From IMG/VR virus record IMGVR_UViG_3300006869_000038, positions 1 through 34,767 of that record: DNA of 34,767 nt; one strand, written 5' to 3'. The position numbers were made by a program, and so were the translations under genes. Each line of letters starts with the position of its first letter. Within the stretch, counting starts at the first letter, position 1. Below the pieces are notes generated by a model that was not told where the DNA came from, made no database searches, and worked only from the letters and a program-made list of their open reading frames with translations. This document shows positions 1 to 34,767 of this stretch, piece by piece. Origin of the DNA: a virus.

Positions 1-1439
1 GTATATGCTGAACCATTATATCTTTCAGAATTTTGTCTGTATATAAAATCACCAGCATTATTTTTTGCAGGTGATGCTGAAGTACCTCTGGCTTTTCTTG
101 TTCTAATATCAGGTGCATCTGAACTATCGTTAAACTGCTCCATTCTAATTTGAGCAGTTTGTGCACCATCACCCGTCATATGAAGTGTAACTTCTGGGTT
201 GGATTGATTGATACCTAAGTAATTGTTTGTAGTATCTAATGCAAGTATATTTGAAGAAGTAACTGAGTTTGTACCGGTAGCTATTATGGTTTCATTAGCT
301 ACAAAGTTTCCACTTTGTGAAACAAAACCTTCTAATTGAGATGAACCACTAATTACCCCTTGTGAATTGATATATACAAGTGTATCTGCATCTGTATAAG
401 ATGTTACACCACTAAGTTGAGAACCATCTCCAACAAAAGAACCACTAAATGAACCACTATATGTGTTTTCTGTTGTTGATAGAGAAGATGAAAATGATTC
501 TAAAGAATCTATTCTATTGTCTTGTGAACCAGTATCGATTTCAAGTGCATCTAATCTTGAATCTACTGAAGATGAAAATGCCGTAAATCCAGTTACACCA
601 CTAAGTGTCACCTGAGATGAATTTAATAAAATAGGAACTTCACTTCCTAAAGTACCAGCAATCCATCTACTTGTCGCATCATCCCATAATAATGAACCTG
701 TTCCATTTGTGCCAGCAACTTCTAATCCACCACTATCAAATGATTTTCCATAGTTTAACTTTAGTGTATTTTCTTCAATTAAAACATCTGCTGCAGAATT
801 TATGGTTAATGTACCATCGATTGTTACATTATCTAAAAATGTTACATCTCCACCACCAAATTCAAATGAAGAACCACTAAATGATAATTTAGTATTGGTA
901 GTATTAGATGCATTTCTTGAATTAATTACAATTCCATTTCCAGCAGTAGAGTTAGTAATTACACCAAATCTATCTCCTGTTGTTGAACCTTGTACTTGTA
1001 AAGAATAATTTGCACCAACACTTGAATTTTGTATTGTTTGTGAACCTACAAATGTATTTGAACCAGTAGTTGCTAATGAAGAATATAATTGAGTTTGAGT
1101 TACATCAATTTGAGATGAACCACTTACAAGAGTTGGTTTTCCTGTTATAGAACTAAAGGGAACAGAAGTAGCAGTAACATTAATAAGTCCACTACCATCA
1201 CCAACAAAATGTGAAGCTGAAACGAATGAAGAAGCCGATATAGCACCTATTAAATTAAAAGACCCTGAGTTTAATGCATTTGTGGTAAGAATTTCTTGTA
1301 TAGATTGAATTCCATCATCTTTTTCAAAAAATATCCTACCATCATAAGTGTTTATTGCCAACTCTCCCAATTCAAGATTGGAAGTAGTAGGTATTTTACC
1401 CTGTACTGATGTTCTTTTTAATTTTACTACTTGTGCCAT
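1..1439 (-). CDS. Tail fibre protein, 3' end cut by window edge (at least 479 aa)
   Basis: An uninterrupted frame runs from ATG at 1439-1437 to position 1 without a stop, so the C terminus is missing. The N terminus (MAQVVKLKRTSVQG, then PTTSNLELGELAINTYDG) is the same leader module as in the 211-aa protein at 4554-5189. It continues with virion-fibre modules: SASSFVSASHFVGDGSGL, VSGSSQIDVTQTQLYSSL, a SLLWDDATSRWIAG segment, SSSVDSRLDALE, and near the edge RTRKARGTSASPAKNNAGDF. That last motif commonly lies just before a C-terminal chaperone or receptor-binding region in phage fibres, so a peptidase S74 domain may follow outside the window. The gene has no clear Shine-Dalgarno site, unlike most neighbours. 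It lies downstream of a double hairpin terminator, so it probably has its own promoter. Role as a fibre is inferred from composition and motifs. Confidence 0.85.
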   Translation of the reverse strand, partial: MAQVVKLKRTSVQGKIPTTSNLELGELAINTYDGRIFFEKDDGIQSIQEILTTNALNSGSFNLIGAISASSFVSASHFVGDGSGLINVTATSVPFSSITGKPTLVSGSSQIDVTQTQLYSSLATTGSNTFVGSQTIQNSSVGANYSLQVQGSTTGDRFGVITNSTAGNGIVINSRNASNTTNTKLSFSGSSFEFGGGDVTFLDNVTIDGTLTINSAADVLIEENTLKLNYGKSFDSGGLEVAGTNGTGSLLWDDATSRWIAGTLGSEVPILLNSSQVTLSGVTGFTAFSSSVDSRLDALEIDTGSQDNRIDSLESFSSSLSTTENTYSGSFSGSFVGDGSQLSGVTSYTDADTLVYINSQGVISGSSQLEGFVSQSGNFVANETIIATGTNSVTSSNILALDTTNNYLGINQSNPEVTLHMTGDGAQTAQIRMEQFNDSSDAPDIRTRKARGTSASPAKNNAGDFIYRQNSERYNGSAY

Positions 1440-1462
1440 ATTTATGACTTATTACCGATTTC

Positions 1463-1470
1463 ATTATATA
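1463..1470 (-). promoter_or_regulatory. Possible promoter -10 box (TATATAAT) before the left-most fibre gene
   Basis: Read on the minus strand, TATATAAT lies 23 nt before the ATG at 1439 and just after the double terminator at 1482-1528. The downstream gene must be reached by read-through or by a promoter in this gap. No convincing -35 box is visible. The site only partly matches the TTATATTTATA motif found before other genes, so this is a weak call. Confidence 0.3.
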
Positions 1471-1481
1471 ATTAGTTGGTA

Positions 1482-1528
1482 AATAAAAATCCTTATATAA
1501 GGATTAAACCCCCCTATAAAGGAGGGTT
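1482..1528 (-). terminator. Tandem hairpin terminator after the 988-aa fibre gene
   Basis: Two hairpins lie in series on the minus strand. The first (1528-1507) pairs AACCCUCC with GGGGGGUU, including one U-G wobble that is an A-C mismatch on the plus strand, so it folds better on the coding strand. The second (1505-1488) is a perfect 18-base palindrome, AATCCTTATATAAGGATT, followed by UUUUUAUUU. Stem plus U-tract just after the stop codon of the 988-aa gene is the layout of an intrinsic terminator. Confidence 0.8.
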
Positions 1529-1547
1529 ATTAATATTACCTTTATTT

Positions 1548-4514
1548 TTAAGATTTTAGTTGGTCTACTTCATCCTTTAAATCATTAATTTTAGACAAAG
1601 CATTCTGAATTAATTCATTGTTTGTCTCATTTTGAGATTGTAAAGATGTATGTAAACCTTCGATTTCTTTTTGTTGCTCTTTTATACATTCAATTAGAAG
1701 TGCTGTTAATTTTGAGTAGTCAACTGCTTTATATCCATTATCTCTTGTATTTACAAGTTCAGGTAAAACCTTTTCTACTTCTTGAGCAATTACACCAACT
1801 GTTGGTAGTTGTTTTTGGAGTGAATCTGCGTTATCGTTCCATTCCCATTTTACACCTCTAATTTCATTCAATTTACTGATTGGTTCAGTAATATTTGAAA
1901 TATTATCTTTTAATCTTTCATCAGAGGAAGCGTATGCAATAACGTCACCAGTAGAAGATACACTAGCAAATGTTACACTAGATGTGGTAGTTACACCTTG
2001 GTTCATTGCTCCTAAGTAACCCCATTGAGTTGATGAGATTGTAGTTGTGCCAATATTTTCTAATTGAGCTCCTTCATCTGCAGTTAAGTTACTGATTTCA
2101 GTTACTTGTGAAGCTGCAATTGTTTTGTTACTAAGAGTTTGTGAACCATCTATTGTTACAATATCTCCTGCAGTTGTACCACCTACTGTATTACCATCTA
2201 ATTGATTAAGTTCTGTATTAGTAGCGGTTAAACCACCTAAGTAACCCCATTGAGCTGCTGAAATTGTAGTTGTACCAATGTTCTCTAACTGAGCACCTTC
2301 ATCTGCAGTTAAGTTACTGATTTCAGTTACTTGTGAAGCTGCTATTGTTTTATTAGTAAGTGTTTGAGTAGCATCTATTGTTACAATATCTCCTGCGGTT
2401 GTACCACCTACCGTGTTATCATCTAATTGATTAAGTTCTGTTGCTGTTGCCGTAATAGAAGTTCCACCAATTTGTAGTGTAGTTGCGTTTACTTCTCCAG
2501 CTGCCCCATAGATTACTGCTTTTGAGTTAACTATCGTTCCTGCAACTGCAGTATCTAATAAGTTAAGTTCTGCTGCAGTTGATGTTACTGGAGTTCCACC
2601 AATTTTTAATTTTTCTGCTGCAACTGAAAGGGTATGACTTGAATCAATAGCAACATCAGTACCACCTACTCCATGAATAGTATCAACATACAAATCACCT
2701 CCAGTGATTTCTAAATCTGAACTTAAATCCATTCTATTTTGAGTACTATCCCAATTGAATGTTACACTTGCTCCATCGATTGTAATACCAGCTCCATTTG
2801 CTGCTGGTGAATCGGCTGCTCCACTTGCAATTAGTAAGTTTTTATCTTCAATATTAAGTGTTGCAGTATTAAGTTGAGTTTGTGTACCTTGTACTGTTAA
2901 GTTTCCAAGAATAGTAGTATTGCTTGTTACTGTTAAGTCGTTTCCAACTGTTAAATCATTTCCAATAGTTACATCATTTGGTAATCCAACTGTAACAGTA
3001 TTATCAGTTACCGTTGTTTCAACTTCATTAGTAGTACCAATAATTGAAAGTGCATCATCAAGTAAACTTAATACATCATTTCCACTAGAACCAGAAAGAG
3101 TTAAATTTGTTGGTAATCCAGTCAATCCACTACCATCACCTTCAAATGAACCTGTTACAGTTGAAGTACCATCTAATTTACCAATATTTGTTGAATAAAT
3201 TCTATTAGTACCCGCATTGATATCACTTGCAAATGAAATTGCATTTCCATCAGAAGATAAAATGTTTTTTCCTGCTGCAATTTGAACAGGTGCATCTAAT
3301 TCAATGTTACCAGTACCAGTAGCGGTAAGAGTAATATCACCATTTGCAGTTTCTAGTGTGATTGTATCAGCACCAGTTTCTTGGATTTTAAAGTTCTCAC
3401 CACCATCTGTTTGTACTAAGAAATCAGTTCCAGTTGTTGAAAGTACTTGAACACCATTGATATAAAGGGAACCAGATGATAGATAAAGGTCTCTCCAATA
3501 TTTTGTAGTAGAACCTAAATCATAAGTGTTGTGTGCACTAGGAATAAAGTGGCCACCTATATCAATAGATGTAGCTGATTGTGCTAAAAAGGAATCTCCA
3601 AAATCAGAACCACTTCTATATGGTAGTGTACCATCTGTTGGGTTAATGTTTGCAGAAGAACCAGTTACACCAGCCGTAGTTGTTGTTTTAAGTCCTCCTG
3701 TATCTGTATCAACTTCCAATACTACCTCACCTGCTGAACTTGAAACTACAAGTTGAGCTGCAGTTACCGTAGCTGGAGTATCATCTGCATTTGTAAAAGT
3801 AAGTCCTCCAGCAGCTGGTGCTTTTATTTTAGTACCACCCAAGTTGAAGGTATTTCCAGAAAGATATAAATCTCTCCATCTTAGAGTAGGAGAACCTAAA
3901 TCTTGTGCAACGTTGGTAGTTGGTAATAAGTGATAATCAAGTGATGCAGTCCCATCAGCATCAAGTAATAATCCACCATTTCCACCATCTGCGTAAATTA
4001 TTGTATCTTCTCCAGTTGCTGGTTGTATAATAAAGGAACCATTATAAGAGTAGATAGAACCCTTTGTTGTTCCTTGATTTGCTAATGAAATGAATCCGGA
4101 TGTGTTACCAACAGAAGAATTAATATATAAACCTTGGTCACCCAAATTAAATGGATTTGCTCCTGTGCTACTTCCAATGGATACCATATTATTTGTACCA
4201 ACGTTAAAAGTAATTCCATCAATATGAGCTTGGGCAGCTACTATTTGAGAACCACTTATCACTCCACTGGCAGAAACTGCTGATGCTGTTACGTTTCCAC
4301 TAAAATCTGCAAAGTCTGTGGATATTCCACCAATAGAACTTGATACAGATGAACTGAAGCTTGAGAACGTAGTATCATCAATTGTTAATGAACCACCTGC
4401 GGTTTGTATTGAACCTGAGAATGAACCACTATAAACACCATTATCTGGTAATGTGAATGTAGCTCCTTCTGCGAAGGTTAATGAACCTGAAATTACGGGA
4501 CTGTGTATAATCAT
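1548..4514 (-). CDS. Tail fibre with C-terminal peptidase S74 chaperone domain (988 aa)
   Basis: A long fibre protein. Residues 1 to about 860 are Gly/Ser/Thr-rich modules: SGS repeats, two DLGS-W-RDLYLS units, and a LTVQGTQTQLNTATLNIEDK module. A 75-residue tandem duplication covers residues 693-767 and 768 to about 833. Residues 864-988 are an intramolecular chaperone of the endosialidase/peptidase S74 type. SDERLK holds the expected Ser864 and Lys869 pair, then GVIAQEVEKVLPELV, NGYKAVDYSKL and a C-terminal coiled coil. In this family the chaperone trimerises the fibre and then cuts itself off before the Ser. The start MIIHSPVISGSLTFAEG follows AGAGGA seven bases upstream and a TTATATTTATA-type motif at 4538. 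It lacks the MAQ-type leader of neighbouring fibre genes. Host-receptor binding is inferred. Confidence 0.92.
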   Translation of the reverse strand: MIIHSPVISGSLTFAEGATFTLPDNGVYSGSFSGSIQTAGGSLTIDDTTFSSFSSSVSSSIGGISTDFADFSGNVTASAVSASGVISGSQIVAAQAHIDGITFNVGTNNMVSIGSSTGANPFNLGDQGLYINSSVGNTSGFISLANQGTTKGSIYSYNGSFIIQPATGEDTIIYADGGNGGLLLDADGTASLDYHLLPTTNVAQDLGSPTLRWRDLYLSGNTFNLGGTKIKAPAAGGLTFTNADDTPATVTAAQLVVSSSAGEVVLEVDTDTGGLKTTTTAGVTGSSANINPTDGTLPYRSGSDFGDSFLAQSATSIDIGGHFIPSAHNTYDLGSTTKYWRDLYLSSGSLYINGVQVLSTTGTDFLVQTDGGENFKIQETGADTITLETANGDITLTATGTGNIELDAPVQIAAGKNILSSDGNAISFASDINAGTNRIYSTNIGKLDGTSTVTGSFEGDGSGLTGLPTNLTLSGSSGNDVLSLLDDALSIIGTTNEVETTVTDNTVTVGLPNDVTIGNDLTVGNDLTVTSNTTILGNLTVQGTQTQLNTATLNIEDKNLLIASGAADSPAANGAGITIDGASVTFNWDSTQNRMDLSSDLEITGGDLYVDTIHGVGGTDVAIDSSHTLSVAAEKLKIGGTPVTSTAAELNLLDTAVAGTIVNSKAVIYGAAGEVNATTLQIGGTSITATATELNQLDDNTVGGTTAGDIVTIDATQTLTNKTIAASQVTEISNLTADEGAQLENIGTTTISAAQWGYLGGLTATNTELNQLDGNTVGGTTAGDIVTIDGSQTLSNKTIAASQVTEISNLTADEGAQLENIGTTTISSTQWGYLGAMNQGVTTTSSVTFASVSSTGDVIAYASSDERLKDNISNITEPISKLNEIRGVKWEWNDNADSLQKQLPTVGVIAQEVEKVLPELVNTRDNGYKAVDYSKLTALLIECIKEQQKEIEGLHTSLQSQNETNNELIQNALSKINDLKDEVDQLKS
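1989..2438 (-). repeat. Tandem 225-bp duplication inside the 988-aa fibre gene
   Basis: Two in-frame copies, at 2438-2214 and 2213 to about 1989, encode the unit starting ELNQLD(D/G)NTVGGTTAG and ending near ISxxQWGYLG. Most residues between the copies are identical, for example TIAASQVTEISNLTADEGAQ. The second copy ends soon after WGYLG. Single related WGYLG units occur in the 1741-aa and 1036-aa fibre genes, so the module is shared across the cluster. Confidence 0.9.
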
Positions 4515-4537
4515 TTTTTATTCCTCTTTGTTTATAT

Positions 4538-4548
4538 TATAAATATAT
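4538..4548 (-). promoter_or_regulatory. Putative late promoter motif (ATATATTTATA)
   Basis: Minus-strand ATATATTTATA lies 23 nt upstream of the ATG at 4514. It is one of seven intergenic copies of a TTATATTTATA-like motif in this window and fits the -10 position of a short-leader late transcript. Confidence 0.55.
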
Positions 4549-4553
4549 CGTTA

Positions 4554-5189
4554 TTATATATTACCTCCATCAATTTCTGCAATTGATGATGAAGCTGCAG
4601 TTCCGGTTACATCACCTTGTAAGACAACTTGTTGTGAACTACTAAATACTCCTTCTATATTTAATTTTGTTTTTACTTTTGTATCGAAACCAGTAACGTT
4701 GTCGGCATCTACCGAACCACTAACAATATGACCACCTTTACCTACAACTGCAGAACCACTAACTATACTTGGGAAAGTAATTGTTATAGTATTGTTATCT
4801 GTTAATCTAATTGATTGTGGGATAATTTGATAATTATCACTATCATAAGTCTGTACTAATGGATTTGGGGTATCTAAATTATGAGTTACTACCCAAGTTG
4901 AACCATTATAATATTTTCTAACTGTTGCTGATTGAGCAACTGTAATACCGCTCAGTTGAGAACCGTCTCCTTGATAAAATGAAGCTGATACTGTACCTTG
5001 TATGTTAACTGAACCTGTGAAGTTATTTGTTACTAATTCTTGAACGGTATCACCAACAGCAGAGCCTGACTTTCTTAGGAATACTTTACCATCATAAACG
5101 TTTATTGCTAATTCTCCAGGTGATAAGTCAGAAGTAGTTGGTTCATTGCCTTGAACTAAACTTCTTTTTAATTTAATTATCTGAGCCAT
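4554..5189 (-). CDS. Small fibre-associated protein (211 aa) with EIDGG C terminus
   Basis: The N terminus MAQIIKLKRSLVQGNEPTTSDLSPGELAINVYDGKVFLRK is an N-terminal module frequent in T4-like environmental phage fibres, and is shared with the gene at 1-1439. The middle (about residues 85-145) has a short beta-rich segment around ATVRKYYNGSTWVVTHNLDT and NTITITFPSIVSG. Such segments often sit between fibre modules. The C terminus ends AEIDGGNI, like the ends of the 158-aa and 1036-aa proteins. There is no chaperone domain. It starts 11 bases after the stop of the 1741-aa fibre gene, with AGGA upstream, so the two are co-transcribed. It may be a shortened fibre or an adaptor; no specific function can be assigned. 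Confidence 0.8.
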   Translation of the reverse strand: MAQIIKLKRSLVQGNEPTTSDLSPGELAINVYDGKVFLRKSGSAVGDTVQELVTNNFTGSVNIQGTVSASFYQGDGSQLSGITVAQSATVRKYYNGSTWVVTHNLDTPNPLVQTYDSDNYQIIPQSIRLTDNNTITITFPSIVSGSAVVGKGGHIVSGSVDADNVTGFDTKVKTKLNIEGVFSSSQQVVLQGDVTGTAASSSIAEIDGGNI

Positions 5190-5200
5190 ATATAGGTTTC

Positions 5201-8200
5201 CTATTTAATTTTTTCTTTTAATTCTTTTACTTCTTCAGAAAGTTCTTTGATACCTTCGATAAGAAGTGATACTAACTTATCATATTTAACGGCTTTATAC
5301 CCATTTTCTCGTGTATCAACCAATTCTGGTAAGATTTCTTCAATTTCTTGAGCTATCACTCCATAATCTTTACCTTTATAAATATTCTGTTTTTCACCAT
5401 TCCATACAAAAGAATACCCACCAATTTTAGAAATTTTTTCAATTGGGTTAGAAATTGGTTGGATTTCATCTTTTAATCTTCTATCTGAGGATGCGTATGC
5501 AACGATATCTTCTCCAACATTTAAAGTTTTAGCTATACCAACACCACCACTTATTTTAACTGCTCCAGTTGTTTTTGAAGTTGAGTTAGTTGTATTAGAG
5601 AATGTGATTTCCCCACCTAATGCGTCTGAACGAAGGAAGTCATCAGAAGTTAAACCATCTAATAGGTCTGCATTCAGATTAGTTACTTTTGTAGTTGAAG
5701 TAACTGTCATTGGTGCAGTACCATCGGCAACATCTAAAGTTAAAGTATTAAAGGTAGGGTCATCTCCACTTGCAATTCCTTGGTCAGATGAACCTAAATA
5801 ACCCCATTGAGTTGCAGAAATTGTACTTGTACCAATATTTTTAAGTTGGTTTACTTCACTATCAGTTAAATCGTTAAGTAATGACTGAGATACTATGGTT
5901 GTACCTGTTGATACTAATGTTCCACTTACAGTTGTATTAGAACCAAGATTAATAGTAGTTCCATTATCTGTAATATTAGAATCTGCTAAATGATGTCCTC
6001 CTGTTCCTTTTAGAACTTTGTTATTTGATGGATAAGTTGGTGAACCTTTTGTACTATATTCTGGTCCAAATAAGACAACACCATAATCAATTGCACCATC
6101 GTCATAGGAATAGAACCAATCGTTTGTTTGTCCATCAAATTGTAAAGATGCGGTAGTGTTAGCAGAACCAGAATCATAAACTGATAAACCTGCATATCTT
6201 TCTGTTGGTGTATTGTTGTTAACAACTATATAAGCATCACCAATAATTTTAGCAGTACCACTTACCGATTCAATATATGCAAATGAACCTGTTCCATTTA
6301 CAACAATATCAGTAAATGTTTTTGTTCCACTAATCGTTTGTGTAGATGATAAATCAACAAATCCTAAATCTTTAACTTGTTGAGAACTTGAAACGATTCC
6401 ACCTATTGCATTTGCGGTTATTGTATCTCCAGTTCTAACCAAATCAATTGTGGATGTATCATTAAATGTTAGAGGACTTTCATTTGATGTACCTTCTAAT
6501 GTGTCTATTCTAGAGTCAACTGATTGTGAAAAAAGTTGGTGGTCTGATTCTTTATGATATCTTAAATCAAGTGAAGAAGTTACTTGGTCTGAACCACTTA
6601 CTAATCCACTTCCAGCTGTTATTTGAGTTGATGAAGATACTAATCCACTTCCATCTGTAATTTGAGATGAACCACTCACTACTCCACTTGGAAGTAAAGA
6701 TATTACTTGTGCAGATGAAGAAACTACGTTGTCACCATTTACTTGTAAGAATCCTAAATTATCTATCTGAATGGATGATGAAATAATACCACCTATAGCA
6801 TCAGCGGTAATATTATCACCAACTCTATTTAAAGTAATAGTGGTTGTATCGCTAAATGTTAATGGGTTTTCGTTAGAAGCTCCTTCTAGTGTATCAATTC
6901 TTGAGTCGAATGATTGTGAGTCTGTATTATATGAACCTGTATTTAATTTTGTTGATATTGTATTATCAATAGATTGACTTAAAGTAGTCAATTCACCCTC
7001 AGTAACGTAAGAACTATCAAGTGAAGATGACCAATTTTCTAATGCACTAACTCTACTATCATTTGATTGAGTGTAAGACTGAAAAGAAGAAGTAGTTACT
7101 AATGTACTTAAATCAACGGAACCAGATAATACACTTATACTATTTATGTAATTTAGTACCCTTGAATCGGTATAGTATTTATTTAATCCTTCATCTAAAT
7201 CTGAAGTTGTTGCAATTCCAAGATAAGAACCACTATGAAAATCTCTATTATTTACAAAAGTTTCAACTTTTGTATCCGAATATTGGTTAATAGCAGAATA
7301 GTTTGTAGTTTCTTGAACATTAATTTGTATTGATTGTGAAACTACACCATCACTCTCTAATATAATTCTTGACTCAAGACCACTTTTACCAGCTTTCCAA
7401 TAATCTAAGTTAGCATCATAAGCCAATGAACCAGTTATTGTGTTTACTCCAAAGGCATCAGTTACTTGAATACCACCATCTACTCCACTTCCACCATAAT
7501 TTACTCTTATAAAATTATCCTCTATTGTAACAACAGAAGATGAAATATAAGTTAATTGACCAAGTGCGGATAAGTCTCCTTGTATAATTAAATTACCACT
7601 AAATGTTTTATTACCACCAATAGTTTCATCACCAGTTGTTTGTACAAATGAAGATGTTAATTGTGAAGAACCACTTATTAATCTAAGATTATCTATTTTT
7701 GTATGAACACCCTCGGTAAAATGAGCTGAACCAGTATCAAGTGATAAAGAAACATGACCAACAAAACCACCACCTAATAAACCACCACCAATACGAGGTG
7801 TTACTGCGGTAATATCACCAGCACCAGCGGCAATTATCTTAGCATCAACATATGATTTAACCGCTCCAGCAGTACCAATTACTGCAGGGTTACCATCATC
7901 AATTGATTGTGAATAGTGAACAAATGCTGCAGAACCCAATCCTCTGTAAATTACCTCATCACTTGAACTAATTAAAAGAGCATTTAAATTAGTTGAGTCA
8001 CCAAGTGATACAGATGAAATGTTTATTTTATCAAAAGTTACATTTGATGTGGTTGAAAGATTTTGATTAATTGCATCTAAATTAGCTTTGTTACTGTGAG
8101 TATGGGATGTACCCTCAACTGCTGAAACTCTACTATCTATCGATGATGTGAATGTTTCTATATTATCCAATCTACCATCAAAAGAAGATGAGTCTGTAAT

Positions 8201-10426
8201 ATATTCGGATGAACTAAAGTTTTCTAATAAGTCTAATCTACCATCTACTGAAGAACTAAATGTAGTTTCAACATAATCTAATCTACTATCTACTGAAGAA
8301 CTAAATGTAGTTTCGAGTGTATCTAATCTACTTTCATGGTCTGAGCCTGTTGATTCTGTATTATCTAAACGAAAATCTACTGAAGTTGAGAATGAACCTT
8401 CTAAAGTATCTAATCTTGAATCTACTGATGATGAGAATGTAGTTTCGAGTGTATCTAATCTACTTTCATGGTCTGAGCCTGTTGATTCTGCATTATCTAA
8501 TCTCAAATCAACTGAAGTTGAGAATGAACCTTCTAAAGTATCTAATCTTGAATCTACTGATGAACTAAAATTAGTATATGTAGAACCACTTATAATTCCA
8601 GTTGGTAAGTGTCCTATAACTTGTTGAGATGATGAAACTAAGTTGTCACCATTTAATTCTGCAAATATTCCATAGTTAGAAATTTGTTGAGATGATGAAA
8701 CTAAGTTGTCACCATTTAATTCTGCAAATATTCCATAGTTAGAAATTTGTTGTGAGGAAGATACTACACTATCACTATTAATTTCTAAGAAAGTATTATA
8801 ATCTGAAATTTGTTGAGATGATGAAACCAAGTTGTCACCATTTAATTCTGCAAATACATTGTAGTTTGAAATTTGTTGAGATGAAGATACTACACTATCA
8901 CCATTGATTTCTAAGAATGTATTGTAGTTTGAAATTTGTTGTGAAGAACTAACAACAGAATCTCCATTGATTTCCAAGTATCGTGTATCCAATGATTGTG
9001 TTACTTGAGAAGAACCTGAAATAATGTCACTTCCTCCAAAATCAACATTTCCATGTTGAATGTCAATAAGTTCAGAACCATCTCCCTTGAATCCAATAGA
9101 TGATGATACTTTAGTATTAAATTCTAAAACACTATCTGCATGATTCCATGTAATAGATGCATTTGCTCCACTAATAAATAATCCAGCTCCGTCTGATGTT
9201 GCGGAAGAAGTTGAACCACTTGCAATTGCAATTAATTTATCTTCTACAATTAAATCATTTGTGTTTAATGATGTTTGTGTTCCTTGTACTGTCAAGTTTC
9301 CTAAAACAGTCAAATTAGCTCCACTTACTTCTATTGAATTTTTTAGAGATGAAGTATAAGTGTATAGTCCATTTAATTGAGAATCAACAGAAGATGAAAA
9401 ATTTCCTTCTAATTCATCTAATCTTGAATCTACTGATGATGAGAATGTAGTTTCAAGTATATCTACTCTTCCATCAATTGAAGATGAAAAAGTTGTAAAG
9501 TTTTCGTTTGATGATGAAAGTATTCCACTTCCATCCAATATCTGTGATGAACCTGATACAACTGTATCGGCATTCATTTTATCTTTTACATTACTATCAA
9601 AGTTAGTAATGTCATCTGCATTTACTTGAGAAGATTGTGTAAATACATTATCACCATTAATTTCTAAATATCTTAAATCAAGTGATTGAGTTACTTGGTC
9701 TGAACCTGATACTACACCATCACCATTTGTATTTAAGAATTCTGCATCAAGTGATTGAGAAAAAGTTTCTAAGTCATCTAATCGAGAATCTACTGAAGTA
9801 CTAAATGGTCCTTCTAAAGTATCTAACCTACTATCTACTGAACTTGAAAAAGTAGTTTCTAAAATATCAATTCTACTTTCGTGGTCTGAACCTGTTGTTT
9901 CTGTGTTATCAAGTCTAGAGTCTACTGAAGAACTAAATGTTGTGAAGTTTTCGTTTGATGATGATAAAATACCACTACCACCAACTGTTAAGTCATCAAT
10001 AGAAGCAGATACTACCCAAAGGTTTCTCCATTTTTTTACAGAAGAACCTAAATCATATTCATTCGATGCAGATGGAATAAGAGAACCACTAAATTGAGCG
10101 GTTACATTAATATTGTCAGCTATTTGGTCACCTAAATAGATATTACCACCTAAAGTGATATTTCCATCTATAACTGCATTACCAGTTAAATCTAAATTAG
10201 AAGCGGATATATTATTTGCAATTACATCACCAGATGAGGATATTGAAGATGCAGTGACTGCACCTGTAAATTCAATTGAACCAGTGTTACTACCTATTTT
10301 AACAATTGATATCTGAGATGAACCATCTCCAACCAATAAAATATCATTAGATGTATTATAAAAAAGTTCAGATTGTACAAGAGAAGGTATAGTAGTTCCT
10401 CTTCTTAATTTTAATATAGCTGCCAT
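5201..10426 (-). CDS. Giant tail fibre with peptidase S74 chaperone domain (1741 aa)
   Basis: The largest gene in the window. The leader MAAILKLRRGTTIPS is followed by fibre modules: DLGSSVKKWRNLW, LTVQGTQTSLNTNDLIVEDK and many FSSSVDSRLDxLE units that look like coiled-coil or triple-helix repeats. Six 21-residue units (YLEINGDSVVSSSQQISNYN type) span residues 483-608. Two 44-residue units span residues 635-722. A QWGYLGSSDQGIASGDDPTF module lies near the end. Residues 1647-1741 are a peptidase S74 intramolecular chaperone: SDRRLK with Ser1647 and Lys1652, GVIAQEIEEILPELV, NGYKAVKYDKL, then a coiled coil. The mature trimeric fibre should lose the last 95 residues by self-cleavage. AGGAAG precedes ATG. 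A promoter-like motif at 10452 and a terminator at 10532-10563 separate it from the upstream fibre gene. Confidence 0.93.
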   Translation of the reverse strand: MAAILKLRRGTTIPSLVQSELFYNTSNDILLVGDGSSQISIVKIGSNTGSIEFTGAVTASSISSSGDVIANNISASNLDLTGNAVIDGNITLGGNIYLGDQIADNINVTAQFSGSLIPSASNEYDLGSSVKKWRNLWVVSASIDDLTVGGSGILSSSNENFTTFSSSVDSRLDNTETTGSDHESRIDILETTFSSSVDSRLDTLEGPFSTSVDSRLDDLETFSQSLDAEFLNTNGDGVVSGSDQVTQSLDLRYLEINGDNVFTQSSQVNADDITNFDSNVKDKMNADTVVSGSSQILDGSGILSSSNENFTTFSSSIDGRVDILETTFSSSVDSRLDELEGNFSSSVDSQLNGLYTYTSSLKNSIEVSGANLTVLGNLTVQGTQTSLNTNDLIVEDKLIAIASGSTSSATSDGAGLFISGANASITWNHADSVLEFNTKVSSSIGFKGDGSELIDIQHGNVDFGGSDIISGSSQVTQSLDTRYLEINGDSVVSSSQQISNYNTFLEINGDSVVSSSQQISNYNVFAELNGDNLVSSSQQISDYNTFLEINSDSVVSSSQQISNYGIFAELNGDNLVSSSQQISNYGIFAELNGDNLVSSSQQVIGHLPTGIISGSTYTNFSSSVDSRLDTLEGSFSTSVDLRLDNAESTGSDHESRLDTLETTFSSSVDSRLDTLEGSFSTSVDFRLDNTESTGSDHESRLDTLETTFSSSVDSRLDYVETTFSSSVDGRLDLLENFSSSEYITDSSSFDGRLDNIETFTSSIDSRVSAVEGTSHTHSNKANLDAINQNLSTTSNVTFDKINISSVSLGDSTNLNALLISSSDEVIYRGLGSAAFVHYSQSIDDGNPAVIGTAGAVKSYVDAKIIAAGAGDITAVTPRIGGGLLGGGFVGHVSLSLDTGSAHFTEGVHTKIDNLRLISGSSQLTSSFVQTTGDETIGGNKTFSGNLIIQGDLSALGQLTYISSSVVTIEDNFIRVNYGGSGVDGGIQVTDAFGVNTITGSLAYDANLDYWKAGKSGLESRIILESDGVVSQSIQINVQETTNYSAINQYSDTKVETFVNNRDFHSGSYLGIATTSDLDEGLNKYYTDSRVLNYINSISVLSGSVDLSTLVTTSSFQSYTQSNDSRVSALENWSSSLDSSYVTEGELTTLSQSIDNTISTKLNTGSYNTDSQSFDSRIDTLEGASNENPLTFSDTTTITLNRVGDNITADAIGGIISSSIQIDNLGFLQVNGDNVVSSSAQVISLLPSGVVSGSSQITDGSGLVSSSTQITAGSGLVSGSDQVTSSLDLRYHKESDHQLFSQSVDSRIDTLEGTSNESPLTFNDTSTIDLVRTGDTITANAIGGIVSSSQQVKDLGFVDLSSTQTISGTKTFTDIVVNGTGSFAYIESVSGTAKIIGDAYIVVNNNTPTERYAGLSVYDSGSANTTASLQFDGQTNDWFYSYDDGAIDYGVVLFGPEYSTKGSPTYPSNNKVLKGTGGHHLADSNITDNGTTINLGSNTTVSGTLVSTGTTIVSQSLLNDLTDSEVNQLKNIGTSTISATQWGYLGSSDQGIASGDDPTFNTLTLDVADGTAPMTVTSTTKVTNLNADLLDGLTSDDFLRSDALGGEITFSNTTNSTSKTTGAVKISGGVGIAKTLNVGEDIVAYASSDRRLKDEIQPISNPIEKISKIGGYSFVWNGEKQNIYKGKDYGVIAQEIEEILPELVDTRENGYKAVKYDKLVSLLIEGIKELSEEVKELKEKIK
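8261..8524 (-). repeat. Two 132-bp tandem coding repeats (44-aa units)
   Basis: Copies at 8524-8393 and 8392-8261 encode units beginning FSTSVD(L/F)RLDN and containing STGSDHESRLDTLETTFSS. They are nearly identical at DNA level and in frame, in the shaft of the 1741-aa fibre. Such units are prone to slippage and could change shaft length. Confidence 0.9.
8603..8980 (-). repeat. Six 63-bp tandem coding repeats (21-aa units)
   Basis: Six consecutive units start at 8980, 8917, 8854, 8791, 8728 and 8665. They encode (Y/F)LEINGDSVVSSSQQISNYN-like and FAELNGDNLVSSSQQISNYG-like versions, partly alternating. Units at 8728 and 8665 are almost identical in DNA, indicating a recent duplication. There are no spacers, and the frame is kept. 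Confidence 0.92.
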
Positions 10427-10451
10427 TAATAGTTCTTCCTAATTTATTACA

Positions 10452-10462
10452 TATAAATATAA
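10452..10462 (-). promoter_or_regulatory. Putative late promoter motif (TTATATTTATA)
   Basis: The motif lies 25 nt upstream of the ATG at 10426 on the minus strand, downstream of the terminator at 10532-10563. This is what a fresh transcription start for the 1741-aa fibre gene would need. Confidence 0.55.
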
Positions 10463-10531
10463 ATGTATTGAAATTATAGTGGATGAAAAACATTCTACCA
10501 CTTATATAAGTATATGAATATAAAAAGATAT

Positions 10532-10563
10532 AAAAAAACCCCCACATTTCTGTGAGGGTTTTT
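10532..10563 (-). terminator. Intrinsic terminator after the 1036-aa fibre gene
   Basis: On the minus strand CCCUCACA (10558-10551) pairs with UGUGGGGG (10546-10539) around a GAAA tetraloop, with one U-G wobble, extended by A-U pairs and followed by seven U. On the plus strand the wobble becomes an A-C mismatch, so the element favours the coding strand. It lies about 20 bases past the stop codon. Confidence 0.88.
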
Positions 10564-10582
10564 ATATTAAAATCAGTAATTC

Positions 10583-13500
10583 TTAGAAAGCACCACCATC
10601 AATTTCGTTAGAAGCAACGAATGATGAACCATCCCATTGAATTACATCACCCGCTTGTGAAGCGTTTACTGATTGTAATTTATCATTAGTATCAACATAA
10701 ATAAATGCTCCGTTAGCACCAGCACTTAGACCTGTGATTGTTAAATCACCACTAAATGTTGCATCAGTACCATCATCAGAAAGTACAGAATCTACTAACA
10801 ATCCATTACCATCTAATTTCTGAACGAAGTTAGTATCGTTATCCGAACCATTTAATCTAGCAAGTTCTTTTTCAGAACCTAATGCTCCACCTTTCCAGTA
10901 GTCATTAGTACCATCCCATAACAATGAACCACTTACTACATTTGGTGCGGTTGAATCAGTAACTAAAAGTCCAGCGGTATCTTGTGCACCACCATAATTA
11001 AGTTCTAATACATTATCACCAAGTTGTACAGTAGTTGAATCAATAGTTGTAGTTGTACCAAGAACTGAAAGGTTTCCTGTGATTGTTGCGTTTCCACTAA
11101 CTGATAAATCATTAGATACAGTCAAGTCATTTCCGATAGTTACATCATTTGGTAAACCGATTGTATAACTTGCTCCACCACCTAATGTCTGAGCAGAAGT
11201 TCCAGTGATTTCGATTTCGTTTGTAGTACCAGTAACAGTAATTGTAGTGTTACCTGCAACAGCAGTGTTTGCAGTTGAACCATAAAGAACGTTAATATCA
11301 TTGTTAGTACCATCTAATTCAAGACCATCACCAACAACATCAGCGTTTAAGTTTACTGCTCTTACTCCACCATTTTTGATAGATACTGCTCCAGCGGTTA
11401 CTGAGAAATCGTCAGTTTCGAATGAAGCGATACCTTTTACAGATGTACTAGCATCTTGTACAGAGATAGTTACAGTATCAGAAGCAACTGTTGTTGATAC
11501 ACCAGTTCCACCATCAAATGTGACTGCTCCGTTCAATAAAGATACTTGGTCATTTGAACCATCTGAACCACTTATTGAAATTGTAGTTGAAAGTCCAGTA
11601 ATTCCTGAACCATCTCCCACGAATGAACCTGTGAAAGTTGAAGTTCCAGCTACATCACCGAAGTTATCACCACTTACACGACCAGTACCGAAATCAGTTG
11701 CTTCGTTAAGTAATTGTTCTGAACCGGAGATTACACCATTGGTTGCATTTACAGTTCCATTAGTTGTACCATAGAAATTAGTTGCATGTGCTTCTGCGAA
11801 TACTCTAGTAGAAGAACCTAAATCAACAGTATTAGTAACATCAGGAATAATATCAGTTGTCAAGTCACCACCGAATGCGATTGTATCAGTAGATGCATCT
11901 CCAATTGTAATATTTCCTCCAAGTACTAAATTACCATCAATTTTTGCATTTCCAGTAATATCAAGTGAAGAACCACTAATTCCTGCCAATGAAGTATTAC
12001 CAGTTACAGTTAAAGTTCCACCAACACTTGCATTTCCATCAGCAACCACATTACCAGTTAAGTCAATACTTGAACCACTAATGTTTCCAAGAGATGAAAG
12101 ACCAGTTACTCCAAGAGTTCCACCAATAGTTGCATTTCCATCAGTATGTAATAATCCAGTTAAATCAAGAGCAGAACCACTAATGTTTGCAAAAGTTACA
12201 TTATCAGTAGTTGCAATTCCTTGGTCAGATGAACCTAAATAACCCCATTGAGTTGTAGAGATTGTAGTTGTATCAATATTCTTTAATTGATTAACTTCAC
12301 TATCAGTTAAATCGTTAAGTAAAGATTGAGAAACAATTCCATCACCATTAGCTAATAAGATTCTTTCTTCAGAACCAAGTGCACCAGCTTTCCAATAGTC
12401 ATTTGTTGAATCCCAAAGTAAAGAACCACTTATAGTATTTGGTGAAGTAGCATCTTTTACTAATAAACCACCATTTGCAACTCCACTACCATTCAATTCA
12501 AGAATATTATCTCCTAAAGTGATTGTAGTTGAATCAACAGTTGTAGTTGTTCCTTGTATCTCTAAGTTACCAGCAACAGTTAAGTTACCACCAATAGTTG
12601 GGTTAGTTACTAATCCAACTTGTACTGTATTAGTAGCCGAATCAACAGTTACATCAACTTCATTAGATGTACCCGCAAAATTCAATGTATCACTTAACAA
12701 GTCTAATGAATCATTAGTACCATCATCGGAAGATGAAATTATCAAGTTTGTTGCCAAACCAGTTAAACCACTACCATCACCTACAAATGAACCAGTAAAT
12801 GTAGAAGTTCCAGCAACATCTCCAAAGTTATCACCACTTACTCTACCAGTACCGAAATCAGTTGCTTCGTTAAGTAATTGTTCTGAACCGGAGATTACTC
12901 CACTTCCGTTCAAGTGTGCAATAGTTTGAGTTGAACCAGAAACTACACCATTGGTTGCAGAAATTGAACCATAGATTGTAGTACCATGAATTTCCGCAAA
13001 TTTATTTGTAGATGAACCTAAGTCATATGTGTTACTTGGGTCAGGTATAATATCTGAAGAAACTTGTCCTCCAAATGAAATATTATCCGAAGATGCATCT
13101 CCAATTGTAATATTTCCACCTAACGTAAGATTACCATCGATAGTAGTATTACCAGTTACAGATAAGTGTCCAAATGAACCTGTATTTGTAGTAGTAAATG
13201 TACCATTACCTAAGTTAATATTTCTATTATCAGTAGTCAAGTCTTGAGCAACTTGTGCTGAACTTGAGTATACATTAGTTCCTAATAAGTGTGTAATGGT
13301 TTGTGCAGATGAACTAACAATTCCAGCTCCTAAAGCTGCAATTTGTTGTGACCCAGAAATAATTCCTGTACCATTTGTATTAGCCGTTGTTTTTACTTCT
13401 ACATTACCACTTTTCTTGAGAATAAAAAGTTTCTCAGAAGTAGTATTATAAAATGGAATTCCGTCAATAGAGTCATCTAAGCTAGAATTGTTGGCTATAT

Positions 13501-13693
13501 CTGGTGTACTTGAACCAGTATATATTTTACCAACCGCATCTAAACGAGAACCATCTCTACCGATGAAAACAACAGATGAATCAAGTCCACTTACAGATGA
13601 ACCTGTTGATACAAGGATTTCCGCTTTTCTTTTAAAAGTAGCATCTTTAACACTTTCCAAGACACCTTTTTTATGTCTAATAATTTGTGCCAT
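10583..13693 (-). CDS. Tail fibre-like protein, modular, EIDGG C terminus (1036 aa)
   Basis: The leader MAQIIRHKKGVLESVKDATF is followed by a segment that includes SSVVFIGRDGSRLDAVGKI. The rest is fibre modules: two related blocks, each with DGN-L-LGGNITIGDAS, DIIPD, DLGSST, NEATDFGTGRVSGDNFGD and TGSFVGDGSG, and a QWGYLGSSDQGIATTDNVTF module. Two 54-base DNA stretches in these blocks are identical. A nearby block type (LxVxGxTTTxDSTTxxLGDNxLELN) also occurs twice. There is no S74 chaperone; the protein ends SNEIDGGAF. AAAGGA lies upstream of the ATG. A promoter-like motif lies 106 nt upstream, and a strong terminator follows. Without a chaperone it may be a shaft segment needing a partner for folding; that is inference. 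Confidence 0.9.
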   Translation of the reverse strand: MAQIIRHKKGVLESVKDATFKRKAEILVSTGSSVSGLDSSVVFIGRDGSRLDAVGKIYTGSSTPDIANNSSLDDSIDGIPFYNTTSEKLFILKKSGNVEVKTTANTNGTGIISGSQQIAALGAGIVSSSAQTITHLLGTNVYSSSAQVAQDLTTDNRNINLGNGTFTTTNTGSFGHLSVTGNTTIDGNLTLGGNITIGDASSDNISFGGQVSSDIIPDPSNTYDLGSSTNKFAEIHGTTIYGSISATNGVVSGSTQTIAHLNGSGVISGSEQLLNEATDFGTGRVSGDNFGDVAGTSTFTGSFVGDGSGLTGLATNLIISSSDDGTNDSLDLLSDTLNFAGTSNEVDVTVDSATNTVQVGLVTNPTIGGNLTVAGNLEIQGTTTTVDSTTITLGDNILELNGSGVANGGLLVKDATSPNTISGSLLWDSTNDYWKAGALGSEERILLANGDGIVSQSLLNDLTDSEVNQLKNIDTTTISTTQWGYLGSSDQGIATTDNVTFANISGSALDLTGLLHTDGNATIGGTLGVTGLSSLGNISGSSIDLTGNVVADGNASVGGTLTVTGNTSLAGISGSSLDITGNAKIDGNLVLGGNITIGDASTDTIAFGGDLTTDIIPDVTNTVDLGSSTRVFAEAHATNFYGTTNGTVNATNGVISGSEQLLNEATDFGTGRVSGDNFGDVAGTSTFTGSFVGDGSGITGLSTTISISGSDGSNDQVSLLNGAVTFDGGTGVSTTVASDTVTISVQDASTSVKGIASFETDDFSVTAGAVSIKNGGVRAVNLNADVVGDGLELDGTNNDINVLYGSTANTAVAGNTTITVTGTTNEIEITGTSAQTLGGGASYTIGLPNDVTIGNDLTVSNDLSVSGNATITGNLSVLGTTTTIDSTTVQLGDNVLELNYGGAQDTAGLLVTDSTAPNVVSGSLLWDGTNDYWKGGALGSEKELARLNGSDNDTNFVQKLDGNGLLVDSVLSDDGTDATFSGDLTITGLSAGANGAFIYVDTNDKLQSVNASQAGDVIQWDGSSFVASNEIDGGAF
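11681..11734 (-). repeat. 54-bp direct repeat, copy 1 (identical to 12845-12898)
   Basis: Both copies read the same over 54 bases and encode VISGSEQLLNEATDFGTGR in the same frame, 388 residues apart within the 1036-aa gene. Identity at synonymous positions points to recent duplication or gene conversion, not just protein-level constraint. Confidence 0.88.
12845..12898 (-). repeat. 54-bp direct repeat, copy 2 (identical to 11681-11734)
   Basis: This is the upstream partner of the repeat at 11681-11734. Flanking sequence is similar but diverges quickly at third codon positions (for example TTACTC against TTACAC just beyond the block), marking the edge of the homogenised segment. Confidence 0.88.
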
Positions 13694-13774
13694 TTTGTTT
13701 TTTTCCTTTGTTTTTTAATTAATTATTATTCCTATATAACCTTTATTTTTTTTTGGGTCATCTGCCCCATTTTA

Positions 13775-13792
13775 AAATACTATGTAGTATTT
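13775..13792. repeat. Short inverted repeat in the gap upstream of the 1036-aa gene
   Basis: AAATACTA and TAGTATTT are perfect 8-base arms around a 2-base centre. They lie in the 129-bp gap between the 158-aa and 1036-aa genes, next to a TTATATTTATA-type motif. They could be an RNA hairpin or a protein-binding site. The U-tract after it is too short for a confident terminator call. Confidence 0.45.
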
Positions 13793-13799
13793 ATCTTTT

Positions 13800-13810
13800 T
13801 ATAAATATAA
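13800..13810 (-). promoter_or_regulatory. Putative late promoter motif (TTATATTTATA), long leader
   Basis: Minus-strand TTATATTTATA lies just after the stop of the 158-aa gene and 106 nt before the ATG at 13693. The leader would be longer than for the other copies and would contain the inverted repeat at 13775-13792. Confidence 0.45.
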
Positions 13811-13822
13811 TTTTATTTTTTC

Positions 13823-14299
13823 TTATGATATACTTCCACCATCAATTTCTACTTTTTGTACTCCTCCTGTAAAATGAGCAGAACCTGTATTAAGAGAAAC
13901 CGCATCAGCAGTTACGGTGATACCATTTCCAGCACCAACATTTACTTGAACAGTACCACTTGTACCACCACCAGTTAAACCATTTCCGGCTAATACTGCA
14001 CTAATATCTCCAGATCCACCGGCACCACTACCTCCAAATCCTGTAAAGGATGACCATGTTACTGAATCTGTAAATGAAAAAGGTGGGTTTGCTAAAGTTA
14101 CTGATGCCTGAAATAACTCTTCCAATTCCTCACACCAAACAATTTGATTATTCGATATATGAGCAACAGGTGCTGATGTCATATCAGAGTAAGTATCATA
14201 TACTTTAAAAGCACCACGAATGTGGTCAGCGTCCATAATGGCTACCGAGCCAGTGTATGCCGGATTTAATACTAACTTATCATTAATCGAAATTGCCAT
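13823..14299 (-). CDS. Small fibre-associated protein (158 aa), EIDGG C terminus
   Basis: The N-terminal half (MAISINDKLVLNPAYTGSVAIMDADHIRGAFKVY) is not a standard fibre leader and I do not recognise it. It looks like a small alpha/beta attachment domain. A Gly-rich hinge (about residues 89-96, GGSGAGGSG) leads to a common phage-fibre module: GDISAVLAGNGLTGGGTSG, then NVGAGNGITVTADAVSLN. The C terminus is VQKVEIDGGSIS, the same ending as two larger neighbours. It has a strong AAGGAG site eight bases before ATG and a promoter-like motif in the 31-base gap before it, and may be expressed apart from the 1555-aa gene. It is likely a structural accessory of the fibre or baseplate. Confidence 0.8.
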   Translation of the reverse strand: MAISINDKLVLNPAYTGSVAIMDADHIRGAFKVYDTYSDMTSAPVAHISNNQIVWCEELEELFQASVTLANPPFSFTDSVTWSSFTGFGGSGAGGSGDISAVLAGNGLTGGGTSGTVQVNVGAGNGITVTADAVSLNTGSAHFTGGVQKVEIDGGSIS

Positions 14300-14317
14300 T
14301 TTACATTCTCCTTACTA

Positions 14318-14328
14318 TATAAATATAA
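14318..14328 (-). promoter_or_regulatory. Putative late promoter motif (TTATATTTATA)
   Basis: The motif fills most of the 31-base gap between the 1555-aa gene and the 158-aa gene, 18 nt upstream of the ATG at 14299. The gap holds little more than this motif and an AAGGAG ribosome site. Confidence 0.55.
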
Positions 14329-14330
14329 TG

Positions 14331-17300
14331 TTATGATGGAACTGAACCACTACTTGGAACAATTCTTACATAAGCATTTGCATTATTAAATTTATCTTCT
14401 GTACCAATTACTATCCAATCAGTATATCCATCAACTGCAGTATCCAAAGTTAATTTGTGGATGTTTGATGATTTAATATCATTACTCACTCCACCACTTG
14501 AATCTTGGTATGTACCATCAGGTGATACGAATACTACATATTCACCACTTGTTGAACTTCCACCTGGGTCTGAAATTGTTAACGATGTTGGTACTCCATT
14601 CATAGGTGAACCAAATGGTATGAATACAAATATTCTTTCAGATGCAGGAGAACCACCGATTGTTAATGCTCCTAAATCATTAAGTACAGTATCTACATTG
14701 TTACCACTTGCACTTCCTCTTAAAGTTGCAGTAAAGTTAGAACCATAAGCAACTGTAATTGTTGAATCACCTAACGTATCGTTATCTACAAATGAAGTAA
14801 AGAATCCATAAGCATTTGAGATACTTGGTGTTGGGGGTGTTCCACTACCAGCTGCAGTTATACCAGTTACGTTGGTGTATGAACCATCAATTGGTAAAGT
14901 ATAAACATAAATTGTACCACCAGAAGAAACTTCATCTACTATAATTGATTTATTGGTTAGTGAGGTTGATTCACCATAATTATCTGTTACACTTATATCA
15001 ATTGAGAATGTATTAGCAATTGAGATACTTGCAGTTGGTTGTACTAACCAAGATGAAGATGCTGCGTTTTGTGGAACCGCGTTAAACTTAGTTCCATCAG
15101 TACCACCAAGTGTTACGATATATGGTGAGTTTGATTCTGTATCTGAAATTGTAATTGTACCTGCGGTTGAACCATTTATTGCAGTATCAGTATCGTAACT
15201 TGATGCTGATACGAATGATACAGATGGTGCATTATTACCAAAGATGTTTGCGGTTACTAAACCACTACCAATGTTTCCATATTGGTCTTGGAATGTAATA
15301 GTAGTTGAAATAGTATCTCCACTTTGAGTTAATGAACCACTTAAATTTACACCAAGAGACATATTACCACTTGAGTTGATTAAGATTGCAGGGTTTGTAG
15401 AGTTGAATGATTGTACTACTTGAGAACCTGCTGATGGTGAATAAGTAACATTTACATCTGCTACATTTCCATTACCAAATCCGGTTGCATCTCTGAATGA
15501 ATCACCCGTTAATGCAGATTCTATAATATACATTGTAGTATCACCAGTCAGAGTACCATTACTTGCTTGTGTAATTGTAAATGAATGTGATTCTGTATTT
15601 GAACGGAATCCATGTACATCTTCAATCGTTGCTGATATTGAATAAGATGTAGAACCACTCAAATCAGAGTTTGCAGTTACTAAATAATTACCACCACTTT
15701 TAGTTGTAGTTAATTGTCCACTTGTATCTGTGAATACAAATGAATCGTAGTTGATTGAATCACTTTCAGTATCGTTGAAAGAAATTGTTACCAATGTTCC
15801 CCCACCACTTACCGCTTGGTTGGTATTCAATCTACTTGAATTTGTAAATGTGATATCAGGTGCGTTATTTTGAGTTACGTTTATGTTGATATCTTTAGAA
15901 CCACTATTTCCATATTGGTCATTATAAGTAATAGTAGTTGTTATTAAATCACCACTAACATTACCACTACCACTAATTGCAGTACCAACTGATAATACAC
16001 CAGTTGATGAGTTAACTGAAATTAAAGGGTTAGATGATTGGAAGTTAGTTGCAACTTGTGAACCATAGTTTGGTGAGTAAGAAACACTTACCCCACCTTG
16101 AGTTCCACTTCTACCATTTGTTCCAAGATAAATTGGACCAGTAGTTGCAGATTCTATAATGTATAGTGTACCTGTTGTAGAAAGAGAACCTGTTTCTGCT
16201 TGTGCAATTGTTACACTTCTTCCACTATAAGTTCTTGTATCATTATTAGAATCAGTTACAGTTATATCGTAGGTGTATGAGCCAGCAGATAAATCAGTTG
16301 CTGATTGTATTTCCCACGATGATGAGTTTGAATTTTGTGGTACTAACTTAAATGAACTTGCATTTGTACCACTTATAGTTGCTGAATATGGTGTATTACT
16401 ATCTTCATCAGTTAAAGTGAACGTTTCTATTACTCCATTTTCAGTACCAAGGTTTGTATTCAAATTTGATGTCTGAGTACTAAATGTAGCTACTGGTGCA
16501 TAAGATGGGAAGAATACAGCTGATAAGAAATCTTGAATACTTCCACTTGTGCCGGCATTAAATCCATCTGTATATAAATCTCCTAATAAAGTATTTGATA
16601 TTACTCTATTTCCATCAAAGGAAACATCACCACTACCACTACCACTTGCGGTAGATGAGATTACATAATCACCACTTGATGAATCTATTGTAATGTTTGT
16701 TCCAGGTAAAATTGAACCACTAAATACATTTGTACCATCTAAAGTTCTAAGTACCGAACCACTAACTACACCAGTACCATCAAGTGTTCTTAAAACAGAA
16801 CCACTTACTACTCCTGTTCCATCTAAAGTTCTAAGTACACTTCCACTAACTACACCAGTTCCATCTAAAGTTCTTAATACTGAACCACTAACAATATTAC
16901 TACCATCAGTAATTTGGGTTGAACCACTAACTAATCCACTTGGAAGTGAAGTTAAGTAAGATGAAGTAGCCGAAGTTAATGAATCAACTTCAGATTGGAT
17001 TGATGAAGTAAACTCATTTAATTTAGTTACATCAGTATGTTGAATATTATCTATTGTTGTTGCAATAGAAGATGAAAGTGATGATAATTCACTATCAGTT
17101 GCGAAAGTAGAATCTAATGAAGAACTAAAGTTTTCTAAATTAGTAATTCTTGTATCTGCAGAACTTGTGAATGAGTTAAGAGCAGAAATATCAGTAGAAC
17201 CACCACTACCAAATCCACTTGCTGCTGCTGATGATGAAATATATTCATCTGTAATTATATTAGTAATTTGAGTAGAACCACTAACAGTACCACTTGGAAT

Positions 17301-18998
17301 TTGAGTATGTTGAATTGCATCAATAGTTGATTGAATTGATGAACTAAAAGTAGTATATCCATCTGTTTGTGTAATATCAACTTGAGATGAACCACTAATT
17401 GTTCCTGCAGGTGCACCAGTTACATTAACTCTTACTGTTTGGGTTGGGTTTGACCCATAAACCATAATAGTGAATGGATTTACACCCGATGGGGTTGTTA
17501 CTCCAGAAGTGGTGTAGAATGAAGCCTCAAATCCATTAACTGTTTTATTTTGAATTGAAACTAAACGACCATCATCATTAAGTTCAGCATCAGTTACAAC
17601 AATATAGTTAGTATCAGGTTGAGGGGTTGAAAATGTAAAATCAAGTGTTCCATTTAAGAAGTTCCAATTTGCCCAACTAATATCTGTACCTGAACCATTA
17701 GAAGTTGTAGCTACTCTAGCAAATGCAAAAGGAGCAATAACAGAACCGGTTTCTATAATATCACCAATTCTTGAATCAAACGAAGCAGAATCTATATAAT
17801 AAGAGGAAGTAAATGAGTTTAATAATGTAATATCAGTAGAACCCCCACCACCTGAACCGAAACCACTTCTAGCTGCTGATTCAGAAATATAAGAATCTGT
17901 GATTATATTAGTAATTTGAGTAGAACCACTAATTGTTCCTGCTGGTATAGATGAACTACTACCCGTTGGTATGGTTATAGTATTTCCACTTGATATTGTA
18001 AGTTGGTCACCGCTAATCGAAAGTGTTTGAGTATCTGAACCTGTTAAATCAGTTGCTCCTTCTAATGCAGTTACTCTTGTATCAATAGAAGATGTAAACG
18101 TTTCAATATTATCTAATCTACTTACAACAACCTGTTCAACTCCATCAACTCTCGTAGTTAAAGTAGATTCTAAATTAGAAATATCAGTTGCAACTGAAGA
18201 ACTAAAATCAGTAAACGTTGAACCACTAATTACTCCACTTGGAATATCAGTATGAGAACCTGATGTAAATCCTAATGCAGTAATTTGAGCAGAACCACTA
18301 ATTGTTCCTGCTGGTACAGAAGTTGATGAACTTGTTACAAATCCTAAATCAGAAATTTGTTGTGAACCACTAATTGTTCCTTGTGGTATTTCAGTAATAT
18401 AAGATGAAGTTGCTGCCGATAATCCATCTACTTGAGTTTGTATTGAACTCGTAAATGTATTTAAGGAAGAAATATCAGTAGAACCACCACCAATACTACC
18501 ACTTAATGCATATCTTGAATCTAAAGATGATGTTAATTGTGATGAGCCTGATATGATTCCCCTACCAGTTGTTTCGTATGAAGATGTTGATGCGATTAAA
18601 GAATCAACTTGTGATTGTATTGATGCAGTAAATTGATTTAATCCTAAGATAATGATATCATTAGAACCAGTATAAGCGTTTAGTTGAGCAACTGAAGATA
18701 TTAATTCTGCGGAACCGGATACACCACCACCTCCACCACCAGTATTTGTAATTGTAATATTATCACCAACTTGGGTAATAACAATACCAGTACCTGCTAT
18801 GAAGTTGGGAGTACCATCTATATCATCATAACGAACTCCATAAATAGGACCCGATGATGAGATAGCAGATGCTGTTATTTGTGAAAATACGGATTGTGAA
18901 CCTGTTGCAATAATGGAACCAGAAACCGAAAGTTGTCCTTCGATTACCGAGGCGGTTACAATACCCTCTATCTGTTTACTTTGAATTAATGTTGCCAT
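14331..18998 (-). CDS. Large adhesin-like tail fibre with cadherin/Ig-like repeats (1555 aa)
   Basis: Residues 1-770 are SGS(S/T)Q-type fibre modules with short coiled-coil stretches. A compact beta domain (about 420-520, AFARVATTS ... TNYIVVTDAELND) resembles small receptor-binding domains of phage fibres. Four tandem 14-residue units span residues 707-762. Residues about 836-1355 alternate two beta domains, A-B-A-B-A. A is cadherin/Ig-like, with DITVTDSNND or DISVTDNYGE and NNAPDITF-type starts. B contains YIIESATTG or YIIESALTG, SYSPNYGSQV and ITYNDQYGNSGS. The end (1356-1555) is a separate beta-rich region with SGEYVVFVSPDG, finishing VPSSGSVPS. There is no S74 chaperone. It directly follows the 121-aa gene and lacks a strong ribosome site, suggesting coupling to the neck operon. 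A role in host-surface adhesion is inferred from the domain style. Confidence 0.9.
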   Translation of the reverse strand: MATLIQSKQIEGIVTASVIEGQLSVSGSIIATGSQSVFSQITASAISSSGPIYGVRYDDIDGTPNFIAGTGIVITQVGDNITITNTGGGGGGVSGSAELISSVAQLNAYTGSNDIIILGLNQFTASIQSQVDSLIASTSSYETTGRGIISGSSQLTSSLDSRYALSGSIGGGSTDISSLNTFTSSIQTQVDGLSAATSSYITEIPQGTISGSQQISDLGFVTSSSTSVPAGTISGSAQITALGFTSGSHTDIPSGVISGSTFTDFSSSVATDISNLESTLTTRVDGVEQVVVSRLDNIETFTSSIDTRVTALEGATDLTGSDTQTLSISGDQLTISSGNTITIPTGSSSSIPAGTISGSTQITNIITDSYISESAARSGFGSGGGGSTDITLLNSFTSSYYIDSASFDSRIGDIIETGSVIAPFAFARVATTSNGSGTDISWANWNFLNGTLDFTFSTPQPDTNYIVVTDAELNDDGRLVSIQNKTVNGFEASFYTTSGVTTPSGVNPFTIMVYGSNPTQTVRVNVTGAPAGTISGSSQVDITQTDGYTTFSSSIQSTIDAIQHTQIPSGTVSGSTQITNIITDEYISSSAAASGFGSGGSTDISALNSFTSSADTRITNLENFSSSLDSTFATDSELSSLSSSIATTIDNIQHTDVTKLNEFTSSIQSEVDSLTSATSSYLTSLPSGLVSGSTQITDGSNIVSGSVLRTLDGTGVVSGSVLRTLDGTGVVSGSVLRTLDGTGVVSGSVLRTLDGTNVFSGSILPGTNITIDSSSGDYVISSTASGSGSGDVSFDGNRVISNTLLGDLYTDGFNAGTSGSIQDFLSAVFFPSYAPVATFSTQTSNLNTNLGTENGVIETFTLTDEDSNTPYSATISGTNASSFKLVPQNSNSSSWEIQSATDLSAGSYTYDITVTDSNNDTRTYSGRSVTIAQAETGSLSTTGTLYIIESATTGPIYLGTNGRSGTQGGVSVSYSPNYGSQVATNFQSSNPLISVNSSTGVLSVGTAISGSGNVSGDLITTTITYNDQYGNSGSKDININVTQNNAPDITFTNSSRLNTNQAVSGGGTLVTISFNDTESDSINYDSFVFTDTSGQLTTTKSGGNYLVTANSDLSGSTSYSISATIEDVHGFRSNTESHSFTITQASNGTLTGDTTMYIIESALTGDSFRDATGFGNGNVADVNVTYSPSAGSQVVQSFNSTNPAILINSSGNMSLGVNLSGSLTQSGDTISTTITFQDQYGNIGSGLVTANIFGNNAPSVSFVSASSYDTDTAINGSTAGTITISDTESNSPYIVTLGGTDGTKFNAVPQNAASSSWLVQPTASISIANTFSIDISVTDNYGESTSLTNKSIIVDEVSSGGTIYVYTLPIDGSYTNVTGITAAGSGTPPTPSISNAYGFFTSFVDNDTLGDSTITVAYGSNFTATLRGSASGNNVDTVLNDLGALTIGGSPASERIFVFIPFGSPMNGVPTSLTISDPGGSSTSGEYVVFVSPDGTYQDSSGGVSNDIKSSNIHKLTLDTAVDGYTDWIVIGTEDKFNNANAYVRIVPSSGSVPS
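16713..16880 (-). repeat. Four tandem 42-bp coding repeats (14-aa units)
   Basis: Units start at 16880, 16838, 16796 and 16754 and encode VLRTLDGTGVVSGS three times, then VLRTLDGTNVFSGS. The protein repeats are exact for three units, while the DNA differs at a few synonymous positions. They lie in the 1555-aa fibre gene just before its cadherin-like half. Confidence 0.92.
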
Positions 18999-19000
18999 TC

Positions 19001-19366
19001 TTATCTACTCACTATTTTACCTTTAACCGAAAAATCAGTAACCACAATATCTTGTGGTCTTAATGTGATATTTTCAGTAAAATTAATTATTATATCTGTT
19101 CCATTATCCGTAACCGAGTATGTATCTGATGGTTTTTTTATACCTTGTAAATAAACATCTACATAATCCGAATTAATATCGACTTTTATATCTTCATACA
19201 CAAACTTTTTATTAGAAAGAGTTAAACTAAACAAAGTACCACTCAAACTAATTGAATCTGGTATATGAGTAAAAATAGATGTATCACTTATTACTTCAAG
19301 AACCAAATTCTTAAATCTTTGTTTATCATCAAAAGGAGTTACAATATTTGGTTTAACTTTTGTCAT
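19001..19366 (-). CDS. Unknown structural protein (121 aa) of the neck/tail operon
   Basis: I do not recognise a named family. The N-terminal part is helical (DDKQRFKNLVLEVISD). The C-terminal part is a beta module, VDVYLQGIKKPSDTYSV followed by DIIINFTENITL and ending DFSVKGKIVSR. Related endings occur in the two genes just upstream (INGQYIL...DINLV and INGVYIPP...TGKFIEL), so three neighbours share a module. Its ATG overlaps the upstream stop (ATGA). An AAGGAG lies 14 bases upstream inside the previous gene. Position between tail-completion genes and the fibre genes suggests a virion component at the tail or fibre-attachment region; that is inference. Confidence 0.75.
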   Translation of the reverse strand: MTKVKPNIVTPFDDKQRFKNLVLEVISDTSIFTHIPDSISLSGTLFSLTLSNKKFVYEDIKVDINSDYVDVYLQGIKKPSDTYSVTDNGTDIIINFTENITLRPQDIVVTDFSVKGKIVSR

Positions 19367-19698
19367 ACTAAATTTATATCTCCTTCTAACTTTATATCAT
19401 CACTAGTTTCCAAATCATATGCTCCAAAAAAGTTAGCTTTTATGAATTTAATATGAAAATCCTTACCAACTTGTTCGGTTATATAATCTCTTTCTAAAAT
19501 ATACTGACCATTTATAAATATATCAAAACGTGCGTGTTCCTTACGAAAAGGTATTAAAAAAGAATCCAAATCCTTCATCTTACCATTTTCGAGTTTCCAT
19601 ATCCAATATAATGGATGATTCATATCATGTGGAACTAAACGATATTCATTTGGTTCATGTACTTGTTCTAATATTTTTTTTAAATCTTTAATAGCCAT
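19363..19698 (-). CDS. Unknown structural protein (111 aa) of the neck/tail operon
   Basis: A short protein with an N-terminal charged segment (MAIKDLKKILEQVHEPNEY). The beta-rich second half contains FDIFINGQYILERDYITE and ends KLEGDINLV. It is not identified beyond the shared end module described for its neighbours. The start codon shares one base with the stop of the upstream gene (TAATG) and there is no separate ribosome site, so it is probably made by re-initiation after the gp15-like protein. It is likely a virion protein because every neighbour is. Confidence 0.75.
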   Translation of the reverse strand: MAIKDLKKILEQVHEPNEYRLVPHDMNHPLYWIWKLENGKMKDLDSFLIPFRKEHARFDIFINGQYILERDYITEQVGKDFHIKFIKANFFGAYDLETSDDIKLEGDINLV

Positions 19699-20822
19699 TA
19701 TAATTCTATAAATTTACCAGTTACACCAAACTCATCTGTTGATTCAAGTATATAACCTAAATCGGTTGTGGTTGCTGATGAACCTGTTGAAAAATTAAAT
19801 ACAATTTCATTATCTACATAAGAACCATTGTATGTATATTTTGTAGGTGGAATATATACTCCATTTATATAAACTCTAAACCAATCGTTAGTATCAAATA
19901 CACCATTTAATTCCGGTGGTAACTTTGGTAACTCTACATTTTCTAATTTTACTGTGTCTGCATCTATGAATGTTGCTTCTTTAGACCCACGAATAGACAT
20001 AAAATCAATTATATCAGAATATTCATTATACATTTTTTGTTTTGAAATACTATTTGTAGAAGAACCCCCAAGACCAGTTAAATCTGTTTCAATACCCCAA
20101 ACAACTTTCTTTGGTGAAAGCGATTTTTTGTGAGTTGAACGATTATCAAATTGTTCTGGTAGAAGGTATGCATTTACAACCATTGTGAATGAAGTTCTAA
20201 CAATTCTTTGAGTTCCTTCACCAACTTCGGTAGTATTATCGAAAGAATCTATACGAGTTCTAAATTTGAATCCACTTTTATCTCCCCAATACTCATCTGT
20301 TGCATATTGAAATGCTTCTACTATCTGATTCATGTGTTCTGTAAAATCGGTCCATATCATTACCTCATAAGTAATTGATACATAGTCGGGCATTACTACA
20401 TCATAAATCTCAACAGGTCTTTGAGTACCAGTCATTTGAGAAAATCTATCGTATTTATGTTTTTTTGAGAATTTAGAAACACTAGAATAAGAAACATGAC
20501 GATTCATTGTATTTGCAAAGGAATCATCTCTTGCAATCGAGTTTCTTTTAAACATAATCAAAGGAATCTGTAACTGACCTTTCTTATCTCGTAGATATCC
20601 TTCTTTTTGTACCGAAGTCCATCTTTCTGGGTTACCATATAGTACAGGTATCTTTACCTTTTCTCTAAATACCTCAACAGTAGGCACAACAGTATCTATC
20701 ATGTGTTCAGCTATTGCTAAATCAACATCATAGAGTTTTACACCCTTCCCTATTTCAATAGGTTCTCTCTTAATTTCTTCCCCACGATTGATGGGTACTT
20801 TTCTTAACGGGTCAACTGCCAT
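19698..20822 (-). CDS. 15: Tail sheath stabiliser / tail-completion protein, gp15-like (374 aa)
   Basis: T4 gp15 caps the tail and joins it to the neck. Features matching that family style are KIPVLYGNPERW (residues about 57-68), a QIPLIMFKR segment, then PDYVSITYEVMIWTDFTEHMNQIVEAF (about 145-171) and TSFTMVVNAYLLPE. T4 gp15 has comparable VPITYAS and YELSIFTRYEDDMFQIVEQ segments. The protein is about 100 residues longer than T4 gp15 (272 aa). The extra C terminus carries a beta module, WFRVYINGVYIPPTKYTY, ending DEFGVTGKFIEL, also seen in the next two genes. Gene order 13-14-15 supports the call. It starts at TAATG overlapping the upstream stop. The family call rests on motif resemblance only. 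Confidence 0.62.
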   Translation of the reverse strand: MAVDPLRKVPINRGEEIKREPIEIGKGVKLYDVDLAIAEHMIDTVVPTVEVFREKVKIPVLYGNPERWTSVQKEGYLRDKKGQLQIPLIMFKRNSIARDDSFANTMNRHVSYSSVSKFSKKHKYDRFSQMTGTQRPVEIYDVVMPDYVSITYEVMIWTDFTEHMNQIVEAFQYATDEYWGDKSGFKFRTRIDSFDNTTEVGEGTQRIVRTSFTMVVNAYLLPEQFDNRSTHKKSLSPKKVVWGIETDLTGLGGSSTNSISKQKMYNEYSDIIDFMSIRGSKEATFIDADTVKLENVELPKLPPELNGVFDTNDWFRVYINGVYIPPTKYTYNGSYVDNEIVFNFSTGSSATTTDLGYILESTDEFGVTGKFIEL

Positions 20823-21382
20823 TAGTAAATCCTATCCTCTATTTGTACTTGAGATTTTCTAACCATAACTGCTTGACAAATTAAAGTTGCTCTTGCATCT
20901 TCAAATGTAGAGTTTTCTTGGTCGTATATCTCAGGTTGTCCACCAACTAATGCGTTAGCGGTTATATGTCCTACTTCGTAATATGATTCATCAAATAATA
21001 TAACATCACCAATCTCCGGATAACCAACTGTGGTGTTTTGGATTGCTTCGGTTGGTATTAAAGTTCCATTTATATCTCTAACTTTTGGTACTGAATAAGA
21101 TGTATCTCTCAATCTCTGAATATTGAACCTAAATTCTACTGTCTGAGTTTTATCTGCTCCAAATCCTTCATAAACAATGTTTTGTGGTTCTCTATCCACA
21201 ATACACATTAAAGTAGAAGGGGCTCTCCAAACTTTTCCCAACGATTCACCATATAAATTGGTTTTAGTTTCACCAACAGATACCTTGAATAGAACAACTG
21301 CTTGTTCTACCACATAATCCACTATCTCTTCGGAGATAGTTTTGATGAAATCCAAATCTTTTGCGTTGAAAAACTTCGGCAT
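20822..21382 (-). CDS. 14: Neck / head-completion protein, gp14-like (186 aa)
   Basis: The segment KTNLYGESLGKVW (about residues 40-52), a central beta region around TVEFRFNIQRLRD, then PEIGDVILFDESYYEVGHI (about 121-139) recall neck proteins of marine T4-like phages. T4 gp14 has a comparable EGDLIYFPMDNSLFEI stretch. It is shorter than T4 gp14 (256 aa). It lies four bases after the gp13-like gene, with AGGA eight bases before its ATG, and its stop overlaps the next ATG. In T4, gp13 and gp14 form the neck on the portal after packaging. The assignment leans on position plus one motif, so a different small neck or tail protein remains possible. Confidence 0.58.
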   Translation of the reverse strand: MPKFFNAKDLDFIKTISEEIVDYVVEQAVVLFKVSVGETKTNLYGESLGKVWRAPSTLMCIVDREPQNIVYEGFGADKTQTVEFRFNIQRLRDTSYSVPKVRDINGTLIPTEAIQNTTVGYPEIGDVILFDESYYEVGHITANALVGGQPEIYDQENSTFEDARATLICQAVMVRKSQVQIEDRIY

Positions 21383-21386
21383 CGTT

Positions 21387-22538
21387 TTATCCTATATAAA
21401 TGTTTAGAGGAACTTTCTGAATGATTTGTTGTTGTTGGTCAACCATTGCAGCTTCGTTCTCCATTCTTTGTTTTTTACTTACTTCATTGAGGTTTTCTCT
21501 CAATTGTTCTATTAAAGAATCTTTTTCTGTTTGTGCTTCTGCTCTTAAAGCTGCACCATCTAAAGAAACTTCTGAACCAGGAATTGGTACTGTATTGTAC
21601 TTTTCTCTAATTGCACCTAACATCTCTTTTGCAAGTGCAAGTGTATATTTTCTAATCCATTGTTTACCAACATCGTTGATATTAGTGTATTCAGCGAAGT
21701 TATATCCAATGTTTGAGTAATCTGATACTACTCCATCCAATACAACAGTAGAATTTTCTCTAAAATCTTTTTTAACCATGTATTCAAACCATAAGTTATA
21801 TGATTTTGTTGGTTTTGGAAAAATTTGTATTTTATTATTTACAATATTAAAAGTATGTGCAGATTTTCTGAATTGGTCATTAAATTCTATCTGTTGAATT
21901 CTTAAAGCATCCTCGTAAATTGGCATCAATATAAATTGTGCTGCTGGTGAGAATGAACCAAACCCAAACTCATCAATTAAGTTAAGTGTTCCTTGTCCAC
22001 TTACTGAATAAGGGTCGAAGAATCTATTGATTGCAGGAGTTGCTTCGTAATATACTTTGGTTACATCAATTCTTTCACCACTTTCACTTACATCTGCCCA
22101 AAGAGTTTGTAAATCATATTCTTGAGAACCAGTTCCTACGGTAACATATCCTTTTTTAATATCAGTTCTACCACCAACGTTTGCAAGAGTACCATACCCT
22201 TCGTTGATTGTGATTACATTGTTTAATTCAGAACCATTTACTGATTGGTGAGTATAATTTGTACCTGTTGGTTTTCCTTCAAGAGAACCAAGGTTGTTTC
22301 GTATATTAAATTGATTTACTTGTGCAGAATACTCTGAAACTGCTTCTTCAAATACAGCAAAGAAATTATCTCCTTGTAGTTCTATATCAATAATTGGGTA
22401 ACCCAATCTTTTAGCACACCAAGAAGCAACTTTAGGTGCGTCTGATTGAAAAGATGAATCACTATCATATATTCCAAATGGGGTTGATGAACCTGAAGTG
22501 AATGTTGTTGAACCTGTCCAAATTCTTGCTTGAGACAT
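21387..22538 (-). CDS. 13: Neck protein, gp13-like (383 aa)
   Basis: Motifs seen are YPIIDIELQGDNFFAVFEEA (about residues 47-66), VYYEATPAINRFFDPYS, an LMPIYEDALRIQQIEFND segment, IQIFPKPTKSYNLWFEYM, and a C-terminal helix with WIRKYTLALAKEMLGAIREK, ending VPLNIYIG. This layout is that of neck proteins annotated as gp13 in environmental T4-like phages, which are longer than T4 gp13 (309 aa). Gp13 joins the filled head to the tail. The gene heads the neck operon. A C(UUCG)G terminator ends the capsid transcript upstream, a TTATATTTATA motif follows, and a strong AAAGGAG site precedes ATG. Confidence 0.75.
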   Translation of the reverse strand: MSQARIWTGSTTFTSGSSTPFGIYDSDSSFQSDAPKVASWCAKRLGYPIIDIELQGDNFFAVFEEAVSEYSAQVNQFNIRNNLGSLEGKPTGTNYTHQSVNGSELNNVITINEGYGTLANVGGRTDIKKGYVTVGTGSQEYDLQTLWADVSESGERIDVTKVYYEATPAINRFFDPYSVSGQGTLNLIDEFGFGSFSPAAQFILMPIYEDALRIQQIEFNDQFRKSAHTFNIVNNKIQIFPKPTKSYNLWFEYMVKKDFRENSTVVLDGVVSDYSNIGYNFAEYTNINDVGKQWIRKYTLALAKEMLGAIREKYNTVPIPGSEVSLDGAALRAEAQTEKDSLIEQLRENLNEVSKKQRMENEAAMVDQQQQIIQKVPLNIYIG

Positions 22539-22572
22539 AAATTTCTCTCCTTTACTTATACAATTATACTAC

Positions 22573-22583
22573 TATAAATATAA
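22573..22583 (-). promoter_or_regulatory. Putative late promoter motif (TTATATTTATA) for the neck operon
   Basis: The motif lies 34 nt before the ATG of the gp13-like gene and about 30 nt after the capsid terminator. A new transcript must start in this gap if the terminator works. A TATAAT at about 22565-22570, downstream of it, is an alternative host-type -10 box. Confidence 0.6.
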
Positions 22584-22611
22584 GTTAGTTAAAAAGGAGA
22601 GTGTGTAGAAT

Positions 22612-22639
22612 AAAAAAAGGGGACCGAAGTCCCCTTTTT
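22612..22639 (-). terminator. Strong UUCG-tetraloop terminator after the capsid gene
   Basis: On the minus strand GGGGAC (22634-22629) and GUCCCC (22624-22619) enclose UUCG, the extra-stable C(UUCG)G tetraloop. It is flanked by A and U runs and followed by seven U. It lies about 25 bases after the capsid stop codon. It is the clearest terminator in the window. Confidence 0.93.
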
Positions 22640-22661
22640 AAGAATTATGATAAACTAAAGA

Positions 22662-24272
22662 TTATAGGTTAGCTAAATCTTTAACATAGATTTTACCATA
22701 GAATTCTGGTCTTACCATTTTCTTAGCGTAACGAGTCATAACTCCTCTTCTTGGAGTGAAGTTAGTTGGGTCGTACACTAAAGGTGTCATGATAAGTGGT
22801 ACATATGGTGCATATACAGCTCCAGTTTCAAGGAAGTTGCTTCCTTTAAATCCTAACAAGATTTCGTTTGAAGTCATGTAAGGGTTTTTGTAAACTGTGT
22901 ATCTGTTTGCAATAGAACCAACAGTAGTTACACCAGCTGCGAAAGATGAAGCATCTTTATCAGCAGAAACTGTAAATCCTGGGATTGATTCTAAGATAGT
23001 ACATACATCAGGAGATGCAACTACGAAGTTAGCACCACCTCTAAGAGTCAATTGGTGAATCTTGTTAGAAACTTTGTTAAGTTTCGCACCAAGAGTTTGG
23101 AACCAAGAGTTCTTAGTGTAAGCAGCTGCTGAACTTGAGTTAGACCAAGTTCCTGCGATTGAATCATACTCTTCACCTAAAGTTACTGACCAGTACTCAG
23201 TTGTAAGAGCGTTAGCTTTTAACATATCAAGGATTTCAAGGTCAATCTCTAATGAGATGTACTCTGATAACATTGAAGTCAATTCAGCTTCTGCATCAAT
23301 TGAGTGGTAAGCGTTAAGGTCTTGAGCAAGTTCAGGAGTCCATACTGCCTTTAATTTTCTTGTCTTAGCAACAATTGCTTCAGACTTCAATTCAAGGTCA
23401 ACTTCTGGAATTCCGATATCAGTTGCTGGTTCAGATGGAGAAGCATCTTCAAAATCACCTCTTGTGATATCAGTTGGTTGTAGTGAATAATAGATAGTAT
23501 CTATTGTACCTGGGTCAGCAGCACCATCAGCTTTAACGATGAAAGTAATGTTTGTTCCATCTTCTGAAGTATGTGCTGGATAGTAATCAGAAATATCTGA
23601 ATCAGCAATTCTAAATGAACGTACTGCATCTCTATCTTCGTTTCCAGTTAAGTCAGAAAGTGCGATAGTAACTTTTGCTATTTCACCAGCTGCAATTGAA
23701 GCAGAAAGTGAAGAATCATAAGATACATCAGCCAATGAAGCAGAACCCCATGATACAGTTGATTTGCCAGTTACAGATGTTTCGTTTACTGTGTATCCGT
23801 AAGCACCGTCACCATAAAGACCGTTTTCAGCCGCTTGAGTTTGACCGAATCCAGCTGCTGGAGTAGCTCCACCAGTACCACCAAATAAAGAACCAGCAGC
23901 ACCAGTAGATTTACCACCTGTTGCAGTTCCGTATTTGAAATCTAAATAAAATATAAGTCCTGAAGGTAAGTTCATCGGTTGTACCGAAACGAATTCTTTC
24001 GATGCAATTTCACCGAAGATTCTTCTTACTAAAGGAAGTGCAACACCTGACCACTCTTCTGAACCTGCAGAAGTACCAGTAGCTGTTGACTCATCAAGCA
24101 ATTGTTTTGCTTGGTTTTCAAGTAGAACAGAAATTTGAGACTGTTCTCTCTCGTTTAAACCTTCTAGAAGTCCAGTTTGTTCCCATTTACCTCTAAGTTC
24201 TCTTGTCTCAGACAACATTACTTGTTGTGGGTTCTTTCCTTCCATAAGTTTAGATAAATCAAAATTTGCCAT
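22662..24272 (-). CDS. 23: Major capsid protein, gp23 family (536 aa)
   Basis: T4 gp23 builds the head shell. Diagnostic stretches seen are VSVQPMNLPSGLIFYLDFKYG (about residues 95-115), TRKLKAVWTPELAQDLNAYH, the DAEAELTSMLSEYISLEIDLEIL block, and the C-terminal FTPRRGVMTRYAKKMVRPEFYG. The length is close to T4 (521 aa). A Gly/Ala-rich and beta-rich stretch at about 118-280 corresponds to the family's variable insertion region. The N-terminal propeptide probably ends after Glu61 (LLDE, then STATG), aligned with the T4 cut after LTE at residue 65 and fitting the L/I-x-E rule. A strong AAGGAG precedes ATG. The scaffold gene lies 25 bases upstream, and a powerful terminator follows. Confidence 0.96.
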   Translation of the reverse strand: MANFDLSKLMEGKNPQQVMLSETRELRGKWEQTGLLEGLNEREQSQISVLLENQAKQLLDESTATGTSAGSEEWSGVALPLVRRIFGEIASKEFVSVQPMNLPSGLIFYLDFKYGTATGGKSTGAAGSLFGGTGGATPAAGFGQTQAAENGLYGDGAYGYTVNETSVTGKSTVSWGSASLADVSYDSSLSASIAAGEIAKVTIALSDLTGNEDRDAVRSFRIADSDISDYYPAHTSEDGTNITFIVKADGAADPGTIDTIYYSLQPTDITRGDFEDASPSEPATDIGIPEVDLELKSEAIVAKTRKLKAVWTPELAQDLNAYHSIDAEAELTSMLSEYISLEIDLEILDMLKANALTTEYWSVTLGEEYDSIAGTWSNSSSAAAYTKNSWFQTLGAKLNKVSNKIHQLTLRGGANFVVASPDVCTILESIPGFTVSADKDASSFAAGVTTVGSIANRYTVYKNPYMTSNEILLGFKGSNFLETGAVYAPYVPLIMTPLVYDPTNFTPRRGVMTRYAKKMVRPEFYGKIYVKDLANL

Positions 24273-24297
24273 TTTTATCTCTCCTTAATAAATTTTG

Positions 24298-25488
24298 TTA
24301 ATTAATATTAGCCAATTTCTTAAATCTTTCAGCCATCGTGTTAGTTGACTCAGTAATTACTTCCTTAGTAGGAGCAGTTGAAGCAACGGGCTTAGATGCG
24401 AATGATTCGTTGATTTTAGCAGTTTGTTTTTGTTTTTTCGTAGTTCCAGTAAACTTGAATGATTCAGCTAATGTACTGAATACCAATTTTACTTCTCTTA
24501 CGTTACCAGTTCTGTCTAGTGTCTCAACAACTTTCATTTTTTGTTCGTTAGTTAAGTCATAAGAACGGAATAGTTTGTTAGTGTAAAGAAGTTTTGCGTT
24601 TAACAAATTAACTTCGTTGATAGTAGATTTAAGTTCTTTGATAGTAGACATTGCTTCTTCCAATTCTGCTTTAACCTCATCAAGTTCGTTAGTTTCTTCT
24701 ACAACTTCTTCAGAAACTTCTTCTTCAGATTCTTCTTCCTCACCGTATCCCATTTCTCTTAGGATTTCGTTAAGGTCGATTTCTTCATCTAAATCTTCTT
24801 CAGATTCTTCACCAGCTTCTTCCTCAGCTTCTTCAGCTTCTTCTTCACCAGCTTCTTCTTCTTCTTCTTCGTGCATATCATCTTCATGACCTGCAACAGC
24901 GTCATCAGCGATATCAGCAACTTGTTCTTCTTCTTCATCATCGAGTTCTTCTTCAAGTTCTCTGATGATAGCTTCTAAATCAAGTTCATCTTCATCTGAT
25001 TCTTCTTCTTCGTGATAAGTTTCTTCAACTTCATCACCTTCTTCTTCAGCCTCTTCGCTTACATCAGCTTCTTCTTCTTCCTCAGTTTCAGAAACAGTTA
25101 CAGATAAAGCTTCATCAACTTCTTCCGATTCCGTTACTTCTTCTGATTCAGCAGTGATTTGCTCTTCACCTTCTGCAGTGTATTCACCTTCAGTTACTTC
25201 TTCAGATTCTTCAGAGATTTCTTCTTCGTTAACTTCTTCAGTAGATTCTTCAATCTCTTCTTCGTTAACTACTTCTTCAGAAACTTCTTCAGTTACTTCT
25301 TCCTCGTTTACATCTTCTACTTCTTCAGTTACTTCTTCTTCCATTTCTTGTTGAAGTTTCTGAGAAAGGATAGATTGTAATCTTGGAGTAAATGCTTCTT
25401 CAAGTGCAATCTTTGCATTAGCAATAGCAGTTTCTCTAACAGCTTTAGCATCAGCGATGGCTTCTTTTAACAAATTTGAATTTGCCAT
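24298..25488 (-). CDS. 22: Prohead scaffold (core) protein, gp22 family, extremely acidic (396 aa)
   Basis: The N terminus (MANSNLLKEAIADAKAVRETA) and the C-terminal block (about residues 289-342, NLLNAKLLYTNKLFRSYDLT, then KVVETLDRTGNVREVKLVFS) match scaffold proteins of T4-like phages. The end TNTMAERFKKLANIN is also typical. Between residues about 49 and 270 lies a Glu/Asp-dominated, Lys-poor stretch, longer than in T4 gp22 (269 aa); on the plus strand it shows as CTTCTT-rich DNA. In T4 the scaffold is degraded to peptides by gp21 before packaging. Candidate cut sites of the local type are VNE (59-61), INE (290-292) and INE (359-361). It lies directly before the capsid gene, as in T4. The ribosome site is a modest AAAGGT. 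Confidence 0.9.
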   Translation of the reverse strand: MANSNLLKEAIADAKAVRETAIANAKIALEEAFTPRLQSILSQKLQQEMEEEVTEEVEDVNEEEVTEEVSEEVVNEEEIEESTEEVNEEEISEESEEVTEGEYTAEGEEQITAESEEVTESEEVDEALSVTVSETEEEEEADVSEEAEEEGDEVEETYHEEEESDEDELDLEAIIRELEEELDDEEEEQVADIADDAVAGHEDDMHEEEEEEAGEEEAEEAEEEAGEESEEDLDEEIDLNEILREMGYGEEEESEEEVSEEVVEETNELDEVKAELEEAMSTIKELKSTINEVNLLNAKLLYTNKLFRSYDLTNEQKMKVVETLDRTGNVREVKLVFSTLAESFKFTGTTKKQKQTAKINESFASKPVASTAPTKEVITESTNTMAERFKKLANIN

Positions 25489-25538
25489 AATAAAGTTACC
25501 TTTCGTTATTATTCGTGAAAATATTAAGGGATTTTCAA

Positions 25539-25550
25539 TGTATAAATTAA
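25539..25550 (-). promoter_or_regulatory. Weak late-promoter-like site before the scaffold gene
   Basis: Minus-strand TTAATTTATACA resembles the TTATATTTATA motif but with differences. It lies about 52 nt before the scaffold ATG, after the bS21 terminator. A scaffold-capsid promoter is expected in this 166-bp gap (25489-25654), and this is the best candidate seen. Confidence 0.3.
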
Positions 25551-25612
25551 ACTAATTGGTCGTTTCGGTCATCCTACATAGAATCGTGGATATTCATAAA
25601 CCAATAAAATAG

Positions 25613-25632
25613 AACCCACATAGAGGTGGGTT
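25613..25632 (-). terminator. Hairpin terminator after the bS21 gene
   Basis: AACCCAC and GTGGGTT form a perfect 7-bp stem with a 6-base loop. On the minus strand it is followed by CUAUUUUAUU, an imperfect U-tract. It lies 22 bases after the bS21 stop codon. It is weaker than the capsid terminator, so partial read-through into the scaffold gene is plausible. Confidence 0.65.
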
Positions 25633-25654
25633 ATTATGTATATAAGTATATCAA

Positions 25655-25981
25655 TTACATTTTTAAACCATAGTTTTCTATGGTTTTTTCTTGATTATTG
25701 TTATTTTTGGGTTTATTTGGTTTGGTTTTTTTCTTTTTTGTATAAAACCTTAGAGTATTATCACCATCAGCAATTTTACCAAGAATAGTTTCTTTCTGTT
25801 GTTCTCTAATTGCTTGTTGTTTTGCTTTCCTACGAATGGTTTTGGGTTTTGTATAAGTTTTTCTATCTCGTAGTTCAAGAAGATGTCCACTATCGTTAAC
25901 TCTTCTTTTGTATTTTTTAAGTGCTCTGTTGATATCTCCTTTTATTACTTTGACCGATACCAATGTTTTGTTTTTTGCCAT
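25655..25981 (-). CDS. rpsU: Phage-encoded ribosomal protein bS21 (108 aa)
   Basis: Residues about 8-60 match bS21 of the small ribosomal subunit: VSVKVIKGDINRALKKYKRR, ELRDRKTYTKPKTIRRKAKQ. The spacing of the basic helix and the KP-turn is as in bacterial bS21. The protein is longer than usual (E. coli 71 aa) through a Lys/Asn-rich tail (about 80-108). bS21 lies near the mRNA exit side, by the anti-Shine-Dalgarno end of 16S rRNA, and exchanges readily. Phage copies of bS21 are known and may bias translation. The gene has its own promoter-like motif at 26002 and a terminator at 25613, so it is a one-gene unit. Its AAGGAG ends only one base before ATG, much closer than usual. There is no alternative Met near. 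Confidence 0.9.
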   Translation of the reverse strand: MAKNKTLVSVKVIKGDINRALKKYKRRVNDSGHLLELRDRKTYTKPKTIRRKAKQQAIREQQKETILGKIADGDNTLRFYTKKKKTKPNKPKNNNNQEKTIENYGLKM

Positions 25982-26001
25982 TCTCCTTTATTTAGTGTAA
26001 C

Positions 26002-26012
26002 TATAAATATAT
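26002..26012 (-). promoter_or_regulatory. Putative late promoter motif (ATATATTTATA) for bS21
   Basis: The motif lies 20 nt before the bS21 ATG, inside the 43-bp gap that follows the 121-aa gene. Together with the hairpin at 25613-25632 it frames bS21 as a separate transcription unit. Confidence 0.55.
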
Positions 26013-26024
26013 ATAAATTTATTT

Positions 26025-26390
26025 TTAAGAACCTTTACCAGTTCCTGATTTTCTTCCTTTAGTATGTGTTGAAACGTTTATTGGTTTTTTACCTTGACCT
26101 GGTGAATTTACTCCACCTCTTCCTGCCTTGTTTTGTGCTGCTCTTTTTCTACGAGTTGCAGATTCTTTTTCTTTCTTACTCATAGTTTTTGCTTTTGCAG
26201 CTGGAACACATTTAGCGTATCCACTCTTTGAACCACTTGTTCCACAAGGTGGATGCTTTCCACCAACTTTTTTACCAATGTTTACCCATTTAGATTTAAA
26301 CCAATTTTTTAAATCTTCGTTAACAATGTTTCCACAATGGATACATCTGTTTTCTTCGATAATTTCTGTAAATAGTTCTTGGAGTTTCAT
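26025..26390 (-). CDS. Basic Cys-containing putative internal head protein (121 aa)
   Basis: The N terminus MKLQELFTEIIEEN looks like a T4-type capsid-targeting peptide. A CIHC pair (Cys16, Cys19) and a VNE motif (23-25) follow. Then comes DLKNWFKSKWVNIGKK, GGKHPPCG (Cys49), YAKCVPAAKAKT (Cys61) and SKKEKESATRRKRAAQNKAG, a domain I have seen in phage and other small basic proteins of unknown function. The C-terminal third is rich in Lys, Gly and Ser. The strong positive charge fits packing with DNA in the head. Four Cys could bind a metal, but only two form a clear CxxC. The ATG overlaps the stop of the 634-aa gene (TAATG). Function is inferred from N-terminal sequence, charge and position. 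Confidence 0.8.
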   Translation of the reverse strand: MKLQELFTEIIEENRCIHCGNIVNEDLKNWFKSKWVNIGKKVGGKHPPCGTSGSKSGYAKCVPAAKAKTMSKKEKESATRRKRAAQNKAGRGGVNSPGQGKKPINVSTHTKGRKSGTGKGS

Positions 26391-28294
26391 TATTTACTCA
26401 ATAAGAAAAGAGCCTCTTGTGCATCTTGTGGATTTTTAATCTTTGGGTCTTTGTACATATCAACACCATAACCACGAAGTGCATTAGAGATAAATAACAT
26501 AGTTTTAGGATGTCCTACTTTATCTTCCATTTGTTGTAACAAATCGTAGAAACGTTTTTCATTCCCATTATTCATTTTCTCTGCTTGTTTATACTCATCT
26601 TTGTGTTTCTTGATGTATGAAGCTTTAGAGTCTTTGTAACCAAATTTAGCTTCGTTTACTGATTCACCAAAAAGTTTGATTGTAAGTTTTGCGTTTGGAT
26701 TACCAGGTTTACCAGCTAATCCATTAGCGAAGTTAATTCTACCTTGTAGGTTTGCTGATTTTAATGCTTTAAATAATTTCTTACTATTGATTCTATTCTT
26801 ATCAATGAAATCTTGAACCGCAGAACCACGAGTACCAGTTAATGCTGCAATACCCATTGCTTCTTTACTTGCTGATTCGTTTACATCAACACCTTTTACA
26901 TTCTTCATTGATTGTTTATCAAGAATCATTGTGTTGTGATTATTTCCTAAACTCTTAGCAAATTTTTCAGCATCTTTTCTATCTTTATATCCAGCTGCTG
27001 CAGGTTTACCAAAGACACCTTTCTTTTGGTAAAGAACATAGAACATATTAGAATTTCTATCTTCGTTTACTGATTCATTTTGTTTGTAATCTTTAGATAA
27101 TTTTATAGATACTTTACTTGAAAGTGGCCCATCTTCTTTATAATCAATAGATACTTGTTTAATAGATTTATCACTATATCTATTTACTTTAATTTTTGAT
27201 TGCAATGCCTTTACAACATCTTTTGTAGATTTTTTGTAATGTTTTGCTGCTTTTCTAACTTCAGAGTTTTTTTCTAACTCTTTATTAAAGTCAGCAAGAG
27301 CAGTATCATATTTAACTTCGTTTACTGATTCATTTGTTAGTTTATATCCTTGTTTTACAAGTGAACCAACAAAATCACTTAAATCTTTTTTGTTTTTGAA
27401 GATTTTCATATCAAAGAAATCACTACCATCTTTGTGTTTCTTTTTTCCATCGTGGTAAGAGATAGTGTATTTTGCTTTACCAATACCATCTTGTCTTTTG
27501 AATCTTTTTTTACCTTCTCTCATATTACCATCGTAGTTCATTGCCCAATCATCAAATCCATCTAACATCTTTGAAATCTGTCTTTCATCAGGTGAACCAT
27601 ATGGATTGTAATCAAACTTATCTTTCATTTGAGAAAGTTCTTTTTGTCCAAAGTTTTCGTATCCACCTTTTTGTTTCCACTTTCTCATTAGTCCTTTTTT
27701 AACTTTTGAAATTGCTGAACGAACTTGTGATGGTTTCATTGCTTCGTTTACTGATTCATCCATTACATCATACATCCTGCTATTTCTACCAACTGATACG
27801 AGAGATAAACCTTTGTGTTTCTTACTCAATTTAGCAAATTCTTTTTTTGCCTTGTTGATATCACCATCACCTGGTCCTCTACCACCATCTTTCCAATAAA
27901 TTTTACCGTAATCTTGTTTTCTTTTATCAAACTTATCTACTATTACTAATATTTCGTTTATTGATAATACATCAACAGATTCTTTAATTCCTCTTTTGGT
28001 AACGTTATTAATCCAACCATTTTGGATAAACCAATCCATAGTGTCCTCGAAACTTCTTTTTTGTTTCTTAGCCCACATATTGAAATCAACTTTCTTATTG
28101 AATTGTTTTTGGTTCTTTACGATTGCTTTGATTACTCGTTCTTTGTTGGTATCACCTTTGGATACATCTTTGAAAGAAAGTTTCTTCCAAGTTTTGTAAT
28201 CTACAAATTCAACAGCATCATCGGTTTTGTAATAACCGAAGAACAGTTTACCTTTACCATCTGAAAAAATTGTTTTACCTACTACTGATGCCAT
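26390..28294 (-). CDS. Putative internal-head polyprotein with repeated SVNE sites (634 aa)
   Basis: Start chosen at ATG 28294 (MASVVGKTIFSDGKGK), six bases after AAGGAG. A longer frame to 28453 only overlaps the upstream gene. The protein is a chain of small, mostly Lys-rich modules separated by a recurring motif: SINE (E114), DESVNE (E184), NESVNE (E326), NESVNE (E411), DVNES (E473) and GESVNE (E548). Cutting after each Glu gives pieces of about 114, 70, 142, 85, 62, 75 and 86 residues. Some look like complete mini-domains, such as YTISYHDGKKKHKDGSDFFD with IFKNKKDLSDFV in module 3, or RNSNMFYVLYQKKG in module 5. Four sites share the DNA word TTCGTTTACTGATTC (plus strand). T4 gp21 protease cuts after L/I-x-E. 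Similar x-N-E sites occur in gp21 and neighbours here. No enzyme family is recognised. Confidence 0.85.
   Translation of the reverse strand: MASVVGKTIFSDGKGKLFFGYYKTDDAVEFVDYKTWKKLSFKDVSKGDTNKERVIKAIVKNQKQFNKKVDFNMWAKKQKRSFEDTMDWFIQNGWINNVTKRGIKESVDVLSINEILVIVDKFDKRKQDYGKIYWKDGGRGPGDGDINKAKKEFAKLSKKHKGLSLVSVGRNSRMYDVMDESVNEAMKPSQVRSAISKVKKGLMRKWKQKGGYENFGQKELSQMKDKFDYNPYGSPDERQISKMLDGFDDWAMNYDGNMREGKKRFKRQDGIGKAKYTISYHDGKKKHKDGSDFFDMKIFKNKKDLSDFVGSLVKQGYKLTNESVNEVKYDTALADFNKELEKNSEVRKAAKHYKKSTKDVVKALQSKIKVNRYSDKSIKQVSIDYKEDGPLSSKVSIKLSKDYKQNESVNEDRNSNMFYVLYQKKGVFGKPAAAGYKDRKDAEKFAKSLGNNHNTMILDKQSMKNVKGVDVNESASKEAMGIAALTGTRGSAVQDFIDKNRINSKKLFKALKSANLQGRINFANGLAGKPGNPNAKLTIKLFGESVNEAKFGYKDSKASYIKKHKDEYKQAEKMNNGNEKRFYDLLQQMEDKVGHPKTMLFISNALRGYGVDMYKDPKIKNPQDAQEALFLLSK
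26651..27757 (-). repeat. Dispersed 15-bp repeat TTCGTTTACTGATTC encoding ESVNE
   Basis: Perfect copies lie at 26651-26665, 27062-27076, 27317-27331 and 27743-27757. A copy differing at the last base lies at 28599-28613 in the next gene upstream. Each encodes ESVNE (KSVNE in the last) in frame. Codon choice is identical although synonymous codons are available, which points to copying of the linker DNA along with modules. Confidence 0.9.
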
Positions 28295-28304
28295 TGTTCT
28301 CTCC

Positions 28305-29063
28305 TTAACAGTTTTTCCAACCACCTCCAGCTGATTTGTATTGTTTTGCAGCCCAACCATTAGCGTATGCAGATGGATAAACATCGAATTTCTTTTTAGC
28401 TTGTCCTTTGTAGTAAGACCATTTAGAAGCATCAGTTGGACAAGATTTTTCACTCATCAATACTTTTTCAACCTTTAAACCAAACTCATAAAGTTTAACT
28501 TCTTCTTCGTTTAAATCAGATACTTCTTTTAAAGTAGTTACAATGTTTCCACTTTCTGTTCTTTTAGAAATCATTACTGGTTGCTCTGTGATTGTTTCTT
28601 CGTTTACTGATTTGTTACCACCACAGCCACATCCACATCCACAACCACCATCTTTAGATTCTTTGATACCTAATCTTTGTTTCATTTGGTCCTCTGTGAT
28701 TTCACCAAACTTATAGTATCTTGAAAGGATATGTCCCATATCTTCGTACAATCCTGCCATTCTTTGGTCAAGTGCACGAGCCTCAAGAGCAACTTTATCG
28801 AATTGTTTACCCAACTTATCCAATTCACTCATGTTTCTCTTAACTGTGTGTTTATCGAACCAATCTCCTGCTTCTTTGATTGCAAGTGTTCTAGCAGCTT
28901 CAGTAATACCACCAAGGGTTTCTGCTACTTTGATAATATCAGATTTTCTATCCATCGATTCTTGGTACTTGTTGTAAGTAGAAACGATTTCAAGGAAGTG
29001 TCTCTTTACCTCAGTAGATAAAGGTCTTTCTTCATTTTCTTTTATGAGTTGGGTTAATTTCAT
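28305..29063 (-). CDS. Putative head-packaged protein with Cys cluster and YPSAYANGWA domain (252 aa)
   Basis: The N terminus MKLTQLIKENEE resembles a capsid-targeting peptide with a possible cut after KE. Residues about 15-135 are predicted helical (coiled-coil-like, around LDKLGKQFDKVALEARALDQ). Next is DGGCGCGCGCGG (Cys141, 143, 145, 147), then KSVNEE (cut site Glu155) and a short beta/helical segment. The end (about 206-252) is SCPTDASKWSYYKGQAKKKF with DVYPSAYANGWAAKQYKSAGGGWKNC. That motif recurs in many phage and viral proteins of unknown function, and Cys208 and Cys252 flank it. A strong AAAGGAG lies seven bases before ATG. The gene sits ten bases before the polyprotein gene. The (CG)n stretch could bind metal or cross-link; this is speculation. 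Confidence 0.82.
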   Translation of the reverse strand: MKLTQLIKENEERPLSTEVKRHFLEIVSTYNKYQESMDRKSDIIKVAETLGGITEAARTLAIKEAGDWFDKHTVKRNMSELDKLGKQFDKVALEARALDQRMAGLYEDMGHILSRYYKFGEITEDQMKQRLGIKESKDGGCGCGCGCGGNKSVNEETITEQPVMISKRTESGNIVTTLKEVSDLNEEEVKLYEFGLKVEKVLMSEKSCPTDASKWSYYKGQAKKKFDVYPSAYANGWAAKQYKSAGGGWKNC

Positions 29064-29076
29064 TTCTATTCTCCTT

Positions 29077-29463
29077 TTAGTATAGTGGTTTTAGTGGTTT
29101 TCCATATTTACCATAAAACCATTTCTTTTTAGCAGTATTATAAAGATAAATCCAATCGGCTCCACCTTTTTCATCTGCTTGTTGCATATAATCACTAATA
29201 TTATTTACTCTTCCATTTGCAACAAATCCCCCACTTCCATAGTATCTATCTACTTCTTTGTCTTTGTAAATACCAGTAGCACCACCTTTTTTGATATAAT
29301 TTTTTACATCTTTATCAGATTTAAAATGGTGTTTAATTGCAGGTTTCATGTTTTCAGGATAACCATCGTAATGAGTATAAACAGAAGTAATCTTTCCATT
29401 TGGTTCAATAATACCAACATGAGAATGAGTTCCTTCTTGAATAAGTGATTTTAATTTTATCAT
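29077..29463 (-). CDS. Putative head-targeted small protein with THYDGYPE motif (128 aa)
   Basis: The leader MIKLKSLIQEG fits the local capsid-targeting pattern, with a possible cut after Glu10. The body begins THSHVGIIEPNGKITSVYTH, then YDGYPENMKPAIKHHF and KDVKNYIKKGGATGIYK. It resembles a small phage-protein family with an IYCHWDGYPE-like signature followed by an HY-D-KV-LI-G pattern, whose function is unknown. The end is WIYLYNTAKKKWFYGKYG. Having this domain behind a targeting-type leader suggests it is carried in the virion. AGAGGT lies before ATG. It is two bases from the upstream stop, in the same operon as its neighbours. Confidence 0.8.
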   Translation of the reverse strand: MIKLKSLIQEGTHSHVGIIEPNGKITSVYTHYDGYPENMKPAIKHHFKSDKDVKNYIKKGGATGIYKDKEVDRYYGSGGFVANGRVNNISDYMQQADEKGGADWIYLYNTAKKKWFYGKYGKPLKPLY

Positions 29464-29464
29464 T

Positions 29465-30268
29465 TTAATTTACCTCTGGTAATAAGTTTCCTATTTTTAA
29501 TCTTCCTTCGTTACGAGATGAATTTGCATCTTTGAAAGATTTTAATATTGTGTTTGCTAATTTATGTGAACCATTCATTTTCAAATCGAATACCAAACCT
29601 TCAATTGCAGTAGCACCAGCCCATCCAGCTTCTTGAGATGATTTAACTCCTAATTCATATGCATCTTCATCAACATCATCTGCATATTGAGAATAGTACT
29701 TATCTCTAATTGCTTTTATTTTTTCATCATAATCTTTATCATCAAAGGATGGATATTCTGGCTTCTCTCTTAACTCTGGTTTACCTTCTAAATCTGCAAT
29801 CAACCATCTTGCTTCAGTATGGAAGTTAGCATCAGTTAGGGCTTCATATGCTGCTTGAGCCATTTTCTTTTCGTATTCTTCTTTACCTAATTTTCCTGGA
29901 GTAATTCCAGCTTTCTGAGCTGCTTTACGAACTGCCTTATTAACATTAGGGTCTGCTTGACCAGTTCCTGCTACTGAATTAGGAGTTGATATGTCATCAC
30001 CACCATCTTTCTTAGGTTCTTCTTTATCTTTTTTAGGTTTATCGAAGATATTCACTTTAGGCTTATCTTTTCCGGCAGAGGAATCACCTCCCTTCGCTGC
30101 CGCTGCGTGTGATGAAATAGGTGTGAATTTACCATTATCATCTTTTTGATAGGTTACTGCTTGAGGGTCTTTTTCTTTACCCTTTTCTTTATATTTACCA
30201 TATCCAATGTGGGTATATTCTACCTCATTGATTGGTTTTAACGTTACTAATCCACCTAATTTAATCAT
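29465..30268 (-). CDS. Putative head-packaged protein, Lys/Asp-rich, unknown function (267 aa)
   Basis: The leader MIKLGGLVTLKPINEVE carries a PINE site (Glu15) of the local [VI]NE type. Residues about 18-55 (YTHIGYGKYKEKGKEKDP, then TYQKDDNGKFTPIS) are a charged segment. Residues 60-115 are low-complexity Lys/Asp/Gly/Pro. Residues 115-250 form a helical region with EKKMAQAAYEALTDANFHTE and EAGWAGATAIEGLVFDLKMN. I do not recognise an enzyme family. It lies between the 47-aa and 128-aa genes, with AGGAT-type ribosome sites. The leader and neighbourhood suggest packaging in the head, but the middle is more acidic than the other cassette proteins. Confidence 0.75.
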   Translation of the reverse strand: MIKLGGLVTLKPINEVEYTHIGYGKYKEKGKEKDPQAVTYQKDDNGKFTPISSHAAAAKGGDSSAGKDKPKVNIFDKPKKDKEEPKKDGGDDISTPNSVAGTGQADPNVNKAVRKAAQKAGITPGKLGKEEYEKKMAQAAYEALTDANFHTEARWLIADLEGKPELREKPEYPSFDDKDYDEKIKAIRDKYYSQYADDVDEDAYELGVKSSQEAGWAGATAIEGLVFDLKMNGSHKLANTILKSFKDANSSRNEGRLKIGNLLPEVN

Positions 30269-30287
30269 AATCCTATCCTATTTAAAA

Positions 30288-30431
30288 TTACTTTTTTGAA
30301 CCACCAAGTGTGGAAGGGGAATGAGATGCCTGATATCCCTTATGTGTCTTACTTCCACCAATAGATGAATCTGTATGTGTTGTGTTATTTCCTTGATGTG
30401 TCTTTGAACCACCTAATGTTAAATCTGACAT
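30288..30431 (-). CDS. Tiny GGSK-repeat protein (47 aa)
   Basis: A 47-codon gene with a good AGGAG site five bases before its ATG at 30431, the strongest argument that it is real. The sequence carries three repeats: LGGSKTHQG, IGGSKTHKG and LGGSKK at the C terminus, joined by Thr/Ser/His-rich linkers. It has no hydrophobic core or membrane segment, so it is probably unstructured alone or binds a partner through the repeats. It lies nine bases after the stop of the 62-aa gene and 20 bases before the next start. It is not recognised. A minor head peptide is a fair guess from the neighbours. Confidence 0.72.
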   Translation of the reverse strand: MSDLTLGGSKTHQGNNTTHTDSSIGGSKTHKGYQASHSPSTLGGSKK

Positions 30432-30439
30432 ATTTACTC

Positions 30440-30628
30440 CTATTTATATGTTTTTGTTTCAGTTTTGTGTGTGTAAAGGTCTAACTTCCCATCTTCAGTT
30501 AGTTTTACATCATAATTCGTTTTACGAATATCATTGTAACCTTTATAGGGATTATCACCAACTTCTTTGGTAACAGTTCCTAACTTAATTTTATTTTTAG
30601 ACATATAGTCTTGTATTGAAAATGCCAT
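30440..30628 (-). CDS. Small unknown protein downstream of the prohead protease (62 aa)
   Basis: MAFSIQDYMSKNKIKLGTVT with a polar, lysine-rich body ending in THKTETKTYK. It starts two bases after the protease stop codon and so is translationally coupled to it. No family is recognised. It is a plausible gene because it fills the operon without gaps and is followed at once by the ribosome site of the 47-aa gene. Confidence 0.65.
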   Translation of the reverse strand: MAFSIQDYMSKNKIKLGTVTKEVGDNPYKGYNDIRKTNYDVKLTEDGKLDLYTHKTETKTYK

Positions 30629-30630
30629 AA

Positions 30631-31221
30631 TTAACTTAATTCAGTTATAATTTCTCTCATCATATCTTGTGCTTTACAATAATCGCCACAAACAACTTGT
30701 TCTTTTAATTGTTTATTAATCGATTCGTTCATTGGTGTCATGAAAGCACCATGAGTTGATGGGTTAGATACAAAATCCCAACCTATTAACTCAAAATCTT
30801 CTCCTACTTGTACTTTACCACCTGATAGTGGTTCTACTGAACCCATACCACGAGATGATATACCTAATAGGATACCTGCTTTTAATAATTCTTTTAAGAT
30901 GTTTCCACTTGGTGTAGGTAATATCTCTACTGTACCAACTAAATCATCACCATCCCAATGAATCTCTCTTACATTGTGAGATACGTTCTTTAGGTTGATG
31001 ACTGAAGAATCAGGATGGTCTAATTCACCAAGAGCACGTCTTTCTTTGATAAGAGTTTCGTACTTTTGAGCTTCTCTTTCAAGAATATCCTTTGGATAGA
31101 TTCTCCCATTTTGATTTTCTGCACCAGCTCTTTGTAAAATACCCTTAACAATAGTTCTTCCACTACTATCTTCGTTTACTCTACCTTCGAATAATCTGGT
31201 TTCTATTAGTAAGTTACTCAT
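30631..31221 (-). CDS. 21: Prohead maturation serine protease, gp21 family (196 aa)
   Basis: T4 gp21 cuts scaffold, capsid and internal proteins in the prohead, then itself. The motifs are visible: RTIVKGILQRAGAENQNGRIYP (about 22-43), ALGELDHP with catalytic-type His69, GISSRGMGSV with the candidate nucleophile Ser122 or Ser123, and DFVSNPSTHGAFM with Asp149. Length matches the family (T4 212 aa). Start chosen at ATG 31221 (MSNLLIETRL), just after GGGGAG and sharing a base with the stop of the 58-aa gene; a GTG four codons earlier is less likely. Possible self-cleavage sites of the local type are RVNE (Glu17) and PMNE (Glu166), near both ends. Encoded just before the cassette whose products carry the same motif. 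Confidence 0.92.
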   Translation of the reverse strand: MSNLLIETRLFEGRVNEDSSGRTIVKGILQRAGAENQNGRIYPKDILEREAQKYETLIKERRALGELDHPDSSVINLKNVSHNVREIHWDGDDLVGTVEILPTPSGNILKELLKAGILLGISSRGMGSVEPLSGGKVQVGEDFELIGWDFVSNPSTHGAFMTPMNESINKQLKEQVVCGDYCKAQDMMREIITELS

Positions 31222-31397
31222 TATGCTCCCCACATTTTACGTTTCTTAAACAAATCAAAGAAAATTGCAGATACCTCTTGACGTATCAATTCACGAATGA
31301 GTTTTTCATCTTCATTCGTGATTTCCTCGTTAATCTTGCCTTTTTTAACATTAACGATTTCTTCATTGATAATATCATACAATTGTCTTTTTGTCAT
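31221..31397 (-). CDS. Small helical protein between portal and protease (58 aa)
   Basis: MTKRQLYDIINEEIVNVKKG followed by a charged amphipathic helix (EDEKLIRELIRQEVSAIFFD) and a basic end KKRKMWGA. The ATG at 31397 directly follows the stop of the 106-aa gene, and its own TAA overlaps the protease ATG, so all three are coupled. It has no own ribosome site. It occupies the place of T4 67/68 prohead core genes but is less acidic than gp67. An IINE motif near the N terminus resembles the local protease sites. Function is unknown. Confidence 0.75.
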   Translation of the reverse strand: MTKRQLYDIINEEIVNVKKGKINEEITNEDEKLIRELIRQEVSAIFFDLFKKRKMWGA

Positions 31398-31718
31398 TTA
31401 TTTTTTTTCTTTTTTCTCAATTGCCTTTTGAAGTGCTGGTGGTAGTTTTTTCTGAGCATCTGTTAATTCAGATACTTGTTCATCTGCAGAACCAAATGTA
31501 GGTCCTTCGTGCCCTCTACCAAATCTTTCGTTCTTTTCTCCTCTACCTTTCCAAGTAGCATCGATTTTATTAAAGAATGCCTTCTTTTCTTCATCAGACA
31601 TTTGTGGAATTGATTTTCCAGCTTTTTCTAATGCTTTTTTGAAGAATGCTTGATATTCGGTTTCTTCAACCATCACTTCTCTAACGATTTCTTTTAATCT
31701 ATCTCTTGATATTTTCAT
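31398..31718 (-). CDS. Conserved small head-region protein with EYQAFFKKALEK motif (106 aa)
   Basis: The leader MKISRDRLKEIVREVMVEE is followed by EYQAFFKKALEKAGKSIPQM, SDEEKKAFFNKIDATWKGRG and a Lys-rich tail. The EYQ-FF-KALEK ... KK-FFN-ID motif is one I associate with small proteins encoded near T4-like structural genes of aquatic phages; no function is established. The leader resembles the capsid-targeting style of the other cassette proteins. ATGA overlap with the upstream 236-aa gene and an AAGGA site inside that gene's end suggest tight coupling. It is probably packed in the prohead core or head. Confidence 0.8.
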   Translation of the reverse strand: MKISRDRLKEIVREVMVEETEYQAFFKKALEKAGKSIPQMSDEEKKAFFNKIDATWKGRGEKNERFGRGHEGPTFGSADEQVSELTDAQKKLPPALQKAIEKKEKK

Positions 31719-32425
31719 TTTTCGATTTCCTTTATAGTTTTGGCGATGTTGATTAACCTCTCCTTTATCTTATAAATATGATTATTTGTTCTTTTCCAAT
31801 AGTTCTGAGAGTCCAACTCGTTCATGGTTTTGATTTTATTGTACCAAGAGAAAAACTTCTCTACTTCTCGTAATTGGTATTTTAATTCTTTTAAACCCAT
31901 TGCCATCTTCTTGTGAGGATGCATGGTTTCATCGTTTTTTAATTCTAACCAACGATTTACTGGTCTTTTTACTTTAGCTTCATTGATACCTTCGTAAAAG
32001 ATTCTACCATTTCTATGGTCACCTGTAATTTTGGTAGTTAGTTGTTGAACTTTATCAGTATGTAGTTCCCATTTACTATCATCTGGTATTTGGATTTCAA
32101 ATCCACCAGGTGCAGATGAGTTTAAAGAAATTTTAATTCTTGGGTTTATTTTCTTAATACCTGCTTCAAGTTTTTTAAAGTTAGAAGAAGAGATTTTTGT
32201 TATTGCTTCGTTGATTCCATCTTCATCGATTTTACCAACAATTTTCATTCCAAATTGAGTTGAGATTTTTTTCTTTCTTTTTTTATCTTTAGAACCACCA
32301 TTAGAAAAAGCACCAGGCACATTATACCCAGCAATATTGCCTGTTGCATTTGTTTCATCTAATTCTTGTTCAATTTCTTGAATTAGTTCATCGATAAGTT
32401 CATTAAGATATCTTTCCATTGACAC
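31715..32425 (-). CDS. Putative prohead core protein with INE sites (236 aa)
   Basis: A GTG start at 32425, seven bases after AAGGAG, fits better than the ATG two codons later. The acidic helical leader (about 3-23, MERYLNELIDELIQEIEQEL) is followed by GNIAGYNVPGAF, a short motif common in head-region proteins of marine T4-like phages. Next is a basic patch KDKKRKKK (46-53). Candidate cut sites are GINEA (Glu73), GINEA (Glu149) and MNEL (Glu203). The piece 74-149 is a small alpha/beta module and the piece 150-236 is a helical module (KELKYQLREVEKFFSWYNKI), so this could be a smaller polyprotein. It overlaps the upstream gene by 23 bases. Confidence 0.8.
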   Translation of the reverse strand: MSMERYLNELIDELIQEIEQELDETNATGNIAGYNVPGAFSNGGSKDKKRKKKISTQFGMKIVGKIDEDGINEAITKISSSNFKKLEAGIKKINPRIKISLNSSAPGGFEIQIPDDSKWELHTDKVQQLTTKITGDHRNGRIFYEGINEAKVKRPVNRWLELKNDETMHPHKKMAMGLKELKYQLREVEKFFSWYNKIKTMNELDSQNYWKRTNNHIYKIKERLINIAKTIKEIEK

Positions 32426-33272
32426 TTTTTATCTCCTTTACTAATTCATAAGACATCATTAAAGCTGAAACTTGTTCATCAGTAATTTTTTTACCGAGTT
32501 TTTGTTTTTTCAAAACATTAATAGTTTCACGCAATTTAATTTTTGTAATCTTATCCTTCATTCCTTTATACAAATCGTGTAATTCTGTGATTGTACTAAT
32601 CAATTCTTTCTCAAAGTACTCACCGAATTTCGATGTATTAGTAATGTTGTTAATATACTCTCTTAATAATGATTTTTGTGAATCATTTAAATTAGTATAT
32701 TTGTTGTTGAAAGTTTCTACAAGAATTTTGTAAGTGAGTAATCTTAAATCTTTTTCTTGTTTTTTGTAATCTTCAACAAGTTTATCCTCTTTTTGTTTAA
32801 GAGATGGAGTTGAGTTGGAAATATGTTCAACGATAGTAAGTTTAGAATCAAATATATCTTTTACATCAAGAATATCGTTCTTTTTACCTTCGAATAATTT
32901 ATGAATAGAAGCAAGTATTTTATAATTGGTAACAGGTGAAGATAAAAGATTATCAATCTCAAAAGTTTCTTTAATTGATTTAACAAGATTGAATTTTTCT
33001 CTTTTAAGTTTTGAGTAATTGATTTTAGTGTGTGCTTCTAATATAGCATCAATAAATTTTTCAGCTTTGGTTTCTGAGTTATATTTTTCGTTAATTAATA
33101 GATTAAACAAACGAAGTTCTTTGGCAAGTTCAGTTTTTCCACCAAAGAATTCTCTTACGATTTCTTTAGCTTTTTCGTCACCACCATTCAAGACTTCGAG
33201 TGTAATCTGACGGGTTAGTATTTCAAACAGAAAACCCGTATTTTTAAATTTTGAATGTCTAATTTTTCTCAT
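32403..33272 (-). CDS. Conserved helical protein next to portal (289 aa), unknown function
   Basis: Start taken at ATG 33272 (MRKIRHSKFKNTGFLFEILT); the frame extends to a TTG at 33287 with no better ribosome site. The protein is almost entirely predicted helix and Lys/Glu-rich: FKNTGFLFEILTRQITLEVL, KTELAKELRLFNLLI, LKREKFNLVKSIKETF, ASIHKLFEGK, KDLRLLTYKILVETFNNKY. A similar protein often lies near the portal gene in marine T4-like phages, to my memory without known function. In T4 this place holds core genes 67 and 68. There is no signal or membrane segment. A promoter-like motif at 33313 starts this gene's transcript, which could carry everything down to the 121-aa gene. Confidence 0.82.
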   Translation of the reverse strand: MRKIRHSKFKNTGFLFEILTRQITLEVLNGGDEKAKEIVREFFGGKTELAKELRLFNLLINEKYNSETKAEKFIDAILEAHTKINYSKLKREKFNLVKSIKETFEIDNLLSSPVTNYKILASIHKLFEGKKNDILDVKDIFDSKLTIVEHISNSTPSLKQKEDKLVEDYKKQEKDLRLLTYKILVETFNNKYTNLNDSQKSLLREYINNITNTSKFGEYFEKELISTITELHDLYKGMKDKITKIKLRETINVLKKQKLGKKITDEQVSALMMSYELVKEIKSVNGKIS

Positions 33273-33312
33273 TTTAATAATTTCCAATTACAAATATATA
33301 AAATTACTCTAT

Positions 33313-33323
33313 TATAAATATAA
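33313..33323 (-). promoter_or_regulatory. Putative late promoter motif (TTATATTTATA) after the portal gene
   Basis: Minus-strand TTATATTTATA lies 40 nt before the ATG at 33272, in the 72-bp gap after the portal stop. It would launch the long head cassette transcript. A nearby TATAAATT on the minus strand (about 33326-33333) is an alternative box closer to the classical T4 sequence. Confidence 0.5.
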
Positions 33324-33344
33324 ATTTATAAAAGTTAAGGTAAT

Positions 33345-34767
33345 TTAGTCGTTATCAAGAATGTTAGACTCATCTAACATATCTTTCATTTCATGTAAAT
33401 ATTTACGTTTTGCCGCTATACCATTAATAATTTTTATAGCCTTTTCTTCAGAAGTTCTACTTCTTTTAGAAGTTCTTTCTTTATCACCTAAAGGGTCTCT
33501 ACCATATGGGTGTTTATCTTTACCATATGTATTTCCTTCTCTTGGTCTACCACCCTTATCTTTGATTTCTTGTTTTAGTGACTCTAAAGATTCTTCAATA
33601 TCATCTACATCATCTTCATCATCCATTGCAGGGTCGTTACCTTCATCTTCAATCATACGATATCTGTATCTATCTTTAATATCATCAAGGATTTTAGTTC
33701 TTTCTTCATCTTGTTCACCTTCAGCAACTTTAAAGATGTTTTCATATACCCAATCTTTAGATAACATATTTAAACCAACAATATCTTGTGCCAATCTAAC
33801 TTTTTCTGACCAAAGGTTTACTCTTTCTTGTTCGTAAATCGTAGATGGGTTTACAAGTTTTAATTCAAAGTTTGTCATTTCTGCATCTTGAATACCTTGT
33901 GCGTATAAGTGAACAATAGCGATTTTAGATAACTCCGATATAAGTGTTCTTTGGATTCTTTCGATTGTTCTTGCAAATCTCACATCTTCTGCAGCAAGAG
34001 TTGCTTTACCATTTACATTTTCTTCATATCCTAAATATGCTTTTGGAATTTTAAGAGCTGCAAACATTTTGTTCTTTAAGTAATCAATATCTTCGATTGT
34101 TGCGTACTCCAAACCTGCGAGATTATCAATAGATGTACCACTATCACCACCACGAACAGGAAGATAGAAATCTTCTGTTAGGTTTTGCATATTGTACTTT
34201 AAGTTATAATCACCAGTATTTCTATCGATGAAAGGAACTTTCTTCATCTTGTTGATGATTCTTTGCATATAGTTATCCACTTCTGTTGGTGGGATATTAC
34301 CAATATCAATTTTGAAAACTCTTTTTTCTGGTGCTCTCATGATTCTATGAATTAACATAGCATCTTCCATTAGAGATAATTGTTTCCACAATCTTCTTCC
34401 ATTCTCAATCATGGATTTACCATAAGGTAACCAGTTAGTATCCGCTAACAATCTAAAGTGAGCGATTTCAAAGTTTTCATATTCTTCTTTACCATTCGGG
34501 TCCTCAGTAATTTTAAACTTTACTGAATTTGGATTTGATGGGTCTGTTCTTTCTAATCTTTCTGTATTGTAAACAGAATGTGGAGTAACGTTTACGATAC
34601 CTTTACCTTCTGCAACTTCTAAACCTAAGAAGAAATCTCCATACTTTACCAAGTTTCTTGTCCAAGGCCATAGGTTGAACTCTACATTAAGAATATCGTA
34701 GAATAAGTTGTTAAGAATTTCTTGAACTTTTGGATTATCTGACTGAATTAACATCACATCTCCAAAT
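33345..34767 (-). CDS. 20: Portal vertex protein, gp20 family, 5' end cut by window edge
   Basis: The frame is open to the window edge (in-frame Phe-Gly-Asp-Val precede the first Met), so the N terminus is missing; about 474 codons are present, against 524 in T4. Family stretches seen are WPWTRNLVKYGDFFLGLEV, AHFRLLADTNWLPYGKSMIE, RRLWKQLSLMEDAMLIHRIM, RAPEKRVFKIDIGNIPP, then KATLAAEDVRFARTIERIQR and the SELSKIAIVHLYAQGI helix. The C-terminal part is acidic, then KGGRPREGNTYGKDKHPYGR and a charged tail. The portal ring forms the DNA entry vertex, nucleates the prohead and binds terminase and neck. The gene heads the block 20-(core genes)-21-...-22-23 as in T4. It is followed by a gap with a promoter-like motif. 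Confidence 0.95.
   Translation of the reverse strand, partial: FGDVMLIQSDNPKVQEILNNLFYDILNVEFNLWPWTRNLVKYGDFFLGLEVAEGKGIVNVTPHSVYNTERLERTDPSNPNSVKFKITEDPNGKEEYENFEIAHFRLLADTNWLPYGKSMIENGRRLWKQLSLMEDAMLIHRIMRAPEKRVFKIDIGNIPPTEVDNYMQRIINKMKKVPFIDRNTGDYNLKYNMQNLTEDFYLPVRGGDSGTSIDNLAGLEYATIEDIDYLKNKMFAALKIPKAYLGYEENVNGKATLAAEDVRFARTIERIQRTLISELSKIAIVHLYAQGIQDAEMTNFELKLVNPSTIYEQERVNLWSEKVRLAQDIVGLNMLSKDWVYENIFKVAEGEQDEERTKILDDIKDRYRYRMIEDEGNDPAMDDEDDVDDIEESLESLKQEIKDKGGRPREGNTYGKDKHPYGRDPLGDKERTSKRSRTSEEKAIKIINGIAAKRKYLHEMKDMLDESNILDND

Follow-up and report, generated by a model that had tools for sequence, protein, structure and literature searches.

The internal head proteins IPI, IPII and IPIII of phage T4 are small basic proteins (~8–20 kDa), made one per gene and cut once each after Glu by a Peptidase_S77 protease that follows the rule L/I-x-E (PMC9026906). 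In IPIII, the first 10 residues target the protein and processing takes place at residues 8 and 10 (PMC9026906). Here we analyzed a stretch of viral DNA of 34,767 nucleotides (the window; IMG/VR record IMGVR_UViG_3300006869_000038) containing a 634-aa ORF whose segments are likewise small and basic, and whose single-gene relatives carry leaders of the same kind as those of T4. In contrast to T4, up to eleven segments are found per ORF here, and the 634-aa ORF itself has eight modules and no leader of its own. Head-cargo proteins appear to be made as one chain of interchangeable beads, in which the joining tag is likely both a protease cut site and a DNA swap point.

The ORF lies in a head cassette of T4-type order: portal, the carrier-like ORF 31715, protease, small proteins, polyprotein, S21-like gene, scaffold and capsid protein (Table 1). 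The portal is partial and was judged by position and sequence. An earlier note on this DNA had placed a gp21-type protease nearby, and the profile searches bear this out: the product belongs to Peptidase_S77 (97.5 bits against Pfam PF03420, cut-off 27) and matches PHROG 207, head maturation protease (E 3e-50). The motif of the polyprotein sites was also said to recur elsewhere in the cassette, and it does so in the protease (RVNE, PMNE), the scaffold and ORFs 31715, 28305 and 26025. In relatives, the slot of the carrier takes 51 distinct inserts (0 to 729 aa in length), the majority ending in ESVNE or a variant followed by AK, and empty carrier forms of ~150–160 aa exist (the relatives named are L081, L054 and L047). 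The nearest database relatives of the capsid protein come from an uncultured phage, Microcystis phage Mel-JY01 and Flavobacterium phage immuto. The ribosomal protein S21-like gene (Pfam PF01165; 25655–25981) has a similarly placed counterpart in Mel-JY01. No relatives of the protease were found in the bacterial and archaeal genomes scanned, and for this reason no host was assigned. Positions 1548–18998 hold tail-fibre-like ORFs of up to 1741 aa, repetitive and SGS/SSS-rich, two of which have a chaperone-of-endosialidase-like C terminus as judged by eye.

Table 1. Features of the head cassette and of the 634-aa ORF, by position in the window. A slash marks a predicted or presumed cut.
Feature	Position	Strand	Basis or remark
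Major capsid protein (gp23 family), predicted maturation site QLLDE/ST	22662..24272	(-)	alignment
Acidic scaffold (gp22-like by position), several [VIL]-x-E sites	24298..25488	(-)	position, sequence
Small basic cassette protein, leader MKLQELFTE/, IVNE/ site	26025..26390	(-)	sequence
Polyprotein ORF, 634 aa	26390..28294	(-)	ATG start, GGAGAG upstream
Module 7 (aa 549–634), C-terminal, helical	26393..26650	(-)	close family always C-terminal
Module 6 (aa 474–548), ends ESVNE/, five-helix domain	26651..26875	(-)	47 homologous segments; AlphaFold pLDDT 93.5
15-bp joint GAATCAGTAAACGAA (ESVNE)	26651..26665	(-)	identical 15-mer
Module 5 (aa 412–473), ends DVNE/	26876..27061	(-)	standalone relatives with leader MKLKNLIPE/ or MKLKDLLPE/
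Module 4 (aa 327–411), ends ESVNE/	27062..27316	(-)	homologous segments in other ORFs
15-bp joint GAATCAGTAAACGAA (ESVNE)	27062..27076	(-)	identical 15-mer
Module 3b (aa 261–326), ends ESVNE/	27317..27514	(-)	33 homologous segments
15-bp joint GAATCAGTAAACGAA (ESVNE)	27317..27331	(-)	identical 15-mer
Module 3a (aa 185–260), ends MRE/	27515..27742	(-)	found without 3b in L011 and L013
Module 2 (aa 115–184), ends ESVNE/	27743..27952	(-)	homologous segments in other ORFs
15-bp joint GAATCAGTAAACGAA (ESVNE)	27743..27757	(-)	identical 15-mer
Module 1 (aa 1–114), ends LSINE/	27953..28294	(-)	homologues elsewhere come after VNE/, INE/ or ITE/
Cassette protein, leader MKLTQLIKE/	28305..29063	(-)	L009 homologue runs on into shuffled modules including module 7
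Small single protein, leader MIKLKSLIQE/	29077..29463	(-)	sequence
Prohead protease, Peptidase_S77 (T4 gp21 family), own RVNE/D and PMNE/S sites	30631..31233	(-)	Pfam, PHROG
Carrier, 76-aa module between GINE/ sites	31715..32425	(-)	conserved 73-aa N-part and 87-aa C-part

The earlier note had described six [VI]-N-E sites in the ORF, and we confirmed all of them (E114, E184, E326, E411, E473 and E548), together with the exact ESVNE reading of four of the six. Shuffles of the ORF with the same composition (n = 10,000) contained 0.21 such sites on average and 3 at most, and 0.009 SVNE would be expected from composition. The proposed boundaries are real, but the proposed count of seven modules is one short: residues 185–326 contain a further site, MRE/GKK at E260, and represent two modules (3a and 3b) because their homologues occur apart, making eight in total. 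With six V/I-N-E sites plus MRE, the ORF carries the hydrophobic-x-Glu sites of a gp21-type substrate. Most of the modules had been called Lys-rich, and every segment is indeed basic (pI 9.4–10.3, K+R 16–24%), so that the ORF does not have the acidic character of a T4 gp22-like scaffold; at 7–16.5 kDa, before the E260 site is counted, the segments have the size and charge of the small mature products of T4 internal protein genes.

No recognizable targeting leader was found at the N terminus of the ORF, which begins MASVVGKTIFSDG, directly with module 1, and lacks the 10–19 N-terminal residues ending in L/I-x-E by which we define the leader of an internal protein. Being leaderless, the 634-aa ORF is not classed here as an internal protein, although it may work like several of them in a row, and its start counts against the reading as prohead cargo. 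The frame remains open for 53 codons 5' of the ATG (28294–28453), overlapping the 3' end of 28305–29063 in a different frame. A frameshift from that ORF into the polyprotein is not favored, since a +1 shift would be needed and the polyprotein has its own ribosome site.

We then turned to structure prediction and homologue comparison, both suggested in the earlier note. AlphaFold gave a full-length model of moderate quality (pLDDT 60), in which modules 5–7 are well folded and modules 1–4 poorly resolved; the moderate quality and poor resolution count against the polyprotein reading. All six sites and E260 are located in stretches with pLDDT below 50. Module 6, modeled with 46 sequences, forms five helices at high confidence (pLDDT 93.5) and a C-terminal tag at low confidence. 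In the predicted models the sites thus lie between folded domains, as in a polyprotein whose conserved units fold separately, and these units also recombine separately. No close relative of the whole ORF was found in cultured phages, Pfam, PHROGs or NCBIfam, and Foldseek returned no match at E ≤0.001 for the full model or module 6. The best candidate of VIA-align 2, an uncharacterised Yersinia protein (Z 4.0, rmsd 3.5 over 72 residues), was set aside as not meaningful. Profile and structure searches gave no function or fold match for any module of the ORF, which counts against the reading.

Relatives were drawn from IMG/VR, with most loci coming from metagenomes and near-duplicates partly removed. 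Modules were found in other orders, as in 1-X-3-5-6-7 (L002), 1-5-7 (L004), 4-6-2 (L010), 1-6 (L007) and 5-3b-6 (L016), and the joins in recombined loci fall at VNE or similar x-x-E. Between the 634-aa ORF and that of L002, dS is 0.014–0.03 in modules 1, 3 and 5 and 0.57 in module 7, an inequality between the same two ORFs that marks them as mosaic. When boundaries were chosen without the motif, as the ends of local protein alignments (≥90% identity), 50% of ends and 42% of starts lay no more than 6 residues from [VI]NE, whereas random positions gave 10% and 7.5%, respectively. The tripeptides most enriched at these breakpoints include VNE, SVN, ESV, NEA and INE. Scanning with the 17-mer GAATCAGTAAACGAAGC detected at least 120 stretches, and all 86 of those examined among the matches listed fall, in the ESVNE-A reading, within an open frame of at least 150 codons. 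Among the matches listed for all loci, 128 non-redundant ORFs had at least two SVNE-type sites; this set was picked by motif, and its counts describe the group without being an independent test of the motif. Clustering at 80% coverage divided these ORFs, again among the matches listed, into 562 segments of 273 families, with distinct module orders in 127 of 128. Nearly all recurrent families (78/80) have at least two different neighbors, and only 1 of the 128 ORFs contains the same family twice. Certain families keep to the N terminus and others to the C terminus, whereas those in the middle move. Judged by these sequence comparisons, the sites are true module boundaries where phages exchange modules, and the predicted arrangement is shared by many uncultivated T4-like phages, not special to one virus.

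Modules were also found singly. Single-gene versions lie directly behind 9–12-aa leaders ending in [LI]-x-E (MKMISLLKE, MRLKKLITE, MIKLKSLLQE, MIKLKELLNE, MKLLDILNE, MEKMQKLNE and MKLKNLIPE), the first two of which directly precede some homologues of module 6. Among 348 distinct cassette ORFs, close relatives still included, [LIVM]-x-E peaks at residues 9 and 10 (53 and 76 ORFs) over a background mean of 9 ORFs at residues 20–45. About one third of complete polyproteins, including the 634-aa ORF, have no leader by a simple sequence rule. Since the same modules stand behind leaders and behind tags, the internal tag and the leader end are interchangeable contexts for one module.

The specificity of the protease was approached through aligned sites in relatives, with the T4 gp23 cut, FLTE/AE, as reference for the capsid protein. 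Glu occupies the aligned capsid site in 41 of 41 distinct proteins, with L, V or I at P3 (30, 10 and 1) and Ala or Ser at P1'. Similarly, the N-terminal site of the protease has Glu in 79 of 79 distinct sequences, a varied P2, and V, I, L or M at P3 (51, 14, 13 and 1). V-x-E at both sites (10/41 and 51/79) agrees with the earlier suggestion that V/I-N-E fits the gp21-type rule. The left junctions of module 3b read VNE, VTE, VKE, IDE, INE, IKE, MRE and others; N, T, K, D, S, R and E all occur there at P2, while the hydrophobic P3 and the P1 Glu hold with three exceptions among distinct flanks. Ala, Gly or Ser is found at P1' in 318 of 453 sites. Such a pattern, with P2 free and P3 and P1 held, would be expected under a hydrophobic-x-Glu protease but not from a DNA repeat alone.

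Cleavage at these sites would also suit a scaffold-like core protein whose modules serve prohead assembly and whose fragments, like those of T4 gp22 and gp67, end up discarded or broken down to peptides. The ORF is indeed located between protease and scaffold, carrier 31715 is placed where T4 has gp67/gp68, and T4 core proteins are cut to fragments (PMC9026906). We nevertheless consider this unlikely. The dN/dS ratio within modules is 0.05–0.15, in pairs with enough change only, near-identical pairs being uninformative; the modules are therefore maintained proteins. Besides being under purifying selection, they are basic and some are compact, and they are freely exchanged and different in nearly every phage, unlike an assembly part. 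Enzyme-like modules in relatives argue in the same direction: CTP_transf_like (cytidylyltransferase-like) recurs above the Pfam cut-off, and a Zeta_toxin match is weak. DUF3008 also recurs among relatives above its cut-off. PADLOC gave single weak matches only on relatives. In L090:11064-13307, module 6 forms the end of an ORF of 747 aa that matches the archaeal chromosomal protein MC1 below threshold.

All four ESVNE tags of the ORF are written in the same DNA 15-mer, GAATCAGTAAACGAA, which is present at 89 of 140 unique sites in relatives against ~5% expected from codon use (GTA 96% vs 48%, AAC 81% vs 38%, TCA 83% vs 40% at the tag). We located DNA joints as the ends of stretches ≥95% identical between different polyproteins. 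Near-identical stretches end at the 15-mer in 52 of 107 cases and start there in 55 of 104 (random ~7%), and the joint positions peak at the exact edges of the 15-mer, as is also visible base by base. Either recombination uses the repeat, or new joints are copied together with it. The sameness of the tag alone is no proof of selection for cleavage, given that it is a DNA repeat as well; the excess over codon use and the coincidence of joints with the 15-mer could also come from a recombination joint that is otherwise just a flexible linker in an uncut multidomain chain. This explanation is quite improbable, as junctions of other DNA keep hydrophobic-x-Glu (VKE, VTE, IDE, MRE), single-gene versions begin right behind a leader ending by the same rule, and the motif is the same as that of the capsid and protease sites.

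Two related polyprotein clusters are found outside the head cassette, in large contigs. In L104:3865-9828 (G002, 84–90 kb) a polyprotein-like ORF and leader-bearing small genes lie far from the head cassette, as does a polyprotein-like ORF with a weak zeta-toxin-like P-loop segment in L015:4660-7131 (G001, 215 kb).

Polyprotein-like ORFs beyond the head cassette count against the head-cargo reading, yet a multidomain non-virion protein (e.g. for host takeover) sitting in the cassette by chance is very improbable, given that polyprotein and protease share a strand in 75 of 75 testable cases and that single-gene versions carry leaders typical of head-targeted proteins.

Overall, a polyprotein of internal head proteins, putatively cut by the gp21-type protease, is well supported by comparison, and the multi-module precursor put forward in the earlier note gains from the shuffling, the single-gene versions with leaders, the placing of the sites in the models and the aligned V-x-E sites. 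We consider it probable that the 634-aa ORF encodes some eight small basic internal head proteins in one precursor, cut by the gp21-type protease in head maturation, with the tag as recombination joint. The polyprotein would enter the prohead core, where the protease would cleave after Glu at [VIM]-x-E, mostly ESVNE, during head maturation. Folded modules of ~7–13 kDa would be freed, would remain with the DNA and would probably be ejected alongside it. The 15-bp repeat probably lets homologous recombination swap, add and drop modules in frame, the protease site always being retained. More tentatively, this hints at a dual use of one 15-bp sequence, as code for the protease site and as recombination joint, by which T4-like phages may share a large exchangeable library of head cargo and each in-frame recombination may give a correctly processed set.

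If this holds, head loading via a shuffled polyprotein is in use across a large group of T4-like phages that have not been cultivated. Many phage ORFs that lack annotation would then be accounted for (the 128 ORFs comprise 273 families, of which almost none has a known domain), such ORFs could be split by rule into real proteins before annotation, and hydrophobic-x-E at a swappable joint would become a simple tag to find injected phage proteins. The role of the T4 internal proteins is a long-standing open question, for which the modules offer many natural variants to test. Of the matches listed in our literature search, none evidently dealt with an ESVNE motif in phages, and no description of head loading by a shuffled polyprotein in tailed phages was found in the literature searched.

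Several known systems share parts of this arrangement. The T4 core proteins gp22, gp67 and gp68 are similarly encoded between portal and major capsid protein and have many [LIV]-x-E sites, but gp22 and gp67 are acidic and have no exchangeable modules, whereas the modules here are basic. Propeptides of the giant phages SPN3US and phiKZ (gp245 and gp175 proteases; PMC10052503, PMC9026906) also show several x-x-E cuts in one head protein; there, the extra cuts remove a propeptide and leave one mature protein, while in the present ORFs every segment is conserved and can be exchanged on its own. Two cultured Kyanoviridae, Methylophilales phage Melnitz and Pelagibacter phage HTVC008M, have long ORFs in which hydrophobic-D-E sites (ELDE, EIDE, EMDE) stand between small domains, together with T4-like leaders and a few modules homologous to relatives of the 634-aa ORF. 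Their tag is different, and the ORFs are annotated as hypothetical proteins only; the Melnitz ORF L218:1399-5760 and the HTVC008M ORF L220:651-3977 perhaps represent the same arrangement with another tag. Finally, the shuffling of integron cassettes is similar in effect, but under the dual use of the tag the exchange here would take place inside genes, via general recombination and virion proteolysis.
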